Shown here: piece after piece, positions 1 to 64,000 of the stretch
Numbering within the stretch: the first letter of the stretch is position 1
Layout: every line of letters starts with the position of its first letter
Assembly: GCF_039555335.1 (NCBI RefSeq)
Contig: NW_027305501.1
Coordinates: 911,501 to 975,500 of the forward strand
Source of the DNA: Amphiura filiformis
Taxonomy: Eukaryota > Echinodermata > Ophiuroidea > Amphilepidida > Amphiuridae
Direction of reading: 5' to 3'
DNA: 64,000 nt
Position numbers and translations under genes: made by a program
The notes under the pieces: generated by a model
Database searches by the model: none
What the model saw: only the letters and a program-made list of their open reading frames with translations
What the model was told of the DNA's origin: nothing

Positions 1-22
1 ACCTTCGACCTCTTTTATATTA

Positions 23-656
23 GTGCGCCACATGATCCCAATTAGCTGTTGCTTGTTCTTTGTCTACTGGTCGCCAAAGAAGCTAGACGATGAAAAATAA
101 AATTGGGATCTTGTTGGCGCATCTTTTTGTGATGCAGTAAAAAGCCCACATTGTGCAGCGAGTGGGAAAAAGAGGTCAAATTGACCTCCAAAATGAGGCT
201 AAGTCCATTTTCAAAAAATCAGAAAAATATGAAGATCAAGAGATCCCAAGCTAATTTTTTCAGTTCTTGCAGAGAATTACCTCTTCTTTGATGAAATCCT
301 ATTCGAGAGTCAGGTGACGCTATGCCAATAAATACAGGCGCAAAAATGTGCGAAAATAGGAAATTTTGACCTTTGACCTCTGTTAACTCTGTGCGCCAAC
401 GAAATCCCAAAAAATTTTTGCTGAAAAATGAAACTTGCCATGGAGGTCTTTAATTTCAAACTTGTTCGGACTTGGGATCTTGATGGCGCCGCCCGTTATG
501 ATGCTTTGAAGTTTGCACGAGGCGCTTTCATCAAATCATTGATTTGTTGATTTTGTGCGCCATCAAGATCCCAATTTTTTTTTCTTGATTTTTGTAATGT
601 AACCATTTGGTACTTTAAAAAAATGCAAAATGCAGGTTGGGATGATGATGGCGCAC
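23..656. repeat. Three head-to-head cassettes of a 20-bp inverted motif
   Basis: The motif GTGCGCC(N)6ATCCCAA occurs on the plus strand at 23-43, 391-412 and 555-577. It occurs inverted at 101-122, 472-490 and 636-656. Each plus copy is followed by its inverted partner about 80 bp later, giving three cassettes of about 100 bp. The DNA between cassettes is unremarkable and no credible gene is present. It could be a decayed foldback element or a satellite seed. Confidence 0.6.
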
Positions 657-844
657 GATGTTATGCACCTCCAAAGTTTACCATTTGAAAGTAAGGCTCA
701 GAGAGGCTGAAATTTCAAGAATTTTTTCAAGTTGAACGAGGGCGCTGTGCACGCCATATTTTACATGTGAGTTGTTGGTGCTAATATGTACCAAAATTAT
801 TTTTTAGAGACAATTCTATTTTTTTTTTGTATCGCAAACCGCAT

Positions 845-2112
845 ATAATGGGAGATTGGTTTTAAGTATTATCAACAGTGCCCAAGAGAATGACAAGAAA
901 TCGGACATCCACGTATGGAAATATGTCGACTACCTGACCGTAGGTGCAAGGAGGGCCATGGCAAACCTAGTAAGATCCAGAAAAGCCTGGACTCGTTGCG
1001 CCAATGGACTGTTGATAATCAGATGATGCTCAATCCTACAAAATGTCAGGTCATGCAAGTCCATTTTGGTAGAAAACCTGCTCCCAACGTGGAAGTCCGT
1101 ATTTCTAGTCAGAATCTTGTGGTTGTTGATAAGGTCAAACTACTTGGAGTTATCATTGATAAGGATTTGAAGTGGGAGGGTCAGGTAAATACAATGTACA
1201 CTAAGGCCAACAGAAAGCTGTTCATGCTCAGAAAACTGAAAGGAGCCGGGCTTGACAAAGAAGATCTCCTTACCGTTTACAAAGGTTATGTCCGCCCATG
1301 TCTAGAGTATGCTGCACCACTCTGGAGTGCTGGCCTCACTCAGCAGCAGGTGAACCACCTTGAGAAGATTCAGAAGCGTGTATGCCGTTGCATCCTTTCA
1401 TCAGATTATACAACCTACTCTGATGCATTGGAAGTCCTCAACCTTCAATCTCTTGTGGACCGCAGAATTCATATCTGCAAGGAATTTGCTATCAAAGCTA
1501 GCAGCTCTGAAAGATTCTCAAGGTGGTTCCCCTGCTCTAAGTTCAGATCAAGTATGCAACTCCGAAACAAGCAAAATTCAAACCATACCGATTCAAAACT
1601 GACCGATTCAAGAACAGCCCACTGCCCTATCTTACCAGTCTTTTAAATGAACTACCCTCCTATACTTCCTAAATTACTAATTTTTGTTGTGCTAGCTGCA
1701 TTATTTTCATCCGTGTCCTTTAACTTTTATTAAAGTGCAGTTTAATAGCTTGTATATTCTCAGTAAAAACCTTTCACCAAAACAGTGTGCAATATTCATG
1801 TATCATTATAAAATTCAATCAATATGAAAGTTTTTTTGTGTGCAATAATTGAGCTCCCTACCAGTGCACTACTCTTACCTCTTTGACTTTTTATGAATTT
1901 GATTTAAATTGTGTTTTTATAATTCCTTTTTTTTTTATATATGTTTTTTTGATGTAGTAATATATTACTTTGAAATTGTACATAGATATATATTTTTATG
2001 TTGTATTAATTAATGTGTAAATTTTGATGTTTATAAATTGTAAATTGTGTCGCAATTCAGTGTTTTAATACTGCTATGACATTTAATAAAATATACCTGA
2101 ATATACCTGAAA
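845..2112 (+). mobile_element. 5'-truncated non-LTR retrotransposon (CR1/L2-like)
   Basis: This holds the C-terminal half of a reverse transcriptase, about 450 bp of AT-rich 3' UTR, an AATAAA signal near 2083 and a short tail of two direct ATATACCTGA copies (2091-2110). Loss of the 5' part and a short-repeat tail are typical of dead CR1/L2-type LINE copies. The exact clade is inferred from the thumb-domain pattern only. Confidence 0.8.
913..1646 (+). pseudogene. LINE reverse transcriptase fragment, frameshifted
   Basis: The fragment covers the catalytic palm motif and the thumb of a non-LTR reverse transcriptase. In one frame, codons before and after 913 read INSAQEN...VWKYVDYLTVG, which matches the family YVDD box except that the second Asp is Tyr. 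The reading frame then shifts between about 945 and 985. It continues as SLRQWTVDNQMMLNPTKC, followed by VKLLGVIIDKDLKW and YVRPCLEYAAPLWSAG, the conserved thumb region, and ends at 1646. The longest open frame begins at an ATG at 915, but that start is out of frame with the catalytic box and is not real. The mutated catalytic residue and the frameshift mean the protein is inactive. The family would drive target-primed reverse transcription. Confidence 0.85.
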
Positions 2113-2117
2113 TATTA

Positions 2118-2750
2118 GTATGAACGTTTGGACAGTATTTATTGTGGGACATTAGAGCACATCAGACATCGAATTGCATTCTGAATACGAAGAATGTCCT
2201 TCTGATATATCAAATAATTTTGATTTTTGAAATTAATGTAATACACATTTTATGGCAAATCATTAAAAATTCATATTTTTGATATTTAACAGTACTCGAA
2301 GTAAACTTTATAAATCTGATGATTTATACTTAACGTGTATGTAGGTGGAATGAAAAGATGACGATCAATTGAAAATTTTGACCTTTCGTATTGAAGATAT
2401 GGATTTTTTTTCCCAAAACACCAACAAAAATTAGGTCTTTTTGAGAAAAAATCCATATCTTCAATATGAAAGGTCAAAATTTTCAATTGATCGTCAGCTT
2501 TTCCTCCCAGCTACATACACTTTAAGAATATATCATTAGATTTATAAAATTTACTTCAAGGACTGTTATATATCAAAAATTTGAAAAATATCAAATTTTG
2601 ATAATTTGTCATAAAACTTGTATTATATCGTGATTTTCAAAAAATGAAAATTATTTGATATCAGAAAGACATGCTTCGTATTCAGAATGCAATTCGATAT
2701 GTCTGAGGTGCTCTCATGTTCCATAAAAAATACTGTCGAAACGCTCATTC
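2118..2750. repeat. 633-bp hairpin (foldback) MITE
   Basis: The two halves are nearly perfect inverted copies. The outer arm GTTTGGACAGTATT near 2126 faces AATACTGTCGAAAC near 2730-2743. The symmetry runs inward to a loop near 2413-2443, which lies between two copies of a segment around AAATTTTCAATTGATCGTC. It directly follows the LINE tail. The small ORF inside is an artefact of the palindrome. Confidence 0.8.
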
Positions 2751-2821
2751 CAGATCCCTTAAACAATGGCAATACCTTTAATTTATGTTAAACTAAAATT
2801 ACCAAAAGGCAATTTTATTTT

Positions 2822-2972
2822 TGATTGGCGTAACCTGACCGACCCTAAAAGTAGGCCCGACCCTGACTTTTTTGCTTATTTAAAAAAGAAATTTAAATTA
2901 AATTAAAAAAAAAGAAAAAAAGTAAAAAAAAATCCCTAACTACCTACCCTAATTTTTATGTTACGCCAATCG
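2822..2972. repeat. Short inverted-repeat element
   Basis: GATTGGCGTAAC at 2823-2834 is matched by GTTACGCCAATC at 2960-2971. The interior is purine-rich A/T DNA with two CGACCCT words. The size and form suit a small MITE. No target duplication is clear. Confidence 0.5.
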
Positions 2973-3009
2973 AATTTTTTTTTAGGCCTAATCAATAAAT
3001 GGAGAAATT

Positions 3010-3328
3010 TGTTCTGTGTATTTTGATACCTCCATTGGCATGATGCAACTCCATTTTCTCAAATTTTATACCAATTTGAATGAAAAAAGAGAGCATTTCA
3101 AAAGTGACAAAATTTAAAGACTTCTTTCTCGAAACGAGCTTTATTTTGTTTATGAGCACGGCCAGTGTTGATCTGTCACGCTGTAATGAGGCAGTTAAAA
3201 TAGCCCATCAGAATCTTCAATGAGGAAATACCGCAATTTGTCACTTTGAAATGCTGTCTTTTTCCATTCAAATTGGTATTTTAGTAATCGCATTGTGCCG
3301 AATGAAGTATCAAAATATGCAGAATCTA
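3010..3328. repeat. Foldback element with ~100-bp arms
   Basis: The left arm, beginning TTCTGTGTATTTTGATAC and including ACCAATTTGAATG and GCATTTCAAAAGTGAC, recurs inverted at 3220-3328. The two arms flank about 100 bp of unique sequence. Confidence 0.6.
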
Positions 3329-3435
3329 TCTATCTTTTGATTATTTTATTTGGTAATTTACGTTGAGTGTCTGTAAGATAATGCTTTTATTCAAAGTGTA
3401 TGGATACTTTCCGCGTTCGGTACATAAGATCTAAC

Positions 3436-3998
3436 TAGGCCCCGGCAAAAAACGCAATTTTTAAAGGCAAAAAACGAGATATAAAAAAATAAAAAGCGAG
3501 ATTTACCCCAAATTTGCTTTAAAAACCGAGATTTTCCCGGAAAATCGCCGCCAAAAATAGAAAAATACCTGAATATTAAAAACAAAATACTGCCCTCTGG
3601 AAGTCCAAGCCGTCCAATGTATGTAAACATGTGCCGATTCACCGATCGAAGGATGAAAAACGTAAACAGAAGTTCAAGTATTTCCACCTCAATATGTTGT
3701 TTACATAATAAATCCTTTCTCAGTTTAATAAATTTAACTATAAACTACTACAATTTAGTATTCAATTACCTTGACATGACATTTTAGAGACCAATTAAGA
3801 ACTGAAACTACACACCGGTGAGTGCATTTTAAGCTTACTTGATGACATGAATTGTCAACACGGCATGGAACTCAATGATTTTCGGAAGTTTTTACAGCCT
3901 TAAACACCTTGTTTTATTGTTTGTAATTTAGCGAGATAATTACTCAATAGCGAGAATTGCGGCGAGAAAACCGAGATTGCGTTTTTTGCCGGGGCTTA
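3436..3998. mobile_element. hAT-type non-autonomous transposon, 8-bp TSD GATCTAAC
   Basis: The termini are TAGGCCCCGGC on the left and GCCGGGGCTTA on the right, and the inverted homology continues through CAAAAAACGCAAT. Perfect 8-bp direct repeats GATCTAAC flank it at 3428-3435 and 3999-4006. An 8-bp duplication is the hAT signature. The 563-bp interior has scattered CGAGAT words and no transposase. ORFs inside it are spurious. Confidence 0.85.
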
Positions 3999-4199
3999 GA
4001 TCTAACCCAATGCTAATTAAGTACAGCTATCAAATTTCATTGAATCAAGTAAGCTACCCTTTCTCCCGTCCTTTCTGCATTATAGACGGTCAATACAAAC
4101 ACTTCCAACTGCAATAGGAGGTCCCTGGGTCAACCATGTCTAAATTCCACTGGTTTGCCTTCATGGGTTTAAACATCGATTACTATAGGGTAGCGAAAG

Positions 4200-4559
4200 C
4201 GGCCCTCGAATTAACCCACGGCACACATGGCATTTTGCCGTGGGTGCCCAACACCACTGCCGTAATGCCCTCAATATATGTCCTTTACCCAAGGCAGTCA
4301 CTTGCCGTGCCCTCTAATGAAGTTGCCGTCGGTGCCCCAGCCCTGCCCCTTCATTATAAAATAATCTATCTATGTTTGTGTGTGTTTTCTTCACTTTTGA
4401 GAAATTACCTTGGTGCCCTTCTCAAATTTTCAAAAGTTGCCCACTTGAAATATTACAAATTGCTGTGCTGCCTTGCCTTTTCAGTTAAAATCCAAGGCAA
4501 TTATCAACATGCCCTAAAAAAAGTTGCCGTGCCCCTTCAGATCCTTAATTCGAGGGCTG
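4200..4559. mobile_element. hAT-type MITE, 8-bp TSD AGCGAAAG
   Basis: The inverted ends are CGGCCCTCGAATTAA and TTAATTCGAGGGCTG. Perfect 8-bp duplications AGCGAAAG lie at 4192-4199 and 4560-4567. The interior repeats TTGCCGTG and GCCC words. An open frame across 4136-4600 runs through both ends of the element, so it is not a gene. Confidence 0.9.
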
Positions 4560-4653
4560 AGCGAAAGCGAGGTCAAAATGGTATTATAATGATTTTATAA
4601 TCATGTCATACCCTTCTTGACCTCGCTTTCATTATCTTAATATTTTATATCAC

Positions 4654-4843
4654 CTCTATTCGTGAACCTACCAGAATTTGGAAGCCCTCCATTGAGCATG
4701 GGCTTTGCACTGGGTTCGCCGCCATGTTGCTCATGACTGTATGTCGATGAGACGGGGTACACTGGACTGCCGTTGATGTGCGGCTGCAGGTATTTGCTGA
4801 TGGTACTTCTGGCGACCGCCTGTTGCAAGTTACGGTGCCGGTC
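4654..4843 (-). CDS. Probable internal exon of the LATS/Warts gene
   Basis: This is a GC-richer island in AT-rich DNA. On the minus strand a polypyrimidine tract ending in CAG precedes 4843, and a GTGATA donor follows 4654. The 190-nt exon starts in phase 0 and reads DRHRNLQQAVARSTISKYLQ, then a Ser/Pro/Gly/His-rich stretch (residues about 22-63) ending at FTNR in phase 1. The low-complexity hydrophilic composition suits the disordered linker of LATS kinases after the N-terminal conserved region. The upstream LATS exon at 16617 ends in phase 0, so the two are phase-compatible. I see no UBA-domain exon between them. Either one was missed or it is absent. The exon itself is well supported; its assignment to LATS is inference. 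Confidence 0.55.
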
Positions 4844-4867
4844 CTGTAAAGAAAAAAAATCAACACC

Positions 4868-6009
4868 GTATTAATTTTAGTAGGCCTATTAGAGAAATAT
4901 AACAGCAGAAATGGGCTACACGATTCATGGATGGACTTTAACTGAACTAGGGAAAAATGATTATTCCAGGCACATCAAATAAAAGCTTGTTCCTTGGGTA
5001 CCATAAGATTTTTAACCCTATCTCATAGTAACAGAATATAAATCTTCTTGATATTTCAGCATCCAAATAGGGAACAAATGCATTCCAAACACATTCAGAA
5101 TTTCACCCTACAATATGTTAAATTATAGAAGTTGTCAATATGAAGTCATTTTTGGCTATCTTGAGGGGGAAATCAATACAATTTACCTTTCAAGCAAAAA
5201 CAATTATGACAATAAAGGGAAAATTTGTGCAACCATATCAAAGCTCTTTCAAAGCAGGGGTTCAAATTCACAATCAATCAACCTGTTTAAGTTCTCGCGA
5301 AGGGCTTTTGCAAGAACCAAAATATTGAGAAAAACAGACAAAATCTTAAGGCTGTCACCACTTTTCCCTCATGTACCTGGCCATAATTATTTTTGCAGTT
5401 TTTCTGACAAGACAATGCATGTCGCTTTCACTACCCTTTCATGACAATGCTCTACCTTTAAAAAACTAGTTCTAAGCCCATGGGTTTCCATTCGTGATAT
5501 GTATACCTTTTTTCCCAACATTTCAGAATTATATTTAAATCATATTTCTGTTGCAAGTAAAAGAGGTAAAATGTAACACAACATACGATCTGAGACCTGG
5601 AAGCTTAGGAGGACCAATTTTGGTTCTCGTAGTTGTAATCCAGTGAGAACCTTAAGGAGAACCGGTTCTCAGGTTCTTGTCTAATTCAAATCCCTGAAAA
5701 GGCTGACATGTGACGGCCTCTTTAGCTTCTAGAATGCTCAGTTTTTCTGTGTGCACAGTGAGCTGTGAAGCAGTCTAGTCATACTATGCATGGCTGGCTG
5801 GTTAGGCCATCTTAATTAAATCCTGTGTCTCAAAGCTTGTGAGAACAAGTATTTTGTGCAAAAAAGTATCAATATTGCAAATGTTGGAATAGTAGACAAA
5901 TAAAAGTCACTGCAGCTGCTACAAACTATTATTTTTCTCTTTTATTATTTTTGTGTCTAAAATTTGCGATAAAATCAGAAACTTATGATCAAATACAAAT
6001 TTTGAGTTG
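4868..6009. other. LATS intron, no gene seen
   Basis: AT-rich intronic sequence. A hAT-like terminus (CAGGGGTTCAAATT, 5255) and an inverted one (AATTCAAATCCCTG, about 5684) occur here, but their flanks do not match, so no element is called. GGTTCTC words cluster at 5620-5675. Confidence 0.5.
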
Positions 6010-6017
6010 GCCTCATA

Positions 6018-6184
6018 CAGGGCTTAAAATAAAGATTTCAGATCCAGGGGCAATTTTGGGTGCTTTTGTGAAAATATTGCCCCTGGACTATACAAATATA
6101 CACAGTTCTGTTTCAGAACCAGGGGCATTTTGCCTTTTAGCAGGGGGTAAATCTGTCCCTTGCTCCTGCTTATTTCAAGCCCTG
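6018..6184. mobile_element. hAT-type MITE, TSD GCCTCATA/C
   Basis: The ends are CAGGGCTTAAAATAA and TTATTTCAAGCCCTG. The 8-bp flanks GCCTCATA (6010-6017) and GCCTCATC (6185-6192) match at 7 of 8 positions. The 167-bp interior contains several AGGGGCA words. It sits in the LATS intron. Confidence 0.85.
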
Positions 6185-6192
6185 GCCTCATC

Positions 6193-7685
6193 TTCTACGC
6201 TCAACAAGAACCACCCCAACTTGTTACAGACAACACACAACCAAGAAAAGCTAGACATATTATGTATAGACAACACACAAACAAGAACACCCGACTTGTC
6301 TCAGACAACACACAAACAAGAACAGAGACAGTAGGCCATTCTAAATTGCAAAATCATTATAAATTGTCTGAATTTGTCTGTAAATAAAATGACTCTAAAT
6401 TATGTCAACAATTACTTCAGCCTTTGCCGACTCTAAGGCCCACATGTATACAGTAGCTGAAATAATGATTACATAATCTAGACCAAAAGGTACAGTAAAT
6501 ATTTGTGTTTATTTTCCTCAGGTAAACACAATTAGCATCTATTTCAATGACTTTATGCATTGTATCTTGATTCGTGATGCAGAGCAAGAAAGCCCAGTAA
6601 AGGCAACCCTGACAGTCATCATCAGTCCTTTCATCCTTTCCACCTTCCATCACAATCCATACCCGAAACAAAAGGCCACATAATACTGCCATTCCTCCCA
6701 ATGAAATTCCACAGCTCAGGCCCAGACATGTTGCAACTATTTATCTGAATAGATTTGCATCAATAATCTAACTACTTCTGTCAATACCAATCCATATGAT
6801 AAGCAGTTTAAATGGACACTGAACAAAAGCGGGCTTTGATCTCTCTCATAACACTAACTGACCAGTGGGGCCATAATTGACCGAGTGATATCTGGTCAGG
6901 AATGTCAGGACTGTTTACTTCCATAAATAGCTTGTTTACACCTGAAATTAATGTAGGCAATGCAATCACTTACATAAATATGGCATGCTTTTATTTTATA
7001 GCACCGGTACCTCCCGGATTTCCAAGTACTTACCGCTACAAATATAGGCCTTCATGCTTACACAAGCGCTGTGCTTTGAGGGCTTCAAAGCACTTTATAC
7101 TATTCTGTGCTACATTTTTGTAGGCATACATTTTGTACTTGTGGCCTACATTAGAGAGATAGGACAGCCTGACTCTAGCGATACATGGTCAATGCAGCTG
7201 CTGAATCATTGATGATAAATTAGTAGGCCTACAGTGTACTGTACATTGATTTTCAAATAACCATGGGTATTGGGTAGAATAAAATAAATTCCTATCTTCA
7301 CCTTTGGACTACATGTTGCCACAAATAACAACTTACTTTTGCATCAGTGACCAACCTGTTCCTAAAAATATGCAACCCCATCATTGATTAGTTTTAAAGA
7401 GCAAGCATGCATAAACTTAAACCGCTTATAATTATTGTGACCACCAATTTAGTGCACACAGCTGAGCATGAAGAATGTTACGGTATCCCAGATAGCAGCG
7501 ATTCATTGCCCTGTATCGATATACACTATACCTACAGTGTTCAGTTCCGAATTCCAGATGGTGACTGCACATTCAACATGCGGAAGATATTCACCTGTAC
7601 GATTTCCACCTAGCCCTTGAAGTTCCATATTAGACCTAATTAGCACTCTCCCTTTAATAAGAGCCCCCCCCCTACCCCTGAGTGT
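6193..7685. other. LATS intron, no gene called
   Basis: Three degenerate GACAACACACAA(C/A)CAAGAA copies lie at 6230-6322. The rest is unique AT-rich DNA. A plus-strand open stretch near 7460-7613 has a Cys-rich reading and a CACAG before it, but too little supports it as an exon. Confidence 0.4.
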
Positions 7686-7916
7686 AAGTTTGGCATTCTC
7701 GGGTACCAGTACCCTACCGTGGTTTCACAACCCGAATGGTTAAAGAGTCAGCATTGGGTTACGAGGATTTTTTGCCAAGTTAAATATTTCATTTTTGGTT
7801 TCGAGTGTCCATCTAGAGCCTTTTTTTTATTACACTGTACTCAATTTCGGTACCCGATCACCCGCCTCAAAAATGTGTCGGACACCGGTACAAAATAACC
7901 CGAGAATGCCAGGCTT
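7686..7916. repeat. Inverted-repeat MITE (GGCATTCTCGGGT ends)
   Basis: AAGTTTGGCATTCTCGGGT at the left is matched by ACCCGAGAATGCCAGGCTT at the right. The 231-bp element has no coding capacity. The flanks share a GAGTG word but no clean duplication. Confidence 0.65.
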
Positions 7917-8274
7917 ACTTGAGTGACATCTATCTAGGCACCTCTTTTCAATGTACCTGTACTTAATTCCACCCAGGGTTCGCAGGTGGAAAAAAACATG
8001 GTAGTTGTTTTTTTCTGCTTGGCAAAAGAACTTTTTGCCAGTTTAGCTATCCCACACTTGAAATTTTTGGTGTACAAATTGGCACAATATTTACTGTCCT
8101 TTTTGTTTACATGCTTTCAGTACCTTGAACTTACATGTCAAATAACAAGGTTTGTGTAGCCTTTCAGCTCAACTTCAAGGTCCTACAGGTAAACATGTAC
8201 ATGCACAATGTATGCAAAACCATGAACATGATGAACAATCATAATAAGCCAGGGCCAGGCGGGTAAAGGTATTT

Positions 8275-8540
8275 TGCGAGTTGCGAGTTGCGAGTTCGAG
8301 TTGCGAGTTGCGAGATGCGAGTTGAAAATCTGCGAGTTGCGAGTTGAAATTTGCGAGTTGCCAAGGGCAGTTGCGAGTTGATTTGCGAGTTGGTATTTGC
8401 GAGTTGCCAGTTGGGAGTTGATTTGCGAGTTGCGAGTTGCCATTTGCGAGTTGAAATTTGCGAGTTCCAAGTTGAAATTTGCAAGTTGCGAGTTGAAATT
8501 TGCGAGTTGTGAGTTTACATTTGCGAGTTCTTCCAAGTTG
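8275..8540 (+). repeat. GCGAGTT minisatellite array
   Basis: Degenerate head-to-tail copies of GCGAGTT alternate with longer units GCGAGTTGAAATTT. The opposite-strand reading gives a false protein rich in NSQLA. It is the inverse of the array at 10036-10271. Confidence 0.9.
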
Positions 8541-10035
8541 CTAATTTGTCAAATTTTTACAGAAATAGTTTTACCCCTATTGGAACTAGACCTTCATTGC
8601 CTGTGCTCTAGTTGCATGCACAACGTTGGACATACGTTGAGAGTTAAAAATACGACCATCATCTATGATTCCCTGTTCAAAGCATACCTCAAGCTCAACC
8701 ACATTATAGTGTTTGATTATTTTCAATTATATAATGAGATGTAGTGGGGTATCAAAATTTCCAGGCAAAGGGATAGAAAAGTTCAAGCATGTGCTAAGTA
8801 CTGTAAACATTGCTTAAATTGAACTGACTAATGTGATGTCAATTCCAAACAGTTTTTCTTCTCAAAATTAGACAAAATATAAATGTTCACCAGTTTTGTT
8901 ACAAAAGAGAGCAGTCCTGAGAGAGTAGTGAGCTTTTTAAACAGAAGAGAAACACACATTGTAGCTGTATACACTAAAAAAAGTAAAAATTAAAAAAAAA
9001 AAAAAAATTAAAATAAATAAATGTTGGTGATTTAATGTGTGCTTCAGCTAGGCATGACCTGATGATCAGCACACTTCAACAATTCCGCTAACATAGAATA
9101 TATCAGAATATTTACGCTTCACCAAGTGCGCAACTGATGCGCAGGTACTGCCAGTGACTTATATTGTGATTACCCCCAGCAGCTCCCCATTTTACACCTG
9201 GGTGGAGTAAAGCAATTGGGAATTAAGCTATCTTGTTAAACGAGTCTGGCTTGAACCTGCAATCTTTCGATTATGATGCTCTCACCCGAACCATGGGGTC
9301 ACTGTGCTTCCCATACACTATACATAAATAGGATTGGTTCAAATTCATCTCTATTTGGAGTCTTTGATATAATGTTCATAACTTTAATTTTGAACATGGG
9401 CTCAAACTTGGCTCAGACTTTGGAGTCCGGACTCTGATACAAAAGGACTCAGACTTGGCTCGGACTCAAATTCGAATCGACTCGGCTCGACTCAGACGAG
9501 GTAGACTCGGGCACAAGTCTAGGTAATTTATAACCTGTTTGTGCAGATGTGAGAGAATCAATGATGCATGACACCACTAGAGTTCTTTCCTGTTATAGGC
9601 CTATATGTAGCACAGGCTCTGTGATGTACTCTGATAGCTATGATGATCCAAGATATATTCTACCAATAGCAGCCCTCGCTAAGCTCGGTGCTCGCTTCAC
9701 TCACAACCAAGATGAACGCAACCCATCTTGATAGTATACTACTAAAACAACAGAGCCCGAAAGTAGTGCTACACAATGTGTACTTGTAAAACATCACCCC
9801 AAAGTCACCTGCAACTTTAACTTCAAAGATATCGGCCTATCATACATGTATCATAAGGAGAAATATTTTCAAAGCAACTGTCAATACACTCATGTGCATG
9901 TAGTCTTTAATTAAATGCCCATATAAGTAATCTAATTAAGGTGATGTGATTTCATTTCAGAATGTGAAGAATATTATGTTGACATGTGTTGAATTTGTGA
10001 ACAACACTGCAAATCATCTCGAAACTCTTCTTAGC
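8541..10035. other. DNA between the two inverted minisatellites
   Basis: AT-rich sequence with a degenerate GACTC/GGCTC tract at 9395-9525 and an A-rich run near 8990-9010. A TTTTACAG at 8553-8560 is followed by 60 open codons, and a TTTCAG at 9955-9960 by a short open stretch. Neither is recognisable as a protein. Confidence 0.4.
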
Positions 10036-10271
10036 AACTCGCAAAATTTCAACTCACAACTCGCAAATTTCAACTCGAACTCGCAAATTTCAACTCGCAA
10101 ATGTCAACTCGCAACTCGCAAAACCAACTCGCAACTTCCTTTGACAACTCGCAAAATTCCAACTTGCAACTCGCAAATTTCAACTTGCATCACGCAACTC
10201 ACAAATCCAACTCGCACCCCGCATCTCGCAACTCGCACTCGCAACTCACAACTCGCAACTCGCAACTCGCA
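10036..10271 (-). repeat. AACTCGC minisatellite array, inverse of the 8275 array
   Basis: This is the same unit family as 8275-8540 but in opposite orientation (CAACTCGCAA and CAACTCGCAAATTT). GGGCCAGGC words flank the outer sides of both arrays, so the pair may be the subterminal repeats of one decayed element of about 2 kb. Confidence 0.85.
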
Positions 10272-12660
10272 CATTATCCAAACCCGGGCCAGGCTGGGCC
10301 AAACAAGTCAGCATGCTTCACATACCAGAACATTATTTCATAGTCATTTTCCTGTTGACTAGATGCTTTCTACTGGAAAATTATCATGCTGCCTTTCTGC
10401 AGGTATTGGTAGGCCTATTCTATGTAATTTCAGGAAATTTCAGGAAATACTTGCAAGTTTGCAGTAAAACTTAAAATTGCTAAATCCATATTAGAAAGAA
10501 ACATCTTGATGCTAAATATGCAGCTTCCCTATGTGCTATTTCACATCAAAATCAAGTTTGTTTGCAATTGTGCTAACTGTGTTCATGGCCAACATCATGT
10601 GTGTACTGGTTAACTGGTACACATATTTATGTTTCAACAGAAACACAAAATAATTCATCCATGTATTTCTACAGAGTTGGATTCATAAATTATGAAAAAT
10701 TTAAAATCACAATCCATTTTAAGAATATGTGAAGTACTTTAATTTATTATTTGTTTGGTAATTTTTCCCCAATATTTTTGTTGGGTCTGAATCAGTGGTC
10801 AAATGCAGGTCAGCCCAGTGATGGCCCCATCAGCAGTGAGTTTGTGATCAACACCATAGGAAAGTGCCCAAAGAATGCAAGCAAGGTGTGATAATCCCTA
10901 AAATCCATTTTACAGACACTTCAGGACAATACTTTTTTGTAAGGATTTTCTCCAACTCAATTCTTCCATGGATTTGTAACAGTCAATAGACTTTGTCTCA
11001 AGTGGAACTAGCATAAATTCCTTTGAATTTTAGAACCATGAAATATAGAATCCCGCTGAAGATTGACAGGCCCTCCATCTGAAAAATGTAAATAAAAGTT
11101 TTCACATCCTACCTTGAATTTATGACAAATATACCTTGGTGACTTGATCTTTAAATTCTTTTTTAAAATGTCAAATTATTATACCTTTGTGAAGGTTGTC
11201 ATTCATCTAGGTATAATATAATATTAAATTGGAATTATGAAACTGATCAACTAGACTCATGTTTTTGAGAGGCAACACTATCTCGCCAGTGGTCAGTGAC
11301 CATTTGCCGATAGATCATCAGACAACCTGAAGATGCACCTAGGATAAGGTGCGATACTGTAGCCTCTCAAAAATGTGAGTCCAGTTGATCAGTTTCATAA
11401 TTCCAAAATAATGTCAAATTATTATAAAATTCATCATTATTTCACCTACCATGCTTTATTTTAATACATGTAGTACTTGGAAAGCCAAAGGCATGCTTGT
11501 ATCACAAATACCTCACCATACTCACAGTGTATGTGAAAGACTAGCTGCCAACAAGCTTGGAATCTAGGCCAAGAATCCCTGAAGGAACCAAAGGAATTTG
11601 ACATCCCCCAAATTCCCACTAGGTTTATAAAGAAACATGGGCCACTTAATAATGGACCAAAAGCATCTTATCCAACAATTTGAGTATTTCGAGGGTTTTA
11701 ACTTCACTGCACTAGAGGTTACATAGGTCACCTATTTTTACACAATGAATACCAACTGCATGTAGCCATAGAATCTATGATATGTAGCTGTAGACTTGGT
11801 ATGGCAGTAGCCTACTGGTAGTAGGGGAATGCATTGCTGACACCAAGGTTTCTTACCCCAAAGAATGTTTGCTGATCTAAAAAAATGAAGTCCAGGGGAA
11901 ATTCCTCTGATATTATTAATTAGCTACATGTAGGTCCTATCAGTCAAAGGGTTCAAGCACAGATCCTGCAGGATCTGTGGTTCAAGTCATGGTATGAATT
12001 TCAAGTTTTCAACCCCATTGGAAAACATAAAGGTCCGGTCTTCCTCTATTAAAAGGACAAATCTTATATATGATCACCCAAGAACATTGTACAATTTTGA
12101 AAGCAACATAACTACTCGCCACATTGCATTTCAAAGTTCCCATCATAAATCTGCTACATTACTATGTTGGTGGAGGCTAGGGGCCATTTTTTATTTATAA
12201 AAGTGGTAAACAAAATGTGACTAAGAATGTAATTCATGACCAGTAAGGTTTACTGGTGCTGAGAGCTAGCTACCACAATTTGGTGAACCAGCAAGTTCAA
12301 TGTTCAGTCACATGTGAGGAACGATCTTGATGACTAATATGGTACCATCTTTCGTTGAAGTTTGATTTATTGTTTAAAAGTCCACTTTCTTGGGCCCCTT
12401 GACAGACTCTGAGCCATTGTTTCCGATGTTTTCCCGGTTACAATTACTTGTGGCAAAATATGCTTGAGTTAGCTTTGTTAGCTTTGTCCGACCTTCTCCC
12501 TAGTATTAAACTTCTAATTTGACAGTTCTGCCACAAGTCTCGACAGCAGAAAAATGCCTAACACAGGTGGTGAAATGAAGGACTACATGTAGGCCTACCG
12601 TCATACATGCACATGTATGCCTACATGTACCAGTTTAGAAATTAGTTAAGGGTATACGAG
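10272..12660. other. LATS intron, mostly unique sequence
   Basis: Apart from the hairpin at 11230-11405, this stretch shows no gene. An exon-like segment at 10809-10891 on the plus strand (preceded by AATGCAG, followed by GTGTGA) is described under findings. Confidence 0.4.
11230..11405. repeat. Hairpin MITE with 42-bp arms
   Basis: TGGAATTATGAAACTGATCA at 11230 is mirrored by TGATCAGTTTCATAATTCCA ending at 11405. The arms continue to GAGAGG/CCTCTC at 11272 and 11363. The central 90 bp is unique. Confidence 0.75.
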
Positions 12661-13089
12661 GTATTGTTGGTCGAAGCAGCAAAAAAAAAAATCATGAAAA
12701 TATACTTTGAAAACTTGCTTAATTTATTGTTGTTGAGTTATGTACGTTTTACAAAAGTGTTGTTGTTTCAGCCCTCTTTACAACATAACTCAAGAGTCAA
12801 GAACCACAGGACCTACAAAAGTATATCTGTGATATTTGCTATGAATTGGGTCGATCCTTCATGTAATTATTTCGTGTAATCTAATCCTAACTCTAACCCT
12901 AATCCTAACCCTAATCCTAACCCTAATCCTAACCCTAATCCTAACCCTAACTCTAACCCTAACCCTAATTTTGTGTAAAATTACATGAAGGAATAACCAT
13001 GAATTGAGCAATGCAATTTTTGCTAAAGCTCACTACCATTCGCAAGATGCTGTGAACTACTTTTTTTCTGCTGCTTCGACCAACAATAC
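12661..13089. repeat. Inverted-repeat MITE with telomere-like core
   Basis: The ends GTATTGTTGGTCGAAGCAGC and GCTGCTTCGACCAACAATAC are perfect inverted repeats. Inside, CCTTCATGTAATT is mirrored by AATTACATGAAGG around a block of telomere-like repeats (12880-12969). The 429-bp element has no real ORF. Confidence 0.85.
12880..12969. repeat. Interstitial telomere-like repeat (CCCTAA variants)
   Basis: About 15 hexamers alternate CTAACC and CTAATC/CTAACT types. They lie in the loop of the hairpin element 12661-13089, so they probably moved with it rather than marking an old chromosome end. Confidence 0.9.
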
Positions 13090-14068
13090 TTGTTACAATG
13101 CTTGTTACAATGTATTATTCTACCAAATGCAGAGCCTAAGCTACATGAATATTTATGTAGCTATGCATATGTACAAATCTTAGTTCAATACATTCAGCAA
13201 AAGTTGTTTGTTTTGAATATAAATTTCTTTTGTGACCACAATAATTCTGATAAAAATGTGATAAGGTGGCGAACTGGCGAGTCTACATATGAAACAAAAT
13301 GTTAATCAGTAATCAATTTCGACTGGGAATTCTATTAGGTTTTTTACCGTTTTTATGAATATGATTGTACAGTTCACTTCAATATAAATACTGTACAATA
13401 GGCCCCACACATTATGTATGCTTCGGTAATAATTACTATATTGACCCGCCGCTTGATTGTACATAGTGTATCAATTTTAAAATCAATTTCTCCGAACTGC
13501 TCAATTGAACTCATCACATGATACATTCTGCATTCAACACATTTTGTTTTAATTAAGAACTCATCATCGTTGATTCGTTGTCCTGTCAAGTGTTTACACA
13601 TCAGTCTGATTACCATGGTACCGCAATATACATGTACAATATTTGCCGCAGGATGACCGGTAAAACAGAAATTTCATCTACATCATCACAGCAATATAAC
13701 TCGCTAATGGATCACTACCGTGAAAATGGCGATGACTAAACAAATATCATTTATATGTGCAGGCAGGTGCAGTTAAATGAACACAATAATGGCACAGCCG
13801 CACAAATCACTTGTCCTTTTTCAATAGTACCGGTACCATTATCACTTGTAGACGTCAGTTACAAATGTACATTGTTCCATTGCATAACATGTGTAGTGAT
13901 AAGGAAACAAAGATTAAAGAAAATATTTATCAATTTGTTTTTAATTGTTGTCAAATTGTCAAGTTTATATTTTTAATTATAAAATTGTGGTTTATTGGAG
14001 GTAAAATATAGACAAGTACAATGTACATACATGTACACCGTAGTAGAACTTTGTCCATGTTCCAATAT

Positions 14069-14133
14069 CTGTGGTTGGACAGCACAAGCACAAGCTTGGT
14101 TGGACAGCACAATCTGTGGTTGGACAGCACAAG
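14069..14133. repeat. Three-copy minisatellite GTGGTTGGACAGCACAA
   Basis: Three close copies of a TTGGACAGCACAA unit occur within 65 bp. No gene is seen between 13090 and 14597. Confidence 0.7.
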
Positions 14134-14596
14134 CCCATGTACATGAGTTTTTAAAAAGCCGACAAAAATGTCAAACACTGCATGATACAGAAAATGACAA
14201 GCAGTCAATGACAGTGTAATTTAGTCCACCCACCAATCGAGTGAACAAGGAAATGAAATTGTGTTGTAATTTGAAAGCTATTGCTATAAATGTAACATTT
14301 TTTATCATTGCCATACTAAATTATCTCTGGAATGCCAATGAGGCAAACAGATAATGATCACCTGAGATAACGATTGTGACAATGAATAACACTGTTGCGT
14401 TTAAACTTGGCCGCTATTCAAAAGCATTGTCTATTGATAAAGGTTTATTTGCACTGCCCCTGTCACTTTTTGCACAGGCCTGGTCTATAATTATTCTATC
14501 AATTATCATGTCTGTATATCACTTAGTAAATTTCAAAGGGCATGGTTTTAAAGGGCTTCCTCATGAGCATGTGGTTGTTCTCTTACAACATGTACA

Positions 14597-14800
14597 GGGG
14601 TGAGCTGGTTAGCACAGTGGTTCTGTCCACCCCTTGCACCACTGACTGAGGTCCCGGGTTCTAACCTTGCCCGTTCCTACACAACTTAACAAGCATTTGG
14701 TTTCCAGTCCATACTCTTGCAGTGTGTTCTTCGGTTTATGGCTTTCAATATATATTTTTCTGTCTTGTCTCCAGGATAATCAAATAGGTACTGGTACCCA
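14597..14800 (+). mobile_element. tRNA-derived SINE, diverged and 3'-truncated
   Basis: A Pol III box A (TAGCACAGTGG, 14610-14620) and a near-consensus box B (GGTTCTAACC, 14657-14666) head the element. The following CATTTGGTTT...CTCTTGCAG segment matches the body of the fuller SINE at 20229. The usual GCGCTATATAAAT tail is absent. Confidence 0.75.
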
Positions 14801-15950
14801 TACTGCATGGTGTTTATGGTCTGAATATGTTACCATCACCAAGCGCCAATACATTGTAAATAAATTATCAAAACACCCAACCCGAAATCACAACAGGTTG
14901 GGTACATAGTGAATTACTTCAGGCATGGCTGAATTCTGAAAGTGCATCACATGATTCACAATTCCCTACAAGTTTTGAAAACAATTAATAGGCCCTACAT
15001 CATGTAAATAATGTTTTATTGGGGTGGGGACAAATCCCAATGTCCCCCCTCCCACTTTCTGGGAAAATTACCCTTTTTTTCTTTTCAGCCACTTTTTGAC
15101 AATTCAGGCCATTAATGTCCCCCAATTTTCAAGATGGATTGATACCGCTGGTTTAAAAACAGACTATTGTGCAACTCACACTGTGCAACATTTGTCATCT
15201 TTTTCAGCCATGAACATGATGAATGCCCTACATTGTACTTGTAGTTAGGCAGCTGGGTAGCACTAGGTTTTAAAACCAGGGGTACTGAAAACCTCTGAAC
15301 CTATAGAAAATCCAAAATATGGGGGCGCAAACCAAAAACCAGGGGCTTTTCATTTTCAATCCTGTTTATCATTTTCATCATGTTTATTTACGCAGAACAC
15401 AAACCCTTACCAAAACGTAGTCCTGACCTACATTTGTAACCCTAACTCCAGCCTTCACTTCCTACACCCCTACGATAATGTTAATGCCAACCAAACCCTA
15501 ACCCTGACCCCAAAACTAAAATAATTCAAATCCTTAAAAACATGCAAAGTTCTGAAAAATTACGATCACACCATGAGACTGTGTAAAGTCAATCATTAAA
15601 TGGTGCAGAATTCAGCAGCCGAAATGTCGGCACTAAGTCGCCCTGTAGTTAGGTTGTGGTAAATTGTTAACTCAACTTAATTACTTCAATGTAAGGGTGT
15701 CTCCCCAGTATGAGTCACTCAATTTGACCTTCTAATGTGCCTTTAATCATAATGCCACATACCTGACATACCTTATCGTACTCCACCAGTGTTTGCAATG
15801 TCATTCACGACTATGTGTCAAGAAACACTCTAATCAATTTCAACATATTTAAAGGCACACAGAGTATTTATATTGATTGTAGGCTACATTGTACACTTGT
15901 AGAGGTACTAATCCCAGAGCTGAACTGATTCAAGGCAAATTATGGATCAT
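14801..15950. other. LATS intron, no gene seen
   Basis: Holds a C/A-rich patch with CCCTAACC words (15415-15520) and otherwise unique AT-rich sequence. Confidence 0.4.
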
Positions 15951-16199
15951 CAGGCTGGGAAATACATTTTGTAAGAATCGCGGGACCAGGCCCTGGTTCA
16001 CGGGGTTTTACAGGGAACCACAGGCTATTTTCAATGAACCAGGGGCTATTCAATGGATGGGAAAATTTGTTAAATTTTGATACCTCACTCAATCAGACTT
16101 GTAAAAAAATAGCCCCTGGTTCACAGGGTTGGAACCAGGAGCTATTTTCAATGAACCAGGGGCTAAACGGCCAATGGTGCCCACTTATTTCCCAGCCTG
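15951..16199. mobile_element. hAT-type MITE, perfect 8-bp TSD TGGATCAT
   Basis: The ends are CAGGCTGGGAAATA and TATTTCCCAGCCTG, with TGGATCAT at 15943-15950 and 16200-16207. The 249-bp interior is built of repeated and inverted AACCAGGGGCTA words. It lies 0.4 kb downstream of the first LATS coding exon, in its intron. Confidence 0.92.
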
Positions 16200-16616
16200 T
16201 GGATCATTGTGATTTCACTTCATTTATCCCAGACTGCCTATTATTCAAAATCGTGCTCTCCGATTTGTTTTTCAAAAAAACACATCACGCAAAAGCCCTT
16301 TATTCGGCAATAATGGGTTAAGGATTGTACCACATTTTAAAGATAAGCGCTGTCACTTTTGCAAATGATATACCGTACGCGTACTCGCTTTACCTCGATA
16401 TATAAACAATTAAATATTTTGGGGGAAAAGTGAAATTTTTTCTTTAAATCGCACTATTTTTGCGGTAAAAGAATATACATGTAAAGGTTGCTGCCTTTAC
16501 ACCCAAATGTGTCCTCGGCACAGGCAAGCCAAGGCAGTTCCGAGTCACGGGTGGAATCAAAACGGTGGCAGTGGAGACTATACGAAAGAGACTTCCAGAC
16601 CTATAGATATACTTAC

Positions 16617-16937
16617 ATGGACCTGTGGATCGTTGACAAAGCTGCCATCTCCCACTCCATTCTGCAACTCTTTGTGCGGCGCAAGGCTCTTGCTTATCTC
16701 ATCCAACTGTTTCTGATGGTTCAAAAAGCGAGCGGCTCCATTTCGCCTACTCAACGCCGGCTGACTTGGGGGTAAAATGGACGGTGCCGCCACGGGGGTA
16801 CTGTCCACCAAACTATTGAGGGTGTTTGTCGGTTTGTCCGAATTTACATGCAGGTGCTTCAAACTTTCTTTTATATCCAACAACATCTGTTGCTTGTTTC
16901 CAACATAGTTCAATGACCCCGTACGTGACTTTTGCAT
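16617..16937 (-). CDS. LATS: LATS/Warts kinase, first coding exon (N-terminus)
   Basis: LATS is the AGC-family kinase of the Hippo pathway that phosphorylates YAP/Yorkie in the cytoplasm. This exon encodes the first 107 residues. Residues about 9-30 (LNYVGNKQQMLLDIKESLKH) match the LATS1/2 start (NYT..SRQMLQEIRESL). Residues about 72-92 (FLNHQKQLDEISKSLAPHK) match the second conserved LATS block (F..HHKALQEIRNSLLPF). The start ATG at 16937 has a purine at -3 and an in-frame TGA two codons upstream, so it is the true start. The exon extends as 5' UTR to 17010, where a TATTGTCAG acceptor precedes it, so an upstream noncoding exon exists. The donor GTAAGTAT follows 16617 in phase 0. The kinase domain is not in this window. 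Confidence 0.8.
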
Positions 16938-17010
16938 CTCCGGGCGTCACTGCACGGTTGTCGTTGACTTGTGACAGTTTCTCTTGGTCCGATTGCTGGG
17001 CCAAGTGTCC
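16938..17010 (-). other. 5' UTR part of the LATS exon
   Basis: Untranslated leader between the acceptor (AATATATTGTCAG, ending 17011) and the ATG at 16937. It contains an open frame out of phase with LATS. Confidence 0.6.
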
Positions 17011-18936
17011 CTGACAATATATTCCAAGACATTACATTCAATTACTTTTGTTCAAATTGTCTTGTTTCACCAAGCACTTATTATTCACATCTTCAGTTCC
17101 GTAAAAATTCACGTTGGAAAACTTTCTTCCGTTATTATGATCCCAACTTGTTTTGGTAGCACTTGGTTCAGTTATGGTATCACTAGAATTATAAAATACT
17201 CTGGTTTATCGTTTCCTGCAGTGCTTAGTTCTATCCATATTATAACGATTACACTTCCAATCACCAATCCCTATAAACCCGTCCCCGTCCTCACCAGACC
17301 ATCAAGATCCTGCAAAATAAAAGGAAACAAAAGAGAAAATTATGTGACCATTTGGGAATGTGGCAGAATGCGCAGTCGCGCACTGTGAGCACAAAATTTT
17401 GCAGCATGTACATTTTGTACGCGGTTGTTTATTATATATCGGAAGCTGAAAATATTTCATTTACAGACAATAATACAGACTCTTATTAGGCGTATAAACT
17501 ACATTTGTATCTATCACCATGATTACCCAGATCAATCACTAGTGAGACAACTCCTTGTTCACAAGTTTTAAAACTTAAGAACTAAAAAATTTGACAGACA
17601 ACCAACAACTGCTCCAACCACATTGTTTCTTAAATTGAACATTGCAAGCTGCAGGCATTAATCTGATATAAAGAGCTCAACCCCAACACGCCTAGAGACA
17701 TTAAAAAAAACAACGAGGATAACCACTGATGTGCATGCATAAAACCCATGTGATGCCATGATGTAACCACTTTTTAAGTGCTCACGGAAATCGCTGGCTG
17801 CCACAGCAAAACAACTGTTGCTACCGGTACCGATCGGTGATCCACGGATCGTGTGCTTGGCATGCGAGGGGTCCAAGATTCGAATCCTGAGTGTGCAAAG
17901 TGACTCCTCTGTTCATCTTCTCTCCTTTTTCGTTTCTTCTTTAACTTCCGGTAGCAAAAAGCAGTGTCCAGGGTTAATGTAGGACAGAGGGATAGGGAGC
18001 GATAAAGGCAGAGGCATGACCCCTCCCTCCACCTTAGTCAGTCAGTTCCATGGCGTCAAGAAAATATTCAGGATGAGTTGGGCAAATTGAACCTGTAATG
18101 CGGCGACCTAGCCACTGTGTTGCTGTCTGCCGGCTACATGTTGAATTGAAGGTTCACTACGGTACATTTGTTTTTAAAACTTTATGTTCACTAAAATGCT
18201 GATTTGCCAATACTAAGCACCGGAGGTAAACACGATCGCGGTATTGCATTGCGTTTTTTGGGTAAAATTGCGTTTTCATTCTGTTTAATGTTTTGACATT
18301 TTTAATACAGTTCTCGAATTAATTTGACTATACCGTACGTACTAATAACAAGGACTAATTTAGGGTCTACATGTATAAGGCCACATAAAATCTAAAATTA
18401 GTTTCATGTCCGCAAGATTTTTCGGAATTTGTGAGGGAGGGAGGCGTTTTATTTTGTTGGCAAAATTGACATTGACAGTGCTCAGTTCACGTAAAATTGG
18501 GGGAACGGGTCAAATTTGCTTCAAGATTACGATTCTTACTTTTTTAAATGCGAAGTACCGACTGTACCGTACACTCGGTTTCAGAGAAGAATGCCAGTCC
18601 CTTGCTCAGATTGATGTGAGTTGTGAGCGCACCAGTGTTAATGAGCGACATACGGAGAGCGCCGACCAACGTTTTGACGCGTAATCGGCCCATCATCGGT
18701 AGGCCTATGTTGTTATGATTGTCAGAGATGATTGAATCAGCCAATCAGAACCCCACTTCCGTGTATATACGCTCTGCACACTCTCAAAATGTAAACAACT
18801 GCCGTTCTTCTCCGACAGAAACTACATAGTGCCAGGCCCTTTGCACAGATTTCAACATACATGTACATGTATTCATGTAAAAAATGAATCGAAGTGTGTG
18901 AAAATATATTGGATAATGGATCCAAAACATTTGAAG
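17011..18936. other. Upstream of LATS exon; no further exon identified
   Basis: A TTTTATTTTGCAG/GATC acceptor-like site occurs on the minus strand near 17310 and could mark a 5' UTR exon, but nothing confirms it. A SINE-like tRNA head lies at 17830. The remainder is unique sequence. Confidence 0.35.
17830..17891 (+). mobile_element. tRNA-like head of a degenerate SINE
   Basis: TGCTTGGCATGCGAGGGGTC followed by a box-B-like GATTCGAATCC resembles the anticodon and T arms of a tRNA. The D arm is poor and no acceptor stem pairs, so it is a SINE remnant rather than a tRNA gene. Confidence 0.4.
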
Positions 18937-19083
18937 ATGATAAAATTGGATGCTTTTAATATCACCCAATATTTATTGGTCTCGCTACGAGAAATATATT
19001 GGACTAGACTACATCTCATCCAATATTTTAAAACTCACAGCGAGACCAATAAATATATGGGCTCAATCGATCCAATTTTATAT
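18937..19083. repeat. Hairpin MITE, AATTGGAT ends
   Basis: ATAAAATTGGAT at the left and ATCCAATTTTAT at the right bracket two inverted copies of ATATTTATTGGTCTCGCT (about 18969 and 19039). Confidence 0.7.
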
Positions 19084-19118
19084 CAAACTTGGGCACAAGA
19101 AGCACTGACGTAAGCTAT

Positions 19119-19483
19119 TATGGGGGTACTACACCCTCGATAAATTTGTGTCTATTTTTGCATTTTTCTCAAAAACTAATAACACAGTGGTAACAAAGTT
19201 ATGTATATTATAGGGGCAAGGAATCCAATTACTACACTGGAATTTCAGTGATCCAAGACAAGCGGTTCGTTATTTATGATAAGAAATAAGGTACCGCTAG
19301 GATGTACCTCATTTCCGATCATATATACTGAACCGCTTGTCTTGAGTCACTGAAATTTCAGTATCGTAATTAGATTCCTTGCCCCAATAATATACATAAC
19401 TTTTGTTACCAGTGTATTTTTATTTTTTGAGAAAATGTAAAAATAGTCACAAATTTACCACAGGGCTGTAGTACCCCCTTAAG
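19119..19483. repeat. 365-bp hairpin MITE
   Basis: GGGGGTACTACA...ATAAATTTGTG...CTATTTTTGCATTTTTCTC at the left recurs inverted at the right end. The centre carries CAAGACAAGCGGTTC and its inverse GAACCGCTTGTCTTG. A right-arm fragment of the same family lies at 19690-19772. Confidence 0.8.
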
Positions 19484-19689
19484 TTGTACGGCGTACATGT
19501 ATGATACAGGCAAAGGTCATGTGGTGGTTATTGATAATGCCCTGCGGGGGCAGCGGGGCACCCCAAAATTCCAAAATACCCCCCAGATCAGGGAAAAGCT
19601 CCAACGAATCAGGATGAGGTTAATTTTTGGGACGCGTCGGGTTGGTATTTGATTCATTTGAGGAATGCCAGGATCGGGGTGGAAAAAAT

Positions 19690-19772
19690 GTTACCAGTGT
19701 GTTATTATTTTTTGAGAAAAATGCAAAAATAGTCACAAATTTATCAAGGAATGTAGTACCTCAAGCTTAGCC
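19690..19772. repeat. Fragment of the 19119 hairpin family
   Basis: GTTACCAGTGTG...TTTTTTGAGAAAAATGC...AAATTTATCA...GTAGTACC repeats the right arm of the element at 19119-19483. A C-rich spacer separates the two. Confidence 0.65.
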
Positions 19773-20228
19773 AATTTAGCACAGCCTGTGCTAAATTGAT
19801 GATGATTTGAGAGATTTTCCAACAATAATTATTTCATTTTTTTTGTGTTTTTTTTTTGGAGGATCATCCTTTCTTGCATTTTTTTTTTCCAATTTTTTTT
19901 GTTTGCATTTTCCTCCTGTGCTTAGTCAAGGCAATTCTCAAGATTGTGATTGAGAACCTTCCATCATCATTCATCAAACTGCTAAGTCCATGTCCACTCC
20001 TCGACCTTCTTTATTACTCAGTGAGCAAAATTATAATTTGGTTGCATTGTTTTGACATGATCAAAACAACATTTGAAGTTCAGGGACTCCAGAGATACCA
20101 CTCACTTTCACTCAAAAACTTGAAACTGGTGAGAAAGGGCTGAAAATAAATAAAAACACAGGAATTTGGATGCAGAAAAACATGAATTCTGGCCAAAACC
20201 TGAAAAGTGGCATCTCTGCAAGTATATG

Positions 20229-20638
20229 GGAGGGCGAGTTAGCGCAGCGGTAATTCCCTCGCTTTGCACCACTGAGGTCCCGGTTCAAGCCCGGCGCGCC
20301 CAAGGACTCATGTGCATTTGGTTTATCCCGATCCATGCTCGCTCTTGCAGGTTTTCTCCGGGATCTCCGGTTTCCTCCTGCTTTCAAAATCGGTAATTAG
20401 TTGTTTCGTTATCAAAAACTTCCTTCACCCAATGGAATTTGGGGAGTGGGAGCTGCAGAAAATGGGTGGATGTTACAATCTAAGTGTGGATAGGTTTGCG
20501 CCGGGTTCGGCTGCAACTAGCCTAGTTGATGCGATCTGATTGTGATGATTCACCACGCATGAAATTACAGCGCTTTGAATCCTCTGGAAAAAGCGCTATA
20601 TAAATTCCGAAATTTATTTATAATTTTATTTATTTATA
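20229..20638 (+). mobile_element. Full-length tRNA-derived SINE (~410 bp)
   Basis: It has a perfect box A (TAGCGCAGCGG, 20240-20250) and box B (GGTTCAAGCCC, 20282-20292). A long body follows, ending with CAGCGCTTTGAATCCTCTGG, then AGCGCTATATAAAT and an A/T-rich ATTTATTTAT tail. Such tails are shared with partner LINEs in marine invertebrates. The copy at 14597 belongs to the same family. Confidence 0.85.
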
Positions 20639-20718
20639 TGTATTTTGGTTAAAACTTAGTGATGTCAACAACATCATACACATGCCTGGAAAAAGTGGGG
20701 AACTTGGGAACCATGTTC

Positions 20719-20920
20719 CAGGCCTTGTCTTTTGAGGCGAGTGAGAGTGATTACTCGCCATCACTCGCCTAAAATGAAACTGAGGAGAGCTTTTTATCAC
20801 CCGCCTACATTTGGTGTAATACCGGGTACTAATAAGGGAATCACTCGCCTGCAGCTCACCTGACAAGTTTTGAGGAGAGTGATTTGTCACTCGCCAGCAA
20901 TTTTCAAAAGACAAGGCCTG
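20719..20920. mobile_element. hAT-like MITE (CAGGCCTTGTCTTTTGA ends)
   Basis: CAGGCCTTGTCTTTTGA and TCAAAAGACAAGGCCTG are perfect inverted ends. The direct flanks share ATGTTC. The 202-bp interior is a patchwork of ACTCGCC and GGCGAGTG words. Confidence 0.8.
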
Positions 20921-20939
20921 ATGTTCCCAGGAAATTTTG

Positions 20940-21551
20940 CTATTTGGAGGGAAATTTTTGTCTTCTAAACAAAGAAATACCGGTACCGTAAACCGGGGCT
21001 ACTTTGCCACATTTTTTTGACGTTGTGGTGCGCCCTCTTTTTAAGTTTCCATGCATTGTTCCATAGGTGTTATTAGGAAAGCTGTAGCCCCATGGGTCGG
21101 GCTACTTTGCCAGGCCTATTTTGAAGCGAGTTCAACCAATGATTAGGGCTTCTTTGCCACCCTTTGGGTTATTAAAATATGGTACTGATCTGATCTGACC
21201 TTTAAAATAATAAGAACTATTAGTATGGATAACTCTGAAACACCCTTTGAACCATCTAACTTATAGATTTCATTCTGGTTTGAAGGTATTCCAGAATTAA
21301 TCTATAAATCTATTCGAAACAGTCGGCCTAACATATGAATTAGGGTGGCAAAATTGCATTTTTCCCAGCCCTGATCATACATTTATAAATGAATCAGACT
21401 TTTTAAAATTCTTTCCTGGTGTGTCTCATATGCGAGCATAGTCATAGACCATGTTGGCTGATCAACAGTAACAACAGGACGGTTGGCCCGTCATCAACAA
21501 GACGATCGGCATTGATCATTGGCGCAAGGAATTGGCGTCAATCGCTCATTA
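20940..21551. other. Stretch with repeated GGGCTACTTTGCCA words
   Basis: GGGCTACTTTGCCA occurs near 20996 and 21108, GGGCTTCTTTGCCA near 21147, and GGTGGCAAA inverted near 21344. The start ACCGGGGC resembles the element at 63167. No gene is seen. Confidence 0.4.
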
Positions 21552-24500
21552 GGCACTTGAAACTTGATTCTGAGTTTAGCGTCCCCCGCCCGCGTTATGA
21601 ATTTTGTGCCGCGTTTGAGATGTAAAATCTGAAAATAATTCATTATTGTGCAAATTGCTACTAAACCAGCAAGAAAATTTGTTCTGAAAATTTTTAAAAC
21701 CCCTTTCTTTTGTATTTTAAGCCTTCAAAAACTATTAGAAGAATTCATCTAAATATTTGAGCATTGAAAATATACCAATGTTTGACCCTTGCTCTATCCA
21801 ATTATTTCAATTATGGCCATGCGTTTTGAACTCAACACCCAAAAAGGGTGGTGGCGTCACACTTTTCACTGTGATCATTTTGGTTTTTGAGTGTATCTTT
21901 GGAAGAAATATAGGTATGACAGTAAATTTGGTATCAAATGAAGGCTAAGATATTGATTAGTAACTATGGACAGTTTCATTAAGATATCTTGAACATTGGC
22001 AGAATGGCACCCAATCCAATTGACCAAGTCAGGGGTGGTGGTGGCAGCGGTGCATGTGGCAGCGGTGCACTCATGTACAAACTCTATGGGTAGTTTGTAT
22101 CTTAAGTGCACACAATTGTAAAATTGTTCATTATGCACTTCAAATGTGTCCTTATTACTATAAATTTGGTATCAAAAGATAGCTTAGTTGTCCATGTAAA
22201 CATTTAAATACCTTAACTTTCTTAAAAGAATATAAGAGGACTGGTAGTCACAGGTAAGTCACATGACATACAAATTAGTCCCTATTCTCTACACAGTAAA
22301 CCCAAATTTTCAACCGCAATATACTGCTAGAGATTACCATCGCTGTATTTTTAAAAGTATACCCCCTAGAATAGCCAAAGTATACATTTTTGGAAAGCTC
22401 TTGGCTCAAGGAATCCAAAAATGCACTTGAAAGTAGTGTAGGGTGTTACCCTAAGAAAATATTTTTCAAAATGTACTAGACTGATGAGTTGAATCGGTAT
22501 AAAATTCCACCAACCATTTTCTGAAATACACATTGGTTTACTATCATAAAGCCCTATATCATCAGAAAGGTAATGGTCTGAACTTTTCAAAACTGCATTA
22601 AAAATTGATGGAGGGGTACACATGAATGAAAACCAGTACCCCAAGTAAAATTTATCAAAAATATAAAATGGGCTTGCATCTTTTACATTATTTCTTTTCA
22701 CATATACCCTACACTAATTCTGATTCCATTTTTAGATTCCTTGGACCAATAGCTTTCCAAAAATGTATACTTTTACTATCATAGGGTGTATAGATTTCAA
22801 GATATGACAATTTATACCAAAAAAGGTGCATCGTTACAGAAAAATCAAGGTGTGACGCAAAGTCGGCGAGTTCACGACGCATGGCCTTATACCTTTGGGA
22901 TACCAGGGTAGACTAAATTTGAACCGAACCTGACCAAATGTTTTCACCAGCAGTGGCATAGATTTCTTTTTGACATGGGGGGGTGGTGGGAAATTTCCCC
23001 TAAATAATTTAACTAGAAGATACTATTGAAAGACATGGATATTTTTAACAAATTGGTGACGCTAATAATTATTTCATAATGTTCTGCATGATTTTGTTAT
23101 TATTATGGCCATGTGTTTTAACCTCGCCGACTTTTCGTCACACACTGATTTTTGAAATTCGCGACACTCTTTCCCCTTCAAATGCCCATATTTTTCAAAC
23201 CATACCCCCCAGTATAATGAAAGTATACATTTTCTGAAACAAAATTGAACAAGGAATCCAACAAGAGACTCAGAAACACTGTCAGATGTAAGGTTCTAAT
23301 GCTACATTGATGTGAATGAGACAAAACATCAAATGACAGTGGTACAGGGGTATAATGTCACTAACATTTCTGTGTTACCCCTGCATCTTATTTTATGTCA
23401 TTTTCTAATAGATCAGAGTATGGGCTTTCCTGCAATATATAAATGTATGGGGCTTATCACTTTCGTAAAATGATACAACCCTTCAAAAAGTGACCAAAAT
23501 ATAATTATTTTTCCTTATCGTCTTGGAGAACATTGGCCTATCATATACACTAAAGCAGCTAACTATTTAAACTTATTTCAAAATAAAAGTATAGATAATA
23601 ATGTCAGCTTTCTTTTGATACCAAATTTATTGATGAACACTCATTTTTAAGGAAAATAACAACACATTTGCACACCAACTACAAGGCTCCCAAAATGAAA
23701 ACTTGGCTTACAGTTTTGTGCAGAGTGCCCCGCTACCTCCACCACCCCTGCCTTGGCCAATTGGATTGAGTCCCATTCTATAGATGTTCAAGATATCTTT
23801 TTGACACCTTTCCATAATTAATAATTGGTGTTTTAGCTGTCATTTGATACCAAATTTACTATCAAATCTTTTTTTATTCCAATGATACATTAAAAAAACT
23901 AAATGACCATAGTGAAAAATGTGACGCCACTCACCCATTTTAGATGTCAAGTTCAAAGCACATGCCCTATCATTAGCTCAAGGGAGTTTATTGTTTCAAC
24001 TATTTTACAGAATAAAAGTTCAGATAACAATGTCAGCTTTCTTTTGATACCAAATTTATTGACATACACTAGTTTTTAAAGAAAATGCCAACATTTTTGC
24101 ACTGCGAGGCACCAAAAATTAAATTTCCCATTGAGATTGTACATGGTGAGCCGCTGCCTCATGAGCCGCTGCCTCCACCACCCCTGACTTGGGTCATTGG
24201 ATTGAATGCCATTCTGCTTCTGTTCAAGATACATTCATGTAACTTTGCATAGTTCATCATTAATATATTAGCTTTTATTTGGTACCAAATTTATTGTCAT
24301 AGCTCCTTTACTTTCAAAGATATGCTCAAAAAACAAAACGATCATGGTGAAAAGTGTGACACCACCACCCTTTTCGGGTGTTCAGTTCAAAACGCATGGC
24401 CTTATATAAATGAGTCACCCCCCCCCCCATTTTCCCCCATCCTCAAATGTATACGGAGAGGTCAGTGGAAATCGGAGACTTGATTTAAAGTTTGGAAAAA

Positions 24501-24738
24501 CAAAAAGCAAGATATATTTTTATGAATGTTATGTGTGTTACTGACATTATATTGGGACCCAAGATACCCAAATAGAATGAACAGAAGCGCATAATAAGCA
24601 TTGCATTGAGAAAAAGGCCGCCGTTTATTATGAATATAATGAAATCTGGAAAATAATGAATAATGAATAATGAAATAGTTGCCTCATTACGAGCTGAAAA
24701 AAATGGGACGCTAAACTCAACATCAAGTTTCATTAGCC
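21552..24738. mobile_element. PIF/Harbinger-like element, TTA target duplication
   Basis: The ends GGCACTTGAAACTTGAT and (reverse complement of the right end) GGCTAATGAAACTTGAT continue through TTGAGTTTAGCGTCCC. TTA flanks both sides (21549-21551, 24739-24741). A 3-bp TWA duplication and GGC-starting ends are typical of PIF/Harbinger. The 3.2-kb interior carries no transposase. It is an array of diverged units of about 400 bp in both orientations: one at 21755-22170, two inverted at 23570-23975 and 24000-24410, each with a TTTGGTATCAAA word and a CAGGGGTGGTGG word. A further pair is mirrored around AAGTATACATTTTTGGAAAG (22376 and 22778). A second copy of the left terminus lies at 62013. Confidence 0.75.
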
Positions 24739-25102
24739 TTAGCAATACATGTAGCATGATGCTAGGGCAAGTGGTCAAGTCACTCTACTGTGGAATGACT
24801 GGAATCACTCTTTCAGTCATTCGTACCAATTGATATGAAACATGCACTCTCTCTTTCGATTTTCAGGGATTGAGGCTAATCTATTATTATTACAAATTTA
24901 TTTACGATACATGTAATCTAATACATTGAAAGTGCTGAAACTTGAATGTTGGCCTAAATTGGATTCAATTTTGGGTGATTCACAGCAAGCGATATTTAGT
25001 GTCTATCAAGTAGAAACTTGCTCTAAAGTTTGGGACAGTGGTGGCGAGCAAGAGCTATCGCTCGCCTCAAACAGCAAGGCTTTCTCCTTGTTCTCTAATT
25101 TA

Positions 25103-25986
25103 AAGCCCTTTCGCAATTGCAGAATCATGATGCATTAGGCTTATGAAAGTCAATTCCCAGTTTCCCGTTACATTATTTTTCATGACTGTGTAGGTGACCA
25201 TTGCATTATTCATTATTTTATACCATTTCATTATTGCATCTGTTACAGGTGTAAACCAATAACTACCCATGTATGTGATAAATCACAGTTTGTAGTTTAC
25301 AGATCGTAGTTTACAACCACATGAAGGTGATTGTACAACTATTATCAAAAGTTCCACCATATTTTTTACGGGATGAGATCAGAGCAGATCAAAAAGTGCG
25401 GGACAGAGAATTGAGTAGGTATTCATTAATAATTCATTATTTAATAACCATATTATCATGCTCCTACTGCAAAGAAAATCCCTGAAAATCAACAGAAAGA
25501 GATTTATGATATATTTTAAAACCACAATTATTTATTTGTATGTTAAAGTTTGTTAGAAATCAATATTTTATTCAAAATAATGAAATATTTGGCCAGCAAA
25601 TTGTTTTGAGCGGAGTAGGGTAACGGGAAACTGGGAATCAACTTTCATTAGCCTTATGGGTAATATTTGCAGATTTTTTTTTTTTGAGATGAACACGAGG
25701 ATGCAGTGCGTTTGCAATGGCGGCGAACTTTGCACATTTCCTTCAAAAACATATTTTTGTAAAACATTTTTTATTCATTCCTACATTAATGTCAATATTT
25801 CCTGTGAAATACAATATAAGGAATGAAGACCAAACTGTCACTTTTTTATGCAAACGTCAAAGTTCACCCCATTAAAAATGTAAAAATGTACAGTAGCCTC
25901 ATTGACATTGTGTTTATAAATTTCCAATACAATCGGCAAATATTACCCATAATGCACCATGATCTGGAATTGCGAACAGGCTTATA
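25103..25986. mobile_element. MITE (TTCGCAATT ends) split by a Harbinger insertion
   Basis: The left end GCCCTTTCGCAATTGCAGA and the right end (inverted) GCCTGTTCGCAATTCCAGA are followed by ATCATG(A/G)TGCATTATGGGTA, which on the left is interrupted after GCATTA. Removing 25138-25653 plus one TTA restores the arm. The interior matches 46240-46527, so this and 45567-46527 are one family. Confidence 0.75.
25138..25653. mobile_element. PIF/Harbinger-like MITE nested in the 25103 element
   Basis: The ends GGCTTATGAAAGTCAATTCC and GGCTAATGAAAGTTGATTCC (right end inverted) continue to CAGTTTCCCGTTAC. TTA is duplicated at 25135-25137 and 25654-25656. It is 516 bp with no coding capacity, and its termini resemble those of the 21552 element. 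Confidence 0.85.
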
Positions 25987-27599
25987 AAAACTCATATTCC
26001 TAAAATTTTCCTAAATCATTCCAAAGAAATTCTAAAAAATTGAAAAATCTAAAAAATAAATAAATAAAATTGACAAATCCCAGAAATTGAGGGAGGGGAC
26101 AAGAACCAAAACATTATACAGCCTGTTGCGGATAATAATGCAACCAGTAGTGCAGCGCAGTACATGTACCCTCATTTAGTCGAGATCAGGTGGTTGTAGT
26201 ACGCACTTGGTGGATGTCATCCGCAGTTTAGTCATAAAATTAAAATAATCTTGAAATTTATACCAGGATTGGCAGGTAACTTTTTAAGTTACAATTTTTT
26301 TTTTCAAATTTAAACGAGTGCCCTTTTGTCTTTAGTACCCATTGTCATCAAATCATGTTCATTGTTTACTGACCTGACTCAACTCAAGTCAAGTTCACAT
26401 TACAAATTACAATGCAAATTATTTGTTGACATGAGTTCAGTTTGACAGACGATTGACAGATGAGATAAAAAAAAAGATTTATGAAATCAGGAGTACGCTT
26501 GCAATTATTATACATTTTTATCATCCATGGTTTTATTATTTCCAGAAGATTATAATCCGTTTTCGTGGTGAGACTTGAAGATGATGACTGTCAGCTAGGC
26601 ATGCAACGCAGCCATGCATTGAGTGTACTTCCTGAATCATGTCAGCCCAGACGATGCAAACAATGCACAAAAGCAACAAAAGCGATGACAAACCAGTAAT
26701 AAATTATACACGTTCCGCCCACAAATCTTCAATTCGTGGGATACTCCAAAGCAACGATATATTTCCTGGTTCCTTTTACTATCCATGTGAACACAAATTT
26801 GTGTCAGGAATTGAATAGAAAATAACAAAATAGAGGAAATTCCATAGATATTTCATCAGGAGATTTGCCGATTCTCGAATCAAAACATAGCCGACTTTAC
26901 ATCATCACACGTGTGTGTGGTTGTTGCCGGCGACGCAACATCATTAACATAAACTTCATCCAAATGATATTCAAAAGACATCATCAATGCAAGGGATGCA
27001 TGATCAACTTACTGTCCTTTTCTTCCTCTTTCTCCCCCAACTTTGTTCTTTTATGTGCTGAGAACACATAAAATTCATGATTTTCCAGTATCACCACACT
27101 GCGTTGTTTGTGTTGAGAAACTTGCGGAAGCCATGATTTTTCGTTGTTGAACAATCAACACTACACAGTAGCAGCAAAGATATAGCAGATGAAAACAAAA
27201 TATTCCCAGCACTTTGAACACGAAAATCCAGCAGATCTTGATGGTATATATCCTTAAGTATTGTTAACAGTCATGAGGGGTATTTACAAGGCATTGGAGG
27301 CCATATTATTGGCCTAAGTTTATACAGTCTACATTGGTAATGTATACCAGCCTCACTACAATACTTTTACACGGTGTTACGCAGAGAACCATGGGAAATT
27401 CTATCACTTTGGGAGAATTGATGAAACTGATCATATCAACATCGTCAAATTGGAAGATTAGGGCCACTACCAAAGAATGCATTGTATACGCTGTTGAAGA
27501 TTTTATTTTTTTTACTTTTTTTGTGACGACAGCAAGCAGTTAGGCCTACACCTTTTTACTTTAAGCTACTTTTAGGTCATAATATTGACTTGAGTATAC
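25987..27599. other. No gene or element identified
   Basis: Unique AT-rich DNA. A short segment near 27025-27068 has acceptor-like and donor-like sites on the minus strand (TGTTCTCAG before, GTAAGTTG after) and could be an untranslated exon, but it is too short to judge. Confidence 0.35.
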
Positions 27600-27712
27600 C
27601 GAATGAATGAATGAATGAATGAATGAATGAATGAATGAATGAATGAATGAAGGAAGGAATGAATGAAGGAATGAATTGTCGAATTGTTGAATGAATGAAT
27701 GAATGAAAGAAA
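27600..27712. repeat. (GAAT)n microsatellite
   Basis: An almost uninterrupted GAAT tetranucleotide tract with a few GAAG variants. Confidence 0.95.
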
Positions 27713-28265
27713 AAAAAACTTTATAAAGCGCAAAATACAATTGTGTAATTCCTAATGTGTTAAACTAAAAACCGATCTCTTCACCGGACCCCCCCAGCAA
27801 GAACAATCAATTTGGCAGGGCAAAAAAGGGGACAATTTTGGAGGAAGAGATTTGGATCACAAAGCATGGAATTTCCACAAAATTGCAGCGAAACTGTATA
27901 TGTTGGAATGTCAGTTACCCCCCGTGACATTGCCGCTATTTCGGCAGTTCACAGACCATCATATTGTTCTAATGCCAAATTATTCCAGTAGGTTGCTTCA
28001 AAAGCTCCAAAATTCAGCAGAAAAGAGACAAGCTTGACATCCCCCAGGACAAGAATCCTAATTGTTTTATTATTTTCTAATTGTTTTATTATCCCAATTG
28101 TTTGATTATTTTCCCTTTTTTAAATTTTTTTTTTTTTTTTTTTTACTCCGATAGTGTCCAAGGGATACGCCGTCAGATACCAAATGAGTCTTATAAATGC
28201 ATCAACAAATTTTAAAGAGCTTTTTTGCCTTTAAATATCAGGCAAATTGGAAAACACCTGAAAAG

Positions 28266-28363
28266 TAGTGGCGGGACGGGGGCCACATATTTTTCTCCCC
28301 CTTTCTTTTAACTTTTTCATCATTTTGTTGATCCCCCAAAAAAAAAATCCGGCGCCGCTACTG
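28266..28363. mobile_element. Small hAT-like MITE, TSD (C/G)TGAAAAG
   Basis: The right end GGCGCCGCTACTG and the left end TAGTGGCGGG are imperfect inverted repeats. The flanks CTGAAAAG (28258-28265) and GTGAAAAG (28364-28371) match at 7 of 8. The left CAG seems lost. Confidence 0.6.
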
Positions 28364-28660
28364 GTGAAAAGAACCGAATACAAATAAATGAATAAATAAA
28401 CAAATACATAAATAAATTATTATTAACAAATGAATCAATCGATCAATCAACAATTAATTCAACCCTCATCAATATTTGGCCAAAATAAATAAAACTTCAA
28501 GGTCGATGCGAATGCGTTTGATCAGTAACGTTCACAGACCTGGACAAACTAAACTTTTTATTTAAGTGACTGGAACGGTAACCTTTTCCAAGTCTCACTT
28601 TGGCTTTACATCCGCATGACGTGAAAAGACAACGTAAAACATGAAAGTAGGCGCAGGCCC

Positions 28661-28805
28661 CGGGGGGACTTGTATTTCAAGGTGGACACCATGCATGCTC
28701 ATGTAAAAAAAAACCAAGTAAAAAGGGTTGTTTTTCAGCATTGGGCAAGTACAGCGCTGTAACTGTTTAGGGTGAAAAAAAAAAAAAAAATCAGGAAAAA
28801 GGGTA
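28661..28805. mobile_element. Left half of a Mutator-like MITE split by the giant transposon
   Basis: It starts CGGGGGGACTTGTATTTCAA, preceded by the 9-bp CGCAGGCCC (28652-28660). It matches the first third of the intact copy at 55120-55567, then breaks off at TA/CACTG. The right half resumes at 49074. Confidence 0.9.
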
Positions 28806-28813
28806 CACTGAAA

Positions 28814-29250
28814 AAAAAAAAAAGGTGTCATTTGACACCACAAGGGGTGTTCAGATTTGGGTCCTCAGGCGAACATCCAAAGGTGTCACAGTGACACCTT
28901 TGGAGTGTGGCATGACACCTTAAGGGTGTCTATTTGCTCTTGACACCTTTGGATGATCACCTGAGGACCCATTTTTAAGGGTGTCAAATGACACCTCTAG
29001 AGGTGTAATGATTAACCTTTTAGGGTGTCCATTTGCTCTTGACACCTTTAGATGTTCGCCTCAGGACCCATTTGCAAGGGTGTCAAATGACACCTCAAGA
29101 GGTGTTATGGATAACCCTTTAGGGCATCAATTAACTATTGACACCTTTGGATGTTCACGGAGGACTCACAGGGGTTTTGGATGTTGGCTCGAGGACCCAT
29201 TTTGGAGGTTTCAAAATAGACGACTTGAAGGTGCACAAAAGGTGGATGTT
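28814..29250. repeat. Left subterminal array of GGTGTCA/TGACACC units
   Basis: Three to four units of about 130-150 bp each contain GGTGTCA...TGACACC pairs and the segment CACCTTTGGATG...GAGGACCC. Such subterminal repeats are usual transposase-binding regions in CACTA-type elements. Confidence 0.85.
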
Positions 29251-31129
29251 TGCATCCATTTTGTGATTTGCAGCCTATCTATATACCTATAATGAAGGGT
29301 ATAAGGCATGTTTCACATGAATGTTACCAAAAGGCATTGTTTTATTGTAGAGAAAAACTATAAATTGATTGATTTGATACTTGTAATCAAGAAATAAAAA
29401 AAAAACTGTGTTGTTTTGAATTCTATCTTTAAAAAGTGTTTCTAGGTTCAAATGTGTTGGTAATGTTACTATTTTTGGACAGAGTATGGGAAAGTTCTGT
29501 CCAAAAAATATTACCCTTAGCAATATATTCTACATGTACTAGGGATTTAATTTTATCTGACAGAAGGACAGTGTGTTGAACACCACTTTCTGTGATACAT
29601 TGACATGTAGTTTAATATCCAATTACTGACTTTGTACATTAATTTCTGATAAAAACAATAATTTATGATGAAGATGACTGCTAATGTTACTTCTTGGACA
29701 GAAGTTCCCAAAAGTGGGTAAAATACTGTGAAACATGCCATAACTATTTCCACACGACACTGAAAATAATCAGACACACAGTTAATTTATATTGCTGATG
29801 AGTACAATGTGTATTTCATTGCCAATTAAACTCTTCAGAAGTAATGTCCTTAGGTCAGAGAATAAATGTAGCTGCTGCCATGCATTCGTCTCAGTATAAC
29901 ACAGGCGCTACATTTCTTTTGAGCGGAACCCAAGAGCGTCACATGAAATTGTATTTAGGGGTGAGACAGCCTGAAAAGTGGACCTAACCCTCTTGACCCC
30001 AAAAAAGCTGACTATAGAAGTGAACCTTATGGCTGATTTGGGAAGGTGCTGTTGTGTACCCGTTAAAACCACTAAGTGAAAGCCGAGTGACTCAATGACA
30101 AAGATAATGGTATTGCGTGTTGCATATGAAACAATGCATGGCAGAGGCTGAAAACAATTCTTATTGTTAAATTTAAATTCATAGTCCATAGTAAGCTGTA
30201 ACAGTGTTATTTGTCTAATACCTCACTGCTGGAAAACCATTGCAATAAGATTTCAGTAACTTTCTCAAGTACTTAAGAATAGTCAATGTACTTCTATTCA
30301 AAAACCCTCCTCCACTGAGTCATAACAGCAAATTACTTAAAATGATTACAACTGAAGTATTTTTACTTTTATTATAATTAAAAGTTTTAGAATGATTAGG
30401 TAAAAACAACAACAAAACAGTTTGTTACAGCTTCCCGCACGCATAGCTTTAGAAATCAGATTTTGAGCGCATCGCTCTTATTTTCCAGGATTTTGTGTTT
30501 TTATTTTTATTTGCCTTTTTACTAAAAAAAATTCATAGCGCTTAGGGTTTTTGACTAAAGGCTCAGTCACAACCGGCGCACGTCCTCTCGTCTTTCATTG
30601 GAACGCCTTTTGCAAGTCTTTCTGATGACTTCTCTACGACCTCCATGACCACCTTCCACCCAAAAGACGTAGAGGACGTCCGCCCAGTTGTCACCAAGCC
30701 ATAAGGAAAGCTGAGACAAACTTTTTTGTTTTACTTGGCCTTCATCAAGCACAATTGCGGAATGGTGATAATCTCCACAAAAGATGTGTACAGGTGCAAT
30801 AATTCTGACCGAAAGGCTCATAAAAAGAGAAATCCTAATTTAAAATATGAATAATATTGTGACTTATGTTCAACTGTCAACTTCTAATCCCATCAATAAT
30901 TGTAATGGGTGATTGGAATGTCCATAGGTGCATTTAGACAAATAATCCATAAATATTGAACAAGCACGATCATAACTTCTGTTCAATACTTATAGTAGAA
31001 AATGCTATGCATGACTTCAAGAAATATTTTTTTACCAGATAGTAAGTTGAGACTGATCAGAACAAGGGCAATTAATACAAAGCAACTTTGGATACAATTT
31101 AACAGTTAATATACATTATAAACTAAAGT
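29251..31129. other. Interior of giant transposon, no gene seen
   Basis: AT-rich sequence without recognisable coding. TTTTTGGACAGA and its inverse TCTGTCCAAAAA form a small hairpin at 29469-29505. Confidence 0.4.
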
Positions 31130-31297
31130 GGGCCATACACGATCAATTTTATTGAGGCAATACTCCCAACGGGGGCCATCTCATAATTAATGTGTCGTCA
31201 CTTTTGGGCATTGAGAAATCCAGCGGAAAGGGTATCTGTTTTACACATTCTGAGTGGCCATCTCGGAGTATTGCCTCAATAACATTGATCATGGGCC
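31130..31297. repeat. Hairpin MITE (GGGCCAT ends)
   Basis: GGGCCATACACGATCAATTT and, inverted at the right end, GGCCCATGATCAATGTTATT continue to TATTGAGGCAATACTCC in both arms. Confidence 0.75.
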
Positions 31298-31406
31298 TCT
31301 TAAGTAGTAAGTACTTCCAAGTTTCAACAAATTAGTGATACAAATTACAATTTTACTTCAGCTTATTTTTATCCTTGTTAATAAACATTCTTCAACAGGC
31401 AAGACA

Positions 31407-31753
31407 ATGGACTATTCCATTTGAAATCCCCCCCTCTTGATGTTATTTGTACCTCAATTCTAGTTGAGATACACAGAGTCTAGATGGAAATATCCTCATG
31501 TGTCATCTCAATCTGAACTTCCAGTTGAACACTGTGCAATTTTCACATTTACCTGCATTCCGGACGATGCCCTATGAATAAAGTATCTTTGAATTAAAAA
31601 AAAAGTTGGGAACATTTGAATTCCACCGGAAAGTATGGATTTCAAATTGATAAAGTTTGGATTTTGTTGGATCTGTAATGACTTAAACTGACAATTTGGA
31701 TGGAATTCCACAATCTTATACAGGGAGGTGTGGATTTCAAATGGAATAGCCCA
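31407..31753. repeat. MITE with GGACTATTCCATTTGAAATC ends
   Basis: GACTATTCCATTTGAAATCC (left) and GGATTTCAAATGGAATAGCC (right) are inverted. A further ATGGATTTCAAATTG copy lies inside. It is non-coding. Confidence 0.75.
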
Positions 31754-32329
31754 ATTTGAACAAATAACTATAAGGTCAAACTTTTGTACACTTGCCCCTC
31801 CGATTTTGCACTTTTTCTCAATTGCTAATTGCAAATGATTATGTTAATAAAGCCAGCTATTTATATTGCAATAAGAACTTTCAAGTTTCATTCAAATTGA
31901 AGTGACATTCAAATTTCAATTTTATTTCAGCTAAATTTATCAGAGTTAATACACACACTCTTGAGGTCTACAGCCAATCCATTTGAAGAAATGAAGTTGC
32001 TTGACATGATTCACAACATCATCCCCACACTTCTTGTTGTTGGTTTGTTTTCTGTTTGTTTTTTGTTTTTGGGTTTTTTAAACATATTGTGATTTTGGTA
32101 ACAAAATGTTGAGTTTTATTAAAATTCTGTGGTGAAATGGGTGCAAAAATCTCATGTATGTTAGGAGAAATCATCCAAAACACCCCAGCAAAAACACTGC
32201 TTGAAAATGAGAAAGTGTGGCCACCACACTTTAAACAAAATGATAACTCAGTCTGCCGCCTGGACAACCAATTCTTTAGAAATGCTTAGTCGCGCTAAAA
32301 GTCGATCGATACATGTAAAAATCAGCACA

Positions 32330-33368
32330 GTTCAGAGATACACCTTTTTGCTATGAAATTAATTTTCTCGGTCAAATATAAAGCAATATTTTTTCTTTTC
32401 TTCAGTAATGTCAGTTAAAAACTTGGTGCTTGGATATACATTTTTTTTAAATCCTGGTGTTAAAATTAAGCATCAAATTGTGTCTTTTAGTGTGATATTT
32501 TGATTTTTATAGGCCTTGAATTAAGCCTCGACAGCTTTTTACGGAATTCATGTTTTAGCGTCTCAAACTAACATAGTTTGCTAAAGAAAGATATTTCCCA
32601 CCTCTGTAAAGCACATCGTGTGGGTCTATATGTTATAGTTTTGTCAGAATTTCCGTTTTTGTTTTACCCTTTTTCCATTCAGTCTCCGAAAATGTCAAAC
32701 TAAGTAAAAGTAGGCAATGGTGAGTACTTTTATCTCGAGAGCAACCATCAGAAATAGTCGATATTTCCTTTGTTGTTATCCAGGTCAATTTTTCATTGAA
32801 AGCAAATTGCCCGACCAGCGATTAAATCCCCAATTGGGTGTTCTGGTTAAACATGATCAGTAGGAGCGCTATAGGTCTGGGAATTTCTTTGCTAAATTGA
32901 AGTTCTGGCAACACTATAGCCATGCCGGTATTCATATTAAACCCAGGGATATCGATCCACAATGCTAGTACTAGCCTTTAGATTTCACGTGTTGATTTAG
33001 ACATTTTTTTTCAGCCGACAGTGAAAGATGGTGAAATCAAAAGCGGAAATTCTGACAAAACTATGATATATAGCTCACGGTGATGTGCTTTAGAAAGTTG
33101 GGGAAAATCCTTCATTAGCGAACTATATTACTTTGAAAAGCTAAAAGGTTGATCCAAGAAAAAGCTCATGGGCGAGCTGAAGCCTATAAAAATCGAATAT
33201 CTTACACTAAATGACTGAATTTCAGGCCTAAGTTTAACACCAGGATTTAAAAAAAAAATCAGTATCAAGCATTATAGTTTTTCCAGCCATTTACTGAAAA
33301 AATGAAAATTATTGCTTTTCATTTGGCTGAGAAAACAATTTTACACTGAAAAGGTGTAACTCAAAATT
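32330..33368. repeat. ~1.0-kb hairpin element
   Basis: The left half (ACACCTTTTTG..., AAATCCTGGTGTTAAA, TATAGTTTTGTCAGAATTTC) recurs inverted in the right half. The symmetric centre is near 32850. It lies inside the giant transposon. Confidence 0.7.
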
Positions 33369-35378
33369 TTCTCATTTCAATACCAATTTCGATCGTTTGT
33401 ATTGCTTCATTAAATGACTGAGTGAGCCTTGCAGAACAAAAGAATCGGTTGTGCAGGTAGCTGACTGAACTGTCCGCATCAAAACGATGCAGTTGTTGGC
33501 TGGCACATATAACTGCTTTTTATAGTAACAGCCATGAAAATCATCTATCCACATTATCCTTTTTATTGTTGAAGGGAATATTGAGAACATATTGCCATTA
33601 TCAATAGAAAGGTTATACAAGTATGGGCTTTGCTTACCATCTCAAGTGGGGACTAACTAACTGGTAACAATGAGCTTCACACCTCATTGACGTCAATGCC
33701 TCGGAGTCGCCACTCATATGATGGGTTTGCATTTTAACAGTCAAAATGGGGAACATTTGCCAGTAGACAACTGTATCTTTTTGATATGGAAAATAACATA
33801 AGCATAATGTTCTGTTATTACTTCAAAGCAAGTTACAAGTTTGCAATTTTTTTTTTCACTTTGAATGAGACATTTATAATTAGATGAAAACTGACTTTAT
33901 CTGAAAGTTTTAACAAAATTCATTTTCCAAAAGTTTCATGTCACCTGTAAGTTCAACTTTTGTACACTCAATACAAAATGTCACATTATGTTCATAAAAG
34001 ACATTCAACAGTGCCAAAGGGCACAGTCAGTGGAATGAAATATTAGTTCACAGTTCGCACAAATATATCTGTCCAGTGTCCATGCATATGTTACAGGTAT
34101 AGCTTTGTTATTATGCAGTGCAGTCACTGGTTTGGCATCTGAACAACCTTAAATTCTAAAAATTCTCTCATAGTATACCAAACAGATGCAAGCTCCATCA
34201 TGCTAGAAAGCAGCAACAATAATGTGTAAACACCACAAAATAAGAAAATTCTGTACATTTTGCTTCACACATTAACACAACTGTTTAAATTTTAGACTCC
34301 TTTGATATTTGCAATAGTGGATGTTACATGTATCTCCTACTTGAAAAAAAAACCCTTGTAAAGGTGCATGTTCTGATTTTTGCACATGGTGTTTCCTACT
34401 TTACATTGAGGCCCATCGCCAAAACAGTCATTCCAAATTTTGAGTGAAATCGCCCCAGTGGTATTCATACTATCCGCAAAAATGTGTACTTTGCTGTCCC
34501 ATAGTAGAAGACTGTGGGAATCGAAAGTGTGGTAACCACATTTTTGTGGTAATTAGCCACTTTTTTGTTCATAACATCCAAATTAAACAGAATTTGGGCC
34601 TAAAATTTCACCACGGTAATGAGAAAAATACAAGCTTTCTACTGATACCCAAATCTCAATTTTCATGGGAGAAAGTTGAAGATGATTTTAGTGATCTGGT
34701 CAAGCACCTTTAACTATTGCTTAAGCAATACATCTACACTTAACTGCAATATTCTGGAAAATGGTAATTCCAAAATTTCAAACTATTAAAATTCTTAAGA
34801 ACTTTGTTGCATAATAAAAGATGTGTACAGGCAAGCAAAGCCATAAATTGAATTCTATTTGATATTATTTTTCCATAAAGATGCAGCACATTCAAAGGGC
34901 CCACTATTATAGTGAACACAACTTGTCTCTGCAGATTTACTCAAAACAGAATTTTCCAGGCTTAAAAAAATGAACCTTGTTTTCAAAAATTGATCAAGGC
35001 ATTCATTTCTTTTTTATATACTTTGATCTCTTTTAAAATTTTTAAAGGCTCACTGACTAACATTGAAAATCGTAACATTGAAACATCGTTAATTAATACG
35101 ATCAACTTTTATTACCTGACGCGAGGGATCAAAACCTCTTAGCTATACAGCAAGACTTTTTAATTTTCATCCATAAGTAAACCCTAATCCTGCTAAATTA
35201 CTGTGCTTTGGTCCACAAATTCAGAACACTATCAGGTGTCCTGGTGCGGTCAACCAATTTGGCAATAAACTTCTGCATAAAGATTAATGTCTTAGAGTAC
35301 TGTGGAGGGTAGCTAAGATGAAAGACATAGTGTACCCCAAGAGCCCCATGTATGCTTTATCAAGGGAATACCACTCCC
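33369..35378. other. Interior of giant transposon downstream of its genes
   Basis: No exon is recognised. An 89-codon plus-strand frame at 34444-34713 resembles no family I know and is probably chance. Confidence 0.4.
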
Positions 35379-36600
35379 CTATTTTGACCTTCTCCACAAA
35401 TATCTGGTATGTTGATTTGGACATATCCTTATCCCGTCCTTATCATTTACCAGAATAACAGCCGATGCACTTGCTGGTGATGTGGAGAACTGCATAAAGC
35501 TGCTGATATCTTCATTCAAATGGCCTGGTAAGGCTAGCAATGCAGTGTCTGTAAATTGTAAAATTATAGAAGATAAAAACTTAATAATAAAGCAAATGTT
35601 AGGTTTCCCACAAATACATGCTGAAATGGCCACAAAGCAACAAGAACAGTATTGGTTTTACTACCACTGTGCCGCTATCGTATACAATTCAATCCTGTCT
35701 TAAATTTCCACATTCTAGCCTGTAATTTTTGCCTTATGAACTAGAATTGAAACTACGGGTATTCAGGCACATGTCAGAGGGACTTCAAAAGTAGTGTTCA
35801 GCATCACATCCACTTAGCATCTGAAGCCATGTTATATCATCTCATATAACACGGCTAGGAACCAATGAAATTTTAAGAACTGTCTAAAGTGTTTAAAAAT
35901 TCTGCATATACATGTACTAAGGTTGGAATCTGAATTTCAACCACGGTATAGAGGCCCTGCATGAAATTATCGATTGGCTCCAAACAAAGGATTTGAGCCG
36001 GTGTCCTTCACCGTAGTTATGGCGGAGTGCAGTCCATTCAATCAAATGTTGTCATCAACCTATTTGATCATAGTGCAGGGTTATGTGTGTGAGACGAACT
36101 GTCACGGTAGATTGCAATCATGCTTTTGTTGAATGCATTCGAGTAGTCCGCCATATTTACGGGATGATACGTCACATGCAAGGCCTGGATATCAAAAAAT
36201 TGAATTTGATTGATTTAAATTATGAAAATGTTCTGTCAATTAGGTCTTTTGCACTCCCATTTGTGTATAAGTTTTATTTAACAGAATGTTCAGCCTTACC
36301 CTGTTTACTGTCCTGTTTCATCCATCCTGGAGATTTTGTTGGCTGCCGCATCTGTGATATGCTGTGAAGAACTTCTTTAATGTCCGGTTCCTCTATGGTT
36401 TCATATAGGTTCACTTCAGTAAGCCTGTGAAATTCTGCCATGATCTGCAAACAAAATTATTATAGAATTCTATCTTATCTTCTATGACTGGGGACGATCC
36501 GTTAGGGGGTGGTAACCCCTCTGGTTTTACAAGGGTTACATAAACTCTTCATCCTTAACATTTACATTCTTACTTATTGTGACAATCCCTTATGGGGACT

Positions 36601-37006
36601 AAGGCTGTTGTCGACATGCCGTTTGTCGACATGGCCTGACATGTCAATATAATTTCCTTCAATTCAACAAAAGCAAACATGTCATAATGGGCTTGACAAG
36701 CTGAAGGAAAACAGCGGCAACTAGGACTCCAAAAAGAAGTAATTTACAGTTTGATTACAGTATATAAGGTCCCATTGTCAAAAAGTTTAAAACCACATGT
36801 TTTACTTTGTGTATTTGTAAACAGGTAAGCTTAACCTAAAACATACATATGAACTATTTAAATCGAAGTTTATAATTTTTAGAGCATGTTTTTTACAAAC
36901 CAAAATTTGAAATATGTCGACAACTCCACATACATGTAGACATTATGCATCGAGATAAATTGATACCGACATGTTGACATGAAAAACATTTGCCGACAAC
37001 AGCCTT
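36601..37006. repeat. MITE in an intron of the SAMD3-like gene
   Basis: AAGGCTGTTGTCGACATG at the left faces GCCGACAACAGCCTT at the right. Several GTCGACA words lie between. It is inserted in intron 4. Confidence 0.7.
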
Positions 37007-38012
37007 AATATATGAGACCCATTGTACATACCTCATCTGCACAAAACAGCAATGGATACTTCTCTTTCACGTCTTTAATCGACATAGCTCCATCCACTAC
37101 ATCAACCCTACGCTACCGGAAAGTTTTCTCCATGCTGGTTCGAGTCAAGATGGGATCTTGCTGCTTCTTCTTCTTTGCATGACTAGCTTGCATTTGCTTG
37201 GTGAGAATGTTGATGCTAGTAGCATCTTCCCCTGCCCCCAATTCGGTTTAAAATTCTTAACGCACCATCGCTCATTTCTTTTTCCTTTGCCGCCTTGCCA
37301 TCTTCTGTTGGCTTCTTCCTCTTGTTAGGAATGTCCTCTTCTTTGTCACTTTCGTGCCTTCTTATATTGTTATTGAACTTCTCACGAAGTTTGGTTTTGT
37401 AGAAACCCTGCAAGTAAAGAAAGTGCACGAGAAATAGTCAGGACACCTTAATTAATATAAATTGGGATAAACACTTATTACATTAATGCTAAACTCAGTT
37501 TCGAAATAGAGGGGTTTAATTTACATGCACAAATGCATGTAAAGTTTGCTATGTGCATGCACATTTGGAGTGTGCACTGATATACATTTTGTGGGGTTTA
37601 GCCACTTTTTGATGGAAAAGGTTCAGTTGTGCATGTAACTTTTATTTTCTATTATTGATCACTGAAATCATTAAATCTAAATCATGTAATTATCAACATT
37701 GTGACCTCTCAAGTTAGTCCCCTGCTCCTAATAACATGGAGAGTGAAACTTCATAGATGGGGATGGGGTATTATACCCCTGCCCAGCAAAAAATTTGAAT
37801 GCAAAACAAGTGGAACACATATTTTCGCAATGCGTAAAATATCTGCATGGCAGTAATCCCCACATGTACACCTGCTGTCCTTCCATTAAAATCCATCAAA
37901 GCTAGTACAGGTATGTTGATGTAGCAACCAATATCCTAATTGCATACTTGACTATATTTCACTATTGTGTCCAAGTTCCATGAAAATCCATCAACGTATG
38001 TTGATGCAGCAA

Positions 38013-38200
38013 CCAATTCGCCGGTGAAGTGGTTACGTGAACTCCCTGGTAACTGGATCACGCTTTCTTCATAACAACAATAAAGGCCATATATACTTTG
38101 CACAGCAATCACATTGATCGTGGTTCAGAATTCGGAAAGCGTGATCCAGTTGACACGCAGATAAGACGCTTGCACGTAACACTTCAATGGTGAATTATGA
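38013..38200. repeat. Hairpin MITE in intron 3 of the SAMD3-like gene
   Basis: AATTCGCCGGTGAAGTGG and ACTTCAATGGTGAATT are inverted ends. Both arms also share ACTGGATCACGCTTTC. Confidence 0.7.
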
Positions 38201-38586
38201 AACAGAGGGTTAATATTTTTGTCACATACAAACAAACATATGTGTCATACGGTGCACGATTTATAGTCCCCTTTCCGAATTACTTCAGCATGGATGACAA
38301 GACCTGGTGATTTTGTACAAAAGGAAGAAAACCATGACTTCAAAAAATTGTCTCACTTACACTTGCATCCTGTCCCGCCATACCTCTCCCAAGATATGGG
38401 AATGTTGAGAGGAGTGCAGAAACCATTTGATCATACTGACTTGAATTTGGATATCTGAAAAAGAGGTTTACAAATATCTGTGACTATTTCTTGATTTTCA
38501 ATTTGGAAAAATAATAAACAACATGATAAAATGCAAAATTATGGTTATTATGGTTAAATTATTATTTAAACCTCTGCTCAACAATA

Positions 38587-38834
38587 TGTGACATGATCAA
38601 GGGGAATGAGTCACATGTCGACCCTGGTCAAAAATGAGTTTTACACATGTTTCCAAAAAGGACATTTAGAGCTCTCAGAAACTGAAAACCCCATGTTGAT
38701 CCAACTTTTCTTTGCAAAGTTATGTCAATTTATCAATCGCTGAAAACAATATAAAATAAAAGAATTTTAACACTTTCTTTGCTAATATCTCAAAATCAAT
38801 AATAGCGACATCCGACTCATTCCCCTTGTCACAT
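38587..38834. repeat. MITE family shared with 58464, in intron 2
   Basis: The ends TGTGACATGATCAAGGGGAA and the inverse of CTCATTCCCCTTGTCACA. The interior TTTGCAAAGTTATGTCAATT is the inverse of the 58464 copy. Confidence 0.75.
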
Positions 38835-41432
38835 ATATTCTTTTCCCGCTTTCTCTCTCTTCTTGGAATGTTTAGGTAGTTTCAGATTCCAAATTTAGAT
38901 TCTATCGCACTAAGGGCAAAATTAAATTCTAGTGCACAAACCGAAAGATTGAAGACCTTTCAAAAAATAAATAATATTAGCTTGGTAGAGTTAAAAACAA
39001 AACATGCAGTACATTAAAAACCTCAGTCCTGTAAATGTTGGACAGAAACATATGTGTTGAATGCAGAGGATGATTCAACACCGGTCCCTGTCATGCGATC
39101 GATGTCCCAACCCAGAGTGGGTCAGCGCTGTACTTAGCACCCGCCCGAGCGCTCGCGGGGGGCCGATTTTGCGGCGGGCGCCCTAATTTCAAGAAGGACC
39201 CGTCCGACTGGCCAGTAAGAATTTTGAGTGCTGTTAATTTTAGTATTTCGGGCTAGTACATTGTACGCATCGAATCGGGCTGGTAAGTTTTGCATGTTAC
39301 CGGCCCGACTGGCTATAATTGTGGGTAAAAGAATAAGTACAGTGCTGACCACGGTCAATGTGTACCCTACACGTAACTCTATGCACAAAATGTGAATGTA
39401 TACAATTTTGGAAACCGTATTTTCACCATAAAAAAGTGAGGCGATTCCAGATTCATCTTGACAGACGAGTACTTATGACTGTGAAGCTTATTCCCATGTA
39501 GTCAAAAGTGTATTCGCCTCTCAAAATTGACAAGTTTATTTCAGTTTCAAAACTCTTCCCACGGTTTTCAATGGCTGTTGCTCGCTGCTACATTTGTACA
39601 ACGGTTGAAATTTATACCACTAGTTTACGCAATGCATGACGGACAGGTCTTGATACATCCTGTGTGTTTAATGTGTCTCTGCTAAAACAATTTACAGCCA
39701 CATATTCAGAAGTGGTCAAAGTTGAAAGGCCCTACCCAATGTAATCTGAATATATTTTACTTACAAAGTGTACTTAGTTGCTTCTTCATATAAGCTTTCT
39801 AGTACTTTTGATCGGTCATGTCTGGTCAGTTTTTCTTGCTCCTTTAGTTTACTGAAGATAGCAGTTGAAAACATAGTTGATTTGCACCTGAAAGGGTATG
39901 GCCACTCACACACTCTGCAATGATCAAACAGAAATGTAACTTATTTTAAAAACTTGATATATTCCAGCTTCAAGTAAAGCCCTCCCTGTACTGTATGGCG
40001 CATAGGGCGGTGCCTATCGCCAATTCCATAATCCCGGCTAGGCAACAGGTCTGCTGAAAGCAGTTGAAGACTCAAAGAGAGGGGTGCACTTTTATGTGTC
40101 ATGTGCCTGTCAAACTACCCCTTATTTTTGGCAAATCCTACACCCATCGAGTCATTGACCTTGTTTTTTCACCATTTTTATGTTCAAAGTGCATTCTTTA
40201 ATAATAATAGCATTAATTTGTAAAAAAAAAAGTCTTAAAATGTTTAAACAGCCAAGGTTCCGCCTCTCCATCAATATGCAAATTTTGAACATTATCAGAA
40301 AGTTGCGGATCTTACTCTAGAAACTATCAATTGCTAACTTACACAGGCAATTTGAATCAAGGACTTTCATATGTTACACTTGATTGAAGTGCACATTTTG
40401 AATTTCCTGACTGCAGCCAGTACTGTATTAATCCCATAGAGAAACTGGCCACACTAAAATTGCTTGGGTGTGACTACCCCTACTTAAAATGAGGCTGTTG
40501 GGAATGCAAATTCCAGATCATATTGCATTCTGGTGGATATACATTCTTATTAAAATCCTCCTCTGTATATAAATAACCTTTATTCCACCTAATCACCACA
40601 CTCTTTAAAAAACTTGATAATTTGTTATCATCTCTGTTGATACAGTTACTGTAAAATCAAGTCAAACAACCAAGTAGAAGAATCCAAAAGATCAATATAG
40701 TCCTTAAATGAAATGTGGTTCTGGTTTGTTTGAGATAGAGGTTTAATTTATTAAGTTTATGGGGAACATTTAAGAATTGCATTACTGGCAGGTCAGATGA
40801 GAAATAACCAGTTCATGTATTAAGGACTTGATTGATTTTTGCATTGTTTCTTTGCTGCAAATTACAAGAACCATGCACTTACTTTTCTTTTGCTGGGATG
40901 GTTGATTTAGCATCACCCTCACCACTGGTCTTCAGGTCTTCAAACTCATCATCACTCACTGTGACAGGCTCGAGTGCTAGCTCACCATTTTCCATCTCTA
41001 CACCTGCGTCTGTAACTTCAGACAGGTCTTGTTCACACACTGGCTCTCCATTTTTCATCTCTTCACTTGCATTTCCAACTTCAGACTTCTCCAATTTCAG
41101 TTCTTCATCCCGGTAACTATGACAACTGGCACAGTTGTAACCATTCTCAATTTCAGCGCGAGGTGGAACCACTCCATCGATTTCGACATCAAGAAAGTCA
41201 TTTATCCAGCCAGATTCAAATATTTGGAATATTACATCATGTACTATTCCAAAATGTTCCTTTGCTTTCTTAAAGACGCCCATCCAGCACACATCATCAC
41301 CTTCCACGCCTATCAACTTGTTTGAATTGCCAAATGTGACATAAAACAGGTACTTTGCCATAACTGGTAAAGAAAATAACACTTGAAATATTAATTTCTG
41401 GTCAATAACAAACTGAAGTGTCATGTAAGTTC

Positions 41433-43895
41433 TCAGTCTCTATCAGCACTTACAAAGTGTTTCAGGACAATCAGTGACATGTTGTCCTTTTCATATATAC
41501 CGAGTGGATGGTAATCAAGAAGCTTCTCTACTTCAACTAGCAGTGATGTTGGGGATTCCTCAACTTGATGTGCATGGTAGTGTCTTACATATGTTAAAGT
41601 CTGCAGAACTGTGCAATGGAGGAGGTCCTTTCCATTCACATGAAATACAGATCGAATTTTACCAAATTGATACTGGTCATTGTTATATGATAATAAAACT
41701 GCACATCCACATGAGTACTTGACTCCACATTTAGTGCAACTGGCAGCTTTGAAGATATATTGTGCACCTGTGAGTACTGGTTGAAGCTGGGCTTGTTCAT
41801 CATCATGAGCGCTTGAACTCGAACTGCATTTCCCTTTACATACTCGACATCTGCTTCAAGTAGTTGGTCCTTTTCAAACTGTAGGTATTGCTTGAACTGA
41901 TGTCCGTTGCCAATGTAAGGCATATGTTCTTTCTATTTTTGCTTCTGTTCGCTATTTGTTTAAATTCATTGTGCTTTCTTTCCCATAAATTAGTACTAAA
42001 TGCACTAAGTGGTCCAAAAAGCTTTGTCTGCTTCAAGTAATGTAGAGTAGAGGGGTCCTCTGCCCGCAAAGCACCCTCAAAAACTTCGTGAAATGATTCA
42101 TGGAACTCTACAATTTTCTCTCCCATGTATTCAATTTCCCCACATTCATAAGATTTGGCACATATACACTCAACCATGTCTGCTAATTTCAAGTACAACT
42201 CCCACACATCGTTGCCCTCAGGTACCTTATCTCCTATTAACAATGGCAGCATGCGCATTAGGAGCCAAGTTTCAGCAATGGTTGATTTGATCTTAAATTG
42301 TGCTATCTGTTCTGGCATGGGAGGGATAGGGTTGCTTCTATCACAAGATGCATATTCAAATTGTTCAATCCTTTCATTCAGTAGTTTCAGACTGAAATGG
42401 CGATCTTGGACAAGTGAGCAGACAATAATGGCAAGTCTAACTGAAACTACTCCACCTTCAAAAAGGTCATGCGCTATATCTGAAGGTAATGAGCATACAA
42501 CATGGAAGTTTTCCAATTGATTAAGTGGTGAACGCCGTTTCACGCCGTATACTGATGATAGATGTGGATGAACTTCAACTGTGTTCGCCTGTTCATTGTA
42601 TCCCTCTTGATTTCTCCATGTAAAATCATCTTCTCTCAAACTCGTCTTCACTAACTCATTTGTACCAGTGCAGAACCTACACAATCTCAGTGAGGTGGAA
42701 AAGTTCTCTGGGAAACCTCCCATAAAATGTTGGGCCAAATTGTCTCCCACCACCAGTGCGAGAGTTCCATGAAAATGGAATTTCCGTCCATCATGATAGA
42801 ATTCTATACCATCCGCTTCCAATGTCTTCAGGTCTGAGATAAGTCTTGCCAAGATGACTTCCAACCCATAGTGTTTTAAGTCTGTTACTTTGCACAAGCA
42901 AGCAAGCTGTACAATGTGCTGTTTTGACCTATATTTGGGTTCCAAGTTCCCTAGAAGGAAATAAAATCCTCCTAGTTTATATTCTCCACGATTTGAAGGG
43001 GTTTGCAACTTTAAATTCGCCAAAATAAAGATATATTTGAAGTGCTTTAGGGTATCTTTTAAAGAATTCATGGTCATTATAAAGCTGAGCATCTGTGAAT
43101 GAAGAAATTCTTCCAGTTCCACATTGGTGTCCTTGGAAAACCTGAGCAAGGATATCATCATGTTGTAAAAGTGCCTTCAGACTTTGCAATATGGGTACAT
43201 ATTGGTAAGTATCTTCGGTCCTTTGACTTTCATTTTTCATTCCTAGCACAACTTTTTCTGGCACAACAAAGTGTGTGCTATTTCTTTTTATATAGTTCTC
43301 AAAGTTATATTGAGTATTGTACTTTCCTACTGCTTCAGCCAGGGGATCATTAAACTCGCTGATAATGTCATGAAGCTCTGGCACATCAATACCTTCTCTT
43401 CTACAGACAGTAGATACTTGAGAAGATAAATCACGCAACCTTTTTTCCATCATTTTTCTAACTTCTAGACCAATAAATTCACAGGCCTTGCCAGAAACCT
43501 TGTACTTTTCCCGAGCCTCCACAAATAAGTGTGAAACCAAATGTTTGTAATCAATTTGGTACTCTTCTGGTAATATCTGCGGCTCTTCTTCCTCTTCTTC
43601 CAGTTCCTGATGATCAGAATCTCCATCATTTGACTGGTCACCATTGCCAGGTAAATTCTGCAGATTTCTCCTGAGTGGCAAATGTTGATCAGCAAAATCT
43701 TTATGTTTGCTCCTAATATGATTGACCAGTTTTCAACCATTTTATAAGTTCTTCGCACTCATTGACACCACATGTAATTTTGAAATCACGGTTAAGAACA
43801 TGGTTATGTTTTAAATGTTTGATTAACTTATAGAAATGTCTGGATTCATAATCACAAAACTGACAGCCAAAAGCATCTTCCTGTTGATTGTCCAT
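41433..43895 (-). pseudogene. C2H2 zinc-finger DDE-like transposase of the giant element, frameshifted
   Basis: It would cut and move the giant element. From ATG 43895 the protein opens with a C2H2 finger (CQFCDYESRHFYKLIKHLKH). A second follows (CGVNEC...W(S)NHIRSKH), split over three frames. An acidic region and a long alpha-helical part come next. The core YLYFGEFKVANPF, KLGGFYFLLGNLEPKYRSK, LVVGDNLAQHFMGGF and LRLCRFC belongs to a transposase type common in invertebrate and fish genomes and similar to Plavaka/CMC enzymes. The Gly of YFGEF stands where I would expect a catalytic Asp. Further on are FGPLSAFSTNLWERKHNEFK and a C-terminal domain (FGKIRSVFHVN...HYHAHQVEESP). Frame changes lie near 43755, 43725, 43000, 41935 and 41680, so it is dead. 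A 5' acceptor (TTCATTTTCCAG) at 44045 suggests a spliced leader exon. Confidence 0.78.
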
Positions 43896-44259
43896 GGATT
43901 GAGTTCATTGCTTTAATGGTGTTCAGCTACTGAACCAACAATGTGTACACACTGTGAGACTAACAGCAACTGACCTGCTGCCCGACCTGCTGAAAGATTG
44001 GCTACAAGTCACCAACACCAACACCATCCACTGTACATGCAGACCTGGAAAATGAAGAAGAAAGATATAGGACTACTATATTGTATAAAGCATTTTGCTG
44101 TTAATGCTGGAGTTAAGAATTTAAGATTAACCATCTCAACCTGTTTTCCTTCTGATTTTCGGATAGGCCTGTAGGTTGACAAGTTCATTATACATGTTTT
44201 AAATATTTTATTCTTAAAAGTTAAACATTGTTATCCTAAACTTTGTTCAACATAGATAT

Positions 44260-44405
44260 GGACGTGATTGTGGTGTCATTTCCGGTATAGATTGCATTTT
44301 GTAATGATAAACTTTAAACACGCCAGCGTATTACGCGCGATTCCAAGCGCCTTATTGTTACTCGCTTGAAGTACATAACCTCGGGAAGTGACATCACGTC
44401 CAATC
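44260..44405. repeat. Short hairpin MITE
   Basis: TGGACGTGATTGTGGTGTCA and its partner TGACATCACGTCCA form imperfect ends of about 25 bp, including TTCCGG/CGGGAA. A GC-richer interior has CGTATTACGCGCG. Confidence 0.6.
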
Positions 44406-44825
44406 TCTATTATTTTTTTCAAAAACGAATTCTAGATAAATGCTGATGAATGTAAAAAATGTGTTTTTTTGCACTTTAATCAAATCCACTGCCAAAATAT
44501 GCAAAAGTGTTTTTTGCTGACGGACTCTGAACATTGATTGTGTAATACGCTCGCTTGTATTACGCAAATAAGTGCGGACAGTTGGCGGTGCGTACTACAA
44601 TTTTCTTTGACCCTGCATGCACAAAAGATACTGCTAAGGTATTCAATTTTTTAAACTTTAAATGTGTAGTTTGCATGTTGATAATCTCCAGTGAAAAAAT
44701 TTAAACATATTTACAGTAAAAAAATAGTGGTCTGTATTGGGTATGCAGGCTGCCGGGCTAAAGCATCGCCTTATGTACGCTCCTATACGCTTCGTATTAT
44801 ATGCATAATACATGTACAAGCATGA

Positions 44826-45412
44826 CATGAAACTTTCAATTTTTTTTGTATTGTATGAGTTGTAGATCTACTTGTGACCGATGAACGCATGATCAACGCA
44901 CTGTGTTTACTTGTTTGTGTCTGAAATTTTATAAATAGGGTTATACTAGTTGTTGCTTTAAATGGTCGATTTTGAGTCATTCTCATGATTTGTGCATCTC
45001 ATGGTAGGTGGATGAGGGAGCCAACATTGCGTGCACGGTGCAAAATTCATGAAAAATTAAAAAGTCGCCCACAACAACAGACAATCGATCACGCCGGCAG
45101 CAAATCAGGGCCCATCCTGGTGCATGCAAAGCAGTGAAATACGCTGTATAGTTAAGTCGCGCTACAGAAATTGATTATAGTGTGCCAGTAGTAGTAAAAC
45201 AATGATTTTATTTTTAGCAGGATCAGGATAGCGGACAAAACTTAGAATTTCACACCACAAATCATGAAAATGACTCAAAATCAACAATTTAAAGCAACAA
45301 CTATAACCCTATTTATAAAATTTCAGACACAAACAAGTAAACACAGCGCGCTCATCAGTCACAAGTAGATACAAAATCATACAATACAAAAAAAATTAAA
45401 ACTTGTCAGAAT
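44826..45412. repeat. Hairpin element with ~140-170-bp arms
   Basis: TTTTTTTTGTATTGTATGA, CTTGTTTGTGTCTGAAATTT and TTGAGTCATTCTCATGATTT in the left arm recur inverted at 45273-45412. Confidence 0.75.
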
Positions 45413-45566
45413 GACTTGCTGTTAGGCTCATTGGAAAGAGCTCATCAAACTTAGAACTAAAGGAAGAAAAATGTTTGTGTTTTAAAATTTATGTCAGGTG
45501 GTCTGTAGCTTACATGTATTTGCTTCTCGAGAAATAGCGATTTCCTAAAAAAGTATTTTAAATGTA

Positions 45567-46527
45567 TAAGCCAGTTCGCAAATTCAGAATCATGACACAT
45601 GGGAAATATTTGCGGATTTTTGGTAGATAAGGCCAAAAAAACATTGTTTGTTTGTCCACGTCCGACCGACCGTGTACCCTGGTCCCGACCCCAGACAAAC
45701 AAGTACCTAGACCAATGGCTTTGGTGCGCGTAGTGAAGCCGACACGGCTTAGCAAGGACTTTGACAAGGACGCAAGCAAGCAGATATGTTCGCGCTCACG
45801 GAACATGTCGCATTTGACGCGACGATAATGGCGCAAATGAGCGCGCCTTTCTCTCCAGACATGAACGCTTATTTCTCCGTGTCCGACCACCGACCAAAAT
45901 CACCTTGGATACGGGGCTTCACCTCCCGCTGTGCGCTGTGGTAAGTGATGGGCAGTCATAGGTCTAGGTGGTATTTTTTTGAATTTTTTTTTTTTTTGAT
46001 TTTTTTGTTTTTTTTTTGAATTTTTTTTTGGCATCGATGGGACATCATATAAAACAGTGGTTAGTATAAATTTTAAAAAAGAAAATGTAAAGAAAGTGAA
46101 CAGTATAACATGCAGAACCATCTCAAGAGATAAACCAGTAAAGTGCTGTGTGTTTTGACTTATTTACCAGTCTTCAAATTGTCAGTTTCAAGTGCAATAT
46201 CTGTTAAAAAAACATTTTTTTTTTTGGCCTAAACAAGAGGAAGCTACTGCAGTTTCAATTACAGCAAACTTTGCACTTTCCTCAAAAATATATTTCAGAA
46301 AATTGCTTGATATCATCAGTTCCTACATTATGTATAATATTTCCTGTAAAATATAAGACCATCGTTGGCATTTAAGACCAAACTGTCTGCAAAATTCAAG
46401 AACAACTTCACCAACAGGATGTTTTTTATGGAAACGGCAAAGTTCATCACATTGTAAATGTACAGCATCGATCGGTAAATATTACCTACAATGCATCATG
46501 ATTCTGAATTTGCGAACTTAGGGCTTA
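45567..46527. mobile_element. MITE (TAAGCC...TTCGCAAATT ends), second copy of the 25103 family
   Basis: TAAGCCAGTTCGCAAATTCA and, inverted on the right, TAAGCCCTAAGTTCGCAAAT continue through GAATCATGA. Its right part (AACTTTGCACTTTCCTC to the end) aligns with 25730-25986. It is interrupted by 45631-46229. Confidence 0.75.
45631..46229. mobile_element. PIF/Harbinger-like insertion, TAA duplication, inside the 45567 MITE
   Basis: The ends GGCCAAAAAAACA and TGTTTTTTTTTTTGGCC-like inverse are flanked by TAA at 45628-45630 and 46230-46232. Removing it joins the two parts of the host MITE as in the 25103 copy. No transposase is present. Confidence 0.7.
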
Positions 46528-46789
46528 TTGTAAACTAACAGACTGGAATCAGAAAAACCTTTCTTGTTACCATACACAAAAGGCTAGAGCAAATATTGTA
46601 CCGTCCAAAAAGGATTGTCAAGATGCAAGTCTTACAAAATGGCATTTCCTGAAAGACGTAAAAGTTTGTCGAAATTGGCCTACTTGGGCCAGCTTACGTG
46701 AGACCGGTAGTGTGAGCCGTTAACCCTCTCCTATTATGGGTCGTTGCCGAGTTCCTACGGGAAGATCATTTAAAACAAACAAACTAGAG

Positions 46790-47075
46790 GTGAAGGGAAA
46801 ACATATGGGAAATTACATGTAAAGAAATCAAATGAAGGAATGACGAACAAATGAATGAAGGAAGCAGGGAACAACAAAAGGATGCACGAAGGAACGAATG
46901 ACAAAAGAACAACAAAAAAGAATGAATGAACAAAATGATGAACGAGAAAACAAATGTATAAAGGAACGATGAACAAACCTCAAACAAATGACAAATGAAG
47001 GAATGAACGACAAAAGAACTAACAAAACAAGAACGAACGAACAAATGATGAACGAAAAAACAAATATAAATAAAT
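46790..47075. repeat. Degenerate GAAYGAAC/ACAAA low-complexity tract
   Basis: Irregular purine-rich repeats of GAATGAA, GAACGAA and ACAAATGA words. The long hydrophobic frames on the minus strand here are artefacts of this composition. Confidence 0.85.
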
Positions 47076-47136
47076 ACCCCCACCCATGACACACACACAG
47101 TACACCCCCCTACAGTACACAAGAAAACTATACTAA

Positions 47137-47330
47137 GCTAAAATAATAGTTTCTCGATCATGAGAGCTCAATAGGCACGCATAGCGCCTACCACACACGC
47201 TTTGGGTAGCGCTGCATTTCCTGTGCGTGCACAATTGATCGCGCTTTTGTGTCATTCCACTAAACTTCCGACATTACGCAGTGCACGCAGTACCTTCATT
47301 CTCTCATGATCGAGAAACTATTACTTTAGC
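47137..47330. mobile_element. Hairpin MITE, 4-bp duplication CTAA
   Basis: GCTAAAATAATAGTTTCTCG and the inverse of CGAGAAACTATTACTTTAGC extend to ATCATGAGAG. CTAA flanks at 47133-47136 and 47331-47334. Confidence 0.85.
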
Positions 47331-47603
47331 CTAAATGAGTCAGGATATAAATTAAAAAATTAGGCCTAAAAAAATAAATAATATTTTAAAAAGGTGATAA
47401 TTGGTATGCATAACACCAACAAATAGTACTACTACACACATACGGTACATCAACAAACACATTATTGATTGGATCACACGTCATTCGTTCACAACACCGG
47501 TCATGGCATGCATGCATGCATGATTTACTTACGACAGCCGCCATCTTGGATTTCTAGCAATCATGGCGATACTGTATTTTGATACCTTGGCAACGCAACT
47601 ATA

Positions 47604-47836
47604 GCCAAAATAACAAATTCTCGATCATGAGAGGACGTACCTTCTGCGTCAGCGTATTACGCGATCTCGCGACCTGCATGCCCGAACCTTGACCTTGCCT
47701 AACAACGATCGGGTGATTGGTCAATTCTCAAAAGCTGTGTTTGCGCAGTAAGCGCCGGTCTTTGCGTAGTACGCTCGACGCAAATAACTGTGCATACCCA
47801 AATTGGCTTTCATGATCGAGAATTTAATATTTTGGC
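47604..47836. mobile_element. Related hairpin MITE, 4-bp duplication TATA
   Basis: GCCAAAATAACAAATTCTCG and the inverse end share the TTCTCGATCATGA core with the 47137 element. TATA flanks at 47600-47603 and 47837-47840. Confidence 0.85.
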
Positions 47837-47846
47837 TATACCTATA

Positions 47847-48099
47847 GCAGGAATTCCAATTGAATGAATGTACGCAGCTTTCAATAGCGTGACAAATTAT
47901 TAAGTATACAGTGCAATGCACGCCAGCATGTGCAACTGTTCGCATGTAACGCGTAAGTGAATCCAACCATGCCAACACACTGCACTGGTTAGCATTGTAT
48001 CCAAGGTCGTATGCGTTCACGTTAGTACGCGATATACGATCGCGGATGGATCGAAAGTGCAGCTGTTGAAAGCTGCGTTCATTCAATTGGAATTCCTAC
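47847..48099. mobile_element. Hairpin MITE, 4-bp duplication TATA, adjacent to 47604 element
   Basis: GCAGGAATTCCAATTGAATG and the inverse of CATTCAATTGGAATTCCTAC, then GCAGCTTTCAA in both arms. TATA at 47843-47846 and 48100-48103. Only CC separates its TATA from that of the previous element. Confidence 0.85.
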
Positions 48100-48654
48100 T
48101 ATAACTTCCAGATCACCATGTTCCAATTTCAGTAAGAAATGATAGGCCTACATAATACAAAGACACTTTTTATGTGCTGAGAAAGGTTTATAATTTCATC
48201 GGAAGCAAAAATTAAATTCGGTGAACTTGCCTTTTCAGTTAATTTGTGCAGTAAAAGTCGGCAATGGCGCTGCGCTGTAGCACTTGTTTCATTAGATTTC
48301 ATTAGATTAAAAACGTGCTTTATTGACCGTAGGCCCTACCTTAGCTTTGCAACAGTGCACAAACAATCATCAATTATGATGGGGATTTCAGATTTATGTT
48401 AGTCTTGACAAGGACTTGATAATGATACTAGTACTATATAGCTATATCAATCAACCTGATTGGATGAGAGAACAATTTTCGCTTGTGGTATTGCTACGTG
48501 GTGAGGTAAGCTTAAAAAGTGTAATTTACCGAATGATCAAACACATGCTCATATGCCTGTCACCACTTACCACAATCTCAAAATAATTGATGATTGTTAT
48601 CTTTGGCACTGTATCTTTCTTAAAATACAATAAAAATGCAAGATTGAAACTTAC

Positions 48655-48780
48655 TGCCGCTGAAAAACAGTTTTTCTTCTTCGTCCCGACTCGCATGAGA
48701 TCGCTGATCATGCCGCCTCTCCTGATTGCAGACGAAAATGGAATTATATGGAACTCACGTGACAGCTGCGGGCGCGAAAT
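48655..48780 (-). promoter_or_regulatory. Candidate promoter/first exon of the giant transposon genes
   Basis: A GC-rich island at the right end of the giant element ends on the minus strand in a strong donor, GCGGCA/GTAAGTTT (after 48655). An ATG at 48711 opens 19 codons ending in phase 0. Both element genes run leftward from here and both begin at acceptors without upstream promoters (44045 and 41364). A shared 5' exon is therefore plausible. No transcript evidence is available. Confidence 0.35.
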
Positions 48781-48785
48781 TTGAG

Positions 48786-49066
48786 CACGCAAAGGTGTAA
48801 TTGAATGGCACCTTTGGGGTTTAGAGTCTCGCGGAGAAATTTCAGGGACACCCTTTGAGTGTAATTTGACACCTAGATAGTATTTATGACACCTTTGCAT
48901 TATCAAAACTTGTAGTTACGCCCTAGAGGTGTCATAAGTAGTATTCTAGATTCTCAGGAGCTATCAGAGTGGGGACTATTGACTCTTCAGAAGGTGTCTA
49001 TTGACACTTAACGAGTGGCATTTTTGTCAGTATCTCTAAAGGTGTCAAATGACACCCAATATTTTT
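48786..49066. repeat. Right subterminal array of GGTGTCA/TGACACC units
   Basis: AGGTGT, GACACCT and GGTGTCA...TGACACC words recur every 40-60 bp up to the T-run before CAGTG. They mirror the array at the left end. Confidence 0.8.
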
Positions 49067-49073
49067 TTCAGTG

Positions 49074-49383
49074 TATACTTTTCCAAGCAAAATACTTGCT
49101 TAGGGTACCAAAGTTAAATGACAAAATAAAAACGGGTGAAATAGGCTATGTTTGGCTTCTATCAGAAACATATGGTAGGGTAAAATATTAAGAAACATCA
49201 AACTACTAATATTAAACAAGAACCTGCATGAACATGAATTTTTACTTTCTAGTAGCGTTAAAAAAATGGCAAAATACTTGTTTAGGGTATGTTTTGCATG
49301 CGCTGAGTAATACTTGTTTAGGGTGCGTTTCAAGAGTCCATACATGAGCATGGTGTCCATCACGTAATGTAAGTGCCCCCCGG
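49074..49383. mobile_element. Right half of the split Mutator-like MITE
   Basis: TATACTTTTCCAAGCAAAAT continues the family sequence of 55120-55567 from where the left half (28661-28805) stopped. It ends GTAAGTGCCCCCCGG, then the 9-bp CGCAGGCCC (49384-49392) identical to that at 28652. Confidence 0.9.
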
Positions 49384-49392
49384 CGCAGGCCC

Positions 49393-50002
49393 AGGGCGCA
49401 GGCATAGCATGAGCAGTTCAACTTCAAAAGCAGAATTTCTGCACTATACGTACAAAAATAAAATTCATTGTCAAAACTCATTTCATCAAACTTTTTACCC
49501 AGGGCTTTGCCTCCCCCCCACCCTTAGGGGAGTGTTGGAAAAGTTGGAACCTCGGACCTCCATGCTTGGACATCAAAACGTTTTTGATCCCCTGAAACAG
49601 GTGGATTTTACCCCCCCCTTTTATGGTCTAAATTGTTTTGACCCCCCCATGTCCTAAAAAGAAACCTAAAATATAACTAAAGATATACCGTTTGGAGTTA
49701 TTACTCATTGCGAGTCATAGTAGTAGGGCCTATAGGCCTAATAATAATACACCCCTATTTTGCGCAAATGTTCAATTTGAAGCTTGAGAGTACACAATTG
49801 AAATACTTGTAAACATTCAAAAACTTGGAATGTGCATACCTTGTCGTACTGCGTACGCCCCGCCCCCGGACTTTTCCCATCAAATTTTTTTGATCCTCCT
49901 CTTTAGGACCCAAGTTTTTTTTGATCCCCATATTTTCCAACCCCCCTACCAAAGTATTAAATTGTGAACACTTCCTAAAAGACTTATAAACATGGAACAT
50001 AC
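49393..50002. other. No gene; C/G-run-rich repeat DNA
   Basis: Homopolymer C/G runs and TTTTGACCCCCC-type words suggest old hAT-like debris. No complete element was delimited. Confidence 0.4.
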
Positions 50003-50166
50003 CTAAATCTTTGGTCAAGTCTAGTTGACAACATTCCATACACCTGTTGACGTATCCGTTGATCATTTCAGCAATTCTCCCCACATGTTCTCCAGTAAGC
50101 AGGTCAATGAATTCGGAAGATTGAGGAATGTCGATGCTGCACTCAGTCATCATTGTCAACTTGATG
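50003..50166 (-). CDS. Exon of an unidentified host gene
   Basis: On the minus strand a CTCCTCCCGGCTCAG acceptor precedes 50166 and a GTATGT donor follows 50003. The exon reads IKLTMMTECSIDIPQ, then SSEFIDLLTGEHVGRIAEMI and NGYVNRCMECCQLDLTKDL, ending in phase 1. It looks helical with a Cys cluster (CMECC). The Met pair at 50148-50153 could be the start, since upstream sequence is repeat. I do not recognise the family. No partner exon was found to the left, where the giant transposon lies. Confidence 0.5.
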
Positions 50167-51820
50167 CTGAGCCGGGAGGAGGATGTGCGAAAAGGGGGGG
50201 AAAAGGCAACTTCGAAGGGGGGGGGGGGGTCCAAAATCAGTTCCAAAGTACAAAAAAGCCAAAAAAATATCAGGGTGGCCAGCATCCCGGGCCATCCCCA
50301 ACCCGATTGGGGGGGGGGGACTGAGGAGTTCTCACTGGTTGAAGGTAAGGGACCGTTCAGAAACACTTATGGGGGGGCTAATGCAAAAGGGGTCCTGAAA
50401 TTTGTTGACCCTCCTAAGGGGGCCCTGAAAAAAAATGACCAAAAATTTTCCTAGGAAAATTGAGTTTATATGCTTTTCGCGATGATTTTTTTTTTGCATT
50501 GTCCCCCCTAACAAGTGTTTGTGAACGGTCCCTAAACGGGGAGGGTTTATAGGACGGAGGCCGGGGGGCACTTCAATTTGAAATGGATATAGGTGTAGGG
50601 CTGGCACTTTCGCACCGGGGGCATTCGGTGAGAGCAAAATGTAAAAAATATGGGGTCATTGGGTGAGAGCATGATTTTTGGCATTCGGTGAGAGCAAAAT
50701 GTAAAAAATATGGGGTCAAAAAAAAAGGTCATGTTCTCACCCAATGATGAGAATATGACCTTTTTTAAATGGAATCTTTGGGTGAGAACCGAAACAGCGC
50801 TACAGAAACCTCGAAATCAAATTTCTAGTTCTGAATGGCTTCAAATGTCTTTGTTTTTTTTTCTTCAAAATAAGTAACAAAATCAGTGATAAATGAAATT
50901 TGCTGTTCAAATTGAACTTGTAAAGGTCTTTGGGTGACAGGTCAAATGGAAAAATAGGGGGTCTTCGGGTGACAGAGCATGTGTTCGTAAAAAATATGGG
51001 GTCTTTGGGTGACAGCGATGCTGAAAAAAAATTCCTGGCGCCGCCACTAAGTTCAATGCACCCCTTGGAGGCCCGGCGTAGCCCAGGTAGGCCTATAGAA
51101 AGAGAAAGTCAGCATCTGAAAATATGTGTGCACATCCCCGTATAAAATTTTTCGAAGACCCCCAAAGCTAGGGAAGAGGGGGTGGGGGCAACTTGACTTA
51201 ACCGGGGAGGGGGCTACCTGTACCCCCGGCTCTGCCACAAATTGTGCTGCTGAAAAAAGGGAACATTTAGTTTCCTTCCATGTTCTACATGGCCCCACCT
51301 TTTAAAAGCCTGGGCCTCCCATTTCAGATTTTCATGAATTGACGAGGGCCCAAATAAAAGGCCAGTCACCGCCATTGCGCGAAAGTCAGTGGACCTAAAT
51401 CCTCTACAAATATCGCTTTTTTAAAGACTTTTTGAGGCCTTATCACCTGAAAGTGGACTTTTTGACTTACTTTTCCGACTTATTAATATTATGAAGAAAA
51501 TAGCAAAAAGTAGAAGTTTGTGGATCATGGGGTGCCCCCGCATTCCCCAAATCAGGGGCGGCGCCAGGGTATATTTTGATAGGGTGATGCAATTTCAAAT
51601 TTTGTAAAGGTAGTTATGGCCTAATGTGCGGCGAGGGGGCGCGGCCGCAGGGGTGTCTGAGGGGATGTGCCCACTTAATTTGGAAATATGACCGAACAAA
51701 ATGGCAAATGTATATTGTAGAAATCATCTTTTGTCTTATATATAATTTATAAATTGCTATCTTCAGTAGATAGTCAAAGCAAACAAACAAAAACATTAAA
51801 CATAAAGGAAAAAAAAAGAT
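50167..51820. repeat. hAT-like debris with a 60-bp tandem repeat
   Basis: Long G and C runs (50197-50230, 50309-50319) and two copies of GCATTCGGTGAGAGCAAAAT (50622 and 50682, period 60). Variants of TTTGGGTGA(C/G)A(G/A) run to a hAT-type terminus GGCGCCGCCACT near 51047. Another such terminus, GGGGCGGCGCCAGG, lies near 51556. No gene. Confidence 0.5.
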
Positions 51821-52159
51821 ATGAGGGGGTATCAAAAAGTTCTAAGCCTCAACAAGAAGGCTTGTTATAGTATAGACTCATGGTTCCAATCTATTGTTCT
51901 ACATATAGTTCCCCTTGACCTCAATGCACTTTGCAATGGTGTTCCAGCATTCTGAAGCCCTCATGGAAGAACGCTAATTCTTTGGACCTCCAAGTAGGAC
52001 TCCACGGCCTCAGTGACATCATTATCTGACTCATAATGGCATCCACGAATTTCGGATTTGAGTTTTGGAAACAGGTAGAAGTCAGATGGTGCTGGTATGG
52101 TGAATAAGGTGTAATGGGACAACTTGAATTCAAAGCCACACTAGGCACTCAGCCACTGC

Positions 52160-52719
52160 CAGTGGCGTAACTCCTATGGGCTCTGGGGGGTCGCGCCCCC
52201 GGGCACCCGGCTAAGGGGCACCCAAGCCTGGATAGCCTTTGACACGATAATACTTTGTTATAGGAAAGAAGTGGAAACCTTTACCCACCATGCATAGAAT
52301 TACTCTTCATTTGGGTGCCCTTCAACAGAAAATTTTTCACGCGCTTCGCGCGCATTGAAACATAAATTGGCATTTTAAAGACCTAAATTCAACTTGATTT
52401 AATACCAAATTAGTGGTATTTATGCACATTTTCGCACGCCCGCACGCAATTGTTTTAGGAAGAGGGGGTATTTTGTATTCTTGCCCCTGTGCGCCACAAT
52501 CACTAGCTACGTCACTGCAGCTAGTGACGAGTTTTCAAAAGTAAAGACAAAGAGAATATGAAAACATTTTGTTTTATTAACATGAACTGCATTAGCTTGC
52601 ATTGAAAGATGAAATAAATGTAATCCAAAAGTGATTAGCTTTGCACCATGCACACCCTTGGTTAGGGGCACCCGAACTACTTTCGCCCCCGGGCACCCTA
52701 ACCCAAAGTTACGCCACTG
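52160..52719. mobile_element. hAT-type element, perfect 8-bp TSD GCCACTGC, inside mariner
   Basis: The ends CAGTGGCGTAACT and AGTTACGCCACTG, with TSDs at 52152-52159 and 52720-52727. It is 560 bp and non-autonomous. It lies within the first copy of the mariner tandem duplication. Confidence 0.93.
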
Positions 52720-53236
52720 GCCACTGCAACTTGCGCTCATGGAAGAAAGCTTCTTTTGGGCCTCCAAGTACTCCTCCACGGCCTCAATGACATCATTATC
52801 TGACTCATAATGGCGTCCGCGAGTTTCGGATTTGAGTTTTGGAAACAGGTATAGAAGTCAGATGGTGCTTGATGATCTGGTGAATAAGATGGGTGAACTT
52901 GAATTCAAAGCTACACTTGGCACTCAGCCACTGCAACTTGCGCTCTATGGACAGGGCTAGGCTAGGGGCATTGTCCTGCAGCAGAAAGACCCCAGTCCGC
53001 AACTTTCCTCTGCGTTTTTCTTTAATGTCTTCTTTTAGCTGCTGCAATTATGACGCGTATGGAAGTATAGACAATCATGACACCCTTGCTATCCCAAGAC
53101 GGGCCATGCCGGTAAGCCGGGCCGGTAAGTTTCTGATCTGTGGAGTCAGCATTCTCGGCACCCATCTTGCGGACAGCTTGCTCATGCCCAAGGTGTCAGT
53201 TAAAACACTTTGCACTGAACCGTAACTAGCCTACCC

Positions 53237-53570
53237 CAGTGGCGTACCGTGGCCGCCCCAACCCCGGGGGGCTGAAGAAGAAACAATTTTGCCGCCCCTT
53301 CCTTAACAGCCCGAAAAGGTTGACCCAATTTTTTTCACGGTCGTTTGAAAAAGTGAAGAGCAAAAAAAAAAAAAAGGGATTTGAGGCGCTAGCGCCCAAA
53401 AAGCAACCTTTTTCAAATTTTTTTATGCTTTTTCAATTTTTTGCGCCCTTTTTTCTTTGCTAATTCGTTTTGCCGCCCCCTTCATTTTTGCCGCCCCTTC
53501 GTTTTTGCCGCCCCTACTTTGACCCGGGGGGGCTATGCCCCAAAGCCCCCCCCAAAAAAATACGCGCATG
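53237..53570. mobile_element. hAT-like insertion in mariner, flank TACCC
   Basis: CAGTGGCGTACCGTGG at the left and a poorly matching TACGCGCATG at the right. TACCC repeats on both sides. The interior has repeated GCCGCCCCT words. It interrupts the transposase after its QMGTG segment. Confidence 0.6.
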
Positions 53571-54094
53571 TACCCGGTACCCATCTGCATCTTGTTAGCT
53601 ATTTGTTGGATAGTCAAGCATCTGTCCTCCAGTACCATCCGGTGAATGACATCCATTTGATCTGCTATTGTTGAAGATCTTGGGCGACCGGACCTTGGAT
53701 CATCTTCCAAACTCTCACTCCCTCGCTTGAATTGCAGCCCCTTTCTTTACGGTCGAATATAGCTATAGGAGAGCTTATCACCAAGTGTGCTGACTATACC
53801 TTCATGGATGGCCTTGGGTGTCATGCCCTTTTTATGAAGATGTTTAATCACTGCACAAGCTTCTTTTTTATCCATTTTTGGACCTTTACTGAATCTGAAG
53901 ACTTTCAAAGGACCTCACCGGAAATAATAAATGACAGATATATGAATGTCGGTGCATACTCTTTTAAGACAACAGGCTTTTTAATTACAATGTAAATTTG
54001 GAGATGCTGCTATGCCTTCTAGGTGAGGCTTAGATGTTTTTAACAGATTCCGCTGGATGTATTCATTATTTTCTTTGTAGGCTCCAAATGCTAT

Positions 54095-54610
54095 CTTCAG
54101 AAGAAAGAAAGCAAAGCAAAAAACATGAAAAAATAATATTCCAAAAAAAACATTGCTCTATAGGCCTACACGTGCTCTAACTGATGGTTCAGTACGCTTC
54201 GCGGCTCTACTATTTAATTGAACGCGCGCTTATAAAAAAAATACAAAGCTATAAAGAAATGCTAAAATGACGAAGCTGACCAAAATTTAACACAGCAATT
54301 ATAAAGCAAAGATTATTGTCAGGAACGTGAGTGTGAAGAACAAAAATAAGAAACAAAAATGAAAAACATGAATGATATTTTAAAATTGACCGATCAAAAT
54401 GATAAATGTAGAAATTATCAGTCGTGTCTTATATAAACCCGCCTTGTTCTGCTATCTTCAGTAGATAGTAAGAAAATCATTAAACATTCAGAAATAATAT
54501 ACATACGCAAAGATGTTTTTAACAGATTCGCTGGAGGTATTCATTTTTTTCTTAGTAGGCCCTAAATGCTATCTTCAGAGGATAGCAAGCAAAGCAAAAA
54601 AACATAAAAA
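54095..54610. repeat. Dispersed GCTATCTTCAGAAGATAGC repeat units
   Basis: GATGTTTTTAACAGATTC, then AAATGCTATCTTCAGA and AGCAAAGCAAAA, occurs here twice (54032-54125, 54511-54602) and again at 56166-56252. A variant with GCTATCTTCAGTAGATAG lies at 51758 and 54451. The core is palindromic. Confidence 0.65.
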
Positions 54611-54740
54611 ATAATAATATTAAAAAAAACTTTAAAAAAAAACCCTTTCCTAACACGCGGTCTCGATGATGATTGCAACAGAATCCATATTTCGCATGCG
54701 CCCATCTCCCAAAAGCTAACATAAAAACATAAAAGTCCCC

Positions 54741-55903
54741 AAAAATCCAAAAGTAACAGTGCCTAATTTGCATAGATCCAAAATGGCCGCTTATGCAGGG
54801 GATGAAATTTCAAATTTGGTCAAATCTTGCTAAACACCATACCAATGTATTCCTCTCGTCATAAGGATTCAGCAAAAGTATAGTTTGACCTATCTCCGAT
54901 GTACATTTCTTGAGTTATAGGGGAAAAGGTCAAATGTCAAAATTTGGACTCTGCAGGGGGGCAAAAAATGAAAAATTCTCCGATTTTGATTTTAAAAAAT
55001 GGTCTCATATTGTTCCGCTTGCAAACGCATATCTCAAGTGATTTGTTACCTTAGTAACATGGCAGAGAAGATCAAATTCAACAGAGCCGTATTGACCTTG
55101 ACCTATTTTGTGATGTTACCCCGGGGGTGGGGCACTTGTATTTCAAGGTGGACACCATGCTCGGGTACAGCAGTAAAAAGGGTTGTTTTTCAGCATTGGG
55201 CAAGTACAGCGCGCTGTACCTGTTTAGGGTGTCAAAAACGCCAAAAATCAGGAAAAGGGGTATATTATTATACTTTTCCAAGCAAAATACTCGCCTAGGG
55301 CACCAAAGTTTAATGGCAAAATAAAAAAGGGTGAAATAGGCTATGTTTGGCTTCTATCAGAACACATCGTAGGGTAAAACATTAAGAAACATCAAACAAC
55401 TTATGTTAAACAAGAACCTGAACATGCATTTTTACTTTCTTAGTGTTAAAAAAATGGCAAAATACTTATTGTTTAGGGTATGTTTTGCACGCGCTGAGTA
55501 ATACTCATTTAGGGTGTGTTTCGAGAGTCCATACCTGAGCATGGTGTCCAATGTAAGTCCCCCCGGGTGATGTTACCTATGTAACAAAACATCCAAAACA
55601 ATGCAACTTTTCGCATCTTGATTTCTTTTTGTCAAAGGAACAATTTGAGACCAGTTGGATTAAAATTGGAGCATATTTCCATTGTAAACGAGTGTGGACC
55701 CAATAGTTGCCCTTTGACCTTTTTGCCTATAACTCAAGAACTCATGTCGGAGATTGGTCAAACTATACCTTTTCTGTATCCTTATGATGAGAGAAAGATA
55801 TTGGTATGATTTTTAACAAGATTTTACCAACTTTGAAATTTCACCCCTGCATAAGCGGCCATTTTGGATTTATGCAAATTAGGCACTGTTCCACTACTTG
55901 GAC
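54741..55903. repeat. Large hairpin element split by a Mutator-like MITE
   Basis: CAGTGCCTAATTTGCATAGA...AATGGCCGCTTATGCAGGGG at the left is mirrored at the right end. The arms continue through TATAGTTTGACC...CTCCGA. The MITE at 55120-55567 sits near its centre. Confidence 0.8.
55120..55567. mobile_element. Intact Mutator-like MITE, 9-bp TSD TGATGTTAC
   Basis: The ends CCCGGGGGTGGGGCACTTG and (inverted) CCCGGGGGGACTTACATTGG lead to GGACACCATGCTC in both arms. TGATGTTAC flanks at 55111-55119 and 55568-55576. An 8-10-bp duplication is typical of MULEs. This is the unbroken version of the element split at 28661/49383. Confidence 0.9.
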
Positions 55904-56165
55904 TTCTGGTATTTTCCTTTAATATACTTTTCTGAAATGAATGGTGATTATAAATGGTTTCTGTTGCAATTAGTGGTGGGTTAAGCCATGATTTTCCATA
56001 ATTTGACTGGCTTAGGCCTAATACTAACTTCACCGCGCGCTTAAAAAAGAAAAGAAAGAAATACTAAAATGATGAAGCTGACCAAAATTCAAAACGGTAA
56101 ATAGCAAAGCAAACAAACAAAAATCATTAAACAAAGAAAAATATACTGCATATGAAAAGAAAAGA

Positions 56166-56252
56166 TGTTTTTAACAGATTCCAATGGAGGTATATATTAT
56201 TTTCTTCGTAAGCCCTAAATGCTATCTTCAGAAGATAGCAAGCAAAGCAAAA
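56166..56252. repeat. Third copy of the GCTATCTTCAGAAGATAGC unit
   Basis: GATGTTTTTAACAGATTC, then AATGCTATCTTCAGAAGATA and AGCAAAGCAAAA, as in the copies at 54032-54602. Confidence 0.7.
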
Positions 56253-56619
56253 CACGTGAAAAATAATAATATTTAAAAAAACAAAAACAAAAAAAAAAAC
56301 ATTGCCTAGCGGTCTAGATGATTCAATACTCTTCGCGGCTATAATTGACCGAAAATAAATTTATATAAATTAAAACAATAGCATATCATAGAAAAACACA
56401 GTTAAATCTCAGTATTTGGTGAATAAATTGTTTTATTTTGGGGTTTTTGCATTCTGCAATTCAATAAAATATATTCTATAATATTTAAAGGAAGATGGTC
56501 GAATATCAGATTTTTCATCCAACCGATTCCACCTCGGTCGAATTACATATTACTTTGATTCTGGTATTTCAATCCCTTATGATATGGGAACCAAAATGTG
56601 AATTATAACCTCGTTTGAC

Positions 56620-56798
56620 CAGCGGCGGCACTACGAGGGGGGGGGGATATTTTTTCTTGCCTCCCAGCTTTGAAGTAAAATATTCAAAATCACACAAATT
56701 TCCACTTTTTGCAGCAAATTTGTGCAAAATTGGTTGATTATGCCCCCCCCCCCCCTAAAATTCACTTCGCCCGAAGAAAATCCCTGGTGCCGCCACTG
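56620..56798. mobile_element. hAT-type MITE, TSD (C/A)GTTTGAC
   Basis: The ends CAGCGGCGGCAC and GTGCCGCCACTG. The flanks CGTTTGAC and AGTTTGAC match at 7 of 8. The interior has long G and C runs. Confidence 0.88.
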
Positions 56799-56994
56799 AG
56801 TTTGACGCAATGAGAAAATATGGGGTTTCCACTGATACAACAATTTCTAAGGATGATATTGCCCGGGTGAGGTTGTTGATCGGACTATCTTTTTTATTAT
56901 ACTTCAGCACTGTCTGTGCTCTCCACCCAGTCCATTAGCAGTCTGAAGGGTTATTAGTCCAAAATTGGTTAATGTTACAGAGTTTAGGGCATTT

Positions 56995-57125
56995 ATGTTG
57001 GGATTAGGGTTAATAATAGAATTAGCATCAGTGGGGTGCCACAGGGCACAGGTTTAGGGCATTTTAAGTTGGGATTAGGGTTAGCATCAGTGGGGTTGCC
57101 ACAGGGCACAGGGTTAACATTAGGT
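56995..57125. repeat. Two-copy tandem repeat of ~70-75 bp
   Basis: TTTAGGGCAT...TTGGGATTAGGGTTA...GCATCAGTGGGG...GCCACAGGGCACAGG is repeated, followed by TTAGGG-like words. Confidence 0.8.
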
Positions 57126-57207
57126 TTAGGGATATAGGTTAGGGTAATGATTAGAGTTTATAATACTTTTATTGGTTTTCAGAATAATGACTCTTTGGAC
57201 TATTAAT

Positions 57208-57668
57208 CAGTGCTGTACGGTGCGACCAATTTAGGCGCATTGGCGACTAGATTTTTTCTGATGCGACTAAACCTTTAATCCTTGGCGCCAATGGCGACCA
57301 ACTGTTGAAGCTTTTATTCGCCAGCAAATGCAAAACGTGTAAATAATGTAGTGTTCAATAGTACAAATGTACAGCTATGAATATCATGACATCTCAATCT
57401 ATAGGCCTACACTGTACATGCTGTGTGTGGAGTATGTTGATTGAGTACAGCAGCTATGATTCATTCAACGCAACATGTGGCTGTGACAGGGAAACCCCCT
57501 TAAAATTGAACGTAGATATAAACATTGTGGCAGAATGACTTCGAGAAAAGTTGGAATACGGTGCGTTGATGCCTCAGTTTTTTTACTTGGGAGCAAAATT
57601 TGGGCGCCTAAATTTATAAAGTTAGGAGCCATTGGCTCCTCAATCAGTTTTTGCACCGTACAGCACTG
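57208..57668. mobile_element. hAT-type element, perfect 8-bp TSD CTATTAAT
   Basis: CAGTGCTGTACGGTGC and GCACCGTACAGCACTG are perfect ends. CTATTAAT at 57200-57207 and 57669-57676. It is 461 bp and non-coding. Confidence 0.93.
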
Positions 57669-57968
57669 CTATTAATCTGTAACCGCAATATTTAAAGCAT
57701 ACCTTCTCACAAGATCTGTGTTTGACACAATGATATCAATGCAAGTATGCCACATTCAGATTTTAAGATTATGTTCTCAAAAGTTGCTAATCCTAACATC
57801 AAATTGATTATAAGCATAATTAGGCAAATAAAAAGAAGTGGAAAAATCATTTTTGATATTCTACAGTTTTTTTAATTTAAATGAATGTAAGTGATTGGGT
57901 GATTTGATAATTGAGTAGCATGATTGCATTGTCCCAATTGTAGCATCAAAATGTGCAGATCAAAATGA

Positions 57969-58318
57969 AACCACTTAAAGCCATAATGTACGATCTTATA
58001 CTATGAAATTGGTTAATTTTTTTCAAACCTGATTTTTTTCTAAATGGAATCGGCCAAATTTGTTGTCTTTGTAGGTCAACAGAGCAAAGTTCGACATATT
58101 ATCATAATTTAGAAATTATGATAATATGTCCTCCCATAGAACTATCTGTTAAATAGCCAGTGGTGTTTCTTTCACATTACCTTGTTATTTCAACCTAAAA
58201 AGTAAAATGGACAGAAACCCTTCCCGCCAGTTATTACTAATATTATTTCAACAATTTGAATAAAGAATAACAAAATCAAAATTTGACGGAAATCGTACAT
58301 TAAGTCTTTAAGGGTGGT
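57969..58318. repeat. MITE with a perfect 38-bp hairpin inside
   Basis: ACCACTTAAAGCCATAATGT at the left and its inverse (ACATTAAGTCTTTAAGGGTG) at the right. At 58093-58130 an 18-bp arm GACATATTATCATAATTT meets its exact inverse across AG. Confidence 0.75.
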
Positions 58319-58463
58319 TTTAACCCTGGAATTGAGGAAACTTTTGGGCCTCACATAACTGCTAAATTGTTGGTCTAAAGTATATAAAAGTATACATATT
58401 TAGAATGGCAAAGACTCGTTGAATTCATATCTGTGAGGTCAAATTTGGGCAAAAATACTCATT

Positions 58464-58707
58464 TGTGACACGATCAAGGGAAATGAGTCGGTTGTCGCTA
58501 ATATTGATTTTGAGATATTGGCAAAGAAAGTGTTCAAATTCTTTTGTTTTATATTGTTTTCAGCGATTGATAAATTGACATAACTTTGCAAAGAATGGGG
58601 TTTTCAGTTTCTGAAAGCTCTAAGCGTCCTCTTTAGAATCATATGTAAACTCCTTTTCGAGCAGGGTCGACATGTGACTCATTCCTCTTGATCGTGTCAG
58701 TGTCACA
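58464..58707. repeat. Inverse copy of the 38587 MITE
   Basis: TGTGACACGATCAAGGGAAA at the left and TCCTCTTGATCGTGTCA at the right. The interior GACATAACTTTGCAAAGAA is the inverse of the copy in the giant transposon. Confidence 0.75.
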
Positions 58708-59212
58708 TTTGTGGAGAAAATCCCAAAAAACATTTGTTTTATTTAAATGTTTGTTTTCACTGATCACATTATCCCCTTTTAATTTTGAGCCAAACAAATT
58801 AGGTATAATGAAGAAAATTGCGATTCATTCCAACCTCTACAATGCGTGTACTACGCTCGCCGATCGTATTACATGTAACTGCACGGAGCACCACGCTCGA
58901 CGTGTGTACACACAAGTTGACATCCACGGTACATGTTAGCAAGTACTCGATCGCTGAACTCTGAATAAAACCGGGTCAACCCGGTTTTAATACAAAAAGT
59001 TAAACTTTGCTGTTATTAAAGCACTTCAGGCTTAGTCTTTTACGAGGTATTTTAGTATACCACTGGGTATTATAATTATGCAAAAAGTAGAAATCCGAGT
59101 AAAATTGAGGGCGTCGCTGTGAAGCAAATCACACATTATGGCTTTAAATAAAAAATCATATTTTCTGATTATGTTATACGTAGACAGTGCTTTTTTATAC
59201 CTTGTGTATGCA
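58708..59212. other. Region 3' of the NDUFAF4-like gene, no feature
   Basis: AT-rich sequence with an AACCCGGTTTTA/AAAACCGGGTTGACC palindrome near 58968-58990. No coding signal. Confidence 0.4.
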
Positions 59213-59284
59213 CAGTGGCGGCACTATGGGGGATGGCAGAACTCTTGCCCCCACCTCTGATAAATGTTTTTGGTGCCGCGACTG
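59213..59284. mobile_element. Very short hAT-like MITE
   Basis: CAGTGGCGGCACTATGG and TTGGTGCCGCGACTG are imperfect inverted ends only 72 bp apart. The flanks TGTATGCA and TGCATGTA match at 6 of 8. Confidence 0.6.
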
Positions 59285-59560
59285 TGCATGTATGTATGTG
59301 GTGGTATGTAACGTATGACACTTGCATCATGATACTATGTAATTATTTGGGGGGGCTTGGCCATGAATAGTGGCCTTTAAATGTATTTGAAGATGTACTA
59401 ATAGTAAGTACACACGGGCTGAAAATGTTCACTTCACACAGTTTACGGACTTCACAGTGATGAATTTGTTAAACACATCAATGAAGGCTTTGACTACATC
59501 ATAAATGAAAATCATCCATTGTCGTATTACATGTATTTTCTTAAGGCAAATCCTTTGTCA

Positions 59561-59752
59561 TCAACTTTTATATGGTCCTGATTCCAATTTGCCCGTTGCA
59601 TGTCCTTCAATTTGTTCTTGTTCTTTCAGTTTTTCTACATCTTCTTCGGATAATAAGGGAACCACTTTCAAAGTTCTGAAATATTCTAAAATGTTCTTTG
59701 TATCTTTAAGATCCAATGTATAGTCCTTTGCTATCCGTTCTGCATTGTATTC
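59561..59752 (-). CDS. NDUFAF4: NDUFAF4-like, last coding exon
   Basis: NDUFAF4 helps assemble the early membrane arm of mitochondrial complex I. The minus-strand acceptor CTATACATGCAG precedes 59752. In phase 0 the exon reads EYNAERIAKDYTLDLKDTKN, then ILEYFRTLKVVPLL, matching the family C-terminus (TAEKIMQEYQLEQKDVNSLL, then KYFVTFEV). A Lys/Glu-rich tail of about 28 residues follows to the TGA at 59561, longer than in the human protein. It joins in frame to the exon at 61345-61509 across a 1.6-kb intron that holds MITEs and a tRNA-like gene. Confidence 0.85.
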   Translation of the reverse strand, partial: EYNAERIAKDYTLDLKDTKNILEYFRTLKVVPLLSEEDVEKLKEQEQIEGHATGKLESGPYKS

Positions 59753-59889
59753 CTGCATGTATAGAAAAGAAAAACAATACATGTATATAATAATTTCATG
59801 CGAATACAATTTTGCACAAAAACAAGAGATGTTGTGAAGAAAAAGAGGTAAAAATGGTGTACCTACACTACTGGAAGTACACCACATAC

Positions 59890-60013
59890 CAGGGGTAGCG
59901 CTAACTATTGCTAAAGGGTCATTTTAGGCGCTTATTTCTATTATTTCGGACCCATAGTTTAAAAAAAATTGCACATTTTTGACCCCTTGTCTGAAAACCT
60001 AGCGCTACCCCTA
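59890..60013. mobile_element. hAT-like MITE in the NDUFAF4 intron
   Basis: CAGGGGTAGCGCTA and TAGCGCTACCCCTA are inverted ends. The flanks CCACATAC and GTACATAC match at 6 of 8. It is 124 bp. Confidence 0.7.
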
Positions 60014-60098
60014 GTACATACCATTCTATATGGCATTGTTTCAACACATTTTTATGCATCCACCGGAGGTAAATATGTTTCCTGGTTGTCCGTTATTC

Positions 60099-60478
60099 CC
60101 GGTCCCCGCACTCCGTGCATCCGCGGGTATTCATGCTCGTCGAAAATTTCGCGAAATAAGGGGTGTTTTCAGATGAAGAAACAGGATTCGAGAAACACAA
60201 AAAAGGGGTGTTTTTTCAAACCACGTGTTCGCGAAATTGAAAAAAAAAGGGTATTTTCATGGAGCAGCCTACGCGTTTTTGCCAGAAAAGGGCATATTAA
60301 AAATATTGTTTGTGTTTTAGCGAAAATAGGGGTATTTTCGAAGGGCAAATAATTCGCGAAATCGCTAAAAAAAGGGGTGATTTTCCCTAAAACTTGCTAA
60401 ATGAGATGCAAAAGGGGTGTTTTTAAAGTTCACCGACAAGCATGAATACCCGCGGATGCAAGGAGTGCGGGGACCGGG
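60099..60478. mobile_element. Mutator-like MITE, TSD CCGTTATTC/CCGTCATTC
   Basis: Inverted ends CGGTCCCCGCACTCC...GCATCCGCGGGTATTCATGC of about 40 bp. The 9-bp flanks match at 8 of 9. The interior repeats AAAAGGGGTGTTTT words and CGCGAAAT. It lies in the NDUFAF4 intron. Confidence 0.85.
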
Positions 60479-60509
60479 CCGTCATTCCATCTGTTCGAGC
60501 TTGTGAGTG

Positions 60510-60795
60510 CAATTTCTCAGAACTGATAAGGAGTATTGTGATGTGATTTGGTGGAGGGTGGCAATTAACAGTCTCCAAATTCTATTAGGTTTTCATTGCA
60601 AAATATGCTAATTTAGTAGCTGATTTGCATATATTTGCATAAATGTCCCCAAGGGCAATTTATCGGAACTGGTAAGGTGTATAGTGATGTGCCTTGGTGG
60701 AGGGGTGGCAATTGGTGGTCTTTAAATTCCACCAGGTTTTTCTCACAAAATATGCTAAGTTGGTAGCTCATTTGCATAAATTTGAATTGGATTTT
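60510..60795. repeat. Two tandem copies of a ~147-bp unit
   Basis: GAACTG(A/G)TAAGG(A/T)GTAT, TGGTGGAGGG and AAAATATGCTAA recur with a spacing of about 147 bp, with TTTGCATA near the end of each unit. Confidence 0.8.
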
Positions 60796-61142
60796 AAAGA
60801 TTTTTTTACCACAGCTCCAAGTGAAATCACCCTAGTTCAAATGATGCGTGTCAAGGTGGAGGCATTGCGACCGACGCTTTGCATTAAGAACCACGCAACT
60901 TGAGAACCACAAAATTCTAGTTGCTTCTAATAAGATATGATAGGAAGAAAAATAAATTATGTTTATAAATACAAAATTCCCATCGATCACGCCACTGTTT
61001 TTCCATGTTATATTTCCTCTACAGGGAGGATGGCAATTTATTTCTTGCATTTATGGCCCTAGCTGCTATGGGCTACTTGTGGGGAGGAGATAAGTTTAAG
61101 CGGCCGCTTATAGGTTCAAATTGCATCCAGCCTTATCACAAA

Positions 61143-61215
61143 GCTCCCGTGGCCAAGTGGTTAAGGCACAAGTCTTGTAAACCTGAGGTCCTGGGTTCGA
61201 TTCCCAGACAGGATC
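61143..61215 (+). tRNA. tRNA-Thr(UGU)-like gene or tRNA-derived SINE head
   Basis: The D arm GTGGCCAAGTGGTTAAGGC, an anticodon loop CTTGTAA (UGU) and a perfect T arm CTGGGTTCGATTCCCAG fit a 73-nt tRNA, and a Pol III terminator TTTTT follows at 61218. The acceptor stem (GCTCCCG with ACAGGAT) pairs poorly and the anticodon stem has one mismatch, so it may be a pseudogene or a young SINE head. It lies in the NDUFAF4 intron, opposite strand. Confidence 0.5.
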
Positions 61216-61344
61216 ACTTTTTCTACTTGTCTCCTTTATTATTTGCGATGGCGAACCTGGTGAAAAATTATGTTTATTATATTATAAAGATAATACCCTA
61301 TATGGTCAAAAGCGATATATTTGAGATTATTCCGGATTCCTTAC

Positions 61345-61509
61345 CTGTGGATTCAGCTTATTTTTAGCAAGTAGTTCCTGCACCATGTATACAGACAGTC
61401 TTCCTGGCGGCACCAGTGCCATACTCTGGCTGGCTACTTCTGACAAAGGTTCTGGTATAGGTCTTCTATCCTGAGGTAGCACACGTCTACTATGACTACC
61501 ATCTGGTGT
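61345..61509 (-). CDS. NDUFAF4: NDUFAF4-like, penultimate coding exon
   Basis: The exon is 165 nt, phase 0 at both ends, between a CAAATTATACACAG acceptor and a CAG/GTAAGG donor. It reads TPDGSHSRRVLPQDRRP, a Ser/Glu-rich stretch, then VPPGRLSVYMVQELLAKNKL and NPQ. This corresponds to the family segment FRLPKDH...[20 protein letters not shown] just before the C-terminal exon. With the next exon, 118 residues are visible. The N-terminal part, which in the human protein carries the MG start and a helical region, is not in the window. Confidence 0.82.
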
Positions 61510-62012
61510 CTGTGTATAATTTGGAGGAAAATAAGGGTTCCACTTTACAAAAAATACAGTATTACATATCAATATACCTAAACTTTGATCGGACCCCATG
61601 ACACTGGCTATAATGATGTTATGCAATGCATCACTTGATTTTTTCTGTGTTTGTTTTATTGGATGTATACCCCCTGCACTTTTACTTTTAGATTTCCCAG
61701 TCAAATTTGAATATCAATCATCCACATCTGCAATATGTCATTGTCAGAGTTTGAATCAGTCCAACATATTGACATTTTAAGTTAAAAAAAATGTTGACAC
61801 CAGAATTCCCACGTATCCCACCAGATCGCGTTTGCCAAAACAACTCCCAGAAATCGGCCCGACCACGCCCTCGTGGATTTTATGCTTCATAACAGTTGAT
61901 TGACAGGTGGGCTTAAACTGCTCTTTTAAGATTACAGAATGAACTCCAATTGATATGTGATAACACGAACAGTAAACACCAACTTTAAGCGCTGCAGACA
62001 AGAGACATATTA

Positions 62013-62118
62013 GGCACTTGAAACTTGATTCTGAGTTTAGCGTCCACCGCCCGCGTTATGAATTTTGTGCCGCGTTTGAGATGTAAAATCTGAAAATAAT
62101 TCATTATTTTGCAAATTA
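62013..62118. mobile_element. Left terminus of a PIF/Harbinger-like element
   Basis: TTA followed by GGCACTTGAAACTTGATTCT and more than 100 bp nearly identical to 21552-21660. Homology ends after CTACTAA and no right terminus is found to 64000. It is either a truncated copy or one that runs past the window. Confidence 0.7.
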
Positions 62119-62239
62119 CTACTAATAGTCCTGGCCCTAGCTAGAACCCGCCTACACGGATAGGGCAGAGATTTTGACACTTGATTTGGGTTATTGGACC
62201 TTTGAGGTTAACGAATCACAGAGGTGCTTTTATGAAAGC

Positions 62240-62835
62240 GGCTGCATGAATTCGAGAAATCCAAGATGGCAGCCGCGGCCATTTTGAAAATTTTAAATTT
62301 TAGTTTTCACTCAATATTCATGTGTAATACATCATTCTATAGGTTTTTGCATACAAGGAATCAATTTCTGACATTATTTTTATGATTGAAGGTCAGTATA
62401 ACATGTTTACATTCAAAATGGCCGCCAAATGGTTGCCAAAAGATGGGGTTTTCATTAAAATGTATTTAGAATTCAATATTTTAACTTATTTGATGTTAAA
62501 AATAACCATGGGTTGCTGATATTATGGTCAGTTGTCTATGTCATTTCTATCATCTCCTGGATATGTTTAAAATCAAAATGGCTGCCAAAATGGCCGCCAA
62601 AATCGTCTTTTTTTCATTAAAATGTGTTACAGGAGTATTATGAAGTACCAGATTTACAATGAAATGGTGCCAAACATTGTGTTCTTTTGTATTCAAAGTA
62701 TCTCTCTGGTAAAGGGTAACAATATGACATCAGCATCAATTAATATGATCTCATGGGCATGTAAACATTCAAAATGGCCGCCAAAATGGCTGCAAAAACA
62801 TGATTTTTTCATTAAAATGATATTTAAAACAGCAT
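62240..62835. repeat. Tandem array with AAAATGGCCGCCAAA cores
   Basis: AAAATGGC(C/T)GCCAAA cores near 62417, 62576 and 62772, with partial ones near 62263. Each is followed by TTTTTCATTAAAATG and a diverged spacer, giving a period of about 160-195 bp. The ATG in the core creates false start codons. Confidence 0.8.
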
Positions 62836-63166
62836 TTTAATAGATGTTGTGTTAAATATTTTCATTGAACGCTGATATAATGTTAAAGGAGTATTTCTAT
62901 CCAAATTTCTTCCTGCTCATGTGTTTTTACATTCATGAAAGAAACCTAAACCCAAATTTTCATGCAAATCGGACATTCAGTTGGCGAATTATGGGCTATA
63001 ACATATATTTCAATGGTCCATAGGATTGTGTGTGATACTTTCGTTGTCGACAGAATGAAATTCAAAATCGAACATTTCGCCCGCTTTCTCTAGATATAAA
63101 TTATAAATTTATAAGATAAATTTGCAAGATTCCTTTTGCACATGATAATTATGCACCTAGTAAGGG

Positions 63167-63940
63167 AGACCGGGGCAGGTTGGCCCCTTTTTCCCCACTT
63201 ATCTGGAGAGCTCAGTTTGTGGGTTAGGAGGCTCTCAATTTGATACTTGAGAGCTGTTTACTCTAGGTAAATGCTAACAAATTTATATGGCTCTGTGACT
63301 TATACAAAAGTTATAGTAGTTGTAGGAGAGAGCGAAAAGAAAATTAACCAGGCAGGCAGGTTGGCCCACCAAACGGGCAGGTTGGCCCTCTATGCACAAC
63401 CGTGTGTTATTGCCATATTTCTTTCCAATAAAACATTCTAAAGTTACAACTGCGGTAAGATATCACCTATCATAGTTCCAAGATAATCAAAAATAAAATT
63501 CATTTTAGCCATCATGGGTCATTCTTGAGGAAATAGCTAAAATCAAGGAAATAACGTTAACCAATCATCTTATAAAACCCATAACGAAAAACTGAAAGGC
63601 TGTGGATAACAATTGTAATTGACTTTTTTTTCATTATTAACTATTCTGAGTGATGAATTACTTTTTATGTACAAATTCCCAATTATAAAGAAATATGATA
63701 TTGAAATATTGCTATTTCCAGTCAAAAAGTGCTCAAATAGGACAACAATATAGATTTTTTTGTTTTTTTTCTCCGCCTTTGAACAATTTTATCCATGGAA
63801 CTGACTAGTGTTGGTGTGTAAATTGTATTTTGCTTCATTTGACACAAAATGGGTGAAAATGGAGAAAGTATGCATAACTCTTGCCCATAAACACAATGGG
63901 GGGCAACATGCCCCAGCACAAGTGGGCCAACCTGCCCCAT
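63167..63940. repeat. Element with GACCGGGGCAGGTTGGCCC ends
   Basis: ACCGGGGCAGGTTGGCCCC at 63169 is mirrored by GGGCCAACCTGCCCC at 63924-63938. Two more direct GGCAGGTTGGCCC words lie at 63354 and 63379. It has no coding potential. It resembles the GGGCTACTTTGCCA repeats near 20990. Confidence 0.65.
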
Positions 63941-64000
63941 AGTCTATTTTTGTTTTCCATCAAATTCCATAAAACAGAAACAGGATGGAAAGCTTTCAAC

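Follow-up and report, generated by a model that had tools for sequence, protein, structure and literature searches.

A large insertion, most probably a decayed CMC transposon, split a Mutator-like MITE in the genome of Amphiura filiformis

Transposons of the CMCT clade follow a common rule in that their ends read CA...TG and their target duplications measure 2-5 bp, and their DDE transposases carry a C(2)C and an H(3-4)H motif between the second D and the last E (as set out in the available part of PMC12730594). CACTA elements typically carry short repeats, in either orientation, in their subterminal regions (PMC8978399, PMC8195511, both available in part). TA duplications are reported for two fungal representatives, the CMC-type CNEST (PMC12810828) and the EnSpm-like ESTA (PMC12730594), and the clade of CNEST also includes unclassified transposases from diverse animals (the accessible text of PMC12810828). 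Here we describe an insert of 20,268 bp in a 64,000-nucleotide stretch of the Amphiura filiformis genome (contig NW_027305501.1, hereafter the window; all positions are counted from its first letter). The insert is very probably a decayed animal transposon of the CMC (CACTA-Mirage-Chapaev) group that entered, by cut-and-paste transposition, a TA in an older Mutator-like MITE, with this TA most likely duplicated in the process (Table 1).

The MITE is present in two pieces 20.3 kb apart, as the original prediction had stated, and the rejoined pieces match an intact copy in the same window at 388 of 427 ungapped alignment columns, with a further 43 gap columns (113/132 for the left piece and 275/295 for the right piece). 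When the pieces were compared with the intact MITE by BLAST, the left piece matched 55129-55262 and the right piece 55269-55566, so the two matches are complementary and almost contiguous, and the alignment proposed together with the prediction confirmed this complementarity. The claim of identical 9-bp outer flanks was likewise borne out: CGCAGGCCC stands on both sides. Registers of 7-11 bp are all compatible with the repeat flanking the split MITE, and the intact MITE is compatible with a repeat of up to 11 bp; duplications of 7-11 bp are within the range of Mutator-like elements. With its 9-11-bp duplication and terminal inverted repeats, the target has the features of a Mutator-like MITE, its lack of coding capacity being judged by length alone. 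Two separate MITEs, juxtaposed by chance or truncation, are ruled out by the complementary breaks and by the 9 bp common to the outer flanks. A single insertion with matched ends split this MITE.

Table 1. Positions of the large element, its target and its contents in the window.
Feature	Position	Strand	Remarks
MITE target duplication, left copy	28652-28660		CGCAGGCCC
Mutator-like MITE, left piece	28661-28805	+	3' end TA; from alignment to intact copy
CMC/CACTA-like transposon	28806-49073	-	20,268 bp at present; strand is that of the transposase-like gene
Left terminal inverted repeat	28806-28839	+	34 bp, CACTG...GGTGTCATTTGACACC
Left subterminal region	28824-29145		12 GGTGTCA/TGACACC; partly within 99-bp tandem repeat 28918-29165
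Nested inverted-repeat candidate	32335-33362		arms about 340-350 bp
Nested MITE candidate	38589-38828		inverted copy 58475-58699, 86%
ORF downstream of transposase-like gene, same strand	40882-41361	-	open from ATG
Broken transposase-like gene	41436-43895	-	ATG at 43895; ORFs 43904-43716, 43732-42980, 43176-41839 (446 aa), 41855-41436
C2H2-like zinc finger, N-terminus of transposase-like gene	43800-43865	-	sub-threshold Pfam match to ZNF462 finger
Nested inverted-repeat candidate	44831-45404		arms about 150-160 bp, 84%
Nested inverted-repeat candidate	45565-46528		partial likeness to 25103-25986
Nested MITE candidate	47134-47333		inverted ends about 33 bp
Nested MITE candidate	47598-47840		related ends
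Right subterminal region	48867-49056		5 GGTGTCA/TGACACC
Right terminal inverted repeat	49041-49073	-	33 bp, CAGTG at end
Mutator-like MITE, right piece	49074-49383	+	5' start TA; from alignment to intact copy
MITE target duplication, right copy	49384-49392		CGCAGGCCC
Intact MITE (empty-site reference)	55121-55566	+	ends CCGGGGG...CCCCCGG; flanking repeat 11 bp in chosen register

The break in the MITE had been predicted to coincide with CACTG/CAGTG ends and a TA, and it does so exactly, with CACTG starting at 28806, CAGTG finishing at 49073 and a TA outside each of them. When the left end is compared with the reverse-complemented right end, the first 12 and the last 16 bases are identical (28/28) and flank a spacer of 6 bases on the left and 5 on the right, and both repeats finish in the palindrome GGTGTCATTTGACACC. 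In three resampled windows, and likewise at unrelated sites of the actual window, the highest score was 21/28. The window contains 28 copies of the heptamer GGTGTCA when its complement is counted too; 12 fall within the leftmost 400 bp of the insert and 5 within the rightmost 400 bp, 2 are interior and the remaining 9 lie outside the insert. If the 11 copies away from the two ends are taken as background, the Poisson probability of this clustering is 2.5e-23 on the left and 1.3e-8 on the right, values that are to be read as upper claims because the motif was selected after inspection of the ends. Apart from the two ends, the top counts listed do not exceed three copies per 400-bp stretch. Since both the inverted repeat of about 33 bp and GGTGTCA mark the two ends, these belong to one element on evidence that is independent of the MITE. 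Two nested CACTA elements are ruled out, as the end motif forms no internal cluster and its interior copies are scattered (43763 and 44272 only). The sequence at 33342-33357 (TACACTGAAAAGGTGT) resembles the end of this element and was taken as a chance match; no subterminal array accompanies it.

The insert junctions read ...GGGTA/CACTG on the left and CAGTG/TATAC... on the right, and the intact MITE is 8 bp longer at the break (TATATTATTATAC versus TATAC). The simplest reading is that TA was duplicated, at this one site and with an intact MITE that differs by 8 bp there. Short AT-rich tracts can vary in length, so the 8-bp difference is no strong objection to a TA duplication; by the same token, the empty site is no proof of it. 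The same insertion could be described by an end that reads TACACTG and lacks a target duplication, or by a duplication of another length that was later obscured. We regard this description as unlikely: it draws on the single site, on the TA at both sides, which is readable as part of the repeat, and on the extra 8 bp of the intact MITE, but CNEST and ESTA have TA duplications (PMC12810828, PMC12730594), and the majority of CMCT elements begin with CA, according to the available part of PMC12730594. The CA...TG terminal inverted repeats conform to the CMC group, and the arrays of short subterminal repeats in both orientations conform to CACTA/EnSpm elements in the narrow sense. The 3-bp duplication of the latter is absent (GTA on the left versus TAT on the right).

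Six candidate nested elements occupy a total of 3,249 bp and leave a remainder of 17,019 bp of the insert. For two of the six, 38589-38828 and 45565-46528, a similar sequence occurs in another part of the window. All six are likely to have arrived later than the large element, and a length of about 17.0 kb at insertion is suggested. The order of events has the MITE first, the large element second and, probably, the smaller elements third. The original prediction had everything from 28806 to 49073 arriving as a single unit. It was right in that one transposon split the MITE and probably went too far in taking in the whole interval, given the 3,249 bp of the six candidates. Its statement that the element is very large for a cut-and-paste transposon needs revision, as CACTA elements larger than 20 kb are published (the accessible part of PMC4938662), so that the size by itself is not new.

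A composite, whose two ends transposed as part of a shorter element and whose interior consists mostly of nested material of later date or of an assembly error, is also improbable. The six inverted-repeat candidates would fit a composite, as would the approximately 12 kb to the left of the transposase-like gene, in which six-frame Pfam searches found no domain or other recognisable content; against it stand the 17,019 bp that are left once all six candidates are removed, the lack of another cluster of subterminal motif copies inside the insert and the absence of N from the window sequence.

The large element contains four minus-strand ORFs that follow one another in three different frames. They are read as one transposase-like gene with at least three frame changes, although very short introns may instead be present at the ORF overlaps. 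The longest ORF (43176-41839) has 446 codons, whereas 200 resamplings gave no ORF above 222. The N-terminal finger matches a Pfam ZNF462 finger at an E value of 0.00058 and 20 bits, below the cut-off of 27. In the 446-aa ORF, CRFC at position 166 and HESFH at position 359 fall between a candidate second D at 145 and a candidate last E at 399. This is also the order of the CMCT-clade motifs, C(2)C followed by H(3-4)H; the matches are short, may be due to chance and come from one protein. There is no clear candidate for the first catalytic D in this ORF. The protein is similar to a common but uncharacterised kind of CMC-group transposase from animals; compared with that kind, this copy would be changed at the position of the first catalytic D. 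A Pfam search of all six frames of 28806-49073, with stops translated as X, found no family above the cut-off, Transposase_21 included, and a search of PDB sequences with the 446-aa ORF returned nothing up to an E value of 10. Cargo genes were rejected, with no Pfam domain above the cut-off in six frames. The downstream ORF 40882-41361, which matches no Pfam family above the cut-off, may encode an accessory protein.

An element of a non-CMC superfamily with similar ends, its transposase belonging to another or an unnamed superfamily, is likewise improbable; it gains from the lack of a family or structure match (Pfam, PDB) and from the weak evidence for the C(2)C/H(3)H motif, while the ends, the subterminal repeats and the protein layout agree with CMC.

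Considering (i) the end sequence, (ii) the subterminal repeats and (iii) the apparent protein layout, the insert fits the CMC group. As two features of the narrow CACTA/EnSpm definition, Transposase_21 and the 3-bp duplication, are absent, it is provisionally assigned to the CMC group in the wide sense and no further; it has the appearance of a CACTA relative that is large and otherwise ordinary. In the mechanism that we propose, the transposase of an intact relative would bind the subterminal sites via its N-terminal zinc finger, pair the two ends and cut adjacent to CACTG/CAGTG, and the cut ends would then be joined to a TA. In this it would operate in the manner of CNEST, ESTA, ENS1_Cis, the TRC elements and CNIRT6. 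The copy in the window has subsequently decayed through frame changes and has probably acquired the smaller elements.

Protein-based scans for relatives of the transposase-like protein found none in IMG/VR viral contigs and, in GTDB genome contigs, eight pattern-matching stretches, none of which was confirmed. At the DNA level, a degenerate pattern for D-x-x-H-D-L-(L/F)-E-G picked out a single IMG/VR locus, L001, to which tblastn gave an E value of 0.022 with 26% identity over 81 positions; the aligned region overlaps the place chosen by the pattern itself, and the match was taken as chance. As these collections represent viruses and prokaryotes, the lack of relatives in them tells little about animals. 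Elsewhere in the window, outside the large element, the one RNA gene found is a tRNA-Thr at 61143, and there is a UPF0240 match at 59561-59923 (E value 1.1e-6, above the Pfam cut-off), which we take to be of the NDUFAF4 family. The ORF 16578-16946 resembles the beginning of LATS kinases, and this ORF and the UPF0240 match both indicate an animal host.

The MITE is a clean before-and-after record of the insertion, and it allows the ends of this large, decayed element to be fixed exactly, with no recourse to other copies. A literature search, conducted mostly at listing level, yielded no description of this element. At present the element adds one large member to a known group. We tentatively raise the possibility that it is a complete animal member, of about 17-20 kb, of the TA-target CMC lineage named so far only in fungi (CNEST, ESTA), equipped with a subterminal array of binding sites and possibly with an accessory gene (40882-41361). 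If this were true, it would set the end structure and target choice for the animal transposases, so far unclassified, that cluster with CNEST. Were the element itself to group with CNEST, its ends and target site would be the first defined for the animal side of the lineage in the portion of the literature examined, and its consensus end could serve as a search query.

The original prediction knew of no named family with this exact combination of features, a view that does not stand against the published systems, as far as these are described in the accessible parts of the sources: ENS1_Cis combines CAC...GTG ends with a 2-bp duplication (PMC6004678), and TA duplications are on record for CNEST (PMC12810828) and ESTA (PMC12730594). 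The CACTG/CAGTG ends are not new in kind. Plant CACTA/EnSpm elements share CACT- ends, subterminal repeats in two orientations and known sizes above 20 kb with the element described here, but have CACTA ends, 3-bp duplications and Transposase_21 (PMC4158355, PMC4938662, PMC8978399, PMC8195511). The TRC elements (SmTRC1 and its relatives) are animal, CACTA-related and flanked by 2-bp direct repeats (7 of 14 SmTRC1 copies), but differ by CCC ends and by Transposase_21, which is undetected in 28806-49073 (PMC1636069). CNIRT6, a CACTA element of C. neoformans, also has CACTG at its ends, but its duplications are 3 bp, its terminal repeats 24 bp and its length 7.5 kb (PMC12810828). ESTA of rust fungi, compared by description only, would be alike in its TA duplication, on the preferred reading of the site described here, and has a CMCT-type transposase, whereas its families carry or adjoin a TET/JBP dioxygenase (PMC12730594), a domain that six-frame Pfam searches did not find in 28806-49073. 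The Ciona savignyi CACTA element ENS1_Cis and the CMC MITEs related to it are likewise from an animal and have 5'-CAC...GTG-3' ends; their 2-bp duplication would be shared if TA was duplicated here (PMC6004678). CNEST of Cryptococcus neoformans, also compared by description only, is fungal, active and 7.2 kb long with CACGG ends, but resembles the element in the window in its 33-bp terminal repeats starting with CAC and probably also in its TA duplication and its CMC-type transposase (PMC12810828).

Two inverted-repeat elements, each about 0.9 kb in length, are partly similar to one another, and one member of the pair lies inside the large CACTA-like transposon. The sequence TACACTGAAAAGGTGT resembles the large transposon's own end and is positioned at one edge of a candidate inverted-repeat element nested within it, with no subterminal array (clustered GGTGTCA/TGACACC copies) beside it. 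The intact copy of the Mutator-like MITE, flanked by inverted arms of ~205 bp (85%), itself seems to be nested within another inverted-repeat element.

Other repeats in the window comprise a direct repeat, two long near-palindromes and a telomere-like array.

Coordinates of repeats, genes and gene remnants in the window
Feature	Position	Strand	Detail
Inverted-repeat elements	25103-25986, 45565-46528		
TACACTGAAAAGGTGT	33342-33357		
Arms flanking intact MITE	54739-54940, 55707-55909		
Direct repeat	21548-21664, 62009-62125		117 bp, 97% identity, separation 40 kb
Near-palindrome	2120-2748		82% vs own reverse complement
Near-palindrome	19118-19482		84% vs own reverse complement
Telomere-like array	12881-12968		CTAACC hexamer, ~15 copies
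tRNA-Thr (TGT)	61143-61217	+	ARAGORN and Rfam
Reverse-transcriptase match	894-1646	+	Pfam, E 0.0077
UPF0240	59561-59923	-	Pfam, E 1.1e-6
UPF0240, second match	61327-61713	-	Pfam, E 0.03
ORF	16578-16946	-	

The reverse-transcriptase match, weak and below the cut-off, points to a LINE-like remnant. The ORF has no Pfam match; we presume a likeness to the N-terminus of LATS kinase. The UPF0240 profile match is accompanied by a second, weak one below the cut-off, and the two are perhaps exons of a single host gene, which we take to be NDUFAF4-like.
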